64,000 bases of DNA from assembly GCA_029719485.1 (NCBI GenBank), contig CP120722.1, positions 930,001 through 994,000 on the forward strand, given 5' to 3'. The notes under the pieces were generated by a model that was given only the letters and a program-made list of their open reading frames with translations, searched no databases and was not told the DNA's origin. Every line of letters starts with the position of its first letter. Positions within the stretch are counted from its first letter, which is position 1. This stretch comes from Kiritimatiellota bacterium B12222 (GTDB taxonomy: Bacteria > Verrucomicrobiota > Kiritimatiellia > SS1-B-03-39 > UBA6053). Positions 1 through 64,000 of this stretch are shown here, one piece after another. Position numbers and translations under genes: made by a program.

Positions 1-336
1 TAGTGGTTGCCCTGCTCTTAAGAATTCTAGATGAAGCCAATCTGCTCGCGGATAGATGGCGTAGCGATAATGGACATTTTCAAAGGTATATACGGGTGCA
101 TTTTTGAGGGCGGTGGCGTACTCGGCTTCTAGTTGAAGCAGGCTCTTTTCGTCTAATGCATTTATGGGAACAGTAACGGTTTGGCCATCGCTCCCTTTGA
201 GGATGATGGTGTCGGCATTTTTTGAGACAAAGCTACCGTTGAAGCTGTGATTATTTTTGCTGCTCCAGGTCAGGAGTTCTGCAGAAAAAACGTTGGAGAG
301 TAGGAGAAAACACAAAGAGAATAACGTTACTTTCAT
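1..336 (-). CDS. Exported protein with SHD1-like domain, 3' end beyond window
   Basis: An open frame of 112 codons runs from an ATG at 336 off the left edge without a stop. Residues 1-19 form a signal peptide (MKV, hydrophobic core LFSLCFLLL, then VFSA before a likely cleavage). The next 50 residues read as a small beta-rich unit with a TWSSKN start, GSFVSK, then ILKGSDGQTVTVPINALDE, which resembles the SHD1 (Sla1 homology) module often found repeated in exported PVC proteins. That module assignment is by eye. Residues 70-112 (YTFENVHYRYAIYPR) are not recognised. It is divergent from the SDR at 624. The size and overall role are unknown because the gene is cut. Confidence 0.6.
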   Translation of the reverse strand, partial: MKVTLFSLCFLLLSNVFSAELLTWSSKNNHSFNGSFVSKNADTIILKGSDGQTVTVPINALDEKSLLQLEAEYATALKNAPVYTFENVHYRYAIYPRADWLHLEFLRAGQPL

Positions 337-563
337 AAGCCTAATTTCCTAACGACTTTGGGTACGAACTCAAGAGGTTTTCGTGAAAGGATGGACTGAA
401 AACTTGGGAAGAATGGGGCGTAAATTTTTTTCATCTTCTCCATGCCGTAGGGTAACGCCAGGTCTGTTATTTGGGGGGGCTCATGGGGAGGTGCAACAGT
501 TGCATGATTCCTGCATAAATTTATCATCGCATAAAGGGACTGGAGTCAGATAGAGCTGTGAAG

Positions 564-580
564 TGCTAAATAACATAGCA
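564..580. promoter_or_regulatory. 17-bp inverted repeat TGCTA-N7-TAGCA, possible operator
   Basis: A perfect 5-bp inverted repeat with a 7-bp centre lies 43 bp upstream of the SDR start at 624. Its 5-7-5 geometry matches the TGTAT-N7-ATACA sites elsewhere in this window, but the half-sites differ, so it could be bound by a different regulator. No other copy was noticed. Chance occurrence is possible. Confidence 0.25.
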
Positions 581-623
581 GGGATCTTTTCCTGCGAACA
601 TCAGTGACTCAAGGAAACAAAAA

Positions 624-1367
624 ATGAGATTTCAGAATAAGGTTGCGATTATTACCGGAGCAGCATCAGGCATGGGGCAATTGGCGGCAAAACTTTTTAT
701 TGAGGAAGGGGGCTTTGTGGTGATGACGGATATCAATGCTGATGCTGTCACCGCGGCCGCCACTGAGCTATCGCCTGACCACCAGCAGGCTGTGGGGGTG
801 CAGGCTGATGTGCGACTTTATGAAGAAGTTCAGCAGGTGGCGGACGAGGCCATGAAAAAATTTGGTCGCATTGATGTGCTTATGAATTTTGCGGGTGGCG
901 CGGAATCGCGGGTGTTGAATTGCCATAAGCCATTTTATGAAATGCCGGTGGAGGTGATCGATTGGGGTCTGGACGTAAATTTAAAAGGAGCGGTGTATTT
1001 TTGCCGTGCGGTCATGGGGCAAATGGTTCAGCAACAATCCGGCGTGATTATCAATTTGGGATCCATCAGTGGGGTTGAAGGGTCGGGTGGGGCGGTGAAT
1101 TACAGTGCGGCCAAAAGTGGAATCATTGGACTCACCAAATCCTTGGCCCTTTCAGGAGCAAAACAAGGAGTGCGTGCATGCTGTGTGTCACCGGGACCTG
1201 TGCTGACCCGTCCGGGCATGGCCAATATGAAAACGCGTCTGGGTCGGGCGGCAGATCCGGAAGAGGTTGTAGATCTTATTTTGTATCTGTGTTCGGATAA
1301 AGCAGGATTTATTACGGGTTCAAATTATCTCATCGATGGCGGTCGTAGTTGCGGCGGGATGGACTAA
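624..1367 (+). CDS. SDR-family NAD(P)-dependent oxidoreductase
   Basis: A classical short-chain dehydrogenase/reductase of 247 residues, the usual family length. The Rossmann motif TGAASGMG is at residues 11-18, the NNAG-type motif appears as NFAGG near 90, and the catalytic YSAAK has Tyr near 160 and Lys near 164. The ATG at 624 follows a purine-rich AAGGAAAC stretch. It is followed after 4 bp by a medium-chain dehydrogenase, so the two are co-transcribed and may act on the same sugar or its oxidised product. Its closest relative in the window is the SDR at 16596-17375; both carry RACCVSPGPVLTR and a Gly-Arg-Ala-Ala stretch near the C-terminus. The substrate cannot be told from sequence; a sugar or sugar acid is inferred from the neighbourhood. 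Confidence 0.88.
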   Translation: MRFQNKVAIITGAASGMGQLAAKLFIEEGGFVVMTDINADAVTAAATELSPDHQQAVGVQADVRLYEEVQQVADEAMKKFGRIDVLMNFAGGAESRVLNCHKPFYEMPVEVIDWGLDVNLKGAVYFCRAVMGQMVQQQSGVIINLGSISGVEGSGGAVNYSAAKSGIIGLTKSLALSGAKQGVRACCVSPGPVLTRPGMANMKTRLGRAADPEEVVDLILYLCSDKAGFITGSNYLIDGGRSCGGMD

Positions 1368-1371
1368 GATC

Positions 1372-2388
1372 ATGAATCGAAAACATATTGTCTTTACCGC
1401 GGTGGGTCAGGCCGAACTTTTAGACCAAGCGATGGGTGAACTCGGCGACAATGAGGCGCTGGTCCAAAATGAAATTTCGGCGATCAGTTCGGGAACAGAG
1501 CGTGCATGTTTGTTGGATTTACCGAATCTGGCAGATTCTCCTCCCGGTCAATTCCCAAAACATTTGGGATACAGTGGGGTAGGCCGGGTGGTTGAGGTCG
1601 GTAAAACTATTACCACGGTTCAGCCTGGTGACCGGGTGCTGACGCATTGGGGGAGTAGTCATGCCTCTTACAATTGTATCCGCGAAGAGAATATGATGAA
1701 AATTGAGCATGACGCCTTGCCCTCTGAGCATGCGGTGTTTGCGGTAATTGCGGGGTTTTCGCTCAATGGACTCCGGAAAACGAGATTGGAAATAGGGGAA
1801 AGTGCCGCGGTGATTGGCATGGGGATTTTAGGTGTGTTCGCCTTGGCTCTGTGCCGAATTGCAGGAGCCACTCCGGTGATTGCGGCAGATTTGAGTGCGG
1901 AACGTCGAGCACTGGCGCTCAGCGTAGGTGCACATGTTGCCTTGGATCCCATGGACCCCACATATACGGAAAAGATGAAAGACCTGACGCGGGGTGGGGT
2001 TAACGCGATTATAGAAGTGACCGGCCAATCGATTGCGATGAAACAAGCCTTGGCCGTAGTGGCGCCCTTTGGTCGCATTTCATTGTTGGGATGTACGCGG
2101 GTGTCGGAGACGGGGATTGATTATTATCAGGAAGTACATCGTCCCGGGGTTGAGCTTGTGGGTGCGCACACCAACGCTCGTCCGTTGCATGAATCCCGTC
2201 CGCATTCCTGGACCTGGAAAGATGATGCCCGTGCGATAATGGATTTTATGGTCGATGGTCGCATCGATATGGGGAAAATTCTGACGGCTTCGTATCATCC
2301 TCAAGATGCATCCGCTATCTATGAGGCGTTAGCATCTGATCCTCATTTTCCGGTGGGGGCGGTATTTGATTGGCGAAAATTGACTTAA
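1372..2388 (+). CDS. MDR-superfamily dehydrogenase lacking zinc ligands
   Basis: A medium-chain (GroES/alcohol dehydrogenase-like) oxidoreductase of 338 residues. The start is placed at ATG 1372 (MNRKHIVF), 4 bp after the SDR stop, because the longer frame from 1336 would overlap the SDR. The GroES-like half is followed by a nucleotide-binding fold with GMGILG near residue 150. The segment where zinc-dependent members have the catalytic Cys reads SSGTERA, and the four-cysteine structural zinc lobe is absent, so the protein is probably zinc-independent. The same is true of its paralogue at 9904-10914. Both lie next to an SDR gene. A role in oxidising or reducing a sugar derivative is inferred only from context. 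The gene converges on 2404-3090 with 15 bp between stops. Confidence 0.82.
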   Translation: MNRKHIVFTAVGQAELLDQAMGELGDNEALVQNEISAISSGTERACLLDLPNLADSPPGQFPKHLGYSGVGRVVEVGKTITTVQPGDRVLTHWGSSHASYNCIREENMMKIEHDALPSEHAVFAVIAGFSLNGLRKTRLEIGESAAVIGMGILGVFALALCRIAGATPVIAADLSAERRALALSVGAHVALDPMDPTYTEKMKDLTRGGVNAIIEVTGQSIAMKQALAVVAPFGRISLLGCTRVSETGIDYYQEVHRPGVELVGAHTNARPLHESRPHSWTWKDDARAIMDFMVDGRIDMGKILTASYHPQDASAIYEALASDPHFPVGAVFDWRKLT

Positions 2389-2403
2389 GATCGTCCTAGT
2401 TGT

Positions 2404-3090
2404 TTATTCGAATTCTACCAATTCAAATCGGGTTCCAAAAGCAACATCCATGGACGCTTTGGCGGGTATTGGCGTACGAATGACTACGCCCGGTTTCATT
2501 TGCACCGCGGCTTTGATCCCCTGCCAGTTTGGGCGCGAACGAAGGGTTTGGGCATCATCAACACCGGCGATAAATAGGGGAAGGTCTGCATTCTCGGGGG
2601 GAGGTGGCAAGCCTACCAGCGAAACCAAGGCTGTCTGTTCAGGGAGTTGGCGGATAAGTTCCCAAAATTCAGGTACAGGCGCTCTATTTTCCAATCGCGA
2701 AAAGAAACTTTGTAGGTCCATGGGCAAGGCAGCTAAATCGAGTTCGATCAGCTGGTGGGGGTGACCTTTAAAGGCTTCTTTCAGGCCTTTCATTTTTGCA
2801 TCTGCGGGGGTCACACGTTCTGAAAAATCTGGCATATTTAAAACCGGAAAGGTGCCTCCCTGGGGGTAGGCTCGTATGAGTGATTCACCCAACACGTACC
2901 CGCAGGCTTCTTGTACGCGAAGTTCACTTATGCGTGAGGGCGATTCCGAGTGATGCAGGATGGATGCGATGCCCAGTATGAGAGAAAGAGCTGTGATGAC
3001 GATCATCAACATCTTTCCTGTGGGGTGATGTCTCCCTTTTTTCCAAACGATCGCCAAGGCGATCATTAACAATACCAGCACTGCTTTCAC
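2404..3090 (-). CDS. Membrane-anchored protein of unknown function in pseudopilin operon
   Basis: A 228-residue protein with two N-terminal hydrophobic segments (about residues 3-16 and 27-45) and a C-terminal part of about 180 residues without a recognised family. The start is a GTG at 3090 that overlaps the TGA of the upstream pseudopilin gene (GTGA), with an AGG-containing ribosome site just before it, indicating translational coupling. The topology suggests anchoring in the inner membrane with most of the chain in the periplasm. It is the last gene of a three-gene operon with the pseudopilin (3087-3749) and the glycoside hydrolase (3764-5797). A function in assembling or displaying the pseudopilin is possible but not shown. 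Confidence 0.65.
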
Positions 3091-3749
3091 AAGGACCTCA
3101 CTTTATCTGCTACATTACGAAACCATCCATGACTCGTCACGGTGCCGCTGCTCCAAGGAATGACATCCACATAGAATACGGCGCCATCCAAAAATAAAAT
3201 ATTAATGCCATCGGGATGCCAAGGGCGAGAGTGACTCCAGGGTCTATCATCGATATTGGGATCATCGCATTCTATGGCAAGGTTTCCGTCCATGGTTAAA
3301 TCAAGTGGACCATAAAACAGATTGGATATGCGGTGATAGTAATCGCTGAAACTCCCGTCACGACTGTATTCTTGATTGCCTTTGATACCGGGAGAGGCGG
3401 GGCAATCAAAGACATCCCCACTTCCTACATATCCACCTTCGATCAATTTTCCTGAGGCAACGTATTGGCCGCTTTTCTTAAGGACTTGATAGCCCGAGGC
3501 TGCATTTTCGGTCCATGTCTCTCCATCATGTTCAGACATATAGGAAATGTAGCCAATGTAGATTTGTCTCAGATTGTTTTGGCAACGGGATACTTTGGCC
3601 TTTTCTAAGGCTTTGCCGACTGCAGGTGCGAGTAAGGAAGTGAGGAGCCCAATGATAGCGATTACCACTAACATTTCAATCAGCGTGAATCCCCGGGTTG
3701 ACTGAGGACATCGACTGGTGAAAGCGGGAGATGTGGTAAGGCTATTCAT
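3087..3749 (-). CDS. Type II pseudopilin with H-X9-DG motif
   Basis: A 220-residue protein with a prepilin N-terminus: after a basic leader the cleavage motif [18 protein letters not shown] (about residues 19-36) has the conserved Gly-Phe and the Glu five residues into the mature protein. Near the C-terminus [19 protein letters not shown] contains a His, nine residues, then Asp-Gly, the H-X9-DG processing-associated signature of PVC pseudopilins. The protein is expected to be cleaved by a prepilin peptidase and to sit in the inner membrane or a pseudopilus. It starts 14 bp after the glycoside hydrolase stop and overlaps the next gene by 3 bases, so all three are probably one transcript. Such pseudopilins are numerous in PVC genomes and their individual roles are mostly unknown. 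Confidence 0.9.
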
Positions 3750-3763
3750 GGGAGTGTCTCAAC

Positions 3764-5797
3764 TTATTTAAGGATAATTTCACATTCTTGCCAAGCGAGT
3801 GCTGGCAGCTGAATGCTCTCTTCGGTTACAGACAGTGAGGGAGCACTGTCAGTTTTTTCTCCTCTGGTGATGGTCATGGTCCATTGTTGATCATCGACGG
3901 GTAGAAGTACATTTTGGAGTTCAAGTGAAGGGCCGGTTATTTCTTTTAAGTCTTTATTGAGGACGGTACGACTTAACAGCAGGTGCTGGCTTTCGGTCAA
4001 AGGTTTTCCGTCAAGAGATACCAAGACCAAGGTTTCAAAGCCCTCTGTTTCTGACATCTGTAGATGACGTAAACCTGCTGGAGGATTTCCATCCAAGGTG
4101 CCGGAAAAGAATTCCGCATGGGAGGAGGAGCCGGTCAATTGGTCTCTGGCCACATCCTTGATGAGTTCCCGGGTATCCGAGACCAGAGGATTCGGGGGAA
4201 GATCATTCATCCAGGGAGCCGTCGATTGGTCTTCGGGTTCAGGACCATAGGCCCGGCGAAATCCGTGGATATTCTGCCAGCCCGGTTCAAATTGATTCCG
4301 AGCCTGCACCAGACTGTGGTATTCGGGTGCCACATAGGGACCTTCCACCCAAATGGTTTTGGGGGCAACGCTTTTTTGGAAATAGCCTTCACGGAAGATT
4401 AATCCCATACTCCGCAAATGATCCTGCATTTGCATGTCCTGCATCATGGTGCCCAAATGCGAATCCCGATCCGGGACCGCTGCTCGTCCGTCCGGTCCCA
4501 TATAGGTATCGCCGTGCGACCAGGCAAACCACACCAGGCCATCCCAGTCTTGCAGCAATCCGTAGGCAGCCATGGCAACAGGCAACATCGTCCGGTACGG
4601 CTTTTGGTTTTTGATGTTGTCGCCACCTTCGGCCTGATTAAGTTCACCAATGAAGAAAGGTTTCCCTGCAAAGGCATGGCGGCTGACCGAACGGATGCCG
4701 TCATCTTTTTTGCGGGTGATCAGCGGATCGGTATACGAATGGTTCTCCATCCAGTCAGATTGCTGATAATGCATATCCGCCGCATTATCACTGCGGAACA
4801 GATTCGAGAAGGTCAGCGGAATCTCTCTTTGCGCAACTTTATTAAGGGTAGCCTGCATGCGCAGGAAATAGTCCTCATCCAATTTGCGGAGAAATTGTGC
4901 CCGCAAGGTAATCAACTGTTGGGTAGTGGGCTTGTAAATGTCTCCAGCCTCTTCCACTCCGGCCTCCCGGCAAAAGGACTCCCATTTTTCCGTCAGTTTG
5001 TTTTGGAAATATTCAGGGAATTTGTTGTGGCAGATGATCGCATACTCTGATGAAAATTCATTGATGACTTCCATCGTTAACACTTGGGGATCTTCCCCGT
5101 AGCTCAGTCCGGTGTAAGGATTTTCATGGTTCAGCACGTTGGTGATAAATTCTTCGCTCAACAAGGCGCAACGCTCGTCGATCACCGGTAACATTTTGAT
5201 TGGATCAAAAGACTTTTTCCAATGCCAGCTTCTCAACTCCTCTATGCCTTCCGCCCAGGCCGCCTCATCTTCGGGTGTGGTTTCCAAGATTCCCACATCG
5301 CCGGGCATAAAATTGCGGGTAAAGTGGGTGGACATGGCCAAATAAATCCCTTTTTCCCGCAGACGCGCGTTCAAATAGTCAAAGCGATCCATCGCTTCCA
5401 TATCCAGTTCCCGAGAGGTATCTTTGTAGGTTAACATCGCTCCGCCCGGAATGCCATGTACCCAATCTTTGCTGTTTCTCAGCATGTGATGCGGCCGCAC
5501 CAAATTGATCTGCCGGTCACTCAACTCGTCTGCCAGTCCCTCTGCTTGTTCTTTTGTAGGGTATACCGCGCAAAGGTTGACCCCCCAAAAGCGGACCACT
5601 TCATCATCTGCATTCACAAAATGTGCACCTTGAATGGTCAGAGGTTCAATATCGGGTTCCACAACAGATTGTACAATGGTTTCTTCTACGGGGTCGACAA
5701 CGATTTGTGCATCGGTTTCTTCAATCGCTTTTGGCGTGCAACCAAATTGCAGGCAAGCGAGAAAGAGAAGGGTGAGCATACATCTAACTGAGATCAT
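3764..5797 (-). CDS. Probable lipoprotein glycoside hydrolase, clan GH-A (GH5-like)
   Basis: The ATG at 5797 (MISVRCML) has an AAGGA ribosome site 8 bases upstream; the longer frame begins with TTG and lacks one. The 677-residue protein starts with a hydrophobic signal ending in QFGC, a weak lipobox with Cys20. A TIM-barrel enzyme domain follows: VINEFS near residue 240 fits the Asn-Glu acid/base pair of clan GH-A, and FIGELNQ near 385 fits the nucleophile Glu on strand 7. The last 150 residues look like a beta-sandwich. The exact GH family and substrate are not certain. It heads an operon with a pseudopilin. A TTGACG/TTTAAT promoter (5877-5882 and 5855-5860) and a TGTAT-N7-ATACA operator lie upstream, tying it to the regulator at 24000-25124. 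Confidence 0.75.
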   Translation of the reverse strand: MISVRCMLTLLFLACLQFGCTPKAIEETDAQIVVDPVEETIVQSVVEPDIEPLTIQGAHFVNADDEVVRFWGVNLCAVYPTKEQAEGLADELSDRQINLVRPHHMLRNSKDWVHGIPGGAMLTYKDTSRELDMEAMDRFDYLNARLREKGIYLAMSTHFTRNFMPGDVGILETTPEDEAAWAEGIEELRSWHWKKSFDPIKMLPVIDERCALLSEEFITNVLNHENPYTGLSYGEDPQVLTMEVINEFSSEYAIICHNKFPEYFQNKLTEKWESFCREAGVEEAGDIYKPTTQQLITLRAQFLRKLDEDYFLRMQATLNKVAQREIPLTFSNLFRSDNAADMHYQQSDWMENHSYTDPLITRKKDDGIRSVSRHAFAGKPFFIGELNQAEGGDNIKNQKPYRTMLPVAMAAYGLLQDWDGLVWFAWSHGDTYMGPDGRAAVPDRDSHLGTMMQDMQMQDHLRSMGLIFREGYFQKSVAPKTIWVEGPYVAPEYHSLVQARNQFEPGWQNIHGFRRAYGPEPEDQSTAPWMNDLPPNPLVSDTRELIKDVARDQLTGSSSHAEFFSGTLDGNPPAGLRHLQMSETEGFETLVLVSLDGKPLTESQHLLLSRTVLNKDLKEITGPSLELQNVLLPVDDQQWTMTITRGEKTDSAPSLSVTEESIQLPALAWQECEIILK

Positions 5798-5854
5798 AAA
5801 ATTTTTCCTTGAATGGTGGAACAAAACATAACGAGATTTACCTATAAAGATATC

Positions 5855-5907
5855 ATTAAACTCTGAACCCCTTTTTCGTCAATTCCTAATTGTATGTTTT
5901 TAATACA
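5855..5907 (-). promoter_or_regulatory. Promoter and TGTAT-N7-ATACA operator (site A) for GH lipoprotein
   Basis: Read on the minus strand, TTGACG (5882-5877) and TTTAAT (5860-5855) are spaced by 16 bp. Eight bases upstream of the -35 lies the palindrome TGTATGTTTTTAATACA (5891-5907), with perfect 5-bp arms and a 7-bp AT-rich centre. The position above the -35 would suit an activator or a DNA-looping repressor, unlike sites at 19778 and 21781, which lie between -35 and -10. Confidence 0.6.
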
Positions 5908-5979
5908 TCTTTAAGGGGCCCTAGATAAATTCCCGCCATGGTATTCGCAATAGGGATCGGGATCTCAATCGATATTGGC

Positions 5980-6300
5980 ATCGAAAACCCAAAACCCAAA
6001 CACATCGATCACCGATGGTGAGACCGATTTTAGGTCAAAGGCATTACGCATTCAAACCGTGGGGAGGGCACTGAGGGTCGAGGGGGTAGCCTGGGTTGCA
6101 CGGGCCCTCCCTGGTCGATGTTTGACAGGCGCAACGCTTTCAGCGTAGTCGATTCCAAATATACAGACCCCAGGGTAGGTTCGTTCCTCACCAACCCTGG
6201 GCTGAATGCCATAACCCCTTTGGGGTAGAGGATCTAAATCGAAATCGTAATGGGTATCGAAAACCCAAACACATCGATCACCGATGGTGAGACCGATTTT
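5980..6300. repeat. Intergenic element: direct repeats around three hairpins
   Basis: Two direct repeats, 5980-6031 and 6256-6300, share ATCGAAAACCCAAA and CATCGATCACCGATGGTG and end in GAGACCGATTTT; the second copy lacks one 7-base internal unit. Between them are three perfect hairpins: ACGCT-ttc-AGCGT (6134-6146), CCCAGGGT-N17-ACCCTGGG (6169-6201) and ACCCC-ttt-GGGGT (6214-6226). No convincing gene is present; short frames here read low-complexity or repeat-derived sequence. The structure resembles a non-autonomous mobile or RNA-forming repeat unit. It lies between the stop of the DUF5054 gene and the promoter of the GH lipoprotein. Confidence 0.6.
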
Positions 6301-6333
6301 CGTCATTCAGACTGGGGGTGCGCGGGCCCGTTC

Positions 6334-8307
6334 TCAAGCTCTCAATTGAAAACGGAATACTGCATCACCTTCAATCCACATGGGGAAGTTGGTTCCCCAA
6401 GCATTGTTACAGAGATTCACGGAAATACCTTCTGCCGGTTCTGGGAGCTGTCCGCTGTAATCCAGTAAGGATCCGTTGCCTAGAGCGACCAAAGGTGCAT
6501 CTAACGAAGTGAGTATGAAGCTGCCGTTGTTTACGTTCTGATCAATGGCATGGAGATTTCCCGTTCCCCGTTTCACTACATTTCGAGGGGAGACTTCTTT
6601 CCCTATTTTTTCAAAGATCCATTCAGTTGCTTCGTCAATTTTGGGTGCAAAAGACAACCATAAAGCTTCCGGCATGCGATTGGCGACTTTTCCATTCCAC
6701 TCAAGCCGAAGGTGCAGGTTTTCCTTTTCCACCCGCCACTCCATGAAAACTTTTGGCGGCGTGCCCGGGTTGTGAATGCGGTCTTCCGGAAAGGTCAATT
6801 CAAGTAACAGCGCCTCTTCGGATTCGTGCTGATAAAGTTTTTGAGCTTGGGGATGTATCCGCAGCGATGTGGCTTCGTCACCCAAACCCGGTTTGGTGAA
6901 GTCCTGACGCGACCACTCTTCTTCACCGCGAATATATTGATCATAAAAGCGATGGTAGTCATCGGCAGAGAAATGCTGATAGCTGAGGCTGCCCAAGGGA
7001 TGTGATGCATCCGCACAGATTTTTCCGGTGGGGGATTTGAGGTGAATCACCGCGCCGGTTGTTGGATCAAAGGCGATCTCCCACCCCTTTAACTTGTACA
7101 AGTCTGTCCAGCTTGTCGCCTGCCATTGATCAGAGACCTGCAAGCGTGGCTCAAGTTCATTCATCGCGATTTCGGCTTCATGACGTAAGGGGTGGGGTAA
7201 CTTTTTGAGGGCATCATCCACATAGTGCCTCTGCTCCAGCCAAGAACGTTCCAGCAACTGAAAGGGAGGGCTTTGTCGTACCGATTCAAATTGTGAAAGG
7301 CTGTAATGTTTCCAATCACGCAGATGGGTTTTTAGATCCATACCCCAAGTATGTTCCGCCGTGAGGAGCAGGGCTTCGCTCAGGGGGTGATCGACTTCAT
7401 CCCCCGGAAGGAGACGTTGATCTTCTAGCCATTGGGTTCGTAGCGCCGACAGTTGTCGGTAGCGGGACACTTTGTACGGGTCGGTTCCTGCACCATGAAT
7501 CCAGGAATCTCCAATCTCTTTATCCACCACGGGCAGGGAGTCGCGTTGATCCCAGACGGTGTCACTAAATTCAGAAAGGTTGGCGGGATAAATCGTTGCT
7601 GAAGGGTACTGCTGTTGTAGCTCATGATAAACGGCGGCCACTTCCTCCGGAGATTGTGGACCTAAATTATCACCGGTCAAATTTAAGGACAATGCACACT
7701 TTCCGGGCAAAGGATTCACACTTCCGTAATCCCCATTATAAATGACCACAATTTCATCTTCTCCGTACACCCAGCGAAATAAGGGCGGTACGTCTGGAAC
7801 CGCAGAGGCTGGGTTGATGCCCACATGTAAGAGGCGGATGCCGGCTTCCGCCAAATAGGGAATCATGGCCTGAGTATGACCGGGGACATCGGTTAATTTT
7901 GCGGCGGTGGTTTTACGTCCAAAGCGTTCATCCAAACGTTGGGAAATAGCCAAACCTGCGCGAAAGAGTTCTGGATTCATCAATTCGGTATGGCTGGTAA
8001 AGGGGAGGGCGTGCCAGTGAAAATCTCCTGCCAAAATCCCTTGTTCCATCTTTTTTCTCATCTCAGGAGAAGCGTGTTCTAGAAAGTATTCCGCAATCCA
8101 GCTTCCCGTGGTCCATACAAAGCGAGTAGGAGAATTTCGGGTTTGTTTTGCGAGATCGAGTGCGGTGGGGATGTAGTGATCGACATAGGATTTTAGAATC
8201 GTATCGGCCAGATCAGTGAAGCCAATGTCGAGGTGAGTTTTGAAAACCACGCCGATTTTATCAATAGACGGAGACGGTGTTTGGGAGTTGGTCATGTGGG
8301 AGTGCAT
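6334..8307 (-). CDS. DUF5054-type glycosyl hydrolase, GH38-like fold
   Basis: A 657-residue protein whose N-terminus has FKTHLDIGFTD (about residues 22-32), matching the His-x-Asp zinc and substrate motif of GH38-type deacetylase-like barrels, followed by TTGSWIAEYFLE, FHWHALPFTSHTEL and KLTDVPGHTQAM, where the Asp of TDVPGH is a plausible nucleophile. The C-terminal half is a beta-sandwich as in alpha-mannosidases. It resembles the family annotated as DUF5054, whose activity is not well known. There is no signal peptide, so it is probably cytoplasmic and acts on imported oligosaccharides. Start ATG 8307 is used; ATG 8295 is an alternative. It is divergent from 8497-8988 and shares the operator at 8425-8441 with it. 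Confidence 0.8.
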   Translation of the reverse strand: MHSHMTNSQTPSPSIDKIGVVFKTHLDIGFTDLADTILKSYVDHYIPTALDLAKQTRNSPTRFVWTTGSWIAEYFLEHASPEMRKKMEQGILAGDFHWHALPFTSHTELMNPELFRAGLAISQRLDERFGRKTTAAKLTDVPGHTQAMIPYLAEAGIRLLHVGINPASAVPDVPPLFRWVYGEDEIVVIYNGDYGSVNPLPGKCALSLNLTGDNLGPQSPEEVAAVYHELQQQYPSATIYPANLSEFSDTVWDQRDSLPVVDKEIGDSWIHGAGTDPYKVSRYRQLSALRTQWLEDQRLLPGDEVDHPLSEALLLTAEHTWGMDLKTHLRDWKHYSLSQFESVRQSPPFQLLERSWLEQRHYVDDALKKLPHPLRHEAEIAMNELEPRLQVSDQWQATSWTDLYKLKGWEIAFDPTTGAVIHLKSPTGKICADASHPLGSLSYQHFSADDYHRFYDQYIRGEEEWSRQDFTKPGLGDEATSLRIHPQAQKLYQHESEEALLLELTFPEDRIHNPGTPPKVFMEWRVEKENLHLRLEWNGKVANRMPEALWLSFAPKIDEATEWIFEKIGKEVSPRNVVKRGTGNLHAIDQNVNNGSFILTSLDAPLVALGNGSLLDYSGQLPEPAEGISVNLCNNAWGTNFPMWIEGDAVFRFQLRA

Positions 8308-8424
8308 AGGGACTGTTTTGTGAAAAGTTAAGGTGTTTTCTTCGTTATAACTGTAATGTTATAAGAAGAATCGGCAAGGAGTTGAGCGTTGAGACTGAGG
8401 TGCAAACAAAAAAGCATTGCATTA

Positions 8425-8441
8425 TGTATGAAAATAATACA
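8425..8441. promoter_or_regulatory. TGTAT-N7-ATACA operator (site B)
   Basis: TGTATGAAAATAATACA, perfect 5-bp arms with a 7-bp centre, lies between the divergent starts of the DUF5054 gene (8307) and the secreted protein (8497). It could control both. A TGTATGTATCA stretch follows 3 bp further on and may be a degenerate second half-site. Confidence 0.6.
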
Positions 8442-8496
8442 TGTTGTATGTATCACGACTTTGAAAAAGAACTCAACCCCAAAAAAGGAATATCGT

Positions 8497-8988
8497 ATGA
8501 AGGTTATATTGGCCGTATTGCTCGCAAGTGCGCTCTCAACATATGTAATGGCGGACACTGTTCATCAGACAAGTATCGGGAGTGCTGCTTATACCGGTTC
8601 AGGGAAGTCGGCGTTGGATGTCGATCAGATGGAGACAAAAGATGTAGAAGGTGGAGAAGTTGCACGGGTGACGAGTGGCATGTCCCAGTGGGGATTTGTA
8701 ACTTATTGGATGGGTGTTCCCACGCCATCGGGTGAATCCATTATTCGGTTAAAAATTTGGAACACAGATGAAGCGACCGCCACCTATGCGGTATATGTTT
8801 CCAGCAAAGGCGGACAGGAAGGATTGGGACAGATTACGATTCCTGAAGGCAGCAAACCCAATTCTTTTGTCGAAGTGGACTTTCCTGTAGATTCTGAAAG
8901 AGAATGGAGTGGGATCGTACTGAAAAAAGCCGATAAACAAGAGCTCCCCAGCCCTTGGATTCAATCGGTTCAGGTGATCCTTCCTTAA
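8497..8988 (+). CDS. Small secreted protein of unknown function
   Basis: The start is taken at ATG 8497, six bases after an AAAGGAA ribosome site; a longer frame from 8389 has no such site and would read through the operator. The 163-residue product has a signal peptide (MKVILAVLLASALSTYVMA, cleavage before DTVHQ). The mature part is predicted all-beta from its alternating pattern (IRLKIWNTDEATATYAVYVSS) and contains no PEP-CTERM tail, cysteines or recognised domain. It is divergent from the GH38-like DUF5054 gene and shares a palindromic operator with it, which suggests a role in the same glycan response, perhaps binding. A strong hairpin terminator follows at 9051. Confidence 0.72.
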   Translation: MKVILAVLLASALSTYVMADTVHQTSIGSAAYTGSGKSALDVDQMETKDVEGGEVARVTSGMSQWGFVTYWMGVPTPSGESIIRLKIWNTDEATATYAVYVSSKGGQEGLGQITIPEGSKPNSFVEVDFPVDSEREWSGIVLKKADKQELPSPWIQSVQVILP

Positions 8989-9050
8989 GCGAATCGTATT
9001 CGCATCGGACTTTTTAAATATACGATAAGTCCAGTATCGACACAAATGCG

Positions 9051-9086
9051 CATTCCCGATGAGCCGTACTCATCGGGAATGTTTTG
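9051..9086 (+). terminator. Strong hairpin terminator between convergent transcripts
   Basis: A perfect 12-bp stem, CATTCCCGATGA (9051-9062) and TCATCGGGAATG (9070-9081), with a 7-base loop is followed by TTTTG. It lies 62 bp after the secreted protein stop and 50 bp from the end of the convergent minus-strand operon, so it may end both transcripts. Confidence 0.75.
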
Positions 9087-9135
9087 TATCTAGGAACAGG
9101 GCTTCTCGTTTCGGGATAAAGAGATCTGAGAGGTT

Positions 9136-9882
9136 TTAGGCTCCTTTGGGACCTAAGGTTCGGCCACCATCAATGGTATAATTTACACCCGTGATAAAAT
9201 CAGCTTCCGAAGAGGCAAGAAAAGCGACCAGAGACGCGACTTCTGCCGGGGCGCCGTTGCGGCCCAGACAGGTGCCTGGGTGTGGGCTGATGTCTTCGGT
9301 TCTGGAAATGAGCCCCGGTGAGATACAATTAACGGTGATGCCATGGGGACCGACTTCCATGGCCAGGGCTTTACTCATGGATACGACCGCACCTTTGGCG
9401 GCCGAATAATCCACGCGGTTCACGATGCCGACTTCTGCGGCGATGGAGGCAATATTGATGATTTTTCCGGTGTTGCGCGCCACCATTTGGTTGAGGACCG
9501 CATGGGTAAAACGCAGGGTGCCGTTGATGTTTAGATCGAGTACCCAGCTCCAAATCTCCTCTGTGGTATCTTTGAAGTTGCTGAGCTTGTTGAGTAAACC
9601 GGCACTGCCACCGGCATTATTCACCAGCACATCAATCTGCCCAAAATCCTGCAATACTTGGGCGGTAACCGCTTTCACTTCTGCAGAGTTAAGCACATCC
9701 GCTTGATAGCCTTTAGCTTTTCCTCCTGCATCCAGGATTTCCGAAACGACTTTATTTGCATTCTCCAAACTGACGTCGGTGACGGCGACTTCCATGCCTG
9801 CGGCGGCCAGGCGTAAAGAAATTGCGCGACCGATGCCCCGCCCTCCGCCAGTTATACATGCTACTTTTTTTTCTATTTTCAT
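9136..9882 (-). CDS. SDR-family oxidoreductase, last gene of the ten-gene operon
   Basis: A 248-residue classical SDR with TGGGRGIG at residues 11-18, NNAGG near 88-92 and the catalytic DYSAAKG near 157-163. The C-terminus reads NYTIDGGRTLGPKG, typical of sugar or 3-oxoacyl-type SDRs. It starts 21 bp after the stop of the zinc-less MDR at 9904-10914, giving the same SDR/MDR partnership as at 624-2388 but in reverse order. The pair may carry out successive oxidations or an oxidation and reduction on one sugar-derived substrate; this is inferred from repeated pairing only. The function could equally be that of a gluconate or glucose-type dehydrogenase. Confidence 0.87.
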   Translation of the reverse strand: MKIEKKVACITGGGRGIGRAISLRLAAAGMEVAVTDVSLENANKVVSEILDAGGKAKGYQADVLNSAEVKAVTAQVLQDFGQIDVLVNNAGGSAGLLNKLSNFKDTTEEIWSWVLDLNINGTLRFTHAVLNQMVARNTGKIINIASIAAEVGIVNRVDYSAAKGAVVSMSKALAMEVGPHGITVNCISPGLISRTEDISPHPGTCLGRNGAPAEVASLVAFLASSEADFITGVNYTIDGGRTLGPKGA

Positions 9883-9903
9883 AACGATTCTTTCGTCCGA
9901 TGT

Positions 9904-10914
9904 TTAACGCAATTTCCGCCAGTCGAATACGATACCCAGCGGTGGATTTTTATTTTCCGCCAGACGGCTGTATACCTCCGGTGCGGATGCCGGTGAGACG
10001 ATTTCGGAAATCAGTGGGCGGACTTTGAGTGCTCCTGCAGCGACGAGTTTCATAAAGGTTCGAAAGTCATCATGTTCGCTCCACGCGCCAGGTTTGGAGT
10101 TGGTGTCGGGACGGGTCTGGTTATGGGATCCCACCAAGGTAATCCCTCGTTTATGCACATATTTATAATAATCAATGGGTACGTCTGATACCCGGGTGCA
10201 GCCCAGTAATGAAATGCGACCTTCCCAATTAATAACTTCCAAAGCTTGTTGCATGGCGGCCGCGCTACCACTCACTTCAACGATGGCATCCGGGCCCTTG
10301 CCGTCGGTGGCTTGTTTTACTTTTTCAACAAAGTTCTCTTCATCAGGAGAGAAGGCCGCGGTAGCGCCCAGTTGTAAAGCCAGTTCACGTCTTTCCGGAT
10401 CGAAATCGGAAACCAATACTGGAAGTGCGCCGGACAACTTTGCAATTTGAACCGCAAATGCACCCAACAGTCCCATGCCGGCCACCATGACTGATTCGCC
10501 CAATTCGACTTTCAGTTTGCGTACACCCAGCAGAGGAAAGATGGCAATGTAAGCAAAGGATGCATCCAATAGGTCGATGGCATCGTCTTCAATCTTAAAC
10601 ACCTTCTCGGCTTTTTGAATGGTGTGGGAGCGATGCCCTCCTTTTACGATCAACACCCGGTCTCCGACTTTTAGATTCGTGACTTCGTTCCCGGCGGCAA
10701 GTACGCGACCGGCTGCGCTGTAACCCGGGGTTATGGGAAACCCATCCGTCGCAACCGTATTGGGCATCTGCAGTAAATTTGCTCTTTCGGTGCCTGCACT
10801 GACGGCACTGAAGTCGCTTTCCAGCAGGACTTCATCCTTTTTCAGTTCAGGAATTTCAACCTCTTTTAAAACGGCCTTACCGACGGATTCAAAAACAATA
10901 CTGTGACCTTTCAT
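9904..10914 (-). CDS. MDR-superfamily dehydrogenase lacking zinc ligands (paralogue)
   Basis: A 336-residue medium-chain dehydrogenase, paralogous to 1372-2388: both share SAGTER/SSGTER in place of the catalytic Cys region, GYS(A/G)(A/V)GRV, a glycine motif (GMGLLGAFAVQIAK near residue 150), LLGCTRVS, IDYY and a FDWRKL C-terminus. The structural zinc cysteine lobe is also missing. The nucleotide-binding site is followed by SDFDPERR, where the Asp at the end of beta-2 favours NAD over NADP. It lies 60 bp after the SDR at 10975 and 21 bp before the SDR at 9882. The intergenic space before it holds a run of eight G (10954-10961). Substrate unknown, probably a sugar or polyol derivative. Confidence 0.82.
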   Translation of the reverse strand: MKGHSIVFESVGKAVLKEVEIPELKKDEVLLESDFSAVSAGTERANLLQMPNTVATDGFPITPGYSAAGRVLAAGNEVTNLKVGDRVLIVKGGHRSHTIQKAEKVFKIEDDAIDLLDASFAYIAIFPLLGVRKLKVELGESVMVAGMGLLGAFAVQIAKLSGALPVLVSDFDPERRELALQLGATAAFSPDEENFVEKVKQATDGKGPDAIVEVSGSAAAMQQALEVINWEGRISLLGCTRVSDVPIDYYKYVHKRGITLVGSHNQTRPDTNSKPGAWSEHDDFRTFMKLVAAGALKVRPLISEIVSPASAPEVYSRLAENKNPPLGIVFDWRKLR

Positions 10915-10974
10915 TTATCTTCTCTGCTTTCTAGGTGAATTTTCTGTCTGGGTGGGGGGGGCATTAGACTGTGC

Positions 10975-11733
10975 TTAAGAATTGCCTCTTAAACCAAGAC
11001 TGCGTCCACCATCGACGGCCAGATCCTGTCCGGTGATGTAACTGGCACCAGGTTGCAACATAAAGAGCACGGTCGCAGCGATATCGTCTTGCGTACAAAT
11101 CCGATTGAGGACGGAATGACGTTGAGCAAAGGCCCGTTCATCCTTCGGGGGTGTGCGTTCCACTAAACCGGGGGAGACGCAATTAATGGTGATATTATGG
11201 GGGCCCAACTCAATCGCCAGCGACTTGGTGGCGGCGATAAGTCCTCCCTTTGCCGCGCCGTATTCTGCACATTTTCTGGCGCCACCTCTCGCCACGATGG
11301 ACGTGATATTGACGATGTTTCCCTGTTGAGCTTCCACCATGTAGGGGCTGACCGCACGAATACAATGCAGGGCTCCAAACAGATTCACATGCAGCATGTT
11401 GTGAATGACCTCGATACTCTGTTCATGAAATTCCGCCATCTTTTCCCGGGCGCTTCCTCCCGCGCAGTTTACCAGGATGTCGATTTTTCCAAAATGCTGG
11501 TGTACTTGTTTGACGGTTTCGCTGACGCTTTCATAGTTGCTGACATCCACAGCACAAGGCAGGGCAGAGCTCCCTTTGCTTTCGAGTTCTTTGGTTACGC
11601 TGTCTGCACTTTCCTGTCGTAAATCAAATACCGCAATGCGGGCACCGGCCTCTGCCAATTTAAGGCAGACGGCACGGCCAATGGCACCACCGCCACCACT
11701 CACAATTGCCACTTTATCTTTTAAGGTCATCAT
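10975..11733 (-). CDS. SDR-family oxidoreductase
   Basis: A 252-residue SDR with an atypical glycine motif SGGGGAIG at residues 12-19 (the usual Thr is Ser), VNCAGG near 92, and catalytic EYGAAKGG near 160. The start at ATG 11733 (followed by a second ATG) has AGGAAA six bases upstream. C-terminus LAVDGGRSLGLRG resembles the SDR at 9136. It follows a Gfo/Idh enzyme after 13 bp within the ten-gene operon. Three SDRs within one operon suggest several oxidation steps, or acceptance of several sugar stereoisomers; neither is demonstrated. Confidence 0.86.
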   Translation of the reverse strand: MMTLKDKVAIVSGGGGAIGRAVCLKLAEAGARIAVFDLRQESADSVTKELESKGSSALPCAVDVSNYESVSETVKQVHQHFGKIDILVNCAGGSAREKMAEFHEQSIEVIHNMLHVNLFGALHCIRAVSPYMVEAQQGNIVNITSIVARGGARKCAEYGAAKGGLIAATKSLAIELGPHNITINCVSPGLVERTPPKDERAFAQRHSVLNRICTQDDIAATVLFMLQPGASYITGQDLAVDGGRSLGLRGNS

Positions 11734-11746
11734 AGGGTTTCCTGTA

Positions 11747-12769
11747 TTATTCTACGCTGTATCCGCAGGCCTGTAGGAGTGCTTCCTGAACGAGAAATTC
11801 ATGGGTGTAATCAAAGGGATTGTCTATTTCTTTGCGGATGATTTTCGCAAACTCTTTTAGTTGGCCCGTGTAACGGTCACCCAAGGGGCCGCAGTCTACT
11901 TGGTGGGTGCCGGCACTAAATCCCGGCACGTCGTCTTTTACAGTTAAGCGAGCAGTTAAGGGGTCAGAATAGTATTGATCCGCAGGCATTTCCAGTGGAC
12001 AGATTTCTATGCTCCCTTTGGTGCCACAGATGATGAGGCGTCGATGTTTCATGCCGTCGATTTCTGCGACGGAGACTCTGACGGTGGCGCTGGCGATGGG
12101 GTATTCCAGTACCGCCAATCCATTGTCAACTAATCCGTCGCCACGCGTTTGCTTCATGTAAGGGGTGATTTTGTCGGGCCGTCCCAAAAGTTGGATCACA
12201 ATATCAATCAGATATCCGGCAAAGATATACATCGCTCCCCCCTTAAATTGGCTCAGCCATTTGCGGTAGGTCTCATTATCGCCATCGTATCGGCACATGG
12301 TGGCGTGCACATCAAAAATTTCACCCAGCCATCCTTGTTTGGCCGCGTTGAGGGCAAAGCAGATTGCCGGATTATAGCGGTAGACGTAGGCCAGTTGCAG
12401 GGCGAGTTCGTTGTCTTCACAAGTGCTTAACAATTGTTTGAAAACAGGCAGGGATTCGCCACCGGGTTTGTCCAGGTGAAGATGCAGGCCCCGCTCTGCG
12501 CAACGTTGTGCGGTGGGGATTAACTCAAATCCATCTGTTTCAATCGCGACTGCATCTAAGTCCGGTATGGAGAAAAGCTCTGCTTCACTCATCCAGTTAA
12601 GACCTTGATACGCGTTATCGTTTCCGCGTTTTTCCATCCACTCGGGGTTGGATTCAACCACGCCGACAATTTCAAATGTATCTGGCAATTTGCGGAGGGC
12701 GTGCATGTTGGCGGATGCATGGTTGTGACCGATCCCGATCTGGCCGATTTTGATGGGGCGTTTCGTCAT
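11747..12769 (-). CDS. Gfo/Idh/MocA-family oxidoreductase
   Basis: A 340-residue protein with an N-terminal Rossmann fold (KIGQIGIGHNHASANM; glycine motif near residues 9-14), the family Lys-Pro motif as LHLDKPGG near residue 95, and the C-terminal alpha/beta catalytic domain with GGAMYIFAGYLIDI, where family members carry G-x3-D-x-G-x-H. Here the His position is not obvious, so the active site may be unusual. Members oxidise or reduce sugars, inositols or glycosides with NAD(P). The ATG overlaps the TGA of the upstream membrane protein gene (ATGA), showing translational coupling. A second, more typical family member lies two genes upstream at 14494. Confidence 0.85.
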   Translation of the reverse strand: MTKRPIKIGQIGIGHNHASANMHALRKLPDTFEIVGVVESNPEWMEKRGNDNAYQGLNWMSEAELFSIPDLDAVAIETDGFELIPTAQRCAERGLHLHLDKPGGESLPVFKQLLSTCEDNELALQLAYVYRYNPAICFALNAAKQGWLGEIFDVHATMCRYDGDNETYRKWLSQFKGGAMYIFAGYLIDIVIQLLGRPDKITPYMKQTRGDGLVDNGLAVLEYPIASATVRVSVAEIDGMKHRRLIICGTKGSIEICPLEMPADQYYSDPLTARLTVKDDVPGFSAGTHQVDCGPLGDRYTGQLKEFAKIIRKEIDNPFDYTHEFLVQEALLQACGYSVE

Positions 12770-13494
12770 GGCGTTCTTGGAGGAATTGATTGAAAAGTTG
12801 AAGGGGATTCAGGGAGGGAATTTTTCGTGGGAAGATTCCTGAGTCGTACCCATCTGAAGCACCAGAGCGTTCCCACGTTAATCGTCAACCCTACGGCGCA
12901 GATGAAATAAATGGGCCAGCCTGTGCTGGTTCCCATGACCAACGCAAATGTGGCCAAGGAAAGGTCTTTGAGTACAAAAAGTTGGTGCATGCCACGGGAC
13001 AATCCACCGGTGCTGCCCAGACGGCGTATCATGCGAATTTGGATCACGCCGCCCTGCAAATACAGCAGGCTGGAGCCTACGACCAACAGGGGTAGAACCA
13101 GGGGATTGGGATTCTCCGTCGAAGGAAAAAATAGGACCACCAACACGGAGATCAGGCATGCCGCGAGGCAGCTCAAAAATGCCGCTTTTGAATGACGGCA
13201 TTTTCGGTCATGCGCCATCATGAACAGAATCAGCAGCACCAGAGACATCCCCAAAACGCGGGGCCAAGCCAGATAATGATTAAAAGGCCTGAGCATGCCA
13301 CCATAGGTGAACAAAGCCAAAAACATGATGAAGCTGGTCACAAAACGGTTCAGGGAAAGTCCCTCCGAAATTTTTCGGTCAGGGACCTCCTCACGGTGTC
13401 GTTTCCATAGCAGACGTACCTGCGTGGCCAATCCGGCCGAAGCCAGAATGGACAGCAGGGCGCTGATACTTCCCGTGAGGTGGTAGGGGGTCAT
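12766..13494 (-). CDS. Multi-pass membrane protein, possibly PQ-loop-like
   Basis: The start is taken at ATG 13494 (MTPYHLTGS), 4 bp after the quinone oxidoreductase stop; a longer frame would overlap that gene by over 200 bp. The 242-residue product has about seven hydrophobic segments. Two stretches, GLATQVRLLWKRH near residue 20 and QGGVIQIRMIRRLGSTGGLS near 150, resemble the internal repeats of PQ-loop/SWEET-type proteins, with polar residues after a bend. This is a weak resemblance and no family is claimed firmly. Its place between sugar dehydrogenases, coupled to both neighbours, makes a transport or signalling role for the pathway substrate a reasonable idea. Confidence 0.6.
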   Translation of the reverse strand: MTPYHLTGSISALLSILASAGLATQVRLLWKRHREEVPDRKISEGLSLNRFVTSFIMFLALFTYGGMLRPFNHYLAWPRVLGMSLVLLILFMMAHDRKCRHSKAAFLSCLAACLISVLVVLFFPSTENPNPLVLPLLVVGSSLLYLQGGVIQIRMIRRLGSTGGLSRGMHQLFVLKDLSLATFALVMGTSTGWPIYFICAVGLTINVGTLWCFRWVRLRNLPTKNSLPESPSTFQSIPPRTP

Positions 13495-13498
13495 GGGG

Positions 13499-14497
13499 TT
13501 AGGCGCTAATTGGCGCTTCGGCACCGTCGCGGATCGTGAGCACGACTTTACCCAGATTTTCTCTGGACTGCAGAATGCGATGCGCTTCGTCGGCTTGTTC
13601 AATCGGCAGGACTTGATGAATGACTGGGCGAATTTCACCCGATTCAAATTTAGGCCAAAGGTTTTCAACCAAGTCGGAAAGGATTTGTTCTTTTTCCGCC
13701 AGAGAACGGGAGCGCAAGGTGCTGCCAATGAGACGGAGTTTTCGGGTGAGGACCGCGCGAAGATTAAGTTCGGTAGTTGGACCGCCCAAGGTGGCGATCA
13801 ATACCCAGCGTCCGCCGATCGCGAGCTTGGCGATATGTTCGCCGAGACCGTTTCCGCCTACGCAGTCGAGAGCTACATTCACAGGTTGACCTGCATCTGC
13901 ACATTCGTCGAGTACAGCGCCTACATCTTCTTGATGATGATTAATGATGCGATCTGCTTTGAGCTCCTGTAATAATTTTACTTTTGCTTCGCCGCCCACG
14001 GAGGTGACGGTTTTGGCTCCGAGGTGACGCGCGATCTGTACGGCCGCGGTACCGACGCCACTTGCACCGGCATGAATAAATACGGTTTCACCCGCTTGGG
14101 TGTGCGCTTCGCCTACCAAGTTGAGCCAAGCGGTGGCAAAGACTTCTGGTAGTGACGCGGCTTCAGCAAAAGAGAGTCCGTCGGGAATGGGGATGACCAA
14201 TTCTGCTGGCACCACGACTTGCTCCGCATAACCGCCACCACCGAGTAGGGCGCAAACGCGATCGCCGGCTTTCCAGTGTGAGTCTACAGGTGATTCTACG
14301 ACCACACCTGCAACTTCTAGACCGGGCCATTCGGGCCATCCGGGAGGAGGGGGGTATTTGCCTGCGCGTTGTAAAAGGTCGGCGCGGTTTACGGCCGCGG
14401 CGTGGATTTCAATCAGTACATCGCCCGCGCCACGAATGGGGTCTGCGACCTCAATCCAGTCGAGGCTTTCATCTTTATTTATTTTAATTACTTTCAT
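13499..14497 (-). CDS. NAD(P)H:quinone oxidoreductase-like MDR, PIG3 type
   Basis: A 332-residue zinc-independent medium-chain reductase. The N-terminus MKVIKINKDESLDWIEV and the block AAAVNRADLLQRAGKYPPPPG (residues about 33-53) are characteristic of the PIG3-type quinone oxidoreductases, and GASGVGTAAVQIARHLGA near residues 146-163 is the NADPH site. Such enzymes reduce quinones or enones using NADPH. Its ATG overlaps the TGA of the upstream Gfo/Idh gene, and the next gene begins 4 bp after its stop, so it is firmly embedded in the dehydrogenase operon. It may serve electron transfer or detoxify reactive keto/enone intermediates formed by sugar oxidation; that role is inferred. Confidence 0.88.
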   Translation of the reverse strand: MKVIKINKDESLDWIEVADPIRGAGDVLIEIHAAAVNRADLLQRAGKYPPPPGWPEWPGLEVAGVVVESPVDSHWKAGDRVCALLGGGGYAEQVVVPAELVIPIPDGLSFAEAASLPEVFATAWLNLVGEAHTQAGETVFIHAGASGVGTAAVQIARHLGAKTVTSVGGEAKVKLLQELKADRIINHHQEDVGAVLDECADAGQPVNVALDCVGGNGLGEHIAKLAIGGRWVLIATLGGPTTELNLRAVLTRKLRLIGSTLRSRSLAEKEQILSDLVENLWPKFESGEIRPVIHQVLPIEQADEAHRILQSRENLGKVVLTIRDGAEAPISA

Positions 14498-15636
14498 ATA
14501 TTTTTTTCCAAAGGGTGGGTTCGATTTTGTAAAGGGAAGGACGTGCGAGTGCCGGTCAACTGGGAGTTGTAGGCGCCATAAATCATTTCTAAAACGGTTC
14601 GGGCATCATTTGCATTTGCCAGAGGTTCCCGTTGTTCTTCAAGTGCACAGATGAAGTCCCAGGCGGCGCGACGATTGTTGCGGATGAAGTACTGCATGTA
14701 GCCTTGGTAGGGGCCAAACTCCAAAGGGGTGGCGCCCGGAATTTCGGGATCATCCGGTAGATCGACGTCTTCAAAAGGGGTGTCGTCTTCGGGGGGTAAG
14801 GAAGGGCGACTGATGCGCAATTTGCGGTCATCGTCGAAGCGGACCGCTAACGAGCCGGTGGTGCCCACGAGGGTGATGCCCATGCGCAGGCCGGCGTCGG
14901 CCATATCGCGACGACTTTCAAACCAAGCCCGCACGCCGTTTGGAAAGGTGTAGAACGCGACGACTTCGTCACCGGCGACCGGTCCAATATCTTCGGCGGT
15001 TGCCAGAGTTTCCCCGGCTTGAATGGGTTTGCCTTGCATGCTGATGTCCGCGAAGACCGAAGAAGGTTTTCCTAAAAAGTAGCAGGCCAGATCCAGGATG
15101 TGGGTACCCAAAACCAGAAAGTCTTCTCCGCCCCCCCGATAGTCTTCTTTGCCACGTCCGTAGAAAGATTTCACCTCGCCAATCTCTCCGTTGTCGATCA
15201 TTCGTTTGGCGGCTTGGAAAACGCTCGCGTAGCGACCCAAATGGGCGACCGCAATGTGAACGCCTTTTTGTTTGGCCTGATCGATGATTAGATCGGCCTC
15301 CTGCAAACTCGCGGATAGTGGTTTTTCACAAAAGATGTGGATGCCACGTTCGATTGCGAGATTAATGGGGTCGATGTGGTCGCCGGGTAGACGGGAACAG
15401 ATCACCAAGATATGGACGGTTTCGGTCTCTAGCAGATGGGCAAGGGTGGGGTAGTGCTGGGCCGCGCCGACTTCGAGGAGACGCGCTTCGATGCCCTCCG
15501 GATTGGAATCCACCAGGCCCACGATACGGGTGCGCGGGAGGCCCTTGAATGCCAGGTGGGTCAGATGGCCGCCCAGCCCGGGGTTGCTGGTGTCCTGGTA
15601 GACCGCAACGTTCCAGATCGAATCCGCGGGGTTCAT
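14494..15636 (-). CDS. Gfo/Idh/MocA-family oxidoreductase
   Basis: A 380-residue protein from ATG 15636 (MNPADSIW); an upstream TTG would overlap the PEP-CTERM gene. It has the Rossmann region with GLGGHLTHLAFKG, IFCEKPLS near residue 100 (the family EKP motif with catalytic Lys), and GTHILDLACYFLG near 185 carrying the G-x-H-x-x-D arrangement expected for the active site. The two halves fit a complete enzyme. It probably oxidises a sugar or glycoside, as in 3-keto-glycoside pathways, but no substrate can be read out. It overlaps the quinone oxidoreductase start by four bases. Confidence 0.86.
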   Translation of the reverse strand: MNPADSIWNVAVYQDTSNPGLGGHLTHLAFKGLPRTRIVGLVDSNPEGIEARLLEVGAAQHYPTLAHLLETETVHILVICSRLPGDHIDPINLAIERGIHIFCEKPLSASLQEADLIIDQAKQKGVHIAVAHLGRYASVFQAAKRMIDNGEIGEVKSFYGRGKEDYRGGGEDFLVLGTHILDLACYFLGKPSSVFADISMQGKPIQAGETLATAEDIGPVAGDEVVAFYTFPNGVRAWFESRRDMADAGLRMGITLVGTTGSLAVRFDDDRKLRISRPSLPPEDDTPFEDVDLPDDPEIPGATPLEFGPYQGYMQYFIRNNRRAAWDFICALEEQREPLANANDARTVLEMIYGAYNSQLTGTRTSFPLQNRTHPLEKNI

Positions 15637-15661
15637 GATTTGAAGGGTGTTAACGAGGGCT

Positions 15662-16537
15662 TCATCGACGACCAAACTTCCTTGTCGCCAAAATGGCAAA
15701 TCCGGCGCCGAGAACGAGTATCATGGTGGAAGGCTCTGGTATGGCGACCAGTAACTCGGATGAGTTCAGCACGGTGTCGGAAATACGCACCTCGTCTAGG
15801 AGTCCGGTCCAGCGGCTCTCCGTCACCGTGCTGTTAGCGCCGACCCGGACGTTCACACTCGGATTGTAAATCCCAGATAGGCTATGGCTAAGTTGCTGGC
15901 TTTGGAGAGTTCCGCCGTTGGTCAGGTCCTGCAGATAAAACGTGATGCTTCCAGTCGGGTCGGTGGCATCGACAGAAGCGGCCACATAGTAGTCCACATT
16001 CTTATCAAGGCTCAGCGTGGAATTGAAGGTCGTAAAGGTATCGCCATCGTCGCTGAGGAGCATCCGCAGGTTGCTGCCGCCCACACCGAAGGCAAAGCTG
16101 CGCGTTCCGGTACCGGGATATTCATACTGACTGAGGATATATTGCGCGACCTTATCCGTTGTACGGTTGACCAGTGCCTCCACGGTGAAGGTGTTGTTCG
16201 CAGCGATGGAATCCATCCAGCCGTCATCCGACAGGTATAAGTGGCCGTTCTGGGACGACCCGTAGTTCGCAAGTCCGGTATTGCCGTCCCCGGTCTGGGG
16301 GATGGGGTTGCTGAAGTCCGAACCATTCCCGCTGCCGGGAAGCGGATTCACCTGGGTCGGGGGGGTAGTGGTTCCGGTCAGGGTATGTCCCCCGCCGCTG
16401 GAATCAGTGAGGTAGCTGCCGTCCTCGAAGCGCCAGTTGGCCAAAATGGCGGGATGGGCTTGCGTGCCCAGTAGGAGGAGGCTGCCTGCGCAACTGGCGA
16501 TCATCCGAGATAGGCTTGTGGGGTTGGGGATTTTCAT
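15662..16537 (-). CDS. PEP-CTERM protein with LamG/concanavalin-like domain
   Basis: The start is at ATG 16537 (MKIPNPTS), with AAAGGAAA upstream; the longer frame lacks a site. The 291 residues comprise a signal peptide (cleavage around AHPAILA), a concanavalin A-like LamG domain (ANWRFEDGSYLTDSSGGGH at the start and LDEVRISDTVL at the end), and a PEP-CTERM tail: IPEPSTMILVLGAG, a hydrophobic stretch, then RKFGRR. LamG domains bind carbohydrate. The tail directs processing by an exosortase, not present in this window. It sits as third gene of the dehydrogenase operon, 58 bp after the SDR and 25 bp before the Gfo/Idh gene, an unusual place for a surface protein. Confidence 0.85.
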   Translation of the reverse strand: MKIPNPTSLSRMIASCAGSLLLLGTQAHPAILANWRFEDGSYLTDSSGGGHTLTGTTTPPTQVNPLPGSGNGSDFSNPIPQTGDGNTGLANYGSSQNGHLYLSDDGWMDSIAANNTFTVEALVNRTTDKVAQYILSQYEYPGTGTRSFAFGVGGSNLRMLLSDDGDTFTTFNSTLSLDKNVDYYVAASVDATDPTGSITFYLQDLTNGGTLQSQQLSHSLSGIYNPSVNVRVGANSTVTESRWTGLLDEVRISDTVLNSSELLVAIPEPSTMILVLGAGFAILATRKFGRR

Positions 16538-16595
16538 GGTGTTTTCCTTTCGTTGCGTTGGGTAAGTTGTATGTAACTGCTTGTCGTTCGGTGGA

Positions 16596-17375
16596 TTATC
16601 GGTATCCACCACAGGCGCGGGCGCCGTCGATGAGATGATTGCTGCCACTGATCATGGCGGCGTCTTCAGAGCTCAGGTAGAGGATAAATTTTGTGACTTC
16701 CTCAGGGGTGGCCGCTCGGCCTAAAGGGGTTTTGATATTGGCCATGGCCTCACGGGTGAGTACGGGACCTGGAGAAACACAACAGGCGCGAATGCCATGG
16801 GGTGCTCCGGTCAGTGCCAGAGATTTGGTGAGACCAATGATGCCACTTTTGGCTGCGCCGTAAACCACGGCTCCTGCGCCCCCGACTACACCCCCAACAG
16901 AAGCGAGGTTGATGATCACTCCGCCTTGTTGTTTAATCATCGTAGGCAGAACGGCATGACTAAAATAAATGGGGCCGGTGAAATTGACGTCGATGCCCCA
17001 ATCGATGGCTTCTTGGGTCATGTCTTCAAAACCACCTGGGCAGTTGCAAACGCGATGTGGATTTCCACCGGCAATATTCGCCAAAATATCGATACGACCA
17101 AAGGTTTCCACGCTACGGGCAACCACTTGGCTGACCGCTTCGTAGGAACGAATGTCGGTGGGGATCGCGAGGGCTTCTCCTCCTGCTTGTTGAATTTCTT
17201 CCGCCGCGGTTGCGATGGCGTCAGCATTCACATCCACCAACACCACTTTGGCGCCTTCGTGGGCATATTGTTGTGCGCTGAGCAATCCCAGACCGGATCC
17301 GGCTCCAGTGACAATGGCAACTTTTTGTTTAAATCTCATGGGAAAATGTGGGGTGGGAGAGGTTGAATGCTCCAT
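16596..17375 (-). CDS. SDR-family oxidoreductase
   Basis: A 259-residue SDR with TGAGSGLG, ANIAGGNPH and the catalytic VYGAAKSG. It is the closest in-window relative of 624-1367, sharing RACCVSPGPVLTR, MAN(I/M)KT and LGRAA blocks. The ATG at 17375 gives a 12-residue extension compared with that relative; ATG 17339 (MRFKQK) would match it exactly, and neither has a clear ribosome site. It follows the PEP-CTERM gene at 17405 after 29 bp as second gene of the ten-gene operon. Because its paralogue is coupled to an MDR, it may share that partner's reaction type. Confidence 0.87.
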   Translation of the reverse strand: MEHSTSPTPHFPMRFKQKVAIVTGAGSGLGLLSAQQYAHEGAKVVLVDVNADAIATAAEEIQQAGGEALAIPTDIRSYEAVSQVVARSVETFGRIDILANIAGGNPHRVCNCPGGFEDMTQEAIDWGIDVNFTGPIYFSHAVLPTMIKQQGGVIINLASVGGVVGGAGAVVYGAAKSGIIGLTKSLALTGAPHGIRACCVSPGPVLTREAMANIKTPLGRAATPEEVTKFILYLSSEDAAMISGSNHLIDGARACGGYR

Positions 17376-17404
17376 ATTTTGAAGTTCGTAAACGTACTCT
17401 AAAG

Positions 17405-18304
17405 TTAAGAGCGAGAACGTCGACTTCTAAAGGCTCCAAAACCTATCAGGGACATGCCGCCCAGCATCAAGAGAAAGGAAGAAGGTTCAGGAATGGCAAT
17501 GACATCACCCAGGGTGGTGCCGTAGCGTACTTCGTCGATAAAGGCCGATTCTGTACCCGTACCCGATCCGCCTAATACGAAGTTTACATAGTTGGCAAAA
17601 CTTTTTATATCTCCTGATGAATCGGTGGCGGTTATGCCTGCGTAAGAACCGAGGTTGGCCTCAAGACCTCCACCCGCACTTAGCCAAGAATCGTATTCGC
17701 CGAGGGTGAATATATATTGGGTCGCTGTGCCGCCTCCCGCGCCCCCTACATTCGTAAAACTGGACAAAGCTAGATAGGTGACATCTTCAGTCAATCCCCC
17801 TGAGGAAGCTGTCCCCGTACTATCATAGCCCACGCCGGTATTCTGGCTACTGCCGGTCGCATCTACGGTAGATATAAAACGCGCTTTACTGTTTCCGGAG
17901 TCATCGTAATTAGCTCTTACTTTCACCGTGCCATCCGTAGAGAATTCGTCGATTTGAACCAGATAGCTGCCCCAAAGAGTCATGGGATATGATACGGTCG
18001 TGTTTATATCCCCCCTAAGGACCGTATAACTAGTAGATCCAGTTGCGCTCTGGTACAGCGAACCGCCGGTGGTCGGAAGATAATTCGTACCAAAGCTCAG
18101 TCCGGTTGTACTGAAGGTAGCGGAACCGCCAGAAGTGATATCGGCATAATTCCCTGTCATCCCTGTGGCGGTAATCGCTTTCGTATGCATGCTAGTGGCG
18201 TCAGCCAAGGCATAATTCCATCCTTCGTAAACGAGAAGATCCGCTTGCAGGGATAAGGTGGCGCATCCCATGAGTAAGCTTATAATTGTTCGTATATTTT
18301 TCAT
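17405..18304 (-). CDS. PEP-CTERM surface protein, first gene of the dehydrogenase operon
   Basis: A 299-residue secreted protein: signal peptide (MKNIRTIISLLMGCATLSLQA), then LLVYEGWNYA, an N-terminal pattern shared with the PEP-CTERM protein at 19806 (LLFYEGFDYG), a Ser/Thr/Gly-rich beta-type body of about 230 residues, and the tail IPEPSSFLLMLGG followed by a membrane stretch and RSRRSRS. A good ribosome site (GAGGAAC) precedes ATG 18304. No catalytic motif is recognised; binding or display at the surface is likely. It is divergent from the LacI gene at 18444, and the eight following genes plus this one and the last SDR lie on one strand with gaps of 60 bp or less, suggesting one transcript from here to 9136. 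Confidence 0.85.
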   Translation of the reverse strand: MKNIRTIISLLMGCATLSLQADLLVYEGWNYALADATSMHTKAITATGMTGNYADITSGGSATFSTTGLSFGTNYLPTTGGSLYQSATGSTSYTVLRGDINTTVSYPMTLWGSYLVQIDEFSTDGTVKVRANYDDSGNSKARFISTVDATGSSQNTGVGYDSTGTASSGGLTEDVTYLALSSFTNVGGAGGGTATQYIFTLGEYDSWLSAGGGLEANLGSYAGITATDSSGDIKSFANYVNFVLGGSGTGTESAFIDEVRYGTTLGDVIAIPEPSSFLLMLGGMSLIGFGAFRSRRSRS

Positions 18305-18369
18305 TTTTGTTCCTCGTTTGCGGTACAGCTTTATTTGCCTGTATGCTGTCAGTTTTTTAGTGGCTGAGA

Positions 18370-18383
18370 CAAGTTTAAACTTG
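18370..18383. promoter_or_regulatory. 14-bp perfect palindrome CAAGTTTAAACTTG, possible LacI operator
   Basis: The palindrome lies in the 139-bp divergent space between the ten-gene operon (start 18304) and the LacI gene (18444). The position suits control of both by the LacI protein. LacI sites often have a central CG, which is missing here, so the assignment is uncertain. A looser repeat, TGTAATAAG with CTTATTTACA, follows between 18392 and 18425. Confidence 0.35.
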
Positions 18384-18443
18384 CAAAGAATCTGTAATAA
18401 GTGATGTAATTAATTCTTATTTACAATCTGTTTACAATTTTTA

Positions 18444-19397
18444 ATGCCTACCATCCAAGACATCGCCCGGGAAGCCGGGGTATCCACTGCCACTGTTTCC
18501 CGCGTTTTTAGCAATCACCCTAATGTGAAAGCCGCGTTGCGGGAGCAGGTGCTGACCATTGCCCGCCGACACAATTATGTGCCCCGGCTGTCGAGTCGTC
18601 GACGCACGGTGATGTTGATTACCCCTTCGCGCACAGCGCATCCGGTGCAAAGTTATGTAGATATGGTGATTACTCATTTGGCTGAAGCTGCCGGACAGCG
18701 GGGGTATCGGATTGAGATTTTACCTGAGGACAGTTTAGATCATCTGGTGAACACACCCTTCTGTGCCGCCATTCGGATAAGTGCGGAGGGGTTAGCTTTG
18801 GAAAATTGGGACCGTCATTTTCAAGTCCCGCTGATCCTGATTGACCGGGAAGCGCCGAAAAATCAGCGTAGGGTTATTTCGGTCCGGTCCAACGAAGAGC
18901 AGGGGATGAACTTGGCTATCGCGCATTTGGTTGCACGGGGATGTCAACATATTGGCTGTCTGGTCAGCAATACCACGATGGGGAATCCCAAGCAACGGCT
19001 CGTCCATTTGCAGGCCGCGTTGCGTCGTCACGGATTGCCTGCGGACGACAGCTGTGTTCGTTTGGTTCGGGAAGAAGAGTATTTGGAAGGAACCGCCAAA
19101 TTGCTTCGGCAAAAGGTGGATGGACTTTTCGCCCCTGGGGGGATGGGTGGGATGATCACCGCATATGCACTCAACTTGCTCGGACGTCGGGTACCTGAAG
19201 ATGTCTCGCTGATTGCGTCTGAACGCGCCGGGATCTCCCGTTACTGTCAACCGCCGCAAACCACCATTACCCAGGATTACGGACAAATGGCCTCGATTGC
19301 CGTGGATGCGATCGATGCCTCTCTGCGGGGCGAATCAGTTATTCGCGACACCATTCTCGATTATCAATTGATCGAACGCGAAAGCGTTGCCGGCTGA
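18444..19397 (+). CDS. LacI-family transcriptional regulator
   Basis: A 317-residue regulator. The N-terminal helix-turn-helix TIQDIAREAGVSTATVSRVFSNHP (residues 3-26) is a typical LacI motif with hinge region about 45-55, followed by a periplasmic-binding-protein-like sugar sensor (ILIDREAP, HLVARGCQHIGCL, ending with TITQDYGQMASIAVDAI). The sensor is slightly shorter than the usual 330-340 residues. It is divergent from the dehydrogenase operon, the classic arrangement for a pathway-specific repressor. No ribosome site precedes ATG 18444. The inducer is unknown, presumably a sugar processed by that operon. Confidence 0.93.
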   Translation: MPTIQDIAREAGVSTATVSRVFSNHPNVKAALREQVLTIARRHNYVPRLSSRRRTVMLITPSRTAHPVQSYVDMVITHLAEAAGQRGYRIEILPEDSLDHLVNTPFCAAIRISAEGLALENWDRHFQVPLILIDREAPKNQRRVISVRSNEEQGMNLAIAHLVARGCQHIGCLVSNTTMGNPKQRLVHLQAALRRHGLPADDSCVRLVREEEYLEGTAKLLRQKVDGLFAPGGMGGMITAYALNLLGRRVPEDVSLIASERAGISRYCQPPQTTITQDYGQMASIAVDAIDASLRGESVIRDTILDYQLIERESVAG

Positions 19398-19767
19398 GCC
19401 CTCTTTTTTGTTGGAGGGGGAAGGGGAGTTCCTGAGCTACCCGTTGGCGGCATGCTTCGGTAAGTCTCAGAATTCACCCGAATTATCCAACTTGTGTCGA
19501 GCCTTTCCGAAGGGGACACGTTTTCGTAAAACCCTTATGATCTGAAATGGGATCTCAAGCTGTTTCGAGAGGTCCTGTTGATTCGATATTTTAAGTAATG
19601 GATGTTGTGATTTACTTGAATTTTACCGGTTAGACTTCTTTAGCGTGTTGTGATGTATCAATTTTATTCAATATGCACCTTGTTCTGAAAATTCGGTATT
19701 TCTATTATTTTTCATATAAAAGGCAAAGTAATGTTAAGGTGTTAACCGTATACTGAAAAAATACCTC
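19398..19767. other. Intergenic stretch without gene
   Basis: The 370 bp after the LacI stop are increasingly AT-rich towards the next promoter. A weak CCCTC-N10-GAGGG hairpin at about 19401-19425 may end the LacI transcript. No coding frame, RNA gene or further repeat was recognised. Confidence 0.4.
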
Positions 19768-19796
19768 TTGACCTATTTGTATTTATTAAATACATT
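19768..19796 (+). promoter_or_regulatory. Promoter with embedded operator (site C)
   Basis: TTGACC (19768-19773) and TACATT (19791-19796) are spaced by 17 bp, and the palindrome TGTATTTATTAAATACA (19778-19794) fills the spacer, so a bound protein would block polymerase. The segment CTTGACCTATTTGT is identical to that at site D (21770-21783), showing a duplicated promoter. The start of the PEP-CTERM gene is 9 bp downstream of the -10, leaving little or no leader; that distance weakens the exact -10 choice. Confidence 0.55.
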
Positions 19797-19805
19797 TAAA
19801 ACACT

Positions 19806-20627
19806 ATGAAAACACAAAGACATATTTCCTATCTTTTGATGACAGTATTGTTGGGCTTCTTTGCACAAGCCCAGGCAAGCCTTCTTTTTTATGAAGGATT
19901 TGATTACGGGGCGAGCGACGCATTGCTTACAACTGCGGGTGGCGCGAACTGGGTAAACACAACTGGCGATGACAATGCAGCCTATGTTGCATCAGGTCTC
20001 AGCTACGGAAGTTTAGCCACTTCCGGTGGAATGGTGCAGACGCAGACGAATTGGGGCACACGTGATTACGTTTACGATTTTGCAGATATTGACATTTCAG
20101 GAGAAGACGAAATTTGGCTCAGTATGCTGGTGCAAATGCCTGCGGCCATCGGGGGGAATACATCAGCTGAGTTCGGTATGACGATGGTTCGAAATTCTTG
20201 GGGAGGTGTCGTGGAGTACGAAGCTGGAAAAGGGTGGGGTAATGATGACGCCTACGTAAGTTCCAGAATGTCCCCGAATTCGATTACGGGAACGGATTAT
20301 GCAACGGTGGAGGATGACACGATTCTTTTAGTTTACCGTTTTACGAAAGGAGAAGCTGGAAGGTTGTGGGCGAATCCCACCTTGGGTAGCGAGCCGCTCG
20401 ATGTGAATGGACAAGTCTTGAATGACGGTGGCAACCCTGGGCTTACAAGTATTAATAAAATCAATATTACCTATTTAGGTCATCAAATGAACGTGGACGA
20501 ACTGCGGATTGGCACAACATTTGGTGATGTATCTCCAGTTCCTGAGCCTGGTGCTTTGTCGCTGATGGCGATTGCAGGATGCGTCTTTTGGGTAAGCCGC
20601 CGCTTCCGGCGCAGCAAGCGTTGCTAA
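19806..20627 (+). CDS. PEP-CTERM surface protein
   Basis: A 273-residue secreted protein with signal peptide (MKTQRHISYLLMTVLLGFFAQAQA), the opening LLFYEGFDYG shared with 17405-18304, a beta-type body with INITYLGHQMNVDELRIGTTFGDV near the end (a LamG-like ending), and the tail VPEPGALSLMAIAG, a hydrophobic stretch and RRFRRSKR. It is likely a surface or extracellular binding protein; no enzyme motif is seen. It stands alone between a promoter with operator site C and a strong terminator at 20669. Confidence 0.83.
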   Translation: MKTQRHISYLLMTVLLGFFAQAQASLLFYEGFDYGASDALLTTAGGANWVNTTGDDNAAYVASGLSYGSLATSGGMVQTQTNWGTRDYVYDFADIDISGEDEIWLSMLVQMPAAIGGNTSAEFGMTMVRNSWGGVVEYEAGKGWGNDDAYVSSRMSPNSITGTDYATVEDDTILLVYRFTKGEAGRLWANPTLGSEPLDVNGQVLNDGGNPGLTSINKINITYLGHQMNVDELRIGTTFGDVSPVPEPGALSLMAIAGCVFWVSRRFRRSKRC

Positions 20628-20668
20628 CAGATCCAGCGATATGTTGGATTCGCAAGATCTGACTGCTG

Positions 20669-20704
20669 AAAGCCGGAGAGTTTTTCCTCTCTGGCTTTTT
20701 TTTT
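20669..20704 (+). terminator. Rho-independent terminator
   Basis: AAAGCCGGAGAG and CTCTCTGGCTTT form a 12-bp stem with one G-U pair and a loop of TTTTTC, followed by a run of T. It lies 41 bp after the PEP-CTERM stop at 20627. Confidence 0.85.
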
Positions 20705-20948
20705 AGGTATGGGTCTATCATCTCGGCGTGATGGATGTGGGATCATAATTCGTTGGTATGCCCTTTTGTCTTTCAAAAGCGGAAGCTCTCTTTTGCGAGA
20801 TGTGGTGTTGCGGTGATTTCATCCCTGATGGGATGAGTGTGGCGCTTTGGGGTATCTATTTGTCCCTTGACGGAAATATTATACCGTGGCATTATTTAAA
20901 CCTATATTGGATAATGTTCGATATATCTATTTAATCAAAGGAACGCAT

Positions 20949-21671
20949 ATGCAACTCACACATAGACTCATCACCTCCCTCGCTATTTTTTCTTGTGTGG
21001 CTTTTCAGACGATCGTGGCTGAAGTTGTTCTAATAGATTTTGGTGTCGCTGGTGCGCAGACGGCAGGGAATTGGAATAATGTGATCAGTAGAACGGACAA
21101 TAAAGGTAACCTGATCAATTCCGAAGGGGATACCACTGGGATCTCCATGACGGTTTCGGATGGTAATTTTGGCGGTACCAATACGTTTAATGGAAATGTG
21201 GCTGCTGATTCGACGATGTTTGATCCTTTTGAGGTGGCATCGGTGATTACGGATGCATTATATGTCGCTGAAAATGGCAGTACCGGCACTCTTACATTCA
21301 ATGGATTAGATGATAGTCTTACCTATAATCTAGTGGTTACAGGCGCGCGAACAACGAACACCAATAGATTTACACGGTATGGTGTGTCTGGTTTGAATTC
21401 TCAGATCCTTCAAACATCCGGCAACAGTCCTTTGGCAGGGGTGGGTGTAAACTGGAATAACAACAGTGTGGTGACGTTCAGTGGCATTTCCGGGGTCAGC
21501 TCATTTAGCTTAACTGTGGAGGGGAATGGGGCTGCGGATTTTGGAGGCAGCAATCAATTTGGCTATATTAACGCCTTGGAGCTCAGGGCTGTTCCTGAGC
21601 CGACGTCCCTGTTGTTGCTTGGGGTTAGTGGATTGGTGGCTTTTTCTTTCGTTAGACGTAAAAGAGCTTGA
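20949..21671 (+). CDS. PEP-CTERM surface protein
   Basis: The start is ATG 20949 (MQLTHRLI), preceded by AAAGGAA; an upstream in-frame start at 20886 lacks a site. The 240-residue protein has a signal peptide ending near VAEVV, a beta-rich body beginning VLIDFGVAGAQTAGNWNNV (a pattern of many PEP-CTERM proteins in PVC genomes), and the tail VPEPTSLLLLGVSG, hydrophobic residues and RRKRA. There is a TTGACG box at 20867, but no TGTAT-N7-ATACA operator, so this gene appears to be controlled differently from its neighbours at 19806 and 21933. Function is unknown. Confidence 0.82.
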   Translation: MQLTHRLITSLAIFSCVAFQTIVAEVVLIDFGVAGAQTAGNWNNVISRTDNKGNLINSEGDTTGISMTVSDGNFGGTNTFNGNVAADSTMFDPFEVASVITDALYVAENGSTGTLTFNGLDDSLTYNLVVTGARTTNTNRFTRYGVSGLNSQILQTSGNSPLAGVGVNWNNNSVVTFSGISGVSSFSLTVEGNGAADFGGSNQFGYINALELRAVPEPTSLLLLGVSGLVAFSFVRRKRA

Positions 21672-21770
21672 GCTTCTGAGGGCTTGCGACGCGTTGACCT
21701 TGGGTACTTCTGAGGTCTGATCAAGTTCGGCCTTTTGAGGAAAATAAGGATTCAACCAAAAATTTTCCAC

Positions 21771-21799
21771 TTGACCTATTTGTTTAAATTAAATACATT
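21771..21799 (+). promoter_or_regulatory. Promoter with embedded operator (site D)
   Basis: TTGACC (21771-21776), 17-bp spacer, TACATT (21794-21799). The spacer contains TGTTTAAATTAAATACA (21781-21797), the TGTAT-N7-ATACA palindrome with one changed base in the left arm. The layout matches site C exactly. The gene start is 133 bp further down, so a leader is transcribed here. Confidence 0.5.
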
Positions 21800-21932
21800 A
21801 TAAGGGTTGTAAAAAGGCAATGCGGTGTATCAGTCCTGATGATGACCTTGGTGCTGGGCTTTTGCTACATCTGTAGGCGGGTACACCTTACAACGCAGTT
21901 ATGTATGCAGAATCAGATAGGTGAAATAAAAA

Positions 21933-22760
21933 ATGAAGACCCCACATAGATCACATCGCCTCTTTTTTTCCTGTCTGATGTTGTTTGCTACTGGCATTAC
22001 CTCGTCAGACGCAGCCATGTTGGCTGTTGATTGGGGTGGAAATTATGTGGGTGGCGGTAGCGAAGCCTTCTCTTCAGATGGAGGCTTCACCGGCGGCAAC
22101 CCGGATGTATTAAGTCCAACCGCAAGTTACAGCGGAAGCAGTGCAACCTTTTACGGGAAATATGAGGCCTTTTCCGGCAGCCCAACTCCTGTCTCATTCA
22201 ATGAAATTCAGGATAGTGGAACCACGGACCGCATCCAACTCAAAACTGCAGACTCGGCAGGCGGTCAGAATACCGGCTTTCTGGTGCTCTGGAAGCAAGC
22301 GGATTTTCTGAATGGTCTCGACTCCGGAATGGTGGGGCTTGATGCCTCGTCCTCACTCCAAATCAGTCTCACAACCTACGCCAATCAGGATGCGACGGAC
22401 AGCGGTCGACTGGTGTTGCGCTTGGGTTCAGATTATTATACCTCAAACCGGATTTTTACGGGCACGGGAACCACTACGACTCCAGACCCCACCGCACTCA
22501 CTTTCTATGCGTATGATCCTGTCACCACGACTATCAATATTAACAATCCAACAGTATCCACGGATATTGTCAGCGGTGGAGTGATCAGTGGTGTCACTGA
22601 GATCGGTTTCTATTTTGAAAGTATTGCTTCGGCAAACGCCGTACGGGTGTCCGAATTTTCCGTAAACATGGTCTCCATCCCGGAGGCAAGCACTTGGGCT
22701 TTGGTGGTATTAGGCTTAATTCCTATTGCGTTGACACGTAAAAAAAAGCTTCGCTTCTGA
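21933..22760 (+). CDS. PEP-CTERM-type surface protein with PEAS variant
   Basis: A 275-residue secreted protein: signal peptide (MKTPHRSHRLFFSCLMLFATG..., cleavage near SDAAM), then MLAVDWGGNYVGGG, a body rich in Ser, Gly and Thr, and a C-terminal IPEASTWALVVLGLIPIAL plus TRKKKLRF. The sorting motif is PEAS instead of PEPS, but position, hydrophobic segment and basic end match the family. No domain is recognised. The promoter carries operator site D. The transcript is likely ended by the hairpin at 22945. Confidence 0.8.
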   Translation: MKTPHRSHRLFFSCLMLFATGITSSDAAMLAVDWGGNYVGGGSEAFSSDGGFTGGNPDVLSPTASYSGSSATFYGKYEAFSGSPTPVSFNEIQDSGTTDRIQLKTADSAGGQNTGFLVLWKQADFLNGLDSGMVGLDASSSLQISLTTYANQDATDSGRLVLRLGSDYYTSNRIFTGTGTTTTPDPTALTFYAYDPVTTTININNPTVSTDIVSGGVISGVTEIGFYFESIASANAVRVSEFSVNMVSIPEASTWALVVLGLIPIALTRKKKLRF

Positions 22761-22944
22761 GCGTAGATCTTGTTCTCGAATTGCGGAACCCGCATAATTT
22801 ACCCTAAGAGATGGGGTGCCCCCTCCTCCTTTTTGTGCATCCAGATATGGGAAAAGGTTTTTATCGATGGAGTAGGCGCAGGGATAAAAAAGGGAACAAG
22901 AGAGGGTGTGGAGGTGAGGGGGATTTACTTCAAGTATCAAAATG

Positions 22945-22978
22945 AAAACCCCCGGATAGTGGACTGACCGGGGGTTTT
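22945..22978. terminator. Bidirectional terminator between convergent PEP-CTERM genes
   Basis: AAAACCCCCGG (22945-22955) and CCGGGGGTTTT (22968-22978) form an 11-bp perfect inverted repeat with a 12-base loop, with T tracts on both strands. It lies between 21933-22760 (plus) and 23000-23602 (minus). The 184 bp before it hold no recognised gene. Confidence 0.82.
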
Positions 22979-22999
22979 GTAGATCAAGATGGGTAAAGA

Positions 23000-23602
23000 T
23001 TATTTGCGCCGACGAAGGCTGAATCCGATGATGCTGAATCCCATCAGGGTCATGAGGATGGAAGAGGGTTCTGGAATGACTGAGTAGGATAAATTCATCA
23101 TGGCGGGGAGGTTTTCTGTGATGGTTGTTGCGCTGGAAGCGGGCGCATTGAGTGGTGCCCAATTGTACCATGTTCGATCATGCTGGAAGGAGGTTCCGGT
23201 AATTTCGGAAGCGAAGGTGAACGCGGAACTGTTCGTATAGCGGGGAATCCAATAGGCATGGCTTTGTAACTGATACGTAACGCCGGGAGTCAAGGTTACC
23301 GCAGTGGGAAGGGCTTTGTCGTTCCAACCTGCGGTAGCTGCGCCAGCATCCCAGCTTACACTTGCGAGATTGTCTACGGTGTCAACATTCCATAATTGCA
23401 CCCAAGGTGTATCCCCGCCACCCATACTTTCTCCAAAAAAGGAGAGTTCAGTTACTTCAATGGCCGTGGTGACCTGAAAGGTGATGGCGGCATCACCATA
23501 TGCGGCCGCACTTGTAGACGTACCTGTTACCGTGTACATGTTTTCGGCAGATGCGATGCCTGCGGTAAGGATAAGTAGGCATAGTGCAGTAAATTTTTTC
23601 AT
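23000..23602 (-). CDS. PEP-CTERM surface protein
   Basis: A 200-residue secreted protein with GGAG before ATG 23602. Signal peptide MKKFTALCLLILTAGIASA, then a compact beta domain (AAITFQVTTAIEVTELSFFGE, PWVQLWNV, TPGVTYQLQSHAYW) that resembles the small domains predicted to bind or pack against glycans, and the tail IPEPSSILMTLMG, a hydrophobic stretch and RRRK. No active-site motif is evident. It is transcribed alone, convergent with 21933. Confidence 0.82.
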   Translation of the reverse strand: MKKFTALCLLILTAGIASAENMYTVTGTSTSAAAYGDAAITFQVTTAIEVTELSFFGESMGGGDTPWVQLWNVDTVDNLASVSWDAGAATAGWNDKALPTAVTLTPGVTYQLQSHAYWIPRYTNSSAFTFASEITGTSFQHDRTWYNWAPLNAPASSATTITENLPAMMNLSYSVIPEPSSILMTLMGFSIIGFSLRRRK

Positions 23603-23999
23603 GTTGTCTCCGTAAGTTTCTGTGGGGGAAAGAAAGTCTGTTGTTAATAAATATAATTTATTCTAATAGCTTCAGAGATGTAAAGGTTCACTACTCTATT
23701 ATTTTAGGTTTTCATCTTTTTACGAAGGTAAAATCACCCATCTCAGGATGGGGGCTCCAGTGATCGAGGCTGGACAAGTGTTTTCTGCAAGTGGAAATTT
23801 AGCACTCCTACTGGCGTTCATTATAACTCATTGAGGAGATCAGGAAAGCGTGGGCATGTTGCGTATCGGCATAAATTGTGCCTTTGTCGTGCTTTCTATA
23901 GTTCTTAAACTGGGGACTTTGACTTTGGTGGCCCTGACTGGGTGAGTTGACCTCAGTGTTACAAATAGGCCTGACAGGCGGTTGCTGAGAAGTGACGAT
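23603..23999. other. Intergenic stretch without gene
   Basis: About 400 bp separate the PEP-CTERM start at 23602 from the regulator stop at 24000, both on the minus strand. The part next to 23602 is AT-rich and should hold its promoter. No conserved gene, RNA or TGTAT-N7-ATACA site was found; an apparent 78-codon minus frame at 23840-24076 overlaps the regulator's 3' end and shows no family feature. Confidence 0.4.
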
Positions 24000-25124
24000 T
24001 TATCTATTACGGTTTGTGCAGGAGTCTCTTTCCACCAATCGACAGGGAAGTCGGGGGTGAAGATCGTTGTCCACATTTGTTTTTTCCAGGCGATCTATGA
24101 GCAGGTGTGCAGCATGTTCACCCATTTCGAAGAGGGGTTGATGCATGGTGGTAAGGGGTGGGGTGGTGATGGCGGAGGAAGGTAAATCATCAAAACCAAC
24201 GACACTCACTTCTTCTGGAACTTTCCACCCACGTTTTTCACATGCCTTGAGTACGTTCAGGGCGATAAGATCATGCAGGCAAATGATGGCTTCCGGGGGT
24301 TCACGCATGGCCATAAATACGTCCACGGCTTGTCGTCCTTGAATTGCAGGGTCCAGGCCTGCGGTTTGCAGGAAATAATGAGGAGGAATTTCGAGATTAT
24401 GTTCGGCCATGGCTTGGCGGAATCCTTCTTCTCTTTCGATGACGGACTCAATGGGGTGACTGGTCAAAAATGCTATTTTTTTGTGTCCCATTGCGATCAC
24501 ATAGGAGGTGAGTTCGTGCATGGCTTCGCGGTTTTGACTACTGATGCTCGGGAATTCAGATTCGGGGGCATAGGTGTCGGCGATCACGACTTGTTGATCT
24601 GCGCCGTGTAGCGCTTGCACAATTTTATCCAGTTCTTCATTTTCATCCGGGCCGGTTTGGAGAGGCATGACGATGGTGCCGGCTACACGAATTTCATTGA
24701 GACGCTTCACTTGATCCAACGCCGTGTAAGGATTGTTTTGAGAATTGCTTACCAGTAATTCGTAACCGCGTTCCGCGCAGGCGCTCATGGCCCCTTTTAC
24801 ACAAAGATCATATGCGCCGAGGACATGACCAAATTGACAGACCAAGATGGACAGCAAATGCTGTTGGGTTTCTGAACGTTGAAAGCTTACATAGGTGCCT
24901 TTTCCCTGATGGCGCACCAACAGACCTTCTTCTACCAATTCTGAAATCGCTCTGCGCACTGTGGAGCGTGAGATGTTGAATTGTCGGCATAACTCCATCT
25001 CAGGCGTCAGTTGACCGCCCGGACCAAATTGACCGGATAAAATGCGGTTGCGCAATTTGTTTTTGATTGCGGTATAAGGGGTGACTTTGTTTAAGTCTTC
25101 TTTTTTATTTTTTACGGATGGCAT
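24000..25124 (-). CDS. GntR/LacI hybrid sugar-responsive regulator
   Basis: The start is ATG 25124 (MPSVKNKK); the longer frame begins with TTG. The 374-residue protein has a GntR winged helix-turn-helix in residues about 16-85 (PYTAIKNKLRNRILSGQF, ELCRQFNISRSTVRRAISEL, HQGKGTYV) joined to a LacI/periplasmic-binding-protein-like sensor (LSILVCQFG through CLHDLIALNVL and VVGFDDLPSS). This is the AraR-like architecture used for sugar-responsive repressors. It is divergent from the unknown protein/GH38 operon at 25321, and the space between contains TGTAT-N7-ATACA, matching the GT...AC pattern of GntR-type sites. This and the recurrence of the site make it the best candidate to control that regulon, including itself. 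Confidence 0.9.
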   Translation of the reverse strand: MPSVKNKKEDLNKVTPYTAIKNKLRNRILSGQFGPGGQLTPEMELCRQFNISRSTVRRAISELVEEGLLVRHQGKGTYVSFQRSETQQHLLSILVCQFGHVLGAYDLCVKGAMSACAERGYELLVSNSQNNPYTALDQVKRLNEIRVAGTIVMPLQTGPDENEELDKIVQALHGADQQVVIADTYAPESEFPSISSQNREAMHELTSYVIAMGHKKIAFLTSHPIESVIEREEGFRQAMAEHNLEIPPHYFLQTAGLDPAIQGRQAVDVFMAMREPPEAIICLHDLIALNVLKACEKRGWKVPEEVSVVGFDDLPSSAITTPPLTTMHQPLFEMGEHAAHLLIDRLEKTNVDNDLHPRLPCRLVERDSCTNRNR

Positions 25125-25243
25125 GGTGAAAAAGTTAGGTGACTCGTGGGCAATGGGTATCAATTCTGATCTGTAAGTCAACAACGGGACGGACTGTGTA
25201 ACATATAAGCTGAAGACTGTGACTTTTAGTGAATTATCTAGGT

Positions 25244-25260
25244 TGTATTATTTTAATACA
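25244..25260. promoter_or_regulatory. TGTAT-N7-ATACA operator (site E)
   Basis: TGTATTATTTTAATACA, with perfect arms, lies 119 bp from the regulator start (25124) and 60 bp from the start of 25321. It is the copy next to the proposed regulator gene, consistent with autoregulation. Confidence 0.62.
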
Positions 25261-25320
25261 TTGTTATGACTTTTGTCTTAGGAAAGCAATAAAAGCCCAT
25301 AACGAAATCGAGAGAAACGA

Positions 25321-26448
25321 ATGACAGATCCTGCAACAGTAAAGAAATCAGAGGGAGGGGTAACGATTCCGTTCTTTTCTGAAAACAGTTTTTGGAATAC
25401 CGCGATACCGGAAAGTGCTTGTGAGGATGCACGAAGTGAGGAGTGGATAAACTTGTTGGATACCGCGCAGGAAGGAAGAGGGCTTCATATCAATTTAAAG
25501 GAGTGGACGATTCCGGTTTTCGAAGCGGATGCGGGTACGTCTGTGGTGAAACTACATCCTAAGTTGCCACGCTGTCCGCTTTCCCAGGGGCATATGATGG
25601 CTTCGGAACCTAAGTTGGGACCTTCGCATCCCTGTGGATTGCATGCGAGTGTTCAGGATGGGGTGCCTATTCCTCCGGAGGCGGTACCTGATCCTTGTCA
25701 TGATGCGCATATGGTGGTGGTGGATCCGTCGTCAAATCGGGCTTTTGATTTTTGGCAGTGTCGTCAAGAAGTGGATGGCAGTTGGCACAGTAATTCGGCG
25801 ATTTCCTACGAGCTCGATGGGCCTGGCATTTTTGAGCCCTCCGATTTAGACGGGATTGAGAATGATGAAAGTGTGCATCTTTATGGACCTTGTCGTGCCA
25901 GTGGGGTTCCGGCATTGGCGGGACTGATCATGGAAGATGAAATTCGTGGTGGTCGTATTGCCCATCGGTTGGCGTTTGCATGTCCGGTGCCCGCGCTTCA
26001 GGAGCGGGTGTTTCCTCCGGCGGCATGGACAGATGGTTGGTTACCGGGGGGCGTTCCGGAAGGATGTATTTTGCAGTTGGATCCCGCGTTGGATTTGGAG
26101 TCGCTTTCATTATCACCTGCGGCAAAAATTGTGGCGCGTGCCTTGCAAGAATTTGGCGCGGTATTGGTGGATTACGCGGGGAGTGTTACGCTGTCGGGCG
26201 AATTGCTCACGCCTCATCCCGGTCGTAGCTGGGATGGGCTCTTGGGCGAATGGGATTTAGGGGAATTACCTTTGTCGCATTTTCGAATTTTGGATACAGG
26301 ACCGATGGAGCACACGGGTTCGCATCCTGTTTATCATCAGGGAATGTCTGCGCTCTTTTACGGGTATTTGGAAAAACATGGAGAATCCGTGATACCTAAA
26401 CGCTCATATAACGAGCATGCTGTTCAAACTTCAGGGGCCTCTGCATAA
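25321..26448 (+). CDS. Protein of unknown function coupled to alpha-mannosidase
   Basis: A 375-residue protein without signal peptide or membrane segment. A block FFSENSFWNTAIPESA near residues 19-34 and HGASVQD-like and NDAHMVVVDP-like stretches mark a conserved globular domain; HPVYHQGMSALFYGYLEK is near the C-terminus. Trp, His and Asp pairs are frequent, as in carbohydrate-active proteins, but no named family is recognised. Its TAA shares the final A with the ATG of the GH38 gene (TAATG), so translation is coupled and the two proteins are probably made in fixed ratio. It could be an accessory hydrolase, lyase or epimerase for the same glycan. The ribosome site is GAGA before ATG 25321. 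Confidence 0.7.
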   Translation: MTDPATVKKSEGGVTIPFFSENSFWNTAIPESACEDARSEEWINLLDTAQEGRGLHINLKEWTIPVFEADAGTSVVKLHPKLPRCPLSQGHMMASEPKLGPSHPCGLHASVQDGVPIPPEAVPDPCHDAHMVVVDPSSNRAFDFWQCRQEVDGSWHSNSAISYELDGPGIFEPSDLDGIENDESVHLYGPCRASGVPALAGLIMEDEIRGGRIAHRLAFACPVPALQERVFPPAAWTDGWLPGGVPEGCILQLDPALDLESLSLSPAAKIVARALQEFGAVLVDYAGSVTLSGELLTPHPGRSWDGLLGEWDLGELPLSHFRILDTGPMEHTGSHPVYHQGMSALFYGYLEKHGESVIPKRSYNEHAVQTSGASA

Positions 26449-29400
26449 TGAAATATCCTGAAATTACTGAAGGCAGAATCGCGCAGTCTCTTCCCCGTTT
26501 GGCGCATATTTCTTATGGTGAAACTGCGCCGGTTTCTGTATCTGCATGGCATGTGGGTGGCGAACCGGTTTCGTTAGAGCTGGCGATGGCAGCTTCCTAT
26601 GTGCCTTTTAAAGTAGGACAGGAATGGGGGCCCTTGTGGGACACAACATGGTTTTGTATGGAAGGTCGCATACCCTCGGAGTGGGAGGGGCGTGAGGTTG
26701 TATTACTGGTTCGACTGAATGACGGTGGACGTGAAGGCTTCACCACGGAAGGGTTGGTTTACCACGGGGAGACCTTGGTATGTTCGTTGAATGTCAATCG
26801 TTGTGAAATACCGGTCGGAGATTTTTGTGCTGCGGGTGAGTCTTTTCAAATTCGCATTGAAGCGGCTTCGAATATTGCTTCAGGTGATGGTGCGCTTCCT
26901 GAGCCGGGGGACTTCCCTCGGTTTAAATTGGCGCAAGCCGAATTGGCATGTCCAGATCGTGAAGGCTTGGCGCTGTTGACGGACTTGCATGTCTGTTGGG
27001 AGGCCTTGCAGACGCAACCTGAAAACGGTCCCCGTCGGGCGGAATTACGTAAAGCGTTGAATCTTAGTTTGCATGAGGCAGATGCGGGAAAGATAACGTT
27101 GGCCCGCGAGTTGTTGAAGCCGGTGATGCAAAAACGAAATGGGGATACGGTTCATCAGTTAACTGCAATCGGGCACTGCCATATCGACACCGCATGGCTG
27201 TGGCCGTTGCGGGAATCGATTCGGAAATGTGCACGCTCTTTTGTATCGGCTGTCAATTATATGGAGGACTATCCTGAGTATATTTTTGGATGTTCGCAGG
27301 CGCAGCAATATCATTGGATGCAGCAGCGTTATCCCGAATTGTTTAAACGCATTCAAGCGAAAGTAAAAGAAGGTCAATGGGAGCCCATTGGCAGTATGTG
27401 GGTGGAAATGGATTGTAATCTGGCCGGTGGGGAATCGCTGGTACGTCAGATTTTAAAAGGGAAGCGCTTCTTTGAAGAAAACTTTGGGTATGAAACGCGG
27501 GATGCGTGGATTCCAGATGTATTTGGATATTCTGCAGCCCTGCCGCAAATCTTTAAAAAGTCGGGTATTGATTATTTTGTTACTCAGAAAATCTCTTGGA
27601 ATCAGACCAATTCCTTTCCACATCATACCTTCCAATGGGAGGGTATTGATGGCACGCGGGTATTTACGCATTTTCCTCCGGCGGATACCTACAATTCTGA
27701 AATGAATGTAGATTCCTTGGTGTATACGGCCAATAACTTCAAAGATCATGAAGTGCTTGACCGTTCGTTGTATGTGTATGGTTTTGGAGATGGCGGGGGA
27801 GGACCCACCATCGAAATGTTGGAGCGCATGCGGCGTCTTGAAAATTTTGAAGGGATTCCTCCGATTGCTCCGGGCAAGGTGGTTGATTTTTTAAAGGAGG
27901 CCGAGGCGGCTGCGGATAACTTACCCGTTTGGGTAGGGGAGTTATATTTGGAACTGCATCGAGGTACCTATACCACGCAATCGCGAACCAAACGCAACAA
28001 CCGGAAATGTGAAATTTTGCTTCACGATGCGGAGTATGCCGATGCACTGTCTGCATGGTTGATTCCTGATCGAAAAGAGGCGGCGACGGATCCGGAACAC
28101 GCGGTGTACGATATGAGTCCTGTGGGGGTGTTCACACATGCTGCCGCCTTGGATCGTGCATGGAAATTGGTGTTGTTGAATCAATTTCATGATATTATTC
28201 CCGGATCGTCGATTACGTGGGTCTATGAAGACGCGGAACGCGATTATGCCAATGTGCGGGAACTTTGTCGCTCGGTGTTGGAGCCGTCAGTGGCGGGGCT
28301 CGATACGTTGATGGATACCTCTGCGTTTACCCATCCTGTACGGGTGATGAACACGCTCGGGTTTGCAAGAACTGAAGTTGTTGAGTTGCCCGGGGGTGAG
28401 TTGCAAAGCGTGCAGGTTCCTGCCTGTGGTCACACTGTGGTAGAAAAGAATGGGACGACCTCTGAAAAAATGACGAGGGTTGAGGTGCAAACTTCGCCTG
28501 AAGGACTGGTGTTGTCTAACGGGATCTTGAGAGCGACTTTTTCAGATCAAGGATTGCTAACCGGTTTGTGGGATGAAGAGGCTCAGCGGGAAATCATGCC
28601 CGAAGGACAGGTGGGTAATGTATTGCAACTTCATCCTGATCGTCCGAATGAATGGGATGCTTGGGATGTGGATGTGTTTTATAAGGAACGCTGTGAGGAT
28701 CTGGTGGGCTGTGAGGGTGTGGAAGTGGTCGAGGCTTCGCCACTGCGTGCACGAATCCGTCTGCATCGCCGTTTTGGATCATCTACTTTGACCCAGGATA
28801 TTGTGATGCGGGCTGGTAGTCGTCGGATCGATTTTGAAACCGAAGTAGAGTGGCATGAGTCCCATCAATTTTTGAAAGTAGCGTTTCCGGTGGATATACT
28901 TTCTGCGAAAGCGACCTATGAAATTCAGTTCGGGCATGCTGAGCGTCCCACTCATGTCAATACCAGTTGGGATCAGGCTCGATTTGAAGTCTGTGCGCAC
29001 AAATGGGCAGACTTGTCGGAGTCCGGTTATGGAGTGGCGTTGATGAACGACTGCAAATATGGCTATGACATTCAAGGGAACGTGATGCGGTTAAGTTTAT
29101 TGCGGGCGCCCAGCTCTCCAGATCCTACAGCAGATAGAGGGAAGCATGTGTTTACCTATGCGTTGTTTCCACATGTGGGCACTTGTCAGGACAGTGGGGT
29201 GATTGAAGAGGCCTTACAATTGAATGTGCCTTTGCGAGTAGATGAAGTGAGTTGTCAGACGGGACGTCTGGCGAGCGAGCAGTCATGGTTCTCTTTGGAT
29301 AACCCCAGTATTTTAATAGAAGCGGTGAAGCTGGCGGAAGATGGAAGAGATCTTATTGTCCGTCTGTATGAAAGCCGTGGGGGGCGGGGGCGCGCTCAGC

Positions 29401-29540
29401 TCAGAACGACTTTACCAGCGCGTGCTTGTATGGAGACTGATTTGTTAGAGCGAGCACAAGCAGAACTTCCGTTGATCGATGGAATGGTCAGTTTGAGTTT
29501 CACTCCGTTCGAAATCAAAACGCTGCGGTTTACGGCCTGA
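26448..29540 (+). CDS. GH38-family alpha-mannosidase
   Basis: A 1030-residue class II alpha-mannosidase, the usual bacterial and lysosomal length. After an N-terminal beta domain, the catalytic barrel starts with GHCHIDTAWLWP (residues about 243-253; His and Asp bind zinc), followed by SQAQQYHWMQ, and WIPDVFGYS near 354 with the Asp nucleophile. NQFHDIIPGSSI near 582 gives another zinc-site His. C-terminal beta-sandwich domains follow (KHVFTYALFPH). There is no signal peptide, so it should act in the cytoplasm and remove mannose from imported oligosaccharides. It overlaps the upstream unknown gene by 1 base and is under the GntR/LacI-type operator at 25244. Confidence 0.93.
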   Translation: MKYPEITEGRIAQSLPRLAHISYGETAPVSVSAWHVGGEPVSLELAMAASYVPFKVGQEWGPLWDTTWFCMEGRIPSEWEGREVVLLVRLNDGGREGFTTEGLVYHGETLVCSLNVNRCEIPVGDFCAAGESFQIRIEAASNIASGDGALPEPGDFPRFKLAQAELACPDREGLALLTDLHVCWEALQTQPENGPRRAELRKALNLSLHEADAGKITLARELLKPVMQKRNGDTVHQLTAIGHCHIDTAWLWPLRESIRKCARSFVSAVNYMEDYPEYIFGCSQAQQYHWMQQRYPELFKRIQAKVKEGQWEPIGSMWVEMDCNLAGGESLVRQILKGKRFFEENFGYETRDAWIPDVFGYSAALPQIFKKSGIDYFVTQKISWNQTNSFPHHTFQWEGIDGTRVFTHFPPADTYNSEMNVDSLVYTANNFKDHEVLDRSLYVYGFGDGGGGPTIEMLERMRRLENFEGIPPIAPGKVVDFLKEAEAAADNLPVWVGELYLELHRGTYTTQSRTKRNNRKCEILLHDAEYADALSAWLIPDRKEAATDPEHAVYDMSPVGVFTHAAALDRAWKLVLLNQFHDIIPGSSITWVYEDAERDYANVRELCRSVLEPSVAGLDTLMDTSAFTHPVRVMNTLGFARTEVVELPGGELQSVQVPACGHTVVEKNGTTSEKMTRVEVQTSPEGLVLSNGILRATFSDQGLLTGLWDEEAQREIMPEGQVGNVLQLHPDRPNEWDAWDVDVFYKERCEDLVGCEGVEVVEASPLRARIRLHRRFGSSTLTQDIVMRAGSRRIDFETEVEWHESHQFLKVAFPVDILSAKATYEIQFGHAERPTHVNTSWDQARFEVCAHKWADLSESGYGVALMNDCKYGYDIQGNVMRLSLLRAPSSPDPTADRGKHVFTYALFPHVGTCQDSGVIEEALQLNVPLRVDEVSCQTGRLASEQSWFSLDNPSILIEAVKLAEDGRDLIVRLYESRGGRGRAQLRTTLPARACMETDLLERAQAELPLIDGMVSLSFTPFEIKTLRFTA

Positions 29541-29654
29541 AATAGGGTAGAACTTTGCGCATCCTGTTTGCTTTCCCCAGTGGATGTTGGGTGATTTTGT
29601 AGGTCAGATAAGGTGTAATTCCCGAAATAAAGTTGGAAAGTCTCTGATAATCCC

Positions 29655-29697
29655 TTGACAGGGGGTTCTTTTGCGTTGTATTAATTACGTAATTAAT
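29655..29697 (+). promoter_or_regulatory. Sigma70-type promoter overlapped by 18-bp palindrome
   Basis: TTGACA (29655-29660), an 18-bp spacer and TATTAA (29679-29684) form a good promoter. ATTAATTACGTAATTAAT (29680-29697) is a perfect palindrome with central CG covering the -10, the pattern of LacI-family operators. A second, imperfect TGTTTACGTAACA follows at about 29704. The LacI protein at 18444 is the only LacI regulator seen, and GTAATTAAT also occurs near its own start (about 18405). The intergenic space 29541-29974 holds no other convincing gene. Confidence 0.55.
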
Positions 29698-29974
29698 AGT
29701 AGATGTTTACGTAACACGTTTATGCTGTGTGAAAATCATCCCGTACTTTTTTTATCTGATTATTTCCCCAACACTTTCAAAATTATGTCACTAAATCGTC
29801 TCCGTAGCCCCTTGCATCTTTTTGATGCGGTTCTGTGTTTGGGTCTGCTTGCTTGGAATGCTGTAAAACTGCAAGAGATCGTAGGAAATGCGAAGTAGCG
29901 TCGGCTATAAATTTTTAATACTCCCTCAACCCATTATAATATCGATTCAAAATATCCCACCTCAAGAGAACACT

Positions 29975-32900
29975 ATGTCATACTTCTTTCAAAAATTCTT
30001 CATTGGACTGCTCACCTTATGCTCACTCGGTCTCACGGCTGCAGATCTGAGTTTATTATCAAACAATATTCAACCGGGAGCCTTTAATGAAAGTTTTCCC
30101 AGTGGAACGAATGTATCGCCTACCACTCTCACGGCCACCTGGGTGACCACAGGAGAGTATGCCACGGATCCGGAAACGATCAGCACGGGTAAAGAGGGGG
30201 CCAAGGTATTGTTTGATGGCAATACCGGAAGCAATTGGAAAAGTAGAACCTATAGCAAGTGGAGTGGAGGCCAGTGGGTGACCCTGGTGGTGGATTTGGG
30301 CGCGCTACAAACTGTAGAAGCCTTTGACGTGTGGGCTTTGCATGAAGCGACACGAGACACCGGCAGTTTTACGGTTTTACTCAGTGAAGATGGAAAAAAC
30401 TTCAAAGCTCATGGCACGGCCAGTTCTGAGGATCAGCCTAAAGAGAGTAAACGTATTGCTAAAATAAGTTTGAAACTCGATGCGCCGGTCAAAGCACGAT
30501 ATGTTCAATTTCGCATGAAACAGGGCAAGGGGGCGAAGCAACAACAGATTGCCGAAATTGCGATTTGGGGAGAGCGTACAGGGGGAGAACCTCAGGCCGT
30601 GAGTGCTGTGGTGACTCCAGAGGAATCCCCAGCTCAAGTTCCAGCCCAAGCTCCGGTTTCCTCGAATGCAAAAACAGCCACTGCGGTGACCGAATTACAT
30701 TTGCTTTCTAACAATATTCCGGAGGGACGTTTCAATGAGTATTTTCCTAAGGGAACCAAAGTTCAAGCCACGGATTTGAAGTTAGAATGGGTGACGACAG
30801 GAGAGTATGCTACTGATCCAGAGTCGATCTCAACCGGGAAAGAGGGGGGTAAGGTTTTGGTGGATGGCAATGCGGGAAGCAATTGGAAAAGTCGTACCTA
30901 CAGTAAATGGAATGGAGGACAATGGGTAACGGTTGTGGCTGATCTCGGATCACCGCATGCGGTGCAGGCTTTTGATGTCTGGGCTTTGCATGAAGCCACC
31001 CGTGACACTGAAGCCTTTTTTGTGTTGTTGAGTGATGATGGAGAAAACTTCACGCCTCACGGTATGGCCAGCAGTCAGGATCAGCCTTTGGAAAATAAAT
31101 TTATTGCCAAGATGAGTTTGACCCTCGATGCACCAGTGAAAGCCCGTTATGTGAAATTCCGTATTAAACGCCTTAAGAGTGCTCGTCAGCAGCAGATCGC
31201 GGAAATTTCGATTTGGGGATCACGTCCCGAAGAGGGCGTTCATTATTTGGGTGCGGATAGTCGTCCCAAAGTTCAGTTTACGGTGGAGACGATTCAGGCG
31301 GGGATTATAAAAGTTGATTGGTCCGAAAACCGTCAGCTCCATGATGGGGTAAGCTCTTGGAAGATCTATACGGCGGATGCGGATTTCGAAAACGTGAAGG
31401 ACGCGGAGGTGAGTGTCCTCAAGACGGTTCCTGGTAAATTTTCTCATGCCTTGGTGTATCCGATGATACCAGGTAAGGAATATGTGGTTGGGGTCACGGC
31501 CGTATATCCCCAGGGAGAGTATGCGTTGGTAAATCCTGTAACCGTCAAGATGCCCATGCCTCTTGAGTGTGATACCTTTGGCGATATGGTGGCGGTGAAT
31601 CATTTTTGGGGTGGGGGCGGACATCGTAACAGTCGCGGAGCTGACCAGGCTTCTTATGATTTAGTCGCCTTGGATCTGTTGGGAAAATCAGGGATCAAAC
31701 AAACCCGTTGGTGGGTGGTTGATCCTAAAATTTATAAGATGTTTTATGAAAAAGGGGTGGGGGTATATACGTATCCGCACAGTAATAATATCCAAGAAGC
31801 TACGAAGTTAGGGGTCTATGCCTTTTCCGGACCGGGTAATGAGCCTGATTTAAAAACAACCCCGATTTCCACTTATGTGACTAATTTGAAAAAGGTGTAC
31901 GAAAAAATAGAGCGGGAAAATCCTGACGCCGTGGTTTGCGCACCGTCTAGTGGTCTCGAGGATTCGTCTATTGCCTGGTTGGATAAATTTTATGAATTGG
32001 GCGGCAAAGATTATTTTGATGTGTTGGATCTGCATACCTATTGCAAGATTGCCGGAGGACATGTGGTACCGGAAGGGTATCCAGCTGGCGCACCGGAAGC
32101 AATGTATGATAACATGCGGAAGATTAATGAAATTCTGGTGAAATATGGGGATGCGGATAAACCGGTAATCTCCACAGAGTTTGGATATAGTGATGCCTTG
32201 GTCAACAATCCATCGGGACGAATCACTCCGCAGATTAAGGCTGAGTTTTTGGTGCGTGGACTGATTATTCATCACTCCTTAGGATTTAAACGGGTGTTTA
32301 TGTATTCCTTTTGGGATGAAGGGGAGGATATGAATTTCTCGGAACATCGCTTTGGACTGTTGGATTATGACCTACAGAAAAAAGAGGCCTATTATGCGGT
32401 GGAGACTTCTCTGAAACAAATTGGCGACAGTTCTCTTGAAGGTCCCGTAGAAAATTTGGAATCTCCGTCCTTTGGGTACGTCTACCGTAAACCAACTGGT
32501 GAAGCGCGGGTATCGGTGATCTGGGATGGTGCCCAACGGAAGTCAGGCGTGTTCCAAACTCAGTCGAAAACAGTGCGCGTGGTGGATATGTATGGCCATG
32601 CGGAAGAGGTAATGCCTGATGAGCAAGGACAGTTTTCGGTAACCTTTGGGGCATCACCCGTTTACCTTCATACGGAAGGAACTCTCAAGGTGGTGCGTAC
32701 GGAAGAGGCACGGCCCGAAGTAGGGTCGGGTCCGGTTCTCGTTCATTTGGAACAGGCACAAGTGATTGTGGCTGCTGATGCAAAAAATGCGCGTTTGCCG
32801 GTGGAGCTTGATAATCCCAATGCGTATGAAATTCCGTTGCAACTGATCGTGAAAGACGGGAAAGGAGAAACGCTTTCAAAAATGACCTTCACTGCACCCG

Positions 32901-33823
32901 CGTCTGAACGCTCGGTTGCCGAAGTGGTTTTGCCCATCATGAAAGATACGCCACTGGCGCTGTTGCAATTAAATGTAGTGGAACCTCAACCCTCCGGTGT
33001 GGGATCGCGGGTGACCAGCGTTCCGTTCTATCTGCGAAGTCTACGGACGGCAGCTGCGAAACCCGAAACGGATACGGTGGCTTTTCCTGAGCTGGAGAAA
33101 CCGGTGTACGTGCTGAGTAGTCCGGAGCTCGCGGTCTCGATTGATGCCGCTAGAGGGGGGCGTCTTTTAGAATTTATTGACCGGGCCTCTGCGACCAATC
33201 AGGTACGAATTGATTATGCTGTGTTACCCAATATTGATAATATTCCATTCGCATTTGGCATCTGGGATACTTTTAATGGCAAGCTCAAAAACGCTCCCAT
33301 GGACGTGGTGAAAGCTGCGGATGGACAATTGGAACTGACCGGAAAAGCTGGAGATCTTGAAGTAACGCAACTCTGGACTCTGAAAGGGAATACCTTAACC
33401 ATGGCCATGAAAGTTCACAACGGATCTGGATCCGATAAGGCCTTTTCTTACAAACAACACCCTGAATATACGGTGGGTGGTGTGGGAGAATCTGTGGTGG
33501 ATGTATTGGGATTCCCTCGGGAGACTACGTTCGAAACCATCCCCTTTTGGAGCGGATTAGGGAAAAAGAAATCGGGTGAACTATTTGGCAATTGGTGGGC
33601 TGCAGTTGATACCGTCAATGGAATGGCGCTCAAGCAACAGGTCAGTGGTGAAGGCTGGGCTGAACCCGGGGTTTGGTTTGGACAAGGGCATTACAACATT
33701 GAATTTTCAACGGTGCGTGGATTTAAAATTGCGGCCGGTCAGACCTGGGAGGCTCAATCCGAATGGTCTCTGTATGCGGTGGATAAAGGAGATATCCAAA
33801 CCATCTTAGAATCATTGCGATAA
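29975..33823 (+). CDS. Exported GH-A-type glycoside hydrolase with tandem discoidin-like domains
   Basis: The start is ATG 29975 (MSYFFQKF); the track upstream to 29888 lacks a signal peptide context. The 1282-residue protein has a signal peptide (cleavage near LTAAD), two homologous F5/8 type C-like domains (residues about 24-190 and 245-425, each with GEYATDPE(T/S)ISTGKEG, G(S)NWKSRTYSKW and FDVWALHEATRDT), a fibronectin-like linker, then a TIM barrel: GPGNEPD near 618 gives the acid/base Asn-Glu, ISTEFGYSD near 731 the nucleophile Glu. C-terminal beta domains complete it. The pattern suits clan GH-A families such as GH39-like or related; the exact family is unknown. It probably acts on an extracellular or periplasmic glycan bound through the discoidin domains. 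Confidence 0.8.
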   Translation: MSYFFQKFFIGLLTLCSLGLTAADLSLLSNNIQPGAFNESFPSGTNVSPTTLTATWVTTGEYATDPETISTGKEGAKVLFDGNTGSNWKSRTYSKWSGGQWVTLVVDLGALQTVEAFDVWALHEATRDTGSFTVLLSEDGKNFKAHGTASSEDQPKESKRIAKISLKLDAPVKARYVQFRMKQGKGAKQQQIAEIAIWGERTGGEPQAVSAVVTPEESPAQVPAQAPVSSNAKTATAVTELHLLSNNIPEGRFNEYFPKGTKVQATDLKLEWVTTGEYATDPESISTGKEGGKVLVDGNAGSNWKSRTYSKWNGGQWVTVVADLGSPHAVQAFDVWALHEATRDTEAFFVLLSDDGENFTPHGMASSQDQPLENKFIAKMSLTLDAPVKARYVKFRIKRLKSARQQQIAEISIWGSRPEEGVHYLGADSRPKVQFTVETIQAGIIKVDWSENRQLHDGVSSWKIYTADADFENVKDAEVSVLKTVPGKFSHALVYPMIPGKEYVVGVTAVYPQGEYALVNPVTVKMPMPLECDTFGDMVAVNHFWGGGGHRNSRGADQASYDLVALDLLGKSGIKQTRWWVVDPKIYKMFYEKGVGVYTYPHSNNIQEATKLGVYAFSGPGNEPDLKTTPISTYVTNLKKVYEKIERENPDAVVCAPSSGLEDSSIAWLDKFYELGGKDYFDVLDLHTYCKIAGGHVVPEGYPAGAPEAMYDNMRKINEILVKYGDADKPVISTEFGYSDALVNNPSGRITPQIKAEFLVRGLIIHHSLGFKRVFMYSFWDEGEDMNFSEHRFGLLDYDLQKKEAYYAVETSLKQIGDSSLEGPVENLESPSFGYVYRKPTGEARVSVIWDGAQRKSGVFQTQSKTVRVVDMYGHAEEVMPDEQGQFSVTFGASPVYLHTEGTLKVVRTEEARPEVGSGPVLVHLEQAQVIVAADAKNARLPVELDNPNAYEIPLQLIVKDGKGETLSKMTFTAPASERSVAEVVLPIMKDTPLALLQLNVVEPQPSGVGSRVTSVPFYLRSLRTAAAKPETDTVAFPELEKPVYVLSSPELAVSIDAARGGRLLEFIDRASATNQVRIDYAVLPNIDNIPFAFGIWDTFNGKLKNAPMDVVKAADGQLELTGKAGDLEVTQLWTLKGNTLTMAMKVHNGSGSDKAFSYKQHPEYTVGGVGESVVDVLGFPRETTFETIPFWSGLGKKKSGELFGNWWAAVDTVNGMALKQQVSGEGWAEPGVWFGQGHYNIEFSTVRGFKIAAGQTWEAQSEWSLYAVDKGDIQTILESLR

Positions 33824-33913
33824 AATAGTAAGTAGCTGTTGGTGTTTAGACGGGAGCTTGCTGTATGAAAACCATATGGCCTGTGATCTGAGTGCCTACA
33901 GCTGCTTAGTAAG

Positions 33914-36280
33914 ATGAAGAAGACCTTAGATGTATTTCCACTTTCTGCATTCGGTTTTATCCGTCACTGGTTGATGGCCGGTCCTGGTGTGTCGCGTTAT
34001 GAGGGTCCGGCATTATCGGATGATGATCTGCGGAAGCGAGTATTGACTGATGCACCCGGTGAAGCACCTGCGTGGGGAGAGTTGGGCGAAGCTGGACCTT
34101 CGGACTCTCAGTGGTCACTTTACAATCCCGGACGAAACGAGTTTGTCGAATTTTCGAAATTTTATCACGCACCTACTCAGGTAGAGATTTGGGCGGAGAC
34201 CGAATTACAGGTTCAGAAGTCTGGAGATTATGCTGCCCAGTTTTGGGTGGCGGGTGCTGCAGATTTATGGGTGAACGGGGAATGGACCCAGCGGGTGAAC
34301 GTGACCCGCTATCATCAAAGCCCGGCTTCTGAACCCCTGAGTCTTCGGTTGCGAGAGGGGGTGAATCGTTTGCAAATCCGTTATCAGGTCATGGGCTTAC
34401 GCGATACCCGTACCTTATGGGGGATTCGGTTGGATCCGCAGGTGGATGTACACATACAGTTGCCTGGTGTGACTGGATTTCGGCAGGTGTTGGATTGGCT
34501 CGACGGTGTGCGCCCTTGTGCTCCTTCACGTGTACAGTCCGAAGGCTGTGCCCCAGAAGGGGTGAAGGTAGACTTAGGACATGGGAATGAAATGCCTTGG
34601 CCGAAGGGCGCATGCGATTTCATTTTTCCGGATCCCCCTGCTGATACTTTTCAGGTACAGGTGAGCTGTCAAGGGATGCTGTTGAGTCGATGTTTTGAAC
34701 TCCCTGGCAATTGTCCTGCGCCGGAACATCATGAGGATCGAAGAGTGGCCTTGCTTGAATCTGCGGCCCGTATGGGTGTTGATGGGCAAGCGTCTCCTGG
34801 ATTAAATGCCATTGCTCATCCAGTGTTGGCCCGACGACTATTGGGAAAAGGAGACTCTAAAGATGGAGATGTTATTCGCGAAGCGTTAGCCTTGGTGAAT
34901 CAACGTGTGGACTGTGCTGATTTTATTTTGGCTACGTTATTGCGGATGGAAAAACTGGAGTTGACTAGGGCCGAGGAGTCTGCATTGCTTCGGGAGACCT
35001 GTTTAAACTTTCGGTATTGGACGGATGAGCCGGGATCGGATGCCATGTGTTTTAACAGTGAAAATCACAGTCTGTTATTTCACGGCTGCCAATTGTTGTC
35101 GGGTTTGCTTTATCCAGATGATCGCTTCACAAATTCGGGTCGAACCGGAAAAGAGCAGGCTGAGATTGCCCGCAATCGTATCTCCGACTGGCTTGATCAT
35201 ATTGAGGCTCATGGATACATTGAGCACAACAGCAGTATTTATATTGGCATCACGATGGGTGCGATGCTGAATGTGTTGGATTTTGGAAAGGACCCCGTAC
35301 TAACGGAACGATTGCAAAAACAGATCGACTACGTCCTGAAAAACTTGGCACTGCATTACTTCAAAGGAGGAGTGATTAGTCCGCAGGGTCGGGTGTATCG
35401 AAATGTGTTGTATCCTGAGGCCTCCTCTACCATTCATTTGTTGGCGAGTGTTACAGACACGGTTTCATTTTCTTCTCCCCTCCATCCTCATTTGCATAGT
35501 GTGTATGGATTGTGGACCACCTTTTTAAGCAGTTCTCCTTCCTGTAAACCTGTGACTAATCTGGATGCGATTTGCGAAGCTCCCGTATCCTGTGTTTCGC
35601 AACAGGGAGGCATGAAGATCCATCTGCATAAAACAGATTCCTATGTATTAACTTCGGTGGAGATTCCTGAGTGGAATGGAAGCGTGAAAGTTGAGAGTGA
35701 ATACACGCCCGGATATTTTGGATACCAACAACATCTTTGGCAAGCGTCTTTGGGTCGGGGCTGTCATGTGTTTGTGAATCACCCTGGGGGATTTTTTGAT
35801 GGCACCTTATCACGTCCCGGGTATTGGTATGGCAATGGGGTGACTCCTCGTATTCGTCAGGAAAAAGATTGGGTACAGGCGATTTATGTTATTCCGGATG
35901 GGGAAGATGTGAATGCAGAACGTCCAGATTTCATGGATCCCAATCCCCATGCCATTCCTTTCACGCATGGGCATTGGCCTTCGGATGTATTTAGCCAAGA
36001 AATATGTAGCACCCATTGGCGATTTGGATTGTATGATCAAGGATTGGTGGGGCTGTGGTGTTCAGAGCCCTTGTTGCCATATGACGATGTGCTGACCGGA
36101 CGTGAAGTACGTGCCCTCGGGTATCGCTCGGCGTGGTTATTGATCTGTGGAGAGTTGTCTGCGTACGGATCCTTGGAGCATTTTGCAGAAGTGTGCCAGC
36201 TGCGTGAACCCCGATTCGAAAAAGAGAGCGCTATATTAATGATGAGGGGCGAAAACCCCACGCGATGGGGCGAAATTTAA
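33914..36280 (+). CDS. Large cytoplasmic protein of unknown function, probable toroid-fold glycan enzyme
   Basis: A 788-residue protein with no signal peptide. The first 250 residues form a beta-sandwich-like region (FWVAGAADLWVNGEW, LRLREGVNRLQIRY) similar to galactose-binding-type modules. The central part is helical with FNSENHSLLFHG, FTNSGRTGKEQAEIARNRISDWLDHIEAHGYIEHNSSIY (residues about 375-450), a pattern of (alpha/alpha)6 toroid carbohydrate enzymes, where Asn-Glu-Asn-His is a plausible active-site run. The last part is beta-rich. No named GH or PL family is claimed. It starts 90 bp after the exported GH gene on the same strand and may continue its degradation product inside the cell. 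The terminator at 36363 ends the unit. Confidence 0.68.
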   Translation: MKKTLDVFPLSAFGFIRHWLMAGPGVSRYEGPALSDDDLRKRVLTDAPGEAPAWGELGEAGPSDSQWSLYNPGRNEFVEFSKFYHAPTQVEIWAETELQVQKSGDYAAQFWVAGAADLWVNGEWTQRVNVTRYHQSPASEPLSLRLREGVNRLQIRYQVMGLRDTRTLWGIRLDPQVDVHIQLPGVTGFRQVLDWLDGVRPCAPSRVQSEGCAPEGVKVDLGHGNEMPWPKGACDFIFPDPPADTFQVQVSCQGMLLSRCFELPGNCPAPEHHEDRRVALLESAARMGVDGQASPGLNAIAHPVLARRLLGKGDSKDGDVIREALALVNQRVDCADFILATLLRMEKLELTRAEESALLRETCLNFRYWTDEPGSDAMCFNSENHSLLFHGCQLLSGLLYPDDRFTNSGRTGKEQAEIARNRISDWLDHIEAHGYIEHNSSIYIGITMGAMLNVLDFGKDPVLTERLQKQIDYVLKNLALHYFKGGVISPQGRVYRNVLYPEASSTIHLLASVTDTVSFSSPLHPHLHSVYGLWTTFLSSSPSCKPVTNLDAICEAPVSCVSQQGGMKIHLHKTDSYVLTSVEIPEWNGSVKVESEYTPGYFGYQQHLWQASLGRGCHVFVNHPGGFFDGTLSRPGYWYGNGVTPRIRQEKDWVQAIYVIPDGEDVNAERPDFMDPNPHAIPFTHGHWPSDVFSQEICSTHWRFGLYDQGLVGLWCSEPLLPYDDVLTGREVRALGYRSAWLLICGELSAYGSLEHFAEVCQLREPRFEKESAILMMRGENPTRWGEI

Positions 36281-36362
36281 GACCCAGAGGAATAGATGAA
36301 GGTTCGTCGGTCGGATATTCTAATGAGAAGTTGACTGAGAAGATTCGCCTTCTCCTCCCCCC

Positions 36363-36394
36363 AAAAAAAAGCCCCCTGTAGAGGAGGCTTTTTT
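36363..36394. terminator. Bidirectional terminator
   Basis: AAAAAAAAGCCCCCT and AGGAGGCTTTTTT pair around a GTAG loop, with A and T tracts on both sides. It separates the plus-strand gene ending at 36280 from the minus-strand gene ending at 36414. Confidence 0.8.
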
Positions 36395-36413
36395 ATTCAT
36401 GATGGTGAGTGAT

Positions 36414-37199
36414 TTAGCGTTTACGTCGGCGCAGAAGAGCAAGGCTACCAGCGCTAAGAATCACAATACCCATCATAGCTAAGGTTCCTACTTCAGGAAT
36501 GACTGCAGGAGGATTTCTGAATTCAAACATGAAAAGAGCTACATCATCATGTGCCAAGGCAAAGTTAATTTCTTGTGAGGTGGAAAGGGTAGACACCGCA
36601 AACTCTGGGTCGTAAAACTCTGCATTTCCTTCCCCAATAAACCCCGTGTAACCTGGGGGGAGATCCTTGTGGGAAGTCAGTTGGGTCGCACCATAAAGGA
36701 TAGAGTCATCAATATCATCATTTTTAACAGAATACACTTGGTCGTAGTCAATATCTAAAGAGGTTAACAAAATCCCAGGTGTAAAAGGCGTGGTTAACGC
36801 TTCGTCCTCATAGAAACTAAAGGACATATTTGCAGTCCACGCAGATTTACTATCAGGGGAAATGTAGATCGATAAAGTTCCTGAATCGGTTAAGCCTTGG
36901 CTATTTACGGTTTGGGTAACCATTAATGAGTCTTCTCCAACCGTAAGAGATCCACTTACGCTATTCATATTCACACTCATGTAGCGCTGCACCCCATCCA
37001 CTAAAATACCAAAACGCCCCACTTCACCTAAAGCGAATGTAGTGGTGTTATCTTTGGTGCCAGAGCCGGAGATGACTGCAGTGGTTCCTACGGTGTCGGA
37101 TACAATAGAATCTATTACGACGTTTGCTGGAGCGGACCAAAGCTGTGGAGCGATGATGCAAATGCCAGTATAAGTTATTAATGTTTTCAGAATGTTCAT
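36414..37199 (-). CDS. PEP-CTERM-like secreted protein
   Basis: A 261-residue protein with a signal peptide (MNILKTLITYTGICIIAPQLWSA), a body rich in Ser/Thr/Asp (DYDQVYSVKNDDIDDSILYG) without recognised domain, and a tail IPEVGTLAMMGIVILSAGSLALLRRRKR. The motif has Val instead of Pro-Ser after Glu, so it is an atypical PEP-CTERM variant, but the hydrophobic segment and basic end fit. Surface location is probable. No ribosome site precedes ATG 37199. It stands apart from the operator-controlled set at 19-24 kb. Confidence 0.78.
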   Translation of the reverse strand: MNILKTLITYTGICIIAPQLWSAPANVVIDSIVSDTVGTTAVISGSGTKDNTTTFALGEVGRFGILVDGVQRYMSVNMNSVSGSLTVGEDSLMVTQTVNSQGLTDSGTLSIYISPDSKSAWTANMSFSFYEDEALTTPFTPGILLTSLDIDYDQVYSVKNDDIDDSILYGATQLTSHKDLPPGYTGFIGEGNAEFYDPEFAVSTLSTSQEINFALAHDDVALFMFEFRNPPAVIPEVGTLAMMGIVILSAGSLALLRRRKR

Positions 37200-37363
37200 G
37201 GCTTGTTTTTATTTAGTTTTTCCTAAGAGAAAAGGAGATGTGACTTCGCATCGACCTACAAGGTACTCCTCTGGATTCAATACCTGTTTCTGAAATTTTG
37301 TCTCAAAAAGCGTCCGCTTTCTTGATGTGACAATACTGTAAGAATTTGCTTAACAGCTAAGCG

Positions 37364-37486
37364 TTAATGAGGTGTGAAACTGTCTGTACTGAGGCTTGAA
37401 TCTCCCAAATCCACAAACAGATCAACTGCCCATGCTTGCGCCTGAGCAGACCAGATGGGTAGGATGCTATTCAGTCTGATCGCGAC
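37364..37486 (-). pseudogene. Possible remnant of a secreted protein N-terminus
   Basis: In the 300-bp gap between 37199 and 37504 a 40-codon open stretch without start codon reads SILPIWSAQAQAWAVDLF and then VDLGDSS, which looks like the end of a signal peptide and the beginning of a mature protein of the PEP-CTERM type, then a stop. It may be a decayed gene fragment or chance. Nothing else was seen in this gap. Confidence 0.2.
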
Positions 37487-37503
37487 TTAAAGGTTTGCCC
37501 TTC

Positions 37504-37968
37504 TTACCATTTGAGCATGATGCCGATGTTTCCGGTTACGCCATCAAAATCATTGTTCTCTGCATCTTGAGCACGTACTTCAGCCATGAGACCAAACCAA
37601 ACAAAGGTGATTTCTAGTCCTAATTGGGCGTAGAGAGTTTTCATATCTTCGTAGCTTGGCCGAGTACTGTCGACAAGGGTATAACCAACTCCTACACCCG
37701 CATAGGGGGAGATCATGAAAGGGAGGCGGAGATTGAGGGAGATGTCAAAAGGATAAAGCGTGGTATCTGAATCATCCATCTCGACGTTTCCGCCATGAAT
37801 TTCAATAGAGCCTACAGAGAGAAAGGTCGATTTGAGTCTACCGCCATAACCACTGCCTTCTCCTGCGCTATCCGTATTCATGTAGCTTGCGTAGGCACTT
37901 AGGCTTGAATCCGCAATGAGAGGGAGCGAGCAAAGAAGGAAAATGGTCAGAAGGTAAAGTTTTTTCAT
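37504..37968 (-). CDS. Outer-membrane beta-barrel protein (small)
   Basis: A 154-residue exported protein. Signal peptide MKKLYLLTIFLLCSLPLIA is followed by alternating beta strands (GRLKSTFLSVGSIEI, PFMISPYAGVGVGYTLV, GLEITFVWFGLMAEVRA) and ends in GNIGIMLKW, with an aromatic last residue as in outer-membrane proteins. The size suits an eight-stranded barrel of the OmpA/OmpW-like type. It stands alone; the function is unknown. The gene is followed towards 37486 by a short non-coding stretch without clear terminator. Confidence 0.8.
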   Translation of the reverse strand: MKKLYLLTIFLLCSLPLIADSSLSAYASYMNTDSAGEGSGYGGRLKSTFLSVGSIEIHGGNVEMDDSDTTLYPFDISLNLRLPFMISPYAGVGVGYTLVDSTRPSYEDMKTLYAQLGLEITFVWFGLMAEVRAQDAENNDFDGVTGNIGIMLKW

Positions 37969-38040
37969 AAGAGGAAGCCCTGTGGAGGGATTCTCTTTGT
38001 AGGGGAGCTCTACGGCGGGATCAAGTTCGAATGAGCAGGA

Positions 38041-38631
38041 TTAGGGTTTTCCTGATTGGGTGGGGGGCTCTACGGTTAAAGAGGCGTCAGAGCGTTTTTG
38101 AATGGGAATCATCACTTCTGCTTGTTTCCATGCCGAAAGTTTGAAGGGGCCATCCCAATAGACCGCAATGGGTTCGCCGACAACAATCCATTCGGCTTCA
38201 TTTTCAGTTAACCAACTTTCGAGTTGAGCAAGGTGGCGATCGTAATTTTTTTGTGAATATTTTCCGTTATAGCCTATGCTCACCACAGATTGTTCGGGTA
38301 AGGGAATGATTTGTACAGATTCGGTACTTTCATCCGCTTTTTTAATTTCTGGTTCAGATATCAGAAAACGCATGGCACCGGGATCGACATCTACGATCAC
38401 AGGTGTGGTCATGGAAATATCTTTATCCGAAATATAGCGAAAAAGCTTTCGAAACATCTTGTTGTCTTTTTCAAAGTAGTTTCCATCTTCGCGGGCCTCA
38501 ATCGCAGTCATGGCGGGAAGGGTTTTGACTTCAATCGTCCCTTTGGGTGTTTGAGTCATCGATTGTTCGTAGGCTGGCAGGGTGAAGGGGAATATGGCGA
38601 GGAGGGTAAGAAGGGGCGTTTGTGTTTTCAT
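38041..38631 (-). CDS. SOUL-family heme-binding-like protein, exported
   Basis: The start is put at ATG 38631 (MKTQTPLL), giving a signal peptide (LLTLLAIFPFTLPAYE); the longer frame from 38733 would place it internally. The 196-residue protein then shows the SOUL/HBP pattern: PKGTIEVKTLPAMTAIEARE, FRKLFRYISDKDISMTTPVI near residues 55-75, and a C-terminal EWIVVGEPIAVYWDGPF. SOUL proteins bind heme or act as carriers; the exported form here suggests a periplasmic location. It is divergent from the DUF2306 membrane protein gene at 38782. Confidence 0.85.
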   Translation of the reverse strand: MKTQTPLLTLLAIFPFTLPAYEQSMTQTPKGTIEVKTLPAMTAIEAREDGNYFEKDNKMFRKLFRYISDKDISMTTPVIVDVDPGAMRFLISEPEIKKADESTESVQIIPLPEQSVVSIGYNGKYSQKNYDRHLAQLESWLTENEAEWIVVGEPIAVYWDGPFKLSAWKQAEVMIPIQKRSDASLTVEPPTQSGKP

Positions 38632-38781
38632 ACAAACAAAACGTATGGAGATCGAAATCCTTACATCCGAATAATTCACTTGAGACAACTTTTGCTGGAT
38701 CAGATAATCACGGTGAAGATTTTTACCAAACATTTACAACTCTATGACATATTAAAGCGGGTAAGGTGCTAAAGAAAAAGG

Positions 38782-39483
38782 ATGCATACGAAAGCCATTC
38801 TTTACACACTCTTTTGGACCCTTGTTTTGGGATTAACCGGGTTGTTGCTTTGGAACAGTCGGGGATATGTAAGCGATCCCGAAACTGTTTATTTTTTTAG
38901 AGAACGGATCGATACATCACCTGAGGTATGGAAAAGTATCTTAATTCCTCATGTGATGGCAGGTATGATTTGTTTACTTGCTGGGCCTTTGCTGTTTCTT
39001 CCCTTGATTAAAAATGGGCGGGTTCATGCGGGGCTAGGAATACTGTATGCGTTAAGTACCTTGGGGGTGATGTTGCCTACGGGAATTTGGCTTTCCTTTT
39101 ATGCGCATGGGGGATGGATAGGTCGCTTAGGATTTTTGATTACTGGGAGTGGGATGTTCGTGGCCACGATCCTTGGATTATGGGCCTTACGAGATCTGCA
39201 AATTGTTAGCCATCGGCACTGGATGATGCGCAGTTATGCCTTAGCGCTCTCGGCTCTCTCTTTTCGAATCGTGTACGTAACTGGGTACACCTTGGGTCTT
39301 TCATATGAGGTCAATTATCCTCTTAGCACTTGGCTCAGTACTGTCATTAATCTTGTGGTCGTTGAAATTATGATTCGACGATCTGCCACCCTAAACCCTC
39401 ATCCTCATGGAGAACGTCCTGATGAAAAAAATCATATCCCTCACACTCATGTGTCTCTTCCCGTTGTTTCTGTCCGCCAGTGA
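38782..39483 (+). CDS. DUF2306-type multi-pass membrane protein
   Basis: A 233-residue protein with six hydrophobic segments. Segment 2 contains IPHVMAGMICLLAGPLLFLP, and HRHWMMRSYALALSALSFRIVYV near residues 152-175 carries the His-x-x-H-W-M-x-R-x-Y...R pattern of the DUF2306 (cytochrome b561-like) family, whose His residues may bind heme. The last 30 residues are polar and His-rich. A AAAGGA site precedes ATG 38782. It is next to an exported SOUL heme protein and overlaps 39422-39817, so a link to heme or redox handling is plausible. Confidence 0.82.
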   Translation: MHTKAILYTLFWTLVLGLTGLLLWNSRGYVSDPETVYFFRERIDTSPEVWKSILIPHVMAGMICLLAGPLLFLPLIKNGRVHAGLGILYALSTLGVMLPTGIWLSFYAHGGWIGRLGFLITGSGMFVATILGLWALRDLQIVSHRHWMMRSYALALSALSFRIVYVTGYTLGLSYEVNYPLSTWLSTVINLVVVEIMIRRSATLNPHPHGERPDEKNHIPHTHVSLPVVSVRQ

Positions 39484-39817
39484 AGAAATGTCAGATCAAG
39501 ATCGTGCGCAACAGTTGGTTGAAAAAGAAATTTTACAGCCGATGGAAGCGAAGGAAGGAACGGCTCAGAAATTTTCCCGAAGACTTCTGATGAAACCCTC
39601 ATGCACATGGGGAGTGGTGCTTAAAAATGGACTGCGCTCTTTTACCGTGCGTACACCACTCGGAAGTCAATATTTGGGTCTGTATGAAAAAGAGACCGGT
39701 ACGCTTTATCTCCTGAATGCAGAAAGTAAAATTTTTGTATTGGCCGCAGATCATCCTTACTTTGAGCAGGTGAAAAATTCTATTCTGCTACCAGAGGAGC
39801 ATCCATCCGTTCCATAA
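39422..39817 (+). CDS. Small exported protein of unknown function
   Basis: The start is ATG 39422 (MKKIISLT) with GGAG eight bases before it; it lies inside the 3' end of the DUF2306 gene, in another frame, by 62 bases, so the two are probably co-transcribed. The 131-residue product has a signal peptide (MKKIISLTLMCLFPLFLSA) and a mature part of about 110 residues (QKFSRRLLMKPSCTWGVVLKNG...SQYLGLYEK) with no recognised domain. Its 3' end overlaps the convergent gene 39780-42857 by 38 bp. Confidence 0.7.
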   Translation: MKKIISLTLMCLFPLFLSASEEMSDQDRAQQLVEKEILQPMEAKEGTAQKFSRRLLMKPSCTWGVVLKNGLRSFTVRTPLGSQYLGLYEKETGTLYLLNAESKIFVLAADHPYFEQVKNSILLPEEHPSVP

Positions 39818-42800
39818 TAGATCGGTAGTGAATCGATTGTTTGCAGGCCGGGGGTAAGGCGTCGATGACGGCGTTGAATTCCTGTATATGATCAGGATAG
39901 GTTGACTGTAATCGCGAGAAAATTGGGGCCGAAAGTTCGTAGAGTTTGGCCCTAGAAAATTCAGGGTCTGCGAGTTCTTCGAGGAGTTGATGATACTGTT
40001 GCAATGCAATTTCGGGATCCTTGAAGTTGGCAAATCGATAGAGAATTTCTTTCAGGTGGTAGACCGGTATCTCGGGGTCTTCGGAAGTAAATGCTTTTGC
40101 AAGTAAGCTTTGAAAGAAGCTGAGTCTTTCCTGATCAAACTCTCTTAACAAGCCGATTTGTCTTAGGGTGGTTTTCTCGGGATCTGTTTCATAACTTTGC
40201 TGGAGAAATAATAGATTTTGCAAACGCTCGGCGGGGTCGGGACTGATGGACGCGAGGCAAAAGGCTTTCCGATAGGTCATGGTCCCTGCTCGCACCGGAA
40301 GCGCCCGAACCTGATCGGTTAATGCTGACGCCTCTTGGCCCATCTTTGCGATCACCCATAAAAGAGAATTTTTAGTGGAGCTGGTTACGGTGGGAGAGAA
40401 CAGGAGCGATTCTAATTGAGGTAAGGCGCTGCTGGGAAGTTTATCAAATCCGGTCAGGTTGCTACAGACTGCATTGATGACCTTCGGAGAAGGTGATGTC
40501 AGGAGCTTCATCAAGCTTGGGCCTGCAAGCTCCCAACTTTTCGGATTATCATAATATAAGTCGCTCAATTTATATATGCCGTAGCCACTGCTAAACATTT
40601 CAGGGAATTGAGGGTGGAGATATCGGAGTGCCGTCAGTTTGTTTTGTGAGGTATCAAAGGTGGCAAAGAGTTCGGCGATTTGTTTATATTTTTCTTTCGT
40701 TGACGCAGCAAAGAGTTGGGTCAGTCGGTCGGGGTTGAAAGGGGAAAGGTCGGGTTCCTGATTAACAATGATGAGTGCTTTGATGAGGGTGGCGAGCTGT
40801 TCCGGATGGGCTTGGTGTTGTAACTGTTGATCAATGGGGTCCTGCCATGCAGGGTTATGAGCGTCGATGAGTAAGCCCAAACTGAGCAACGGAATTTGGG
40901 GCGCATTGGGTTGGGACAAACGGGTTTCAAGCTGGGGCAAAAAGACTCGAAAACGTGGACCTATTTTCCACAGCGGAAAATCAAAGAGATCGTCCTGTTC
41001 TGCACATACGAACTCGAGGAGCGCATTGAACCAGGTTTCCGTAGGTATTTCCTCCTGATGAAGTCCTGCAATAAGAATGGCTTCTTGGTTTTCGGATGAA
41101 AGGGTGTCGGAGTGAAGTGCTGACTCTAACTTTTGGAACAGCAACGCACGGGTCTGTGCGGGAAGTTCTGGGTTTTTACTGAGCAGGCATGCGAGTTGAA
41201 TGGTGCCTGGAGAGAAAGGGGTTTGGGTAAACAGGTGGTTTAAGTTGGTTTGATTTTCGTGATAAAAGTTGAGAAGTAAGTTTGATCGATCCAGCTCATA
41301 ACTTTCATTCATGGCTTGGGGTAAAAACAAAGAACTCTGCTTGGATTTCAGTTTGTCCATGATGGCGATTTTCTTTGCCAACAGCCCTTGGCGGTCTGCA
41401 TCCGGATGAGCAATCAAGGCGTACCAGAGTTCGCTGAATTTAGGATAATACAAAGCTTCGAAAGTTGAAAATCCAAAGAGCAGGTCTATGCACTGAGCCC
41501 GAGTGTCGGCATCTCCATTTTTTAAGACATAAGAGAGCGCTGTCGAATAGTCCGAAAAATCTTTTTCAATGTTGGATGCATGTTTTTGGAAGGTTGAAAT
41601 GATGATTTTGGGCGAGAGGTTTAGTTTTTCTACTCTCCAAGCCAACACGGTTTCCGCTCCATTTCGAATCTCATAAACCCGTTCCCATGCGAGGTCTATT
41701 TCTCCTCGTTCGGGTTCGTACTGCAGGGAGTCTATCAAGACCATGGCATAGAGATCCCACAACCAGATGTACTCAATTTCATTGAGTTGATTTAAAATAA
41801 AGTCAGGAAGAGCGGTATGCAAATCCGGTCTGCGTTTGGCGAGTTGTTGTAGGAAAAAGCCTTGAAGGGTTTGACGGTTCATGAGGTCAAGGAGTTCGTC
41901 TGTGGTTAAGGGACTCATTTTCTCAAACAGAAACTCATATAAAGTATCGCCCAGATTTTTCATGCCTTCGCGGTTCATGAGTTGATAAGCCAACACAGGG
42001 GTGATGGGGGCGAGTGGATCGAATGCCACTTCAGGTGCTTCACGGGGTTGGTCATAAATACGTTTTAATTTCAGAGTCAGGTCCTGCTCGCTCATCTTTC
42101 CTCGAAATTCTTTTTCGACCAGTTGATCGATGTAATAACTGTGGCGGTTCTCTGAATTGACCAGTGGATAGTAGCTGCTGAAATCTTCGAAGAGGAGCAT
42201 GCGTAGGGTGCCTATGACACGCGCTCGATTTTGATCTGTGAGTAGCCAGGCCATGAAAGGCTCACGGGTGCCGGGAATGGAGAGATACTGGTGGGTGAAA
42301 CGATAGAATTCTTCAAGGTGATCTTGAGGATTTTTTGATTGAAAAATGGCTTCGTCTTGGCGTTCAAAGATTCGGGTGTAGCGGTCTTGCTCTTGGAGGA
42401 TAATGCTGGGGTCCACTTCATCACAGGCCATCAGAAACTGCACGACGGAAACATCTCCTTCGGGCGTATCGGTCTTGAGAAGGTTGGTCAGAATTTTTTT
42501 GCAGCGCATGTTGATTTCAGGATCGGAGGCGTTTGCCTTTTGGAAGGCGATGACCTCCTCGCGAATACTTGCTCCCATGCCGCTAAGGGCTTGGGTGGCT
42601 TGTACGCGATCGCTGTATGTTTCTGCTCCCAGTTGGGTGAGCAGGGGCTGCACTTTTTGTAGCTTCAGAGCATGTCGCTGTTGCAGGATGGACAATGCGT
42701 CCGCTTGTTGCTCTAGTAATGCAGGAATGACCTGTTGATCTCCAGTGAGCAAGTGGTTCATGAGGGAATTCAGAGAGTTGCTCTCTGCATGGAGATGAGA

Positions 42801-42857
42801 GCGTACAAAACAGAGCATGAAGAGAGTACAACAGCAAAGGGAACGAAATAAAGGCAT
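39780..42857 (-). CDS. Giant exported protein, helical-repeat type
   Basis: A 1025-residue protein with a signal peptide (MPLFRSLCCCTLFMLCFVRSHLHA). The remaining chain is almost entirely helical with HEAT/ARM-like pairs such as LLTQLGAETYSDRVQATQALSGMG (residues 70-94) and KVINAVCSNLTGFDKLPSSALPQLESLL near 815; exact repeat boundaries were not assigned. No catalytic motif is seen. It may be a periplasmic or surface scaffold. It resembles 47337-50186 in size, export signal and helical nature, although the two do not align clearly by eye. The gene stands alone on the minus strand; a divergent AsmA-like gene begins at 42993. Confidence 0.72.
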   Translation of the reverse strand: MPLFRSLCCCTLFMLCFVRSHLHAESNSLNSLMNHLLTGDQQVIPALLEQQADALSILQQRHALKLQKVQPLLTQLGAETYSDRVQATQALSGMGASIREEVIAFQKANASDPEINMRCKKILTNLLKTDTPEGDVSVVQFLMACDEVDPSIILQEQDRYTRIFERQDEAIFQSKNPQDHLEEFYRFTHQYLSIPGTREPFMAWLLTDQNRARVIGTLRMLLFEDFSSYYPLVNSENRHSYYIDQLVEKEFRGKMSEQDLTLKLKRIYDQPREAPEVAFDPLAPITPVLAYQLMNREGMKNLGDTLYEFLFEKMSPLTTDELLDLMNRQTLQGFFLQQLAKRRPDLHTALPDFILNQLNEIEYIWLWDLYAMVLIDSLQYEPERGEIDLAWERVYEIRNGAETVLAWRVEKLNLSPKIIISTFQKHASNIEKDFSDYSTALSYVLKNGDADTRAQCIDLLFGFSTFEALYYPKFSELWYALIAHPDADRQGLLAKKIAIMDKLKSKQSSLFLPQAMNESYELDRSNLLLNFYHENQTNLNHLFTQTPFSPGTIQLACLLSKNPELPAQTRALLFQKLESALHSDTLSSENQEAILIAGLHQEEIPTETWFNALLEFVCAEQDDLFDFPLWKIGPRFRVFLPQLETRLSQPNAPQIPLLSLGLLIDAHNPAWQDPIDQQLQHQAHPEQLATLIKALIIVNQEPDLSPFNPDRLTQLFAASTKEKYKQIAELFATFDTSQNKLTALRYLHPQFPEMFSSGYGIYKLSDLYYDNPKSWELAGPSLMKLLTSPSPKVINAVCSNLTGFDKLPSSALPQLESLLFSPTVTSSTKNSLLWVIAKMGQEASALTDQVRALPVRAGTMTYRKAFCLASISPDPAERLQNLLFLQQSYETDPEKTTLRQIGLLREFDQERLSFFQSLLAKAFTSEDPEIPVYHLKEILYRFANFKDPEIALQQYHQLLEELADPEFSRAKLYELSAPIFSRLQSTYPDHIQEFNAVIDALPPACKQSIHYRSIMERMDAPLVAE

Positions 42858-42992
42858 GGGCGTTCAGGGTGGTGGGGGAGACAAGGTCAGAGCATAAGTT
42901 AATAGCTCTTTAAAACAGAGCTCAAGGAATATTCTTCGGTTTTCAGGAGCTTCCCTATTGATCATCTGTTAATTGCTTCTTAGTGTGCGGGC

Positions 42993-43763
42993 ATGAAAAA
43001 ATTCCTATTTGTTTTATTGATGTTAGTTGTGGTCGTGGTGGCCGTGGTGTTTGTCTTTTTGCAAAAACTGGATGGTATTGTTGAAAACGCCATTGAAACC
43101 AAGGGTACTGAAGCCCTAGGGCAAAAAGTGAGTGTGGCGGCGGTCAATATTGAACTCAAGAATGGGATGGGCGAAATCTCGGGATTGACCATTGCGAATC
43201 CTGAAGGGTTTGCGGACCCGGATGCTTTTCAGATGGACTTAATTCGATTAGCCATCGATGTGAAATCTATTTCTAAAAATCCAGTGGTTTTAAATGAGCT
43301 TATCATTGAAGCTCCAGTGGTTAGCTTGGAAATTCAGGAAGATGGCAGTTCTAATTTAGATGAAATCATTGCCCACTTGAAAGCGCAAAATGCTAAACAA
43401 GAGGCCCAACCCACCCCCACAGCTACTGCTGAGGCGGAGAAGGCACCTACTGCAGAGGACTTGTTGATTGCGATTGGCACGTTAAAAATTGCAGGGGTAG
43501 AATTGAGTTTACGTCATCCTAAATTTGGCGATGAGCCGAAGGAATTTGTGTTGCCGGATATCAGCTTGAAAAATGTGGGTGGTGATGAAGGGATTACTGC
43601 GCTAGGATTGACGGAAGTGGTAGTGGAATCGATTGCCAAAGAAGGGGCAAAACAAGCCCTCAAGGCTGAAGCCAATAAGCAGGCCTCGAAGCTTTTGAAT
43701 AAAGCCAGTTCATCGCTCATGAAAAAGTTTTCCAGTGAAGAGAATATAGAAGTGGACGAATGA
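42993..43763 (+). CDS. AsmA-like membrane-anchored protein
   Basis: A 256-residue protein with one strong N-terminal transmembrane anchor (FLFVLLMLVVVVVAVVFVFL, residues 4-23) and a large periplasmic part. The segment GQKVSVAAVNIELKNGMGEISGLTIANPEGF and ELIIEAPVVSLEIQEDG repeat the beta pattern of AsmA/YhdP-type lipid-transfer or assembly proteins, here as a short form. A Thr/Ala/Pro-rich linker (about residues 134-150) separates it from a second beta part and a basic, coiled-coil-like end. The role may lie in outer-membrane homeostasis, as for the family. After the TGA the same frame stays open for 81 more codons. Confidence 0.8.
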   Translation: MKKFLFVLLMLVVVVVAVVFVFLQKLDGIVENAIETKGTEALGQKVSVAAVNIELKNGMGEISGLTIANPEGFADPDAFQMDLIRLAIDVKSISKNPVVLNELIIEAPVVSLEIQEDGSSNLDEIIAHLKAQNAKQEAQPTPTATAEAEKAPTAEDLLIAIGTLKIAGVELSLRHPKFGDEPKEFVLPDISLKNVGGDEGITALGLTEVVVESIAKEGAKQALKAEANKQASKLLNKASSSLMKKFSSEENIEVDE

Positions 43764-44009
43764 TGTCGTAATAGAGATGAAAGGGTCAACAAAGCTTCGC
43801 GGTCTGAACTACTGGGCGAGACTGCTGAAACTATTAAGCAGGATCTGGTTGAGATCGCTTATGGGAGGCTGGCTTCCTGCGCCTGGGGCATAGATCGGGC
43901 GGGTGATTTACTCGTGATCCTTCCGATTATTGATGCGGAAAAAATCGTCGGTAATGGGCCTCCTCGAGGAGGAAAAGCGTGTTTGGTGGCAGGCGTTGTC
44001 GGCTTTTGA
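43764..44009 (+). other. Open frame continuing past the AsmA-like stop
   Basis: Immediately after the TGA at 43761-43763 the frame is open for 81 codons and ends in TGA at 44007-44009. It reads protein-like sequence (ETIKQDLVEIAYGRLASC, GDLLVILPIIDAEKIVG) with no recognised family. Options are chance, a decayed gene, readthrough, or an assembly error. The same stretch holds a 14-bp palindrome CCTCCTCGAGGAGG at 43960. No ATG starts this reading. Confidence 0.2.
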
Positions 44010-44070
44010 GGCTGGCTACGGTTTCTCTCCTACTGTTTAAGGAAGGGCGAAGGCCTATTAAAAGCAGCCC

Positions 44071-44103
44071 AGCGGTCGTGGTTTGAAAACCACGACCGCT
44101 TTA
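44071..44103. terminator. Bidirectional terminator
   Basis: AGCGGTCGTGGTTT and AAACCACGACCGCT form a near-perfect 14-bp stem with a loop of about 2 bases, followed by TTT. It lies next to the 3' end of the cis/trans isomerase gene (44111) and downstream of the AsmA-like gene. Confidence 0.72.
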
Positions 44104-44110
44104 AGTGGCC

Positions 44111-46528
44111 TTATTTTTTGGAGGGGGCTTTCACCAAGTCTGCCGTGGGGAGAGAGAGCAACTGGGTGAGGTAATAGTGTTTCAGATCAAATCGACCTGC
44201 CTGAATAGGGTCTTGTTCCAACTGCCAGGCGGTAAACCAGTCCAAGGTCGGCCAAAAATCTTTTGAGGTTCTTAAGGTACCATATTTCAGCCAAAGTGCG
44301 CCTACTTCATCAATACCTCTGACCTCAAATATTTCCTTCATGAAGATTTCGTACTCGTCCTGACTTAAGTTCATCATCATATTCGGGTAATCACCTACCA
44401 GACCGGGCACGACGAGTAGATTGTCTTTCCGGGGTTCACGGCGTTTTGCTTCATCCAACAAATCGGTAACATTTTTAAAGGCTTTGTTTCGAATGATGGT
44501 GTAAACTTCATTGTCTCCATTGTTTTTTCGGATACGGAGAAAAGTCACCTCAGGGAAATGTTGTACGAAAGGAGCTGTTTCTTGGGAAAAGTCCAAATAA
44601 CGTCCTTGGTCCCGTTGGAGGGTTGCACTTCCGTAAGTGCTGACTTGGGTTTGAGAAACCATATTGCGGAGCTGATTCATCACGTCTGATTGGTCATCGT
44701 AGTCTATCGCGCTCAAACTGTTAAAGTTGGTGTCAGGATAATGAACTTTCATGACCATAGAGGGGACGCCATCATACCATTGATTAAATAATTTTTGACG
44801 ATCTGCTTGAGGGAAGAGGCGCAAGTAATTGACTTCACCTTCGTAGCGAAGGTAATCAAAATACAAGCGGGTGCTCAATTGATGGCTTACGCTGCCAAAA
44901 ACATCGTAGTTGGCTACCAACAAATAGTAGATGCGTTCAATGAGGTTATAATCTACAAACCAACCGTGAGGAGGCGTTTCACCGATAAAACCAGGGACAA
45001 CCGATGCGGTATCGAAATGACGGAAGACCGTGAGGTAAGGGGTGTCTTCTTCATCGTCACCATCCCAGATGTCTTGAAGTCCAATCCCCCCTTGGGCTTC
45101 GGCAAAGTCGATAAGCGTTTGATCTTGTAACTCTTCATAGGCGTGAACCCGTTTCATTACTTTGCGATATTTGGTGGTGTCATTTTCACTCGTGATACCC
45201 AAAGGAAGCACGAGATTCGGTTTGGCTTCGACCATGAATTCAGGATTGGTGACGGAAGGATCCGCATCGGGGGCAAAGAAATAGACGAAGAAATGATCCC
45301 AAATACCGTTTAATGCAATCTGACCACGACAGACGGGGCCGCGGATGAAGGATTGTACAAAATAGAAATTAGAATTGAGCATGAACTGATAACGGCTCCG
45401 CTCAGGGATGTCTTGATAGACATCGAAGGGACGTTGTGAAAGATGCAGAGAGTAGCCTGGCAAGGTTTCGGGTTCCCAGTCTGTATCCCAGAAAAGAGTC
45501 ATGAATTCATTGTAGCGGGCATCACTGAACTCAAAAGGTAGGTGGTTTTTCCGCATGATTTCAGCCCCATATTTTACCATGCGGTAATACACCCGATCGA
45601 CGCCGGGATCGTCATTGGGACGGCGCGTGTAGATGGCTTCGATGGGTTGACCGGGAGGTGTTTTGGAGCGAATGACTTTGAAAAATCCGGATTCGGGAAG
45701 GCTTTCGAAATAGATATGGGCAGAGAAGAGATGTTCGAAGAGGTAACGTGCCGCGAGTTGATCCTTCAGGGAGTCCCCATTGAACAGCGTTTCCCATTTG
45801 CTGACTTCAGCTTGTTCAGCGGGAGAAAATGAAAGATCTGTTTCTTCGACTTCAGCGCCACTGGCGATCCACAGAGACAAGGTTGTAAATTCTTCTTCGG
45901 TAAGACCGTAGGTGTAAAAAGGCATCCCTGCATGAGGAAATTTTTGAATGTAGTCTGGGAATTCTTCAATCGTGGGGGCGACGGGTACATCATGGGAATC
46001 ACGTACGATTGCATCCAAAATTCCCCCTTCAGGTAACTGACGCAAGCGCGACATGGCTAACATTTGATACATGACTGAGGTATCCAGTCTGGCTTGGGGG
46101 GTGTCGACGAGAGGGTCGGCTAACACCGTGAAAAATCCTTTTTCCCTCCAACCTTCTACGGTATTTGCATCTTCGCCTAAGCGGGTAGGGTCGGCCTGAG
46201 ATAAGCGGGAAAGATCGTAGACTTGTTGTTTGGAGGCGCCACGTAACAATCCCTCGGCAGAGGTCAATTTCAATTGGGCTGGGGCGTCAAAACAGGAGTG
46301 GCAGGAGGCGCAACGGGCATCAAACAAGGGTTGGATGTCCTTTTGATAACTAATGTCGTTCATCTTCTCGTCATTCAAGTCAATCAGTGCACTGAGGCGG
46401 TACTGATGGAGAGGAGGCGATTGATGCGTGCGACAGCCTGAAGCCACTAAGACCCCTACAGATATAAAAATAAAAGAAAGCGGAATGAATTTGTGGAGAC
46501 GGGTGAACAAGGTGGGGGAGGGCTTCAT
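44111..46528 (-). CDS. cti: Fatty acid cis/trans isomerase (CTI)
   Basis: An 805-residue protein from ATG 46528 (MKPSPTLF); ATG 46570 is an alternative. The leader ends in LVASGC, a lipobox with Cys32, and CASCH (Cys73-x-x-Cys76-His77) is the c-type heme motif of CTI in the region YQKDIQPLFDARCASC. The sequence continues with CTI-like blocks (SGAEVEETDLSF, GPVCRGQIALNGIWDHFFVYF). The family converts cis- to trans-unsaturated fatty acids in membrane phospholipids, in the periplasm, in response to solvents or heat. CTI is best known from Pseudomonas and Vibrio; a copy in a PVC-like bacterium may be transferred. It is transcribed alone and not tied to the sugar genes. Confidence 0.9.
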   Translation of the reverse strand: MKPSPTLFTRLHKFIPLSFIFISVGVLVASGCRTHQSPPLHQYRLSALIDLNDEKMNDISYQKDIQPLFDARCASCHSCFDAPAQLKLTSAEGLLRGASKQQVYDLSRLSQADPTRLGEDANTVEGWREKGFFTVLADPLVDTPQARLDTSVMYQMLAMSRLRQLPEGGILDAIVRDSHDVPVAPTIEEFPDYIQKFPHAGMPFYTYGLTEEEFTTLSLWIASGAEVEETDLSFSPAEQAEVSKWETLFNGDSLKDQLAARYLFEHLFSAHIYFESLPESGFFKVIRSKTPPGQPIEAIYTRRPNDDPGVDRVYYRMVKYGAEIMRKNHLPFEFSDARYNEFMTLFWDTDWEPETLPGYSLHLSQRPFDVYQDIPERSRYQFMLNSNFYFVQSFIRGPVCRGQIALNGIWDHFFVYFFAPDADPSVTNPEFMVEAKPNLVLPLGITSENDTTKYRKVMKRVHAYEELQDQTLIDFAEAQGGIGLQDIWDGDDEEDTPYLTVFRHFDTASVVPGFIGETPPHGWFVDYNLIERIYYLLVANYDVFGSVSHQLSTRLYFDYLRYEGEVNYLRLFPQADRQKLFNQWYDGVPSMVMKVHYPDTNFNSLSAIDYDDQSDVMNQLRNMVSQTQVSTYGSATLQRDQGRYLDFSQETAPFVQHFPEVTFLRIRKNNGDNEVYTIIRNKAFKNVTDLLDEAKRREPRKDNLLVVPGLVGDYPNMMMNLSQDEYEIFMKEIFEVRGIDEVGALWLKYGTLRTSKDFWPTLDWFTAWQLEQDPIQAGRFDLKHYYLTQLLSLPTADLVKAPSKK

Positions 46529-46630
46529 GATAAGTAGAGGGGGTAAAAAGATAGGGGTACTATATTTCATTGATCTCAATCATCAATGATTAAAAACGAT
46601 CTAAAACGCTTGAGGGATAAGAAGAAACAA

Positions 46631-46658
46631 AAAAAAAACGGAGCCCAAAAGCTCCGTT
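46631..46658 (-). terminator. Rho-independent terminator of beta-barrel gene
   Basis: Read on the minus strand, ACGGAGC-N6-GCTCCGT makes a 7-bp stem followed by nine T. It lies just after the stop of the beta-barrel gene (46684) and 100 bp before the CTI start. Confidence 0.85.
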
Positions 46659-46683
46659 GATGATAAAAGGGTAGTGTTTCCTT

Positions 46684-47160
46684 TTATAAGAAAAGGAATT
46701 GAAGGCCAATACCGGCATTAAAGTCAAAATCTGTAGATGGACTTACGTTCATGACGGGCACCAATTCAAAGAAAAACTGAAAGGGAAGTCCTTCGGATTG
46801 AATCACGACACCAAAGGGAATACGCAGGCCGTAAACATCCTGAGCCTGATCGGCTTCGGATTTGTAGAGCATACCCATGCCGATATATCCGCGGTAAGGT
46901 CCCACAAGGTTGTCATTGTTACTGGTATCCAAATGCATGATCCAGTCCAATTGATACTGTAAGCGTTCCTCTTCGGAATCTTCGAAGGTGTAAGCCACCG
47001 CACCTTGAAGGGAGTAGACGTCTGTCATATTTAAGAGCAGGCTGATACCACTGGGTTCACCAGCTAAAATACCAAACCCTAAACGGTATTCAGGTTCTTG
47101 TGCAGATACGCGGGTCAAAGAGAGGCAAAGGAAGGCAATGGTTAGAATCCATTTGTTCAT
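46684..47160 (-). CDS. Outer-membrane beta-barrel-like protein
   Basis: The start is ATG 47160 (MNKWILTI), which gives a signal peptide with cleavage at VSAQ; the longer frame to 47226 is unlikely. The 158-residue product begins RLGFGILAGEPSGISLLLNM, a pattern of the DUF3996-type barrel family as I remember it, and has alternating strands (PYRGYIGMGMLYKSE, LPFQFFFELVPVMNV) ending in GIGLQFLFL, with a terminal hydrophobic strand. It is probably an eight-stranded barrel in the outer membrane with no known function. The transcript is ended at 46631. Confidence 0.78.
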   Translation of the reverse strand: MNKWILTIAFLCLSLTRVSAQEPEYRLGFGILAGEPSGISLLLNMTDVYSLQGAVAYTFEDSEEERLQYQLDWIMHLDTSNNDNLVGPYRGYIGMGMLYKSEADQAQDVYGLRIPFGVVIQSEGLPFQFFFELVPVMNVSPSTDFDFNAGIGLQFLFL

Positions 47161-47336
47161 GTGGGGGGGCTCCAAAAAGAGGTTAAAGTACCCGCATCTC
47201 GTGACATGATTTGATTGAGATTGCAAGTGTGAGTTTTCGCGAAGAAGTAGGTGAAACGAGGGTGTTTTGGCTCAATGGACAGGGGGAAAAGAACAGGCTA
47301 TGGGTCTATGAATTGAGGGGGGGGGAGGTTACACGA

Positions 47337-50186
47337 TTAGTTCTCTTGTCCATTATAACTAATTAGGAGTTGGCCTTGGGTTTGATGGGGAGGGGTAGGG
47401 GAATTGAGCCAAGCATAGATGGAGGCACTGACGTTTTCCAATTGTTCATTAGAATCCGCCTCGATCATTTCCAAAATATTTAAGACCTTGGGTTCGCCGT
47501 TTTGAGGGGGGGGGAGGCTGAGATCGCTTTCGAGATCGAACGTTCCAGAAACGCGATGATCTTCGGAAATTCCGTGGATTTGGATTCCCTTTTCATCAAA
47601 AAAGGCCTGAGAGATGAAGTCACGGGTATGATAGATCATCGCGCCCTGGAACAGAGGGGTGGTTCGAAAGATGAGGATGCCGCTGTTCCCTTTTTGGGCT
47701 TCGGCTTGCGCGCGAACCAGTGCGGTGCTGATCATGTGGAGACTCAGGGAGTCTCCGACTTGCATGTCGCCGATAATGGGATCAAGGCCATTGGGCTGAA
47801 TGAGGACTACTTTCTTTTGTAAGGGTTTCAGTTTCATCCAAAGGGTTTCATTGGCAGCGATGGTGTCCTCTTCGGTGGAAAGGCTGAGAGCGGCCAACCG
47901 ATCATCAAAGTTTGCGGAAGTAAATAGAGCGGTTACGGCATCGTGGTCATCTCCCAGCATCAAGCCTCGGATTTCGGCAAGGCGTTCTGGACTCACATTT
48001 TCAGCGTGTGGAACTTCAGTTAACCAGTCTAGATCTTCTGGATGAGTGAGAATACCCTTGGCCCAGTTGATCAACAAAAGATCTGCATCATTCGCTTCGC
48101 CAGAGAAAAATTGGCTGAATTCATAAAAGGCCTCAGTTTGTTCAGAATGGTCTTGAAGAGAATTGACGATGTTGAATGCGACGACAAAGGCTTTTCGTTT
48201 CTGATCTGGAGTTTTGGTCCTCTCTAAGAGGGGCATCCATGCTTGCTTGCTCCAGGTAACGCCTGTTGAGGAGTGCGTGGGGGGCGTGAGATGTGCTTCA
48301 TTATTATGGGATGCAACATAGTATTTCATTAGTTCCTGATCAGACGATTGACCCATGTAGAGATCTTGGAGGCCTTGTACGCCACCTGCATGGATTATCA
48401 TGGCCTGAAAGTTGAGGAGTGTCCTTGCGATCTCGATGGTGTTCTCTTGTACGCGTTTCGCGACCATGAGTTGCAAGGTTTCTGAGGGGAGTGTTTTTCC
48501 GCTCATAAGTACAGACTGAATGACTTCGTGATCATCGGGATCACCCGCAGTAACCCATGTATCCAGTGCTAATTCAAAATCGACAGGGTTTTCTTGGAGG
48601 ACCGGAGCTTCTTTACCTAATAATTTTTCAATGTGAGCAATTTCCGCTTCAAGACCTTCTTCGCCACCGAACTCCCAGGCGTCATCAGGATGAACCAATT
48701 TAAGTGCGATTAACGCTTGGGCCAAGGCCTGTTCTGCTTCCGCAGGTTGAAACCTATGATAATCCTTAAGAATCATAAGGTTATTTTTCAGTTCCTCCTC
48801 ATCAAGGAACAATTGGTCGAGGACTTGTTTACGAATTTCCGGACGATCACTGCTCAACATGATGTACGAGGCTTCCAAAGGTAAGGAAAATCCGTTGTTG
48901 TGTTCCAGATAATACTGTGCCAATTCCAAGTTGTTTTTTCCTTCGGTCAAAATTTTAAAATTTTGCAAAAGTCGCAACTGATCTTCAGGGTCATCGACAT
49001 CCCAGTCTTCATCATTTGGAGCGAGGCCACTCAGCATTTCCATGGCAAAAGAGTGCATTTGCATCGGTTCAGGAAGTTCGTAGACCTCCCCATTTTCTTC
49101 GTAGTCGATACTTTCGCTGCCGTACTCATTCAAAAAGGGAACCAAGCGAGGATCACTCAGCATCACTTCCAGCAAGGTGAGGAAATCTATTCGAGACTGT
49201 TTGAGGACTTCAACAGCTTCCTTCAAACCCGTTCTGTGCTCGTCTTCATAAAAACCGTAGTTTTCCTCAATATATCCATTAGGTTGTAAGTACCAATTTT
49301 CAGACATGAGTGCGTCACTGAGGGCTACGAGAGCGTCAGAGTGAGTGTAAAGAGTACGATAGAGCTCTTGGAGTTCCGGACTCAAAAGAGTTTGGGCAGA
49401 GGCAGGTAGGGCCTCGGCGGAGAGGGCCGTGGATTCCCATTGGGCGATTTTTTCTTTAAGTAGAGGTGCAGAAACCCAATAGGATGGATTATTTTCGAGT
49501 AAAGTTTTGGCGTTTGTCAAAAATAAGGGGGTATCTTGGTTATTTTGATAGGCATCAAGTATGTCCATGTATTCGGCATCGACCAAAGTACTTAAAGCCC
49601 GAAGCACGGTTTCACGTTTGGAGTATTTTTCAAAAAGGTAACTTGCGAGTTGGTTGGCTTGATCCTGGTATCCTGCTTCGTGTAAACGGGTGGCATAGAG
49701 CATGAGATCTCCATAACGGAGGGCTAACTTTTTTCGAGACCATGACTGTTGGTCATCCGTGGAGAGGAGTAATAAAAAGAGTTCGCGAATATTTTCTACG
49801 ACGTCCACTTGTTCCACGGTGAATGTGACATCACTGGGATCAAAATTAAAATGATAACCTCCGTTTGCATTCTCTTTGATATACCGCACATCTGTATCGA
49901 TTATTTGAGTATAGGTGACCAAAACTTGTGGGGGGACCGGTCCTTGTACCCCCCAAACGGAAGGAATCAGGACGTCACCATAATTATAATTCCAGTCCCC
50001 CCGTGTGATTAAAATTTTAACAGGAGAGGCCCCTTCAGGAAGGGGGGGCATTTTTTTACCCAGCATGGTAAACCCGGCGCTGCTATCCCCGGCATTTTCA
50101 ATCAATACTGGAAAGTCCGCAGGTATTTGCCCTCTTACTAGATTAAAGCAAATCCAAACAACCAAGATGACAGAGATCGATTTCAT
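47337..50186 (-). CDS. Giant exported protein, helical-repeat type
   Basis: The start is ATG 50186 (MKSISVIL), with AAGGAAA upstream. The 949-residue protein has a signal peptide (cleavage near LVRGQ), a beta-type N-terminal part (FTMLGKKMPPLPEG, KILITRGDWNYNYG) and then a long helical region (LRLLQNFKILTEGKNNLELAQYYLE, KQVLDQLFLDEEELKNNL) suggesting HEAT/TPR-like repeats. Residues before the C-terminus hold PPP from a nine-C tract (47506-47514 on the plus strand). The function is unknown; similar overall build to 39780-42857. A second nine-G run lies 12 bp after the stop. It is separated from the 21-bp repeat unit by 90 bp. Confidence 0.7.
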   Translation of the reverse strand: MKSISVILVVWICFNLVRGQIPADFPVLIENAGDSSAGFTMLGKKMPPLPEGASPVKILITRGDWNYNYGDVLIPSVWGVQGPVPPQVLVTYTQIIDTDVRYIKENANGGYHFNFDPSDVTFTVEQVDVVENIRELFLLLLSTDDQQSWSRKKLALRYGDLMLYATRLHEAGYQDQANQLASYLFEKYSKRETVLRALSTLVDAEYMDILDAYQNNQDTPLFLTNAKTLLENNPSYWVSAPLLKEKIAQWESTALSAEALPASAQTLLSPELQELYRTLYTHSDALVALSDALMSENWYLQPNGYIEENYGFYEDEHRTGLKEAVEVLKQSRIDFLTLLEVMLSDPRLVPFLNEYGSESIDYEENGEVYELPEPMQMHSFAMEMLSGLAPNDEDWDVDDPEDQLRLLQNFKILTEGKNNLELAQYYLEHNNGFSLPLEASYIMLSSDRPEIRKQVLDQLFLDEEELKNNLMILKDYHRFQPAEAEQALAQALIALKLVHPDDAWEFGGEEGLEAEIAHIEKLLGKEAPVLQENPVDFELALDTWVTAGDPDDHEVIQSVLMSGKTLPSETLQLMVAKRVQENTIEIARTLLNFQAMIIHAGGVQGLQDLYMGQSSDQELMKYYVASHNNEAHLTPPTHSSTGVTWSKQAWMPLLERTKTPDQKRKAFVVAFNIVNSLQDHSEQTEAFYEFSQFFSGEANDADLLLINWAKGILTHPEDLDWLTEVPHAENVSPERLAEIRGLMLGDDHDAVTALFTSANFDDRLAALSLSTEEDTIAANETLWMKLKPLQKKVVLIQPNGLDPIIGDMQVGDSLSLHMISTALVRAQAEAQKGNSGILIFRTTPLFQGAMIYHTRDFISQAFFDEKGIQIHGISEDHRVSGTFDLESDLSLPPPQNGEPKVLNILEMIEADSNEQLENVSASIYAWLNSPTPPHQTQGQLLISYNGQEN

Positions 50187-50275
50187 AACATTTCCTTCAT
50201 AAATTAATTTCCTCATAAAAGGTATGACCTATGATATCCCTGATTCGCAACCTATAAATGCAACCACTTCTCACA

Positions 50276-50296
50276 ATATTGCAACAGGTGAAATAT
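50276..50296 (-). repeat. Left copy of 21-bp inverted repeat around transposase/antiporter
   Basis: ATATTGCAAC...GTGAAATAT here is the exact reverse complement of 53003-53023. It lies 47 bp upstream of the transposase start. The unit is itself an imperfect palindrome with ATATT/AATAT ends. It probably belongs to the transposase locus. Confidence 0.7.
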
Positions 50297-50343
50297 ATAA
50301 TTAATGGGTTGTGTATTTAAATATTTTGGGTTATTTTTAATAC

Positions 50344-51504
50344 ATGAATACGAATACAACTTTTGCGCAACGTTCTTGGGAGTCGATGTCAACGGTGTGG
50401 GCGGGGGTGGGGGAAAAGAGAAAGAGAGGGTTGAGGATTTTGCCTAAGGAGGGTGGGTACTTTGTGCATGTGACCAGTCGTACCGTGGGGCAGGCCTTTA
50501 TGTTTGGTGATGTTGAAAAAAGGGTGTTTATACAGATGATGAGGAAGTGGGCTTATTTTTCGGGTTTGTCGGTAATCACGTATTGTTTAATGGATAATCA
50601 CTTTCATATGATGTTGTGGGTGCCCGAAGCTGTAAAATTGGATCATGGGGGGATGTTGGATCGACTAGAACGAGTGTGGCCAGAGGAAAAAGTAGTGGCG
50701 TGGGAAAAATTTTATCAGCAACAAAAGGTCGAAACTCGCGAAGAAATGGAGAGGGCCTTGTGCGTACGGATGTCAAATTTACCAGAATTTATGAGGGTGT
50801 TGAAACAGTCGTTTACCCGTTGGTATAATTGGAAACATGAAAGAAGTGGCGTTTTGTGGGATGCTCGATATCGGTCGGTCGTGGTGGAGGATTCCCCATT
50901 GGCTTTAATGTCAGTGGCGGCGTATATTGATTTGAATCCTTTGCGAGCGGCTATGGTTGAGGATCCTATGGCGTATGCGTGGAGTGGGTATGGCGCTGCG
51001 ATAGGTGGAGAGCTGGGCGCGCGACGGGGGTTAGAGAGCTTGGTTGCGTTAGCGCGGGGGCATCAACCATATGCAGCGATTAAGGCCGGGTCGAAAAAAG
51101 GGGGGCGTAAAGAGCAACATCAAAAACAATTGGATCAAAAGCGTTCTCAGAGTTTGAGTCCCCCATCTTGGGAAGATGTGCAAGCTGCTTATCGGATTTG
51201 GTTAGTAAATAAAGGGGCGTCTAAGGCCGCAATTCCTCAAGCGAATCCAAAAATGAGGAAACGAAAAGGCTTTGATCCTATTCAAGTGATCGCGGAGTAT
51301 GAACAGCAAGGTTATGTTCCGCTCGTCGATACGCTACAGATGCGTATGAATACATTTTCTAGAGGTGTAGCCATAGGGAGTCCAGGATTTTTAGAGAAAC
51401 TTATGGGGCAATACCGTAGTTGTTTTGGCTCCCACCGGAAATCGGCCTCAAAAAAAGTGAAGGCGGTCGGTGCGCTTTGGGAAAGCTTACGAGAGGTCGA
51501 TTAA
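50344..51504 (+). CDS. REP-associated tyrosine transposase (RAYT/Y1_Tnp type)
   Basis: A 386-residue protein of the single-stranded DNA transposase superfamily. NHFHMMLW (residues about 84-91) contains the HUH metal motif and AAYIDLNPLRAAM near 195 the catalytic Tyr, as in IS200-like and RAYT proteins. After the Y1 domain (about residues 40-210) a basic extension of about 170 residues follows (GSKKGGRKEQHQKQ, RKRKGFDPIQVI), longer than typical IS200 transposases but usual in RAYTs. RAYTs bind and can mobilise short REP-type palindromes, and here 21-bp repeats flank the locus. Start ATG 50344 has no ribosome site. It may be domesticated; no transposition has been shown. Confidence 0.9.
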   Translation: MNTNTTFAQRSWESMSTVWAGVGEKRKRGLRILPKEGGYFVHVTSRTVGQAFMFGDVEKRVFIQMMRKWAYFSGLSVITYCLMDNHFHMMLWVPEAVKLDHGGMLDRLERVWPEEKVVAWEKFYQQQKVETREEMERALCVRMSNLPEFMRVLKQSFTRWYNWKHERSGVLWDARYRSVVVEDSPLALMSVAAYIDLNPLRAAMVEDPMAYAWSGYGAAIGGELGARRGLESLVALARGHQPYAAIKAGSKKGGRKEQHQKQLDQKRSQSLSPPSWEDVQAAYRIWLVNKGASKAAIPQANPKMRKRKGFDPIQVIAEYEQQGYVPLVDTLQMRMNTFSRGVAIGSPGFLEKLMGQYRSCFGSHRKSASKKVKAVGALWESLREVD

Positions 51505-51613
51505 GTGCGTATTTTTGTCTTCCCTTGCTGAGTGATTTCCGTAGCTCATAGATGGTGACTCCATGAAAATTGCCGGCATATGGGCCAGTCAGTAACGAAC
51601 AAACTTTTATCTT

Positions 51614-52804
51614 ATGATCACGCACATTGCTTTTCTTTCTTTGTTTATCTTTTTTTATCTGCTGGTGAGTGCTCGCATGGAGAAGACCATGTTGAGTGGC
51701 TCGCTACTATTTGTTTTGGTAGGTTGGCTTGTCGGTCCCTACGGCTTACAGTGGCTGTCATTTCCTGTGAAGGGAGAGGGGTTGAGTTTATTGGCTGAAT
51801 TAACATTAGCGGTGGTGTTGTTTGGAGACGCCGCTCGGGCGCGATTAAGAATTTTACAAAAATCTTGGAGGTATCCTGAACGATTATTGTTACTGGGACT
51901 TCCGATGACGGTTATATTAGGTTGGGGAATCGCGATGTTGTTGTTTCCGGGGTTCAGTATGATTGATGCAGCAATTTTAGCCACGATTTTGGCACCGACA
52001 GATGCTGCTTTGGGCAAAGCGGTGATGACTCGAAAAGAAGTTCCTGCTCCCATTGCTGAATCGTTAAATGTAGAAAGTGGCCTTAATGATGGGATCTGTG
52101 TACCTGTCATGGTCGTGTTACTTTCGTTGAGTATGGATTTAGGATCTGTTACAATGGGATCTATTGTGATTACTTTACTGGAAAAAGTTGGGATTGGAAT
52201 TTTGGTAGGGGTGGTGATTGCTTTGATTGGTGAAAAATGGGTGAAATTCTGTGTGCAAAAAGAGTGGTCAGATCCTCAAGCATCTTCTCTGGCAATGTTA
52301 AGTTTGGCCTTTGCATGTTATTCTGTGGCCGAATCTCTAGAGGGCAGTGGATTTATAGCTGCGTTTATGGGCGGTCTGATTTTTGGGGCCTTATGTAAGC
52401 ATGAAAAATTCCATGGGTTTTTATCATCTGAAGCCAATGGGGATGGGTTGTCTCAGATTACGTGGGTCATCTTTGGAGGTACCGTGGTTGGACAATGTGC
52501 CTCTTTTATTAGTTGGCAAGTGGGGTTGTATGCATTGCTTAGCCTCACGTTAATCCGTATGCTGCCGGTTTGGATTTCACTGCTAGGAACTGACTTGAAC
52601 GGAACAGACAAGCTATTCATGGGGTGGTTCGGTCCTCGAGGTTTAGCGAGTGTGGTATTTGTGGTTATGGTCTTTCACCATCAGTTGGATCATGCTGGTG
52701 GCATTGCAACCGTTGCTATGACCACGATCATGTTGAGTGTGTTGCTTCATGGGCTTACCGCAAATCCCTTGGTGAAACGCTGCTTCGGCTCGGCCCTAAA
52801 ATAA
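51614..52804 (+). CDS. NhaP-type cation:proton antiporter
   Basis: A 396-residue protein with about 12 hydrophobic segments. LAPTDAALGKAVMT near residue 127 and ESLNVESGLNDGICVP near 152 are the NhaP/CPA1 signatures (PTDA and ND), the latter holding the Asp that carries ions. Later GGLIFGALCKHEKF and WFGPRGLASVVF follow the family too. It should exchange Na+ or K+ for protons at the inner membrane for pH and salt homeostasis. It lies downstream of the RAYT gene by 109 bp, inside the 21-bp inverted repeat pair, so it may be cargo or simply a neighbour. Confidence 0.92.
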   Translation: MITHIAFLSLFIFFYLLVSARMEKTMLSGSLLFVLVGWLVGPYGLQWLSFPVKGEGLSLLAELTLAVVLFGDAARARLRILQKSWRYPERLLLLGLPMTVILGWGIAMLLFPGFSMIDAAILATILAPTDAALGKAVMTRKEVPAPIAESLNVESGLNDGICVPVMVVLLSLSMDLGSVTMGSIVITLLEKVGIGILVGVVIALIGEKWVKFCVQKEWSDPQASSLAMLSLAFACYSVAESLEGSGFIAAFMGGLIFGALCKHEKFHGFLSSEANGDGLSQITWVIFGGTVVGQCASFISWQVGLYALLSLTLIRMLPVWISLLGTDLNGTDKLFMGWFGPRGLASVVFVVMVFHHQLDHAGGIATVAMTTIMLSVLLHGLTANPLVKRCFGSALK

Positions 52805-52860
52805 AGCCATTATCCAAAATAGTAAGCCTGTATGCTAATTCTTAATTGTGACTACCACCT

Positions 52861-52880
52861 ATATTTCACCTGTTGCAATA
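52861..52880 (+). repeat. Inner right copy of the repeat, 20 of 21 bases
   Basis: ATATTTCACC...TTGCAATA, the same orientation as 53003-53023 and inverted to 50276-50296; it differs at the last base. TTTCACC here pairs with GGTGAAA at 52892-52898, so a REP-like hairpin with a 21-base loop can form. The two right copies are 122 bp apart. Confidence 0.65.
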
Positions 52881-53002
52881 GCTAAATATGTGGTGAAAAA
52901 CGGCTTCAGACTGGGTAAGAAATAAGTCACTTTTCCGAAGATCGGAACTCGTTATTTGTATTTTCCCGACATTCAGAAAGGGATTAACGGCTTGATTTGC
53001 TG

Positions 53003-53023
53003 ATATTTCACCTGTTGCAATAT
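53003..53023 (+). repeat. Outer right copy of 21-bp inverted repeat
   Basis: Exact reverse complement of 50276-50296, 2.7 kb away; it gives the right boundary of a possible unit containing the RAYT and antiporter genes. No obvious target-site duplication is seen outside the pair. Confidence 0.7.
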
Positions 53024-53061
53024 GCTTTTGGGGATGAAAAGATGTTGATGGAGGTGGGGGG

Positions 53062-53913
53062 TTATGGGGTCGGGGGGAGGCGGTGGGTGAGGGCTTTGCC
53101 GAATACGTAGTCGAGGAGCGTGTAGGGCGCGAATCGTCGGAGGAGGGTGCCGGCATGGGCGGGAAAGGTGACTTGATAGCGTCGGCGCGGATGAGGGGAA
53201 CAGAGCGCATGGGCGATTTTTTGGGCGACGGCCTGGGGGGGGAGGGCAAAGGGTTTGTTGCGGGTACTGGCTTTTCTTTTCGCAAATTCTTGTTGGTAGA
53301 GGGCTGTAAAACGGGAAGGGCTCGTGGGTAATTCATGTTCACTGCTTTTGACGGCATTGTTGCTGAATTGGGTGATGATGGGACCCGGTTCTACCAAAGA
53401 TATTTTCACGCCTGTGCCGTTTAGTTCAATTCGTTGGACGTCGGCGAGGGCTTCCACTGCAAATTTACTGGCAGAGTAGATCCCCATAAAGGGTAATGCG
53501 ATGCGTCCGACTACACTTGAAATATGAACGACCCGTCCCTGTCCTTGCTGGATCATGGCGGGTAAAATTTGATTTGTGAGGTGTTGAAGTCCAATGACGT
53601 TGACGTCAAATTGTTTTCGCATGCTTTCGACGGTTAAATCTTCCAAGGCACCGGGTTGGCCATATCCGGCATTATTTACCAAGGCATATAAATTTTGATT
53701 GCAGGCTTCTAAAACAAATTTTGCGCCCTCCGCTATGGAGGCACTATCGGACATATCCATTTTGACAGGAATGAGTCCCTGTTCGGAGAGGCGATCCAAG
53801 TCCTGCTGATTTCGTGCGGTGGCGTAAACGGTCCAGCCTCTCTTTTTCATTTCCAAGGCGGTGGCTTGGCCAATGCCTGAAGATGTGCCGGTTATTAAAA
53901 CTGATTTATTCAT
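53062..53913 (-). CDS. SDR-family oxidoreductase, classical type
   Basis: The start is ATG 53913 (MNKSVLIT); the longer frame begins with TTG. The 283-residue SDR has TGTSSGIG at residues 8-15, NNAGYGQPG near 85, catalytic IYSASKFA near 150 and a hydrophobic C-terminus (HPRRRYQVTFPAHAGTLLRRF), typical of retinol/17-beta-hydroxysteroid-like classical SDRs. It is not closely related to the three SDRs of the sugar operon. A run of eight G at 53235-53242 lies within the gene. The substrate is unknown. Confidence 0.88.
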   Translation of the reverse strand: MNKSVLITGTSSGIGQATALEMKKRGWTVYATARNQQDLDRLSEQGLIPVKMDMSDSASIAEGAKFVLEACNQNLYALVNNAGYGQPGALEDLTVESMRKQFDVNVIGLQHLTNQILPAMIQQGQGRVVHISSVVGRIALPFMGIYSASKFAVEALADVQRIELNGTGVKISLVEPGPIITQFSNNAVKSSEHELPTSPSRFTALYQQEFAKRKASTRNKPFALPPQAVAQKIAHALCSPHPRRRYQVTFPAHAGTLLRRFAPYTLLDYVFGKALTHRLPPTP

Positions 53914-54085
53914 AAGGAAAGAGGGGGGTAAAGGCGTGGACAAAGGTTTGGCGAGGGACCTTTTGTGGTGATTGGGCTGTTCTTAAAATATTTAAACCCT
54001 TTTTTAAAGAAAAGGCTTTGGGTATTTCGCATAGGAGGTGTAGGCTATAACACTACGTATTGTTAACTTTTACCCGGGCATAGAA

Positions 54086-55891
54086 ATGAGTATTCCTGTA
54101 ATCCCTCCACGTTCGAATCCCAAACTTTTACGTTGGGTTGAAGAAATGAAAGCCATGTGCTTACCGGATGAGGTTCATTGGTGTGATGGGTCAGACGAAG
54201 AGTTTCAAAAAGTTGCTCAAGTCATGGTGGATGGGGGAACTGCGATATGGTTGAATGAAGAGAAACGTCCTCATTCCTTGTTTGTGCGTTCGGATCCTGC
54301 GGATGTGGCCCGGGTGGAGGATCGCACCTTTATTTGCTGTGAATCTCCTGAGGATGCGGGTCCCACCAATCATTGGAAAGATCCTAAAGAGATGAAGGAG
54401 ATTTTACATAGTTTTTATGGGGGATGTATGCAGGGACGTTGCATGTACGTGATTCCGTATTCTATGGGGCCTGTGGGAAGTCCCATTGCAAAAATTGGAT
54501 TTGAAATTACGGATAGTCCCTACGTGGTGTGCAACATGCATATCATGGCGCGGGTGGGGACCCGGGTATTAGAGGTTCTCGGAGATTCAGAAGATTTTGT
54601 TCGTGGGTTGCACTCGGTGGGTTATCCTTTGATTGACGCAAAACAGGCTGATTTGGCTTGGCCCTGTAATGCCGATAATAAATATATTACCCATTTCCCC
54701 GATACACGTGAAGTGTGGTCTTATGGATCCGGATATGGAGGAAATGCGTTGTTAGGAAAGAAATGTCACGCCTTGCGGATTGCATCTGTGCAAGCACGGG
54801 ACGAAGGGTGGATGGCTGAACATATGTTGATTTTAAAACTTACCTCTCCTGAAGGTGAAGTGAAGTATGTGGCCGCGGCTTTTCCGAGTGCCTGTGGAAA
54901 AACCAATCTTGCGATGATGACTCCCAGTTTGCCTGGTTGGAAGGTTGAAACGATTGGTGATGATATTGCGTGGATGAAATTTGGCGCGGATGGGAGACTG
55001 TACGCGATTAATCCGGAGGCGGGCTTTTTTGGGGTGGCACCGGGTACCAGTATGACATCGAATCCGAATGCGATGTTAAGTGTGCGTTCAAATGCGATCT
55101 TTACGAATTGTGCGCTCACTCCTGATGGCGATGTTTGGTGGGAAGATATGGGCGTGGAGGCGGATCAGTTGTCGGACTGGTTACGTCGTCCATGGACCCC
55201 CAATTGTGGTCGTAGTGCTGCTCACCCCAATGCTCGTTTTACGGCCAGAGCGGCTCAATGTCCGGTAATTGCCGATGAATGGGAAGATCCTGCGGGGGTT
55301 CCGATTTCCGCGATTTTATTTGGGGGACGTCGTGCGTCGGCTCAACCGTTGATCACGGAAGCGCTCGATTGGGAGCATGGTACCTTTATGGGTGCGATGA
55401 TGGCTTCTGAAAAAACCGCGGCGGCTGCAGGTGTGGTGGGTGAATTGCGGCGGGACCCTATGGCCATGTTGCCTTTTTGCGGATATCACATGGGCGATTA
55501 TTTTGCGCATTGGCTCGAGATGGGAGAAAAGGGGGGAGACAAAATGCCGAAGATTTTTTATGTGAACTGGTTCCGTAAAAGTGATGATGGTCGTTGGTTG
55601 TGGCCTGGATTTGGTGAAAACTCACGGGTGTTGAAATGGGTGTTCAATCGTTGCGCGGGTACGGCCGCCGCGGTTCCCACGGCTTTGGGATTGCGCCCTG
55701 CGGATGGTGCACTTGATGTGGAAGGTTTGGGAATGGATCCGGAAGATTTAGAAGAACTTTTATCTGTGGATCGAGAACTCTGGCTGAGTGAAATGCCTTC
55801 TATTCGCGAACATTTAAGTAAGTTCGGCGACCGGTTGCCCGCAGCGCTTTCTCGTCAGGCGGATGCGTTGGAAGCTCGGTTGCGGGCGTAA
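54086..55891 (+). CDS. pckG: Phosphoenolpyruvate carboxykinase (GTP)
   Basis: A 601-residue GTP-dependent PEPCK of full family length. Characteristic parts are [20 protein letters not shown] near residue 112 and the P-loop-like FPSACGKTN (about residues 266-274; kinase-1a), followed by [32 protein letters not shown] with the metal and PEP ligands, and [17 protein letters not shown]. It converts oxaloacetate and GTP to PEP, CO2 and GDP in gluconeogenesis, in the cytosol. The gene is probably monocistronic, with an AT-rich upstream region; a small exported protein gene follows after 18 bp and could be co-transcribed. Confidence 0.97.
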
Positions 55892-55909
55892 AGCTATGGG
55901 TGGGTACGC

Positions 55910-56314
55910 ATGAAGTTTCCGTTGCATAAAACTGTTGTTTTGAAATTGAGCGTCTTGTTGTGTGTAGGGGGCATGGTGTATGCAGAACCTGTCACCGAAA
56001 TGGTGACGCAGGTATATCTTGAAGTGTGGGGCTCTCAACCTGATCCGCAGGAGCTTGAAGATCTTTCTCTTCAAGTGAAGGAGCAAAACTGGACGACAGA
56101 TGAGTTGCGTTCTGCCTTGCGGACGAGCGATGCGTATTGTGATGCGCTGATCATTGAAACTTTTGAAAATGTGTTAGGCCGTGCGCCAGATGAAGGTGCG
56201 TTAGAAACGTATCGGGTGCAACTTCAGGCGGGATGGACGGAGAAACAGCTTCGTCAACGGCTTCGGAATAGCGCTGAATACCGGGACAAATATAAGCATC
56301 AATGTTTTGAGTAG
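55910..56314 (+). CDS. Small exported protein with DUF4214-like repeats
   Basis: A 134-residue protein with a signal peptide (cleavage near VYAEP). Two similar units follow: VYLEVWGSQPDPQELEDL...LRSALRTSDAYCD and FENVLGRAPDEGALETY...LRQRLRNSAEYRD, matching the G-R-x-P-D...S-x-E-Y pattern of DUF4214 domains found in surface and S-layer-associated proteins. Here each unit has about 45 residues, so the domain is a short pair. It starts 18 bp after pckG but has no clear ribosome site. Function unknown. Confidence 0.78.
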   Translation: MKFPLHKTVVLKLSVLLCVGGMVYAEPVTEMVTQVYLEVWGSQPDPQELEDLSLQVKEQNWTTDELRSALRTSDAYCDALIIETFENVLGRAPDEGALETYRVQLQAGWTEKQLRQRLRNSAEYRDKYKHQCFE

Positions 56315-56339
56315 GATGGATCTGTGGCCGGGTGGTGGC

Positions 56340-58877
56340 TTAAGGCCAGTTATGTTTAGGATAGCGACCTTTAAGGTCTTTGCGCACGAGAAGATATCCG
56401 TTATCCCAGAAGTTTTTTAGATCTTCGGTAAGGGCGGCAGGTCGTCCGTTGGGAGCCAACATCTCAACGCTGCACGCGACTTGTCCTCCGGCGACTCGTG
56501 GACTTTCGGTCATGCCGAGAAAGTCTTGGAGTTTGGAGGAGATGATGGGGGGAGCTCCCTCTTGGTAGCGGATGCGGGCATTGCGTCCGTTCGGCAAGGT
56601 GATACTTGTAGGGCAGTGTTCGATTACCAGTGTTTGTTGCATGGGACTGAGCCAATTTTCAACTTGGGCGCGTACATTGAGATTTTTTACATCTTTGCGG
56701 GTGCGGCAGGTGGACAACATATGTTCCAAGAGCAGGTCGCGGTCGGATGGGGTTAAGGGAGGCAGTTCCCAGTCGGGTCTCCAAAGGGAAAGGCAGTTGA
56801 GGCGGGTGATCCAGTTGTCGACATTTTTGTCCCAATGGGGGAGAGGGACTTTTCCGTCGTTGACGGCTTGCATGAGCAGTCGACCCGCATCGTCGTCGCT
56901 TACCTCATGGGTGAGTTTACTTTCGAGGATGAGTTGGCCGAATTGTTTGCGTGATTCCGCGAGCACGCGTTTACTTTGTTCGTCGTATCTGACGACTTGA
57001 CTGGCTTCAAAAAGATCGGGCCAAAGTTCAGACAACCATTCGGGTTCTACACGGGTTACTCCAGTGAGAAAGGGTGTTTTGGCGCGTTCGAAGTCTCGAA
57101 TCTCTGCTGCAACCATTAATTCGGCTTTGTCACAAATGCTTTCTTTTCCGATTTCGGCTACCCGTCCGTCGACCAAATCACAGCGTTTGGTATGGGGGCG
57201 TTTGAGGGCGAGGTGATCTGCAAATGCGACGGCTAAACATTTTCGAAGTTCGAGGTTTGGTTCTTTTGCAGGTGTGGTTTCTTTGGTTTTACGCAGGAAG
57301 ATCTGAGCGGTTTGCAGGGCTTGTCGTGCGGTTTGCGCATGAATGCCGAGTTCTTGGCATTGCTGTCGATCGTATCGCATTTGAATGGCCCATTGGCAGG
57401 CCCGCAAATTCATGAGGAGATCCGAACTGCCATCTCCTGAAAACAGGTCGAGTTGTTCCTGTCGCACGGAAGATGGGATTTTCCGAAGCAACAGGGGGCG
57501 GGCTTGTAGGAGGGCTGCGATGAGGGCGGCCTCGTCGGTGACGCCTCGTTGTTCGGCTTCAATCATGAGGCGGCCAATGCGGGGATGGGCAGGATATTGA
57601 AGTAGGTTTTGGCCGAGAGTGGTGATGGCGCCCTGTTTATCGAGTGCGCCTAATTGATGTAGAAACTCGCGGGTACTGCGCAGGGTTTGTTCCTCTGGTG
57701 GATCGGCGAGGGCGAGTTCAGACCAGTCTTGAATGCCGAGGGCCGCGAAGGTGAGGACGGCTTCTGACAGGTCGACGCGGTGAATTTCGGGTGCTTCGCG
57801 TTGGGGGCGGGTGCGATGTCCGGCTTCGGTCCACAGGCGTACACATTGTCCGGGTGCGGTTCGTCCGGCGCGACCTGCACGTTGGTCGGCAGAGGCGCGG
57901 GAAATGGGTTCCACATTCAGTTGATCGATTCCGCGAACGGGATCAAAACGGGCGACCCTTGCCAGTCCACTGTCGATCACGCCGGTGACCCCTTCGATGG
58001 TTAAAGAGGTTTCCGCAATATTGGTGGCGACGATTACGCGTTGTCGAGAGGAAGGGGTTACGGCCCGATCTTGTTCTTGGGGAGGGAGTTCGCCGTGGAG
58101 GGGCAGGCAGTCCGCCTTTTTCCCAAGTGGGCTGCGTTTAAGCGCGTCCAAGGTACGGTCGATTTCAAATCGTCCGGGCATAAATATCAAGAGATCTCCC
58201 TGGTTGCGGTCGGCGAGTCGATTGGCGGCATCGCTTGCGGATTGCCAGATATCGACATTGTGGGCGCGGGGGTCGCGTTCGAGATAATGAATGTCGACGG
58301 GGAAGCTACGTCCTTCTGAACTAAGGAGTTGGGCATCAGGCAAAAATGTCTGTAGAGGTTCGGTGTCCAAGGTGGCGGACATGAGAATAATCAGCAGGTC
58401 GGGGCGGGCGGTGGCCTGTAAATGCAAGGCGTGGGCCAAGGAGAGGTCGCCGTAGAGATGTCGTTCGTGAAATTCGTCAAAAATGAGGCAACCCACATGA
58501 CTGAGTTGGGGGCGGTTCAACCATTCGCGCAACAAAATCCCTTCGGTTACATATCGGATGCGGGTTTCGGGGCCGGCTTTGCGGTCGAGTCTTACCTGAT
58601 ATCCCACTTCGTTGCCTAAAGCGGATTTGCGTTCGGACGCTACTCGTTTGGCGAGCATGCGCGCGGCCAATCGACGGGGTTGCATGACTACAATTTCTTT
58701 GGTGCTGTCCACCAAGCCCGCATCCAGCACCATTTGAGGCACTTGGGTGGATTTTCCAGATCCGGTGGGGGCTTGAAGAATAATCCGATTGCCTAAGGTG
58801 AGGGCTTGGGCGAGTTCAATTTGGATGTCGTAAATGGGAAGCATGTCGAAAAGGGCAAAGGATGAAAGTCGAGGCAT
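56340..58877 (-). CDS. hrpB: ATP-dependent helicase HrpB
   Basis: A DEAH-box helicase of 845 residues from ATG 58877 (MPRLSSFA); ATG 58844 (MLPIYDIQ) matches the usual start of HrpB just as well, giving 834. Motifs: APTGSGKST (I, about residues 37-45), DEFHER (II), SATLDTEPL (III), LPLHGELPP, TNIAETSLTI (V) and DQRAGRAGRTAPGQCVRLW (VI), followed by the HrpB-specific C-terminal domain. It acts on RNA, in the cytosol, with a poorly known role. It is divergent from the giant exported gene at 59166. The reading frame runs upstream of 58877 only through TTG starts. Confidence 0.95.
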   Translation of the reverse strand: MPRLSSFALFDMLPIYDIQIELAQALTLGNRIILQAPTGSGKSTQVPQMVLDAGLVDSTKEIVVMQPRRLAARMLAKRVASERKSALGNEVGYQVRLDRKAGPETRIRYVTEGILLREWLNRPQLSHVGCLIFDEFHERHLYGDLSLAHALHLQATARPDLLIILMSATLDTEPLQTFLPDAQLLSSEGRSFPVDIHYLERDPRAHNVDIWQSASDAANRLADRNQGDLLIFMPGRFEIDRTLDALKRSPLGKKADCLPLHGELPPQEQDRAVTPSSRQRVIVATNIAETSLTIEGVTGVIDSGLARVARFDPVRGIDQLNVEPISRASADQRAGRAGRTAPGQCVRLWTEAGHRTRPQREAPEIHRVDLSEAVLTFAALGIQDWSELALADPPEEQTLRSTREFLHQLGALDKQGAITTLGQNLLQYPAHPRIGRLMIEAEQRGVTDEAALIAALLQARPLLLRKIPSSVRQEQLDLFSGDGSSDLLMNLRACQWAIQMRYDRQQCQELGIHAQTARQALQTAQIFLRKTKETTPAKEPNLELRKCLAVAFADHLALKRPHTKRCDLVDGRVAEIGKESICDKAELMVAAEIRDFERAKTPFLTGVTRVEPEWLSELWPDLFEASQVVRYDEQSKRVLAESRKQFGQLILESKLTHEVSDDDAGRLLMQAVNDGKVPLPHWDKNVDNWITRLNCLSLWRPDWELPPLTPSDRDLLLEHMLSTCRTRKDVKNLNVRAQVENWLSPMQQTLVIEHCPTSITLPNGRNARIRYQEGAPPIISSKLQDFLGMTESPRVAGGQVACSVEMLAPNGRPAALTEDLKNFWDNGYLLVRKDLKGRYPKHNWP

Positions 58878-59165
58878 GATATTCGAAGAGGGCAGATGTA
58901 GAAACAACAAAAGGGATGAAAGAACGGAGCTTCGAAAGGAGTGGGGGTCAGCTGTGACGGTATTCTGTGGCAAAGGGGGCTGTTATGGCTTCGGTCGGCA
59001 AGCGGGATGGGCGGGGCTGAACTCTTTGGGGAGGGCGCAAAAGAGGGGTCGTTGAAAAATTTTACAAAAATTTTACAAGAAAAGTCACACGGGAAACGTC
59101 TCTCCTTTGATAGCATGTCTGGTGCACCGTATTTACCTTGTATATCGAACGAAGAAGGAAGACCT

Positions 59166-62100
59166 ATGAAATATCCCTATACCTTTATCCGACTATTTGT
59201 CCTCACCCTCTTATGTTGGGGGCTTCAGAGAGGCTTCACGCAGGAAACGGTTGAGAATTCAATTTACATTCCTTATCAAGAATTTTGGAAGGTGTTTGAA
59301 CAGGAAAACCGTGGGGTATTTCTGCCCTACGAAGAGTATCGCGGTTTAATGGAGGCTGCAAAAAAAGCTAGCGAGATCCCAGAACCTGATAAGATGGAAG
59401 GGGTGTTGATTACGGAGCTATCGGGTGAATTGAATGCGGGGGATCAGGTGGTGAAAGGGAAGGCACAGGTGATGATTGAGGCGTTTTCGGAGGGGTGGCA
59501 TACGGTGCCTTTGCAGGTGGGCGAATGGGTGATTTCTTCGGCGCAATTGGATGGGAAAGCGGCACGCTTACGTAAAGAGTCCTCGGGATATGTTTTGGTG
59601 TTTGAACAGCTGAAAGAAGCGCCATTCAAGCATACCTTGTTGGTTGAGTTTGCGGTGCCTTATGTGAAAACTACTGCAAATGCGGTGGAACGGCTGGCTA
59701 TGGGAGAAAAAGCGCTTCGTTTTGCGTTGCCTGAAGTGGCGGTGAATCGATGGACGTTGTCGGTTCCGGATGACCAGGTGGACTTTAATTTGTCTGATAC
59801 GGTGGCGGTGACCGAAATGGGCGCGACTGAAGATCCCGGTACCATTGTGGAGTTGTTTATTGCAGGTCATCGTTCATTTGAAGTGAAATGGACGCCGGAA
59901 GTGGAAGGTGCAAAAAATATGGAACCGGTGATGCAAGTGGATGTGGATCAGGAATTCGAAATTCAACCCGATCGCATTCGTAGTTTGTCTACACTGCAGT
60001 TGTCGATTGATCGGGCGCCAGTTGATCGTATGTCGTTCACGATTGCTGATGACAAAGAGCGGGTGGTAACGGTGAGCTCTCCACGTTTGAAATCATGGGC
60101 CAGTACAAGCGAAGAAGACGGGGGGCAACGGGTGGAGGTTCAGTTTCAGGAGCCGATCAAGGGGATGGAGCTGTTGGAAGTTGAATCAGAACGATATGAG
60201 GTCCCAGAGCTATGGATTGCGCCTCTGATTCAGGTTGAAAAAGTTGCACGTCAGCAGGGGTCGGTGGTGGTTGCATTGGATCGTGATTTGAAATCGGTGA
60301 ATGAAAAAGTGGATGGGATGTCGCGATTGGATGTATCGCAGCTTCAGGTGGTGGCTGGAAAGAAAGGTACAGCAACATATGGGTGGGAATATCGGGCATT
60401 ACCTGCCGGAGTTCAGTTGACGGTAGAAGCGGTGCATCCTGAAATTGTGGTGGTAACCACGACTTCTGTGACCATAGATCCACGTAGTCTTACTCAACAA
60501 GTTCAGGCTCAGTTTACGGTGGAACGTTCCGGGATATTCCAGCTCGAATTGTCCATTCCTGAGGGGTATGAAATGATGGATCCCCAATCCTTGTCCTCTA
60601 AATTTAAGTTGGAACGACACGAAGTGGGAGAGGTGGTTGAGGGAAGGCGGACTGTTCGTTTTGATTTTGCCCAACGCATTGATGGAGAGGTTACCTTGAC
60701 CTTTGGGTTAAGGCGTGAAGATGTGAAAACAGCTTTGCAAACTCCGACGGGCAAAGAGGTGGTTTTGGAGGTGCCGGTGGTACGGGGCGCTGGGAAATAC
60801 TTGGTGCGAGATTCAGGTAAAATGGTTATTGGTTCTCCGGCATTTCTGGCCTTGAGAGTGGTCGAACGTGAAGGGCTTCGGGAAGATCCATGGAATGAGT
60901 TGGCGATTCCTGCGAGCATGATGACTTTGGGGCAAGCTCAGTTAGGTTTTCGGTATTCGGGTGATCCTGTGCAGTTGAAAATTGCAGCCAAACGTAAAGA
61001 ACCCTTTACGACGGTGACGCAATTGTTGGTGGTGCAGGCACAGACCGGGTTGGTGAAATTTCATTCTGATTTGTATGTGCAGGTGCAGTATAGCGGAATT
61101 CGCAATTTGCGGATCGATGTGCCGACGGAACTGAACGATTCTCTGCGTATTACAAAAGAAGATATTCGCAAGCGAGAGCTGACGGATGCCCCCGGACTGG
61201 CAGAGGGGATGACGGCTTGGTTGTTGGAGGGGCCTACTGAATTTACGGGTCGTTTTGTGATTCCCTTGGAGTGGGAAATGCCGTTGAGCGGATTGGATGT
61301 CGGGGTTCAGAAAGATGTGGTGATTCCGGCATTGATTCCCAGGGGGGTGGATCGTTCGTTGGGGCAAATCATTCTTCGTAAAGCTGAGTCGATGGATGTG
61401 GTGGTGCGTGAAGTAGGACCTGAATTAACGCCCATAGATCCACGACACGATTTGTTAGAGAATCGACAAATCCCAGATGCGGCATTGGCCTTTGAGTATC
61501 AAAGGGCGTGGTCGTTGACGGCAACTTTGGTGAGATATGAGCCAGTATCTGTGAAGGCCACCAGCATTGACCGGGGCTGGGTGCGGCAAGTGATCACGCG
61601 TGGAGGAGAGGTGTCGGTGCAAGCGTTGTATCAAATTCGCAGTGTGCGTCAGCGTTTGGAACTTCGTCTACCTGAAGATGCGGTATTTGATTCGCAACCC
61701 TTGGAGTTGAATGGTCGTTCGGTGGCGATGGAACGCGGGGGAGATGGGCAAGTTTATATTCCGCTGACCGGCTTTAAAGCGGATGAAGCGGTGTTGTTGG
61801 AGTTGCGCTACAGTCTTCCGAAGGGAGGAGAGGCCTTACGTCTTCCGCACTTTCCTGAAGATCCTGCGACCCAGAAAATATTTTTATCGGTTTATGTGCC
61901 GGAAAGTCAGGTGTACTTGGGGCATCGTGGGGGATGGAATCCTGAAGTGGTGTGGGTGGTAAGTGATGGTTTTCGCATGATGCCCCGAGCAAATCAATCC
62001 GCAGACATGTTGTGGTCCTGGGTGCGGGATGGGGTTTCGGTTACGAGTTCTCCTCTTGATCGATTGCCGACGGATGGCCAGCATTTGTTGTTCAGTACTT

Positions 62101-62519
62101 TACGTCCGGATACTTCGGGTGTGGCATTGAAGGTGTGTGTCTTTTCCATACGTTGGTTTTATGTGATGGTGATTGGATGTGGTTTGGTGTTGGGCTTGTT
62201 GCTGATTCGCGCAAGTCAACGAACGCGAATTGTGGTGACGATGAGCTTGGTGGCGGGGTTGATTTTAGTCGGTGTTTTTCTGCCGAGTTTTGCGCATGCA
62301 CTGGTCAATGATGCCACGGCCGCTGCGGCGTTGCTGGTCGTGGTTTTATGGTTTGTGTACGATTTGGTGGTGAGGTTGCCTCGAGTACAACAAAAGCGGT
62401 TATCGACAGCACAACCTGAGGTGAATTCCAACCATTCCCCTGTAGAGCGGCAAGATAATGAGCAGGATGCTCCATGTGAAACGAAGAATGACGAAGAGGA
62501 GAGCGATCATGATGCGTAA
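59166..62519 (+). CDS. Giant exported beta-rich membrane protein, PVC-type (partner 1)
   Basis: The start is ATG 59166 (MKYPYTFI) with GAAGGAAG before it. The 1117-residue protein has a signal peptide (cleavage near GFTQE), the N-terminal motif IYIPYQEFWKVFEQENRGVF then LPYEEYRGL (residues 31-59), a long series of beta-rich domains and three transmembrane segments near residues 995-1075, then an acidic tail. The motif occurs in large PVC exported proteins of unknown function. The following gene overlaps it by 11 bp and has the related motif DRVWMSETEYHTL, so the two look like partners of one envelope complex. No catalytic signature is seen. Confidence 0.75.
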   Translation: MKYPYTFIRLFVLTLLCWGLQRGFTQETVENSIYIPYQEFWKVFEQENRGVFLPYEEYRGLMEAAKKASEIPEPDKMEGVLITELSGELNAGDQVVKGKAQVMIEAFSEGWHTVPLQVGEWVISSAQLDGKAARLRKESSGYVLVFEQLKEAPFKHTLLVEFAVPYVKTTANAVERLAMGEKALRFALPEVAVNRWTLSVPDDQVDFNLSDTVAVTEMGATEDPGTIVELFIAGHRSFEVKWTPEVEGAKNMEPVMQVDVDQEFEIQPDRIRSLSTLQLSIDRAPVDRMSFTIADDKERVVTVSSPRLKSWASTSEEDGGQRVEVQFQEPIKGMELLEVESERYEVPELWIAPLIQVEKVARQQGSVVVALDRDLKSVNEKVDGMSRLDVSQLQVVAGKKGTATYGWEYRALPAGVQLTVEAVHPEIVVVTTTSVTIDPRSLTQQVQAQFTVERSGIFQLELSIPEGYEMMDPQSLSSKFKLERHEVGEVVEGRRTVRFDFAQRIDGEVTLTFGLRREDVKTALQTPTGKEVVLEVPVVRGAGKYLVRDSGKMVIGSPAFLALRVVEREGLREDPWNELAIPASMMTLGQAQLGFRYSGDPVQLKIAAKRKEPFTTVTQLLVVQAQTGLVKFHSDLYVQVQYSGIRNLRIDVPTELNDSLRITKEDIRKRELTDAPGLAEGMTAWLLEGPTEFTGRFVIPLEWEMPLSGLDVGVQKDVVIPALIPRGVDRSLGQIILRKAESMDVVVREVGPELTPIDPRHDLLENRQIPDAALAFEYQRAWSLTATLVRYEPVSVKATSIDRGWVRQVITRGGEVSVQALYQIRSVRQRLELRLPEDAVFDSQPLELNGRSVAMERGGDGQVYIPLTGFKADEAVLLELRYSLPKGGEALRLPHFPEDPATQKIFLSVYVPESQVYLGHRGGWNPEVVWVVSDGFRMMPRANQSADMLWSWVRDGVSVTSSPLDRLPTDGQHLLFSTLRPDTSGVALKVCVFSIRWFYVMVIGCGLVLGLLLIRASQRTRIVVTMSLVAGLILVGVFLPSFAHALVNDATAAAALLVVVLWFVYDLVVRLPRVQQKRLSTAQPEVNSNHSPVERQDNEQDAPCETKNDEEESDHDA

Positions 62520-64000
62520 AGCTATTTGTTGTTTAGGACTGCTCCTGGGTGTGTTGCATGCGGGACCTGATTCCCTACGTCAAGTGACTGTTCCTTTGTC
62601 GGAATTACCGTTGTTGTTACAGCAGGGGACGGATCGTGTATGGATGTCGGAAACGGAATATCATACATTGCAAGATCGGGTGGAGGCGCTGGAGGAGTCT
62701 CATCCTCAGGTGCTTCCTGATTTGCGATTACCCTTGCAGGTGGATGTGCATGCACAGTTGGCGGATGATGTGGTGGAAATTGATGCGCAGTGTTTGGTTG
62801 AAGGTGTGTTTACGGGTCTGAATCGCGTGGATTTACCTTTCGAAGGGGTGTATTGGACAGAGGTGTTGTTGGATGGAAAGCCTGCAGAACTCAGGGGGAC
62901 CCCGGGGGGGGTGACGCAGGTGTATTTTGAAGGTCAGGCTATGCGCAGGTTGGATTTAAAAGGGGTGAGTGGATTACCCTTGAAGGAGAATCGACAGGTG
63001 ATGGCGTTTCGTGTGCCGGAAGTGGCGGGTCGTTTGATTTTGCGCGTGCAAAAAGGAACCGACATAGAAGGAGCGGTGGTGAGTGGTCGTGAGCAAACGG
63101 GGGATGAGGTGGCGTATGAATTATTGCCTGAAGAAGGATGGGTACGTGGATCTTTCCGATTGGATCGTCTTTACCGCGCGGAGCCTTTGGAGGTAACGGT
63201 TCATCAACTCCAACACTCCACTTTGTCAGGCCGATTCGAATTGTTTCGTGCCGGGGCGGTGGTGTTTGTACATCATCAGCCTGTGCACTCGCTTCGCTTG
63301 CGCTTACCTGCGGACTTAAAAGTGCAAACCCTCAGTTCTGCGGAGCCTTTGGATTGGGAGAGTCGCATGGAAGGTGACTTTCAGTATGTCGATATCCAAT
63401 TTCGGGGGGAGGTCTTGGGCAGTGTGGAAGTATTGATGACGGGATTGCGAGAGCGGAGGTCTGAAGAGCACTGGCGTCCATTGAATATGGAGGTGGTCGG
63501 GAATACACAAAGTCGAAGTTTGCAAATTCTTCAGCTTGAAGATCCATGGAAAGTTAATCGACTTGATAATGGAAAAGCAGAGATGACGTCTCCCTTAGAG
63601 TTTAAAGGTTTCTTGACGGAAAGTAGTTTAGGGTTGTTTAAAGAGGGTCGATTGTTTGGCTGGATTTTACCTGAGGAAGGGGCATTCCCGGAGGTATGGT
63701 TGCGTGAACAGCAGGGTGATGTAGATGCCTTTGTGAATCTATTGCTTTCGCCCAAGGAAACGCGTTTGGAGTTGGAGGGACATATTACCTTGTTGCCCTT
63801 GCACGCGGGTTTGTTTGGTTGCCGTTTTGTCCTGCCCGCGGGTTGGCAACTGGATACGGTGGATCAGGGGAATAAGGTCTTGGCCTATGATGTGTTGGAT
63901 TTAAAAGATGGACAACGAGAGGTGCAGGTGAGGTTTCCACGACGTACGCCTGCGGGGAGTCCGATACAACTTCATTTCATTGCAGGACTTACGCCGAGGG
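62509..64000 (+). CDS. Giant exported protein, PVC-type (partner 2), 3' end beyond window
   Basis: Open from ATG 62509 (AGGAG seven bases before it; the adjacent ATG 62512 is an alternative) to the right edge, 497 codons without stop. It overlaps the 3' end of partner 1 by 11 bp in another frame, so it is translationally coupled. A signal peptide (MMRKAICCLGLLLGVLHA) is followed by LSELPLLLQQ and DRVWMSETEYHTLQDRV (residues about 45-61), related to the N-terminal motif of partner 1, and then beta-rich sequence (LPLQVDVHAQL, FTGLNRVDLPFEG). A run of eight G at 62904-62911 lies inside. The missing 3' part prevents a call on membrane anchors. Confidence 0.72.
   Translation, partial: MMRKAICCLGLLLGVLHAGPDSLRQVTVPLSELPLLLQQGTDRVWMSETEYHTLQDRVEALEESHPQVLPDLRLPLQVDVHAQLADDVVEIDAQCLVEGVFTGLNRVDLPFEGVYWTEVLLDGKPAELRGTPGGVTQVYFEGQAMRRLDLKGVSGLPLKENRQVMAFRVPEVAGRLILRVQKGTDIEGAVVSGREQTGDEVAYELLPEEGWVRGSFRLDRLYRAEPLEVTVHQLQHSTLSGRFELFRAGAVVFVHHQPVHSLRLRLPADLKVQTLSSAEPLDWESRMEGDFQYVDIQFRGEVLGSVEVLMTGLRERRSEEHWRPLNMEVVGNTQSRSLQILQLEDPWKVNRLDNGKAEMTSPLEFKGFLTESSLGLFKEGRLFGWILPEEGAFPEVWLREQQGDVDAFVNLLLSPKETRLELEGHITLLPLHAGLFGCRFVLPAGWQLDTVDQGNKVLAYDVLDLKDGQREVQVRFPRRTPAGSPIQLHFIAGLTPR

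Follow-up and report, generated by a model that had tools for sequence, protein, structure and literature searches.

A protein family that has no name in the searched libraries and probably acts on sugar chains includes a gene that overlaps a GH38 alpha-mannosidase gene in Kiritimatiellota bacterium B12222

A gene for a 375-aa protein ends within the start codon of a GH38 alpha-mannosidase gene in the genome of Kiritimatiellota bacterium B12222, and an earlier note had asked whether this protein is a new enzyme or a partner on which the mannosidase reaction depends. This question was addressed computationally in a window of 64,000 nucleotides (CP120722.1, positions 930,001 to 994,000). The stop codon TAA of the 375-aa ORF (26446-26448) and the start codon ATG of the GH38 ORF (26448-26450) were found to have one base in common, as had been proposed. 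In Pfam, the downstream ORF shows the GH38 domain order of 38N (Glyco_hydro_38N, E 4.5e-96), middle and 38C, and it also matches a C2 domain; its best solved relative is Ams1 (E 2.4e-190). In the other species of the genus, the homologue of the 375-aa protein is 79% identical and its gene overlaps the GH38 start through ATGA; based on this identity, and on homologues in other families and phyla, the 375-aa ORF is a genuine gene. Across the loci examined, only these two species of one genus showed the overlap with GH38. No signal peptide was apparent in the 375-aa protein (highest N-terminal 15-residue mean hydrophobicity of 0.29, versus 2.21 for the lipoprotein-like protein at 3764-5824), which agrees with the cytoplasmic location suggested earlier.

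Table 1. Features of the window. Sites for which no strand applies have an empty strand cell.
Feature	Position	Strand	Remark
686-aa lipoprotein-like protein	3764..5824	-	weak match to GH5 endo-mannanases
Operator site, 5' of 686-aa gene	5891..5907		counterpart in L025
DUF5054 protein	6334..8307	-	sub-threshold GH38N match; homologues in L001, L026
Operator site, 5' of DUF5054 gene	8425..8441		counterpart in L025
Operator site, 5' of ORF 19806-20627	19778..19794		palindrome match
Weaker operator-like site (2 mismatches), 5' of ORF 21933-22760	21781..21797
Divergent regulator	24000..25184	-	homologues near family members in L001, L026, L027
Palindromic operator TGTATTATTTTAATACA	25244..25260		between regulator and 375-aa gene; counterpart at same place in second species
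375-aa protein ORF	25321..26448	+	proposed glycan-cleaving enzyme; family nameless in searched libraries
Asp128 codon	25702..25704	+	kept in 40/40 aligned members
Glu207 codon	25939..25941	+	E in 88%, else D or Q
His215 codon	25963..25965	+	kept in 40/40 aligned members
Asp284 codon	26170..26172	+	kept in 95% (38/40) of aligned members
TAATG stop/start overlap of 375-aa ORF and mannosidase	26446..26450	+
GH38 alpha-mannosidase, Ams1-like	26448..29540	+	Pfam domains; best solved relative Ams1

The pair of genes was found to belong to a larger set that has an operator sequence in common. A pattern derived from the palindrome at 25244 and its L001 counterpart matched five sites in the window (10 two-strand matches versus 0.10 expected; none of 100 shuffles had as many); the 25244 site is no independent test of the pattern, as the pattern was drawn from it, and the other four are. 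At no more than one mismatch, four sites lie in the window and one elsewhere in 4.43 Mb, the latter (G000:C1:515647) inside a coding ORF and taken as a chance match. The operator precedes the 375-aa/GH38 pair and the genes for a weakly GH5-like lipoprotein, a DUF5054 protein and a protein that we take to be PEP-CTERM-like (ORF 19806-20627). The operator sequence is common to the two species of the genus, and one further site with 2 mismatches occurs in the second species (L025:4059). It was not found in L026, although the regulator there is 53% identical. The regulator presumably joins a GntR-type DNA-binding head to a LacI-like sugar-binding part. Of the sugar operator proposed earlier, the palindrome exists, and it may respond to a sugar. 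Homologues of the 686-aa protein were found near the family gene in L026, L027 and the second species, and the cluster recurs. DUF5054 was not found in a search of the open-licence PMC literature.

We examined whether the 375-aa protein belongs to a named family, with novelty judged against Pfam, NCBIfam and PDB sequences. No Pfam or NCBIfam family matched it at E≤1, GH38 included (Pfam), and neither the protein nor profiles A1 and A8 retrieved anything credible from the PDB sequences. A Pfam scan of eight divergent family members gave only FG-GAP repeats and one chance match (E 0.2), and an NCBIfam scan of seven members gave none at E≤0.01. In the open-licence PMC literature as far as it was visible, no title names the family, and the titles of papers matched by its motif words were on unrelated subjects. 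The family itself extends over three bacterial phyla and into phages: it was detected in 25 of 387 genomes of the phylum (profile search), in 9 plasmid records and in 41 phage records, all of Gordonia phages (tblastn). Of the best 20 of these 41, 16 are annotated as minor tail protein and 4 as hypothetical protein. In profile comparisons, the branch of the window protein is linked to two others, a broad bacterial one and a phage/rhizobial one (pairwise E 4.5e-23 and 3.4e-21, the latter for the phage/rhizobial branch). Viral scans with L022 and A2 as queries gave no relative, and L039, retrieved by a viral scan with L011, was rejected as a chance FAPNFDGW match in another protein. Some members begin with a hydrophobic stretch, the Tsukamurella member has the domain fused to CBM60 and PA14, and one family gene of Indioceanicola carries RTX repeats.

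Alignment of 40 members, which are not 40 independent lineages because close relatives are included, revealed the conserved residues listed in Table 1. The count leaves out L004, L005 and L009 (same genes as the window, L001 and L021), fragments L023 and L024, plasmid hits H4 and H8, phage copies L040, L042, L044-L046, L048, L049, L052 and L066-L079, unfetched phage hits, and members seen only by profile search of the phylum genomes. The WN motif pointed out earlier proved to be a family signature, with W25 in 88% and N26 in 80% of the 40 members. S23, in the N-terminal motif, is the only Ser or Cys of the window protein kept in at least 70% (82%). We abandoned an L,D-transpeptidase-like interpretation of the GPCRASG stretch, since the Cys is missing from phage and other members. 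The invariant Asp and His could bind metal or sugar without catalysis.

Structure prediction and a fold search, as suggested in the earlier note, were informative for a relative. The AlphaFold model of the window protein (alignment A4: window, 3 relatives and 11 phage domains) was poor (pLDDT 44) and was set aside. Relative L060 (20% identical; alignment A8, L060 and 17 others) gave a model at pLDDT 77.4 and pTM 0.83, which we regard as fairly confident. Foldseek against the PDB found no match below E 1 for this model (best E 1.0), though the fold may still be a known one. By VIA, the best Z was 3.0 over 62 residues (BrnT); this match and those to an RNA polymerase chain (2.7) and several MYST acetyltransferases (about 2.5) were taken as chance. 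Among viral structure models, one for a minor tail protein of Gordonia phage origin matched the L060 model at E 9.4e-14. The outcome that the earlier note had named as counting against it, an unrelated housekeeping family, was not what we found.

The gene neighbourhoods of the family point to carbohydrates. A GH38 gene lies within 10 kb of five of the six members with about 49% identity or more (window, L001, L002, L027 and G228); the remaining one, L003, lies about 1.4 kb from a GH2 gene. This close branch, which was picked post hoc, has three independent places, where 0.07 GH38 genes were expected and the probability of finding one at each is 8e-6. When all 21 places are counted, GH38 is in modest excess (0.46 expected; P 0.011 for at least 3 and 0.0013 for at least 4). 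Neighbours elsewhere include GH130 and GH29 (L028), GH94 and a rhamnosidase-hairpin protein (L031), a SASA esterase domain (L029), and a BNR-repeat (sialidase-like) protein with a DHDPS-family protein (L032). Glycosyltransferases flank the family gene of L034 on both sides, adjoin that of L037 and surround two family genes of Indioceanicola; GT2 and Wzy_C are near the gene of Rhizobium rhododendri, and that of Mitsuaria lies with an rfbC/wecB/glycosyltransferase cluster. In total, the neighbours at 12 of 17 loci include a gene of one of these kinds: glycosidase, carbohydrate esterase, BNR-repeat, glycosyltransferase or pathway homologue. The matched random control for this tally covers GH38 only. 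Among the 1 to 3 ORFs scanned at each, L030, L035, L036 and L038 have no such neighbour and L033 has only a DHDPS-family gene.

Based on these results, the family probably acts on sugar chains, and the 375-aa protein probably cuts them. With slightly better than even confidence, we read the 375-aa protein as a cytoplasmic glycan-cleaving enzyme, most likely a glycoside hydrolase, that acts in one pathway with the mannosidase and is not its obligate subunit. Context and the invariant Asp and His support the earlier idea of a new enzyme; the activity itself is predicted. The divergent GntR/LacI-type regulator would hold the palindrome and let go on sugar binding, the 686-aa lipoprotein would cut a polymer outside the cytoplasm, and the oligosaccharides, once imported, would be taken apart by the DUF5054 protein, the 375-aa protein and GH38. 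The 375-aa protein may catalyse the step that directly precedes or follows that of the Ams1-like GH38 exo-alpha-mannosidase, with Asp128, Asp284, Glu207 and His215 as its putative active site, and the stop/start overlap may keep the two proteins in proportion. Other branches may perform like chemistry on other glycans, namely exopolysaccharide trimming during synthesis and opening of cell-envelope glycans at the phage tail. More tentatively, at somewhat less than even confidence, these proteins would be carbohydrate-active enzymes of a new family, whose fold would be one that the PDB still lacks and whose centre would be Asp-His-Asp. Such a family would be spread over exopolysaccharide clusters, regulons for polysaccharide utilisation and the tails of actinobacteriophages, and the cytoplasmic branch seen here would be specialised for alpha-mannose-bearing oligosaccharides.

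The idea that the mannosidase requires the 375-aa protein was not supported. An obligate partner or subunit would fit the overlap in both species of the genus and the GH38 gene near five of six close members; however, the overlap is confined to that genus among the loci examined, a GH38 match within 10 kb is lacking at 17 of the 21 places, and the G099 and G274 genomes, both with the family, gave no such match anywhere. GH38 enzymes are also known to work by themselves. We regard this role as very improbable. A mutarotase, epimerase or isomerase acting on the released monosaccharides would likewise need no signal peptide and could have its operator in common with other pathway genes, yet it leaves the members with hydrophobic starts, the CBM60 or RTX fusions and the phage tail genes unexplained, and is quite unlikely.

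A carbohydrate esterase (e.g., a deacetylase) that strips acyl groups before GH38 and other enzymes cut is doubtful, although esterases are found in catabolic loci, exopolysaccharide loci and phage tails, an SASA domain neighbours one member, and Asp and His are invariant. S23 stands alone as a conserved Ser, and a metal-dependent esterase, which fits better, usually needs more His/Asp ligands. Non-catalytic binding of carbohydrate, by which the 375-aa protein would bring substrate to GH38 and similar enzymes, is in our view unlikely to a similar degree. Phage tail proteins often bind glycans, and fusions to CBM60/PA14 or RTX repeats are no proof of catalysis; by contrast, the polar residues invariant in 40 aligned members rather resemble an active site, the Tsukamurella protein is already equipped with a CBM60, and it is unusual for sugar pathways to include binding proteins that stand free in the cytoplasm.

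If the family does cut glycans, as we favour, a new enzyme family would be opened, a function would be provided for phage tail domains and unannotated exopolysaccharide-cluster genes, and a fold would be supplied for which the searches made found no solved relative. The invariant residues are a clear set to mutate, and the ready pathway (operator, GH38, weakly GH5-like lipoprotein and DUF5054 protein) narrows the search for the substrate of the 375-aa protein.

Several known systems were compared with the protein and its neighbours. The 686-aa neighbour has a weak profile match to GH5 endo-beta-1,4-mannanases (3pz9; E 0.0033, over only 45 residues), which is a lead for that neighbour and not for the 375-aa protein. 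Similarly, the likeness to Ams1-like GH38 alpha-mannosidases belongs to the neighbour gene, the 375-aa protein itself having no such match. The exopolysaccharide-cleaving enzymes of rhizobial loci, which we take to be of ExoK/ExsH type, resemble the family in that family genes are surrounded by glycosyltransferase genes or adjoin type I secretion genes, and in that one member has RTX repeats; they differ in that the family domain has no Pfam match in the members scanned. The Gordonia phage tail proteins are about 23-28% identical to the window protein and hold the domain within longer chains of 722 and 742 residues that extend beyond it at both the N- and the C-terminal side, and the minor tail protein family phrog_17388 has a domain homologous to the 375-aa protein, with significant profile similarity (E 1.6e-9) over residues 191-292 only.

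The window covers bases 930001 to 994000 of a single-contig genome of 4.43 Mb. The stop/start fusion that the earlier note had claimed for the gene of the 375-aa protein and the GH38 gene behind it was borne out, with one base common to TAA and ATG. The GH38 protein was found to be Ams1-like (E 2.4e-190 across residues 29-1028). In the second species of the genus, the two genes overlap by ATGA, both proteins are 79% identical to their window counterparts, and a divergent regulator homologue (84%) lies upstream of the pair.

Coordinates of features in the window
Feature	Position	Product	Detail
686-aa gene	3764-5824	686 aa	
DUF5054 gene	6334-8307		
Operator-like palindrome	19778-19794		
First PEP-CTERM-like gene	19806-20627		
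Operator-like palindrome	21781-21797		
Second PEP-CTERM-like gene	21933-22760		
Regulator gene	24000-25184 (-)		
Operator palindrome	25244-25260		
375-aa ORF	25321-26448	375 aa	stop TAA shares last base with ATG of GH38 gene
GH38 alpha-mannosidase gene	26448-29540	1030 aa	starts on last base of this TAA
Distinct perfect palindrome	29680-29697		
F5/8-type-C protein gene	29888-33823	1311 aa	
Large ORF	33914-36280	788 aa	
Large ORF	39780-42857	1025 aa	
Large ORF	47337-50216	959 aa	
Large ORF	58941-62519	1192 aa	

The palindrome TGTATTATTTTAATACA lies between the regulator and 375-aa genes, and a search pattern was built from this site and its second-species counterpart. By this approach, five sites were detected in the window at ≤2 mismatches (10 two-strand matches compared to 0.10 expected, a number reached by none of 100 shuffles). 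A slightly looser palindrome at ≤1 mismatch was found at five places in the whole genome, four inside the window and the fifth within a coding ORF; a reversed-palindrome control gave no places genome-wide. Downstream of the four window sites are the 686-aa gene, the DUF5054 gene, the first PEP-CTERM-like gene and the 375-aa/GH38 pair, and the neighboring regulator probably binds these sites. The second species has sites at corresponding places before the 686-aa gene, the DUF5054 gene and the gene pair, plus one additional site with 2 mismatches; the palindrome was searched for in the family locus L026 and none was found. The two ORFs that we take to be of PEP-CTERM type have CTTGACCTATTTGT and AAATACATT in common, flanking their operator-like palindromes, which suggests that these surface proteins are perhaps co-regulated with the glycan enzymes and may belong to one regulon with them. 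The distinct palindrome ATTAATTACGTAATTAAT, upstream of the F5/8-type-C protein gene, suggests that a second regulator may act on the genes that follow GH38. The four large ORFs of the table had no Pfam matches at E≤1e-4.

No Pfam or NCBIfam model matched the 375-aa protein at E≤1, and no PDB chain matched it or its alignment profile at E≤10. Homologues were detected in 15 of 387 phylum genomes (21 places) by single-sequence search at E≤0.001, and in 25 by profile at E≤1e-5, some of these matches being fragments. Matches also occurred in 9 of 72,556 plasmid records (tblastn, E≤0.01; Bradyrhizobium, Streptomyces, Tsukamurella, Rhizobium, Indioceanicola, Kitasatospora and Mitsuaria) and in 41 of 50,697 phage records (tblastn, E≤1), every one a Gordonia phage; among the 20 of these 41 listed, 16 were annotated as minor tail protein and 4 as hypothetical protein. 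Pairwise profile comparison joined the window branch to the Streptomyces/Verrucomicrobiota branch (E 4.5e-23) and to the phage and Rhizobium branch (E 3.4e-21). A single 762-aa ORF (L030:8436-10721) carries two tandem family domains.

Selected ORFs were scanned at 17 loci (window, L001-L003, L026-L038). A glycosidase, carbohydrate esterase, BNR-repeat, glycosyltransferase or window-pathway homologue was found near the family gene at 12 (window, L001, L002, L003, L026, L027, L028, L029, L031, L032, L034 and L037). With 1 to 3 ORFs scanned in each, L033 yielded solely a DHDPS-family gene, and L030, L035, L036 and L038 no glycan-type neighbor. Members starting without a hydrophobic stretch (window, L001, L002, L006-L008, L010, L011, L019) all come from loci with catabolic neighbors; hydrophobic N-terminal stretches were found in L013 and L016, which adjoin glycosyltransferases, and in L014, L015 and L022. 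One stretch of one genome holds two family genes (L034:7197-8216 and L034:17539-19518), the former with glycosyltransferase genes abutting or overlapping on either side.

In L026 and the second species, 686-aa and DUF5054 homologues both occur no farther than ~10 kb from the family gene; L027 has a 686-aa homologue at such a distance. In a search of 15 genomes, the 686-aa protein turned up in 7 of the 11 that carry the family and in 0 of 4 relatives that lack it by single-sequence search, these four including G186, which has a partial profile match to the family; family genomes G101, G133, G168 and G177 lay outside this search. Five of these 15 genomes, G186 among them, have DUF5054. The DUF5054 protein has HLDIGF near its N-terminus and its gene a sub-threshold GH38N match (22.7 bits), suggesting that DUF5054 may be a GH38-like group. 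The 686-aa protein, whose start is presumably lipoprotein-like, matched a GH5 mannanase weakly (E 0.0033, 45 residues).

In other bacteria, two Indioceanicola family genes flank a GT2 gene, with GT4 and sugar-transferase genes farther along, and one of the two proteins has C-terminal RTX repeats. GT2 and Wzy_C genes lie near the Rhizobium rhododendri gene, the Mitsuaria gene is clustered with rfbC, wecB, kdsA and a glycosyltransferase, and that of Bradyrhizobium has a sialidase-family gene on one side and a type I secretion system on the other. The Tsukamurella protein has CBM60 and PA14 ahead of the family domain. Streptomyces members have no comparably clear setting; one adjoins a heparin lyase I family gene.

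The window protein was modeled poorly (pLDDT 44). L060, a relative from a viral contig (20% identity), gave a model of pLDDT 77.4 and pTM 0.83 from 18 sequences. Foldseek against the PDB found nothing at E≤0.001 (best E 1.0), which does not prove a new fold for this predicted structure, and a second fold comparison gave a best Z of 3.0 across 62 residues. Five predicted viral structures matched at E≤0.001, and one of these, a minor tail protein from a Gordonia phage, did so with E 9.4e-14 and a TM of 0.70 by query length; coming from models built by others, these matches support the L060 model.

Across 40 aligned family sequences, D128, H215, G248 and G279 are invariant and P233 (97%), D284 (95%) and E207 (88%, else D or Q) nearly so. 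These invariant acidic residues and histidine, together with the shared settings, make a glycan-cleaving enzyme the best reading, which we hold to be somewhat probable, with a hydrolase ranked ahead of a lyase. Since none of the window protein's Lys, Arg and Tyr residues reaches 70% conservation in this alignment, an acid-pair hydrolase is mildly favored over common lyase chemistry. That the family is an esterase is unlikely, a binding protein is similarly so, and a sugar-converting enzyme is more doubtful still. Least probable is an obligate partner of GH38.

Of the neighboring genes, GH38 was put to a stricter test. From 72 GH38N matches (3 below cut-off) in 71.3 Mb of the 15 genomes with the 21 family places, 0.46 would be expected within 10 kb of these places, compared to 4 places observed to have one (in the window genome G000, the second species G093, G189 and G228), or 3 if the congeneric pair is counted once (P 0.0013 for at least 4, 0.011 for at least 3). 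In the close branch, which was chosen after the data were seen, GH38 was present at 3 of 3 independent places (P 8e-6), and in L002, from a different collection, it adjoins the family gene divergently. As for the predicted glycan-cleaving enzyme, what unites the making and degrading of polysaccharides, phage tails and CBM/RTX fusions is enzymes acting on glycan chains.
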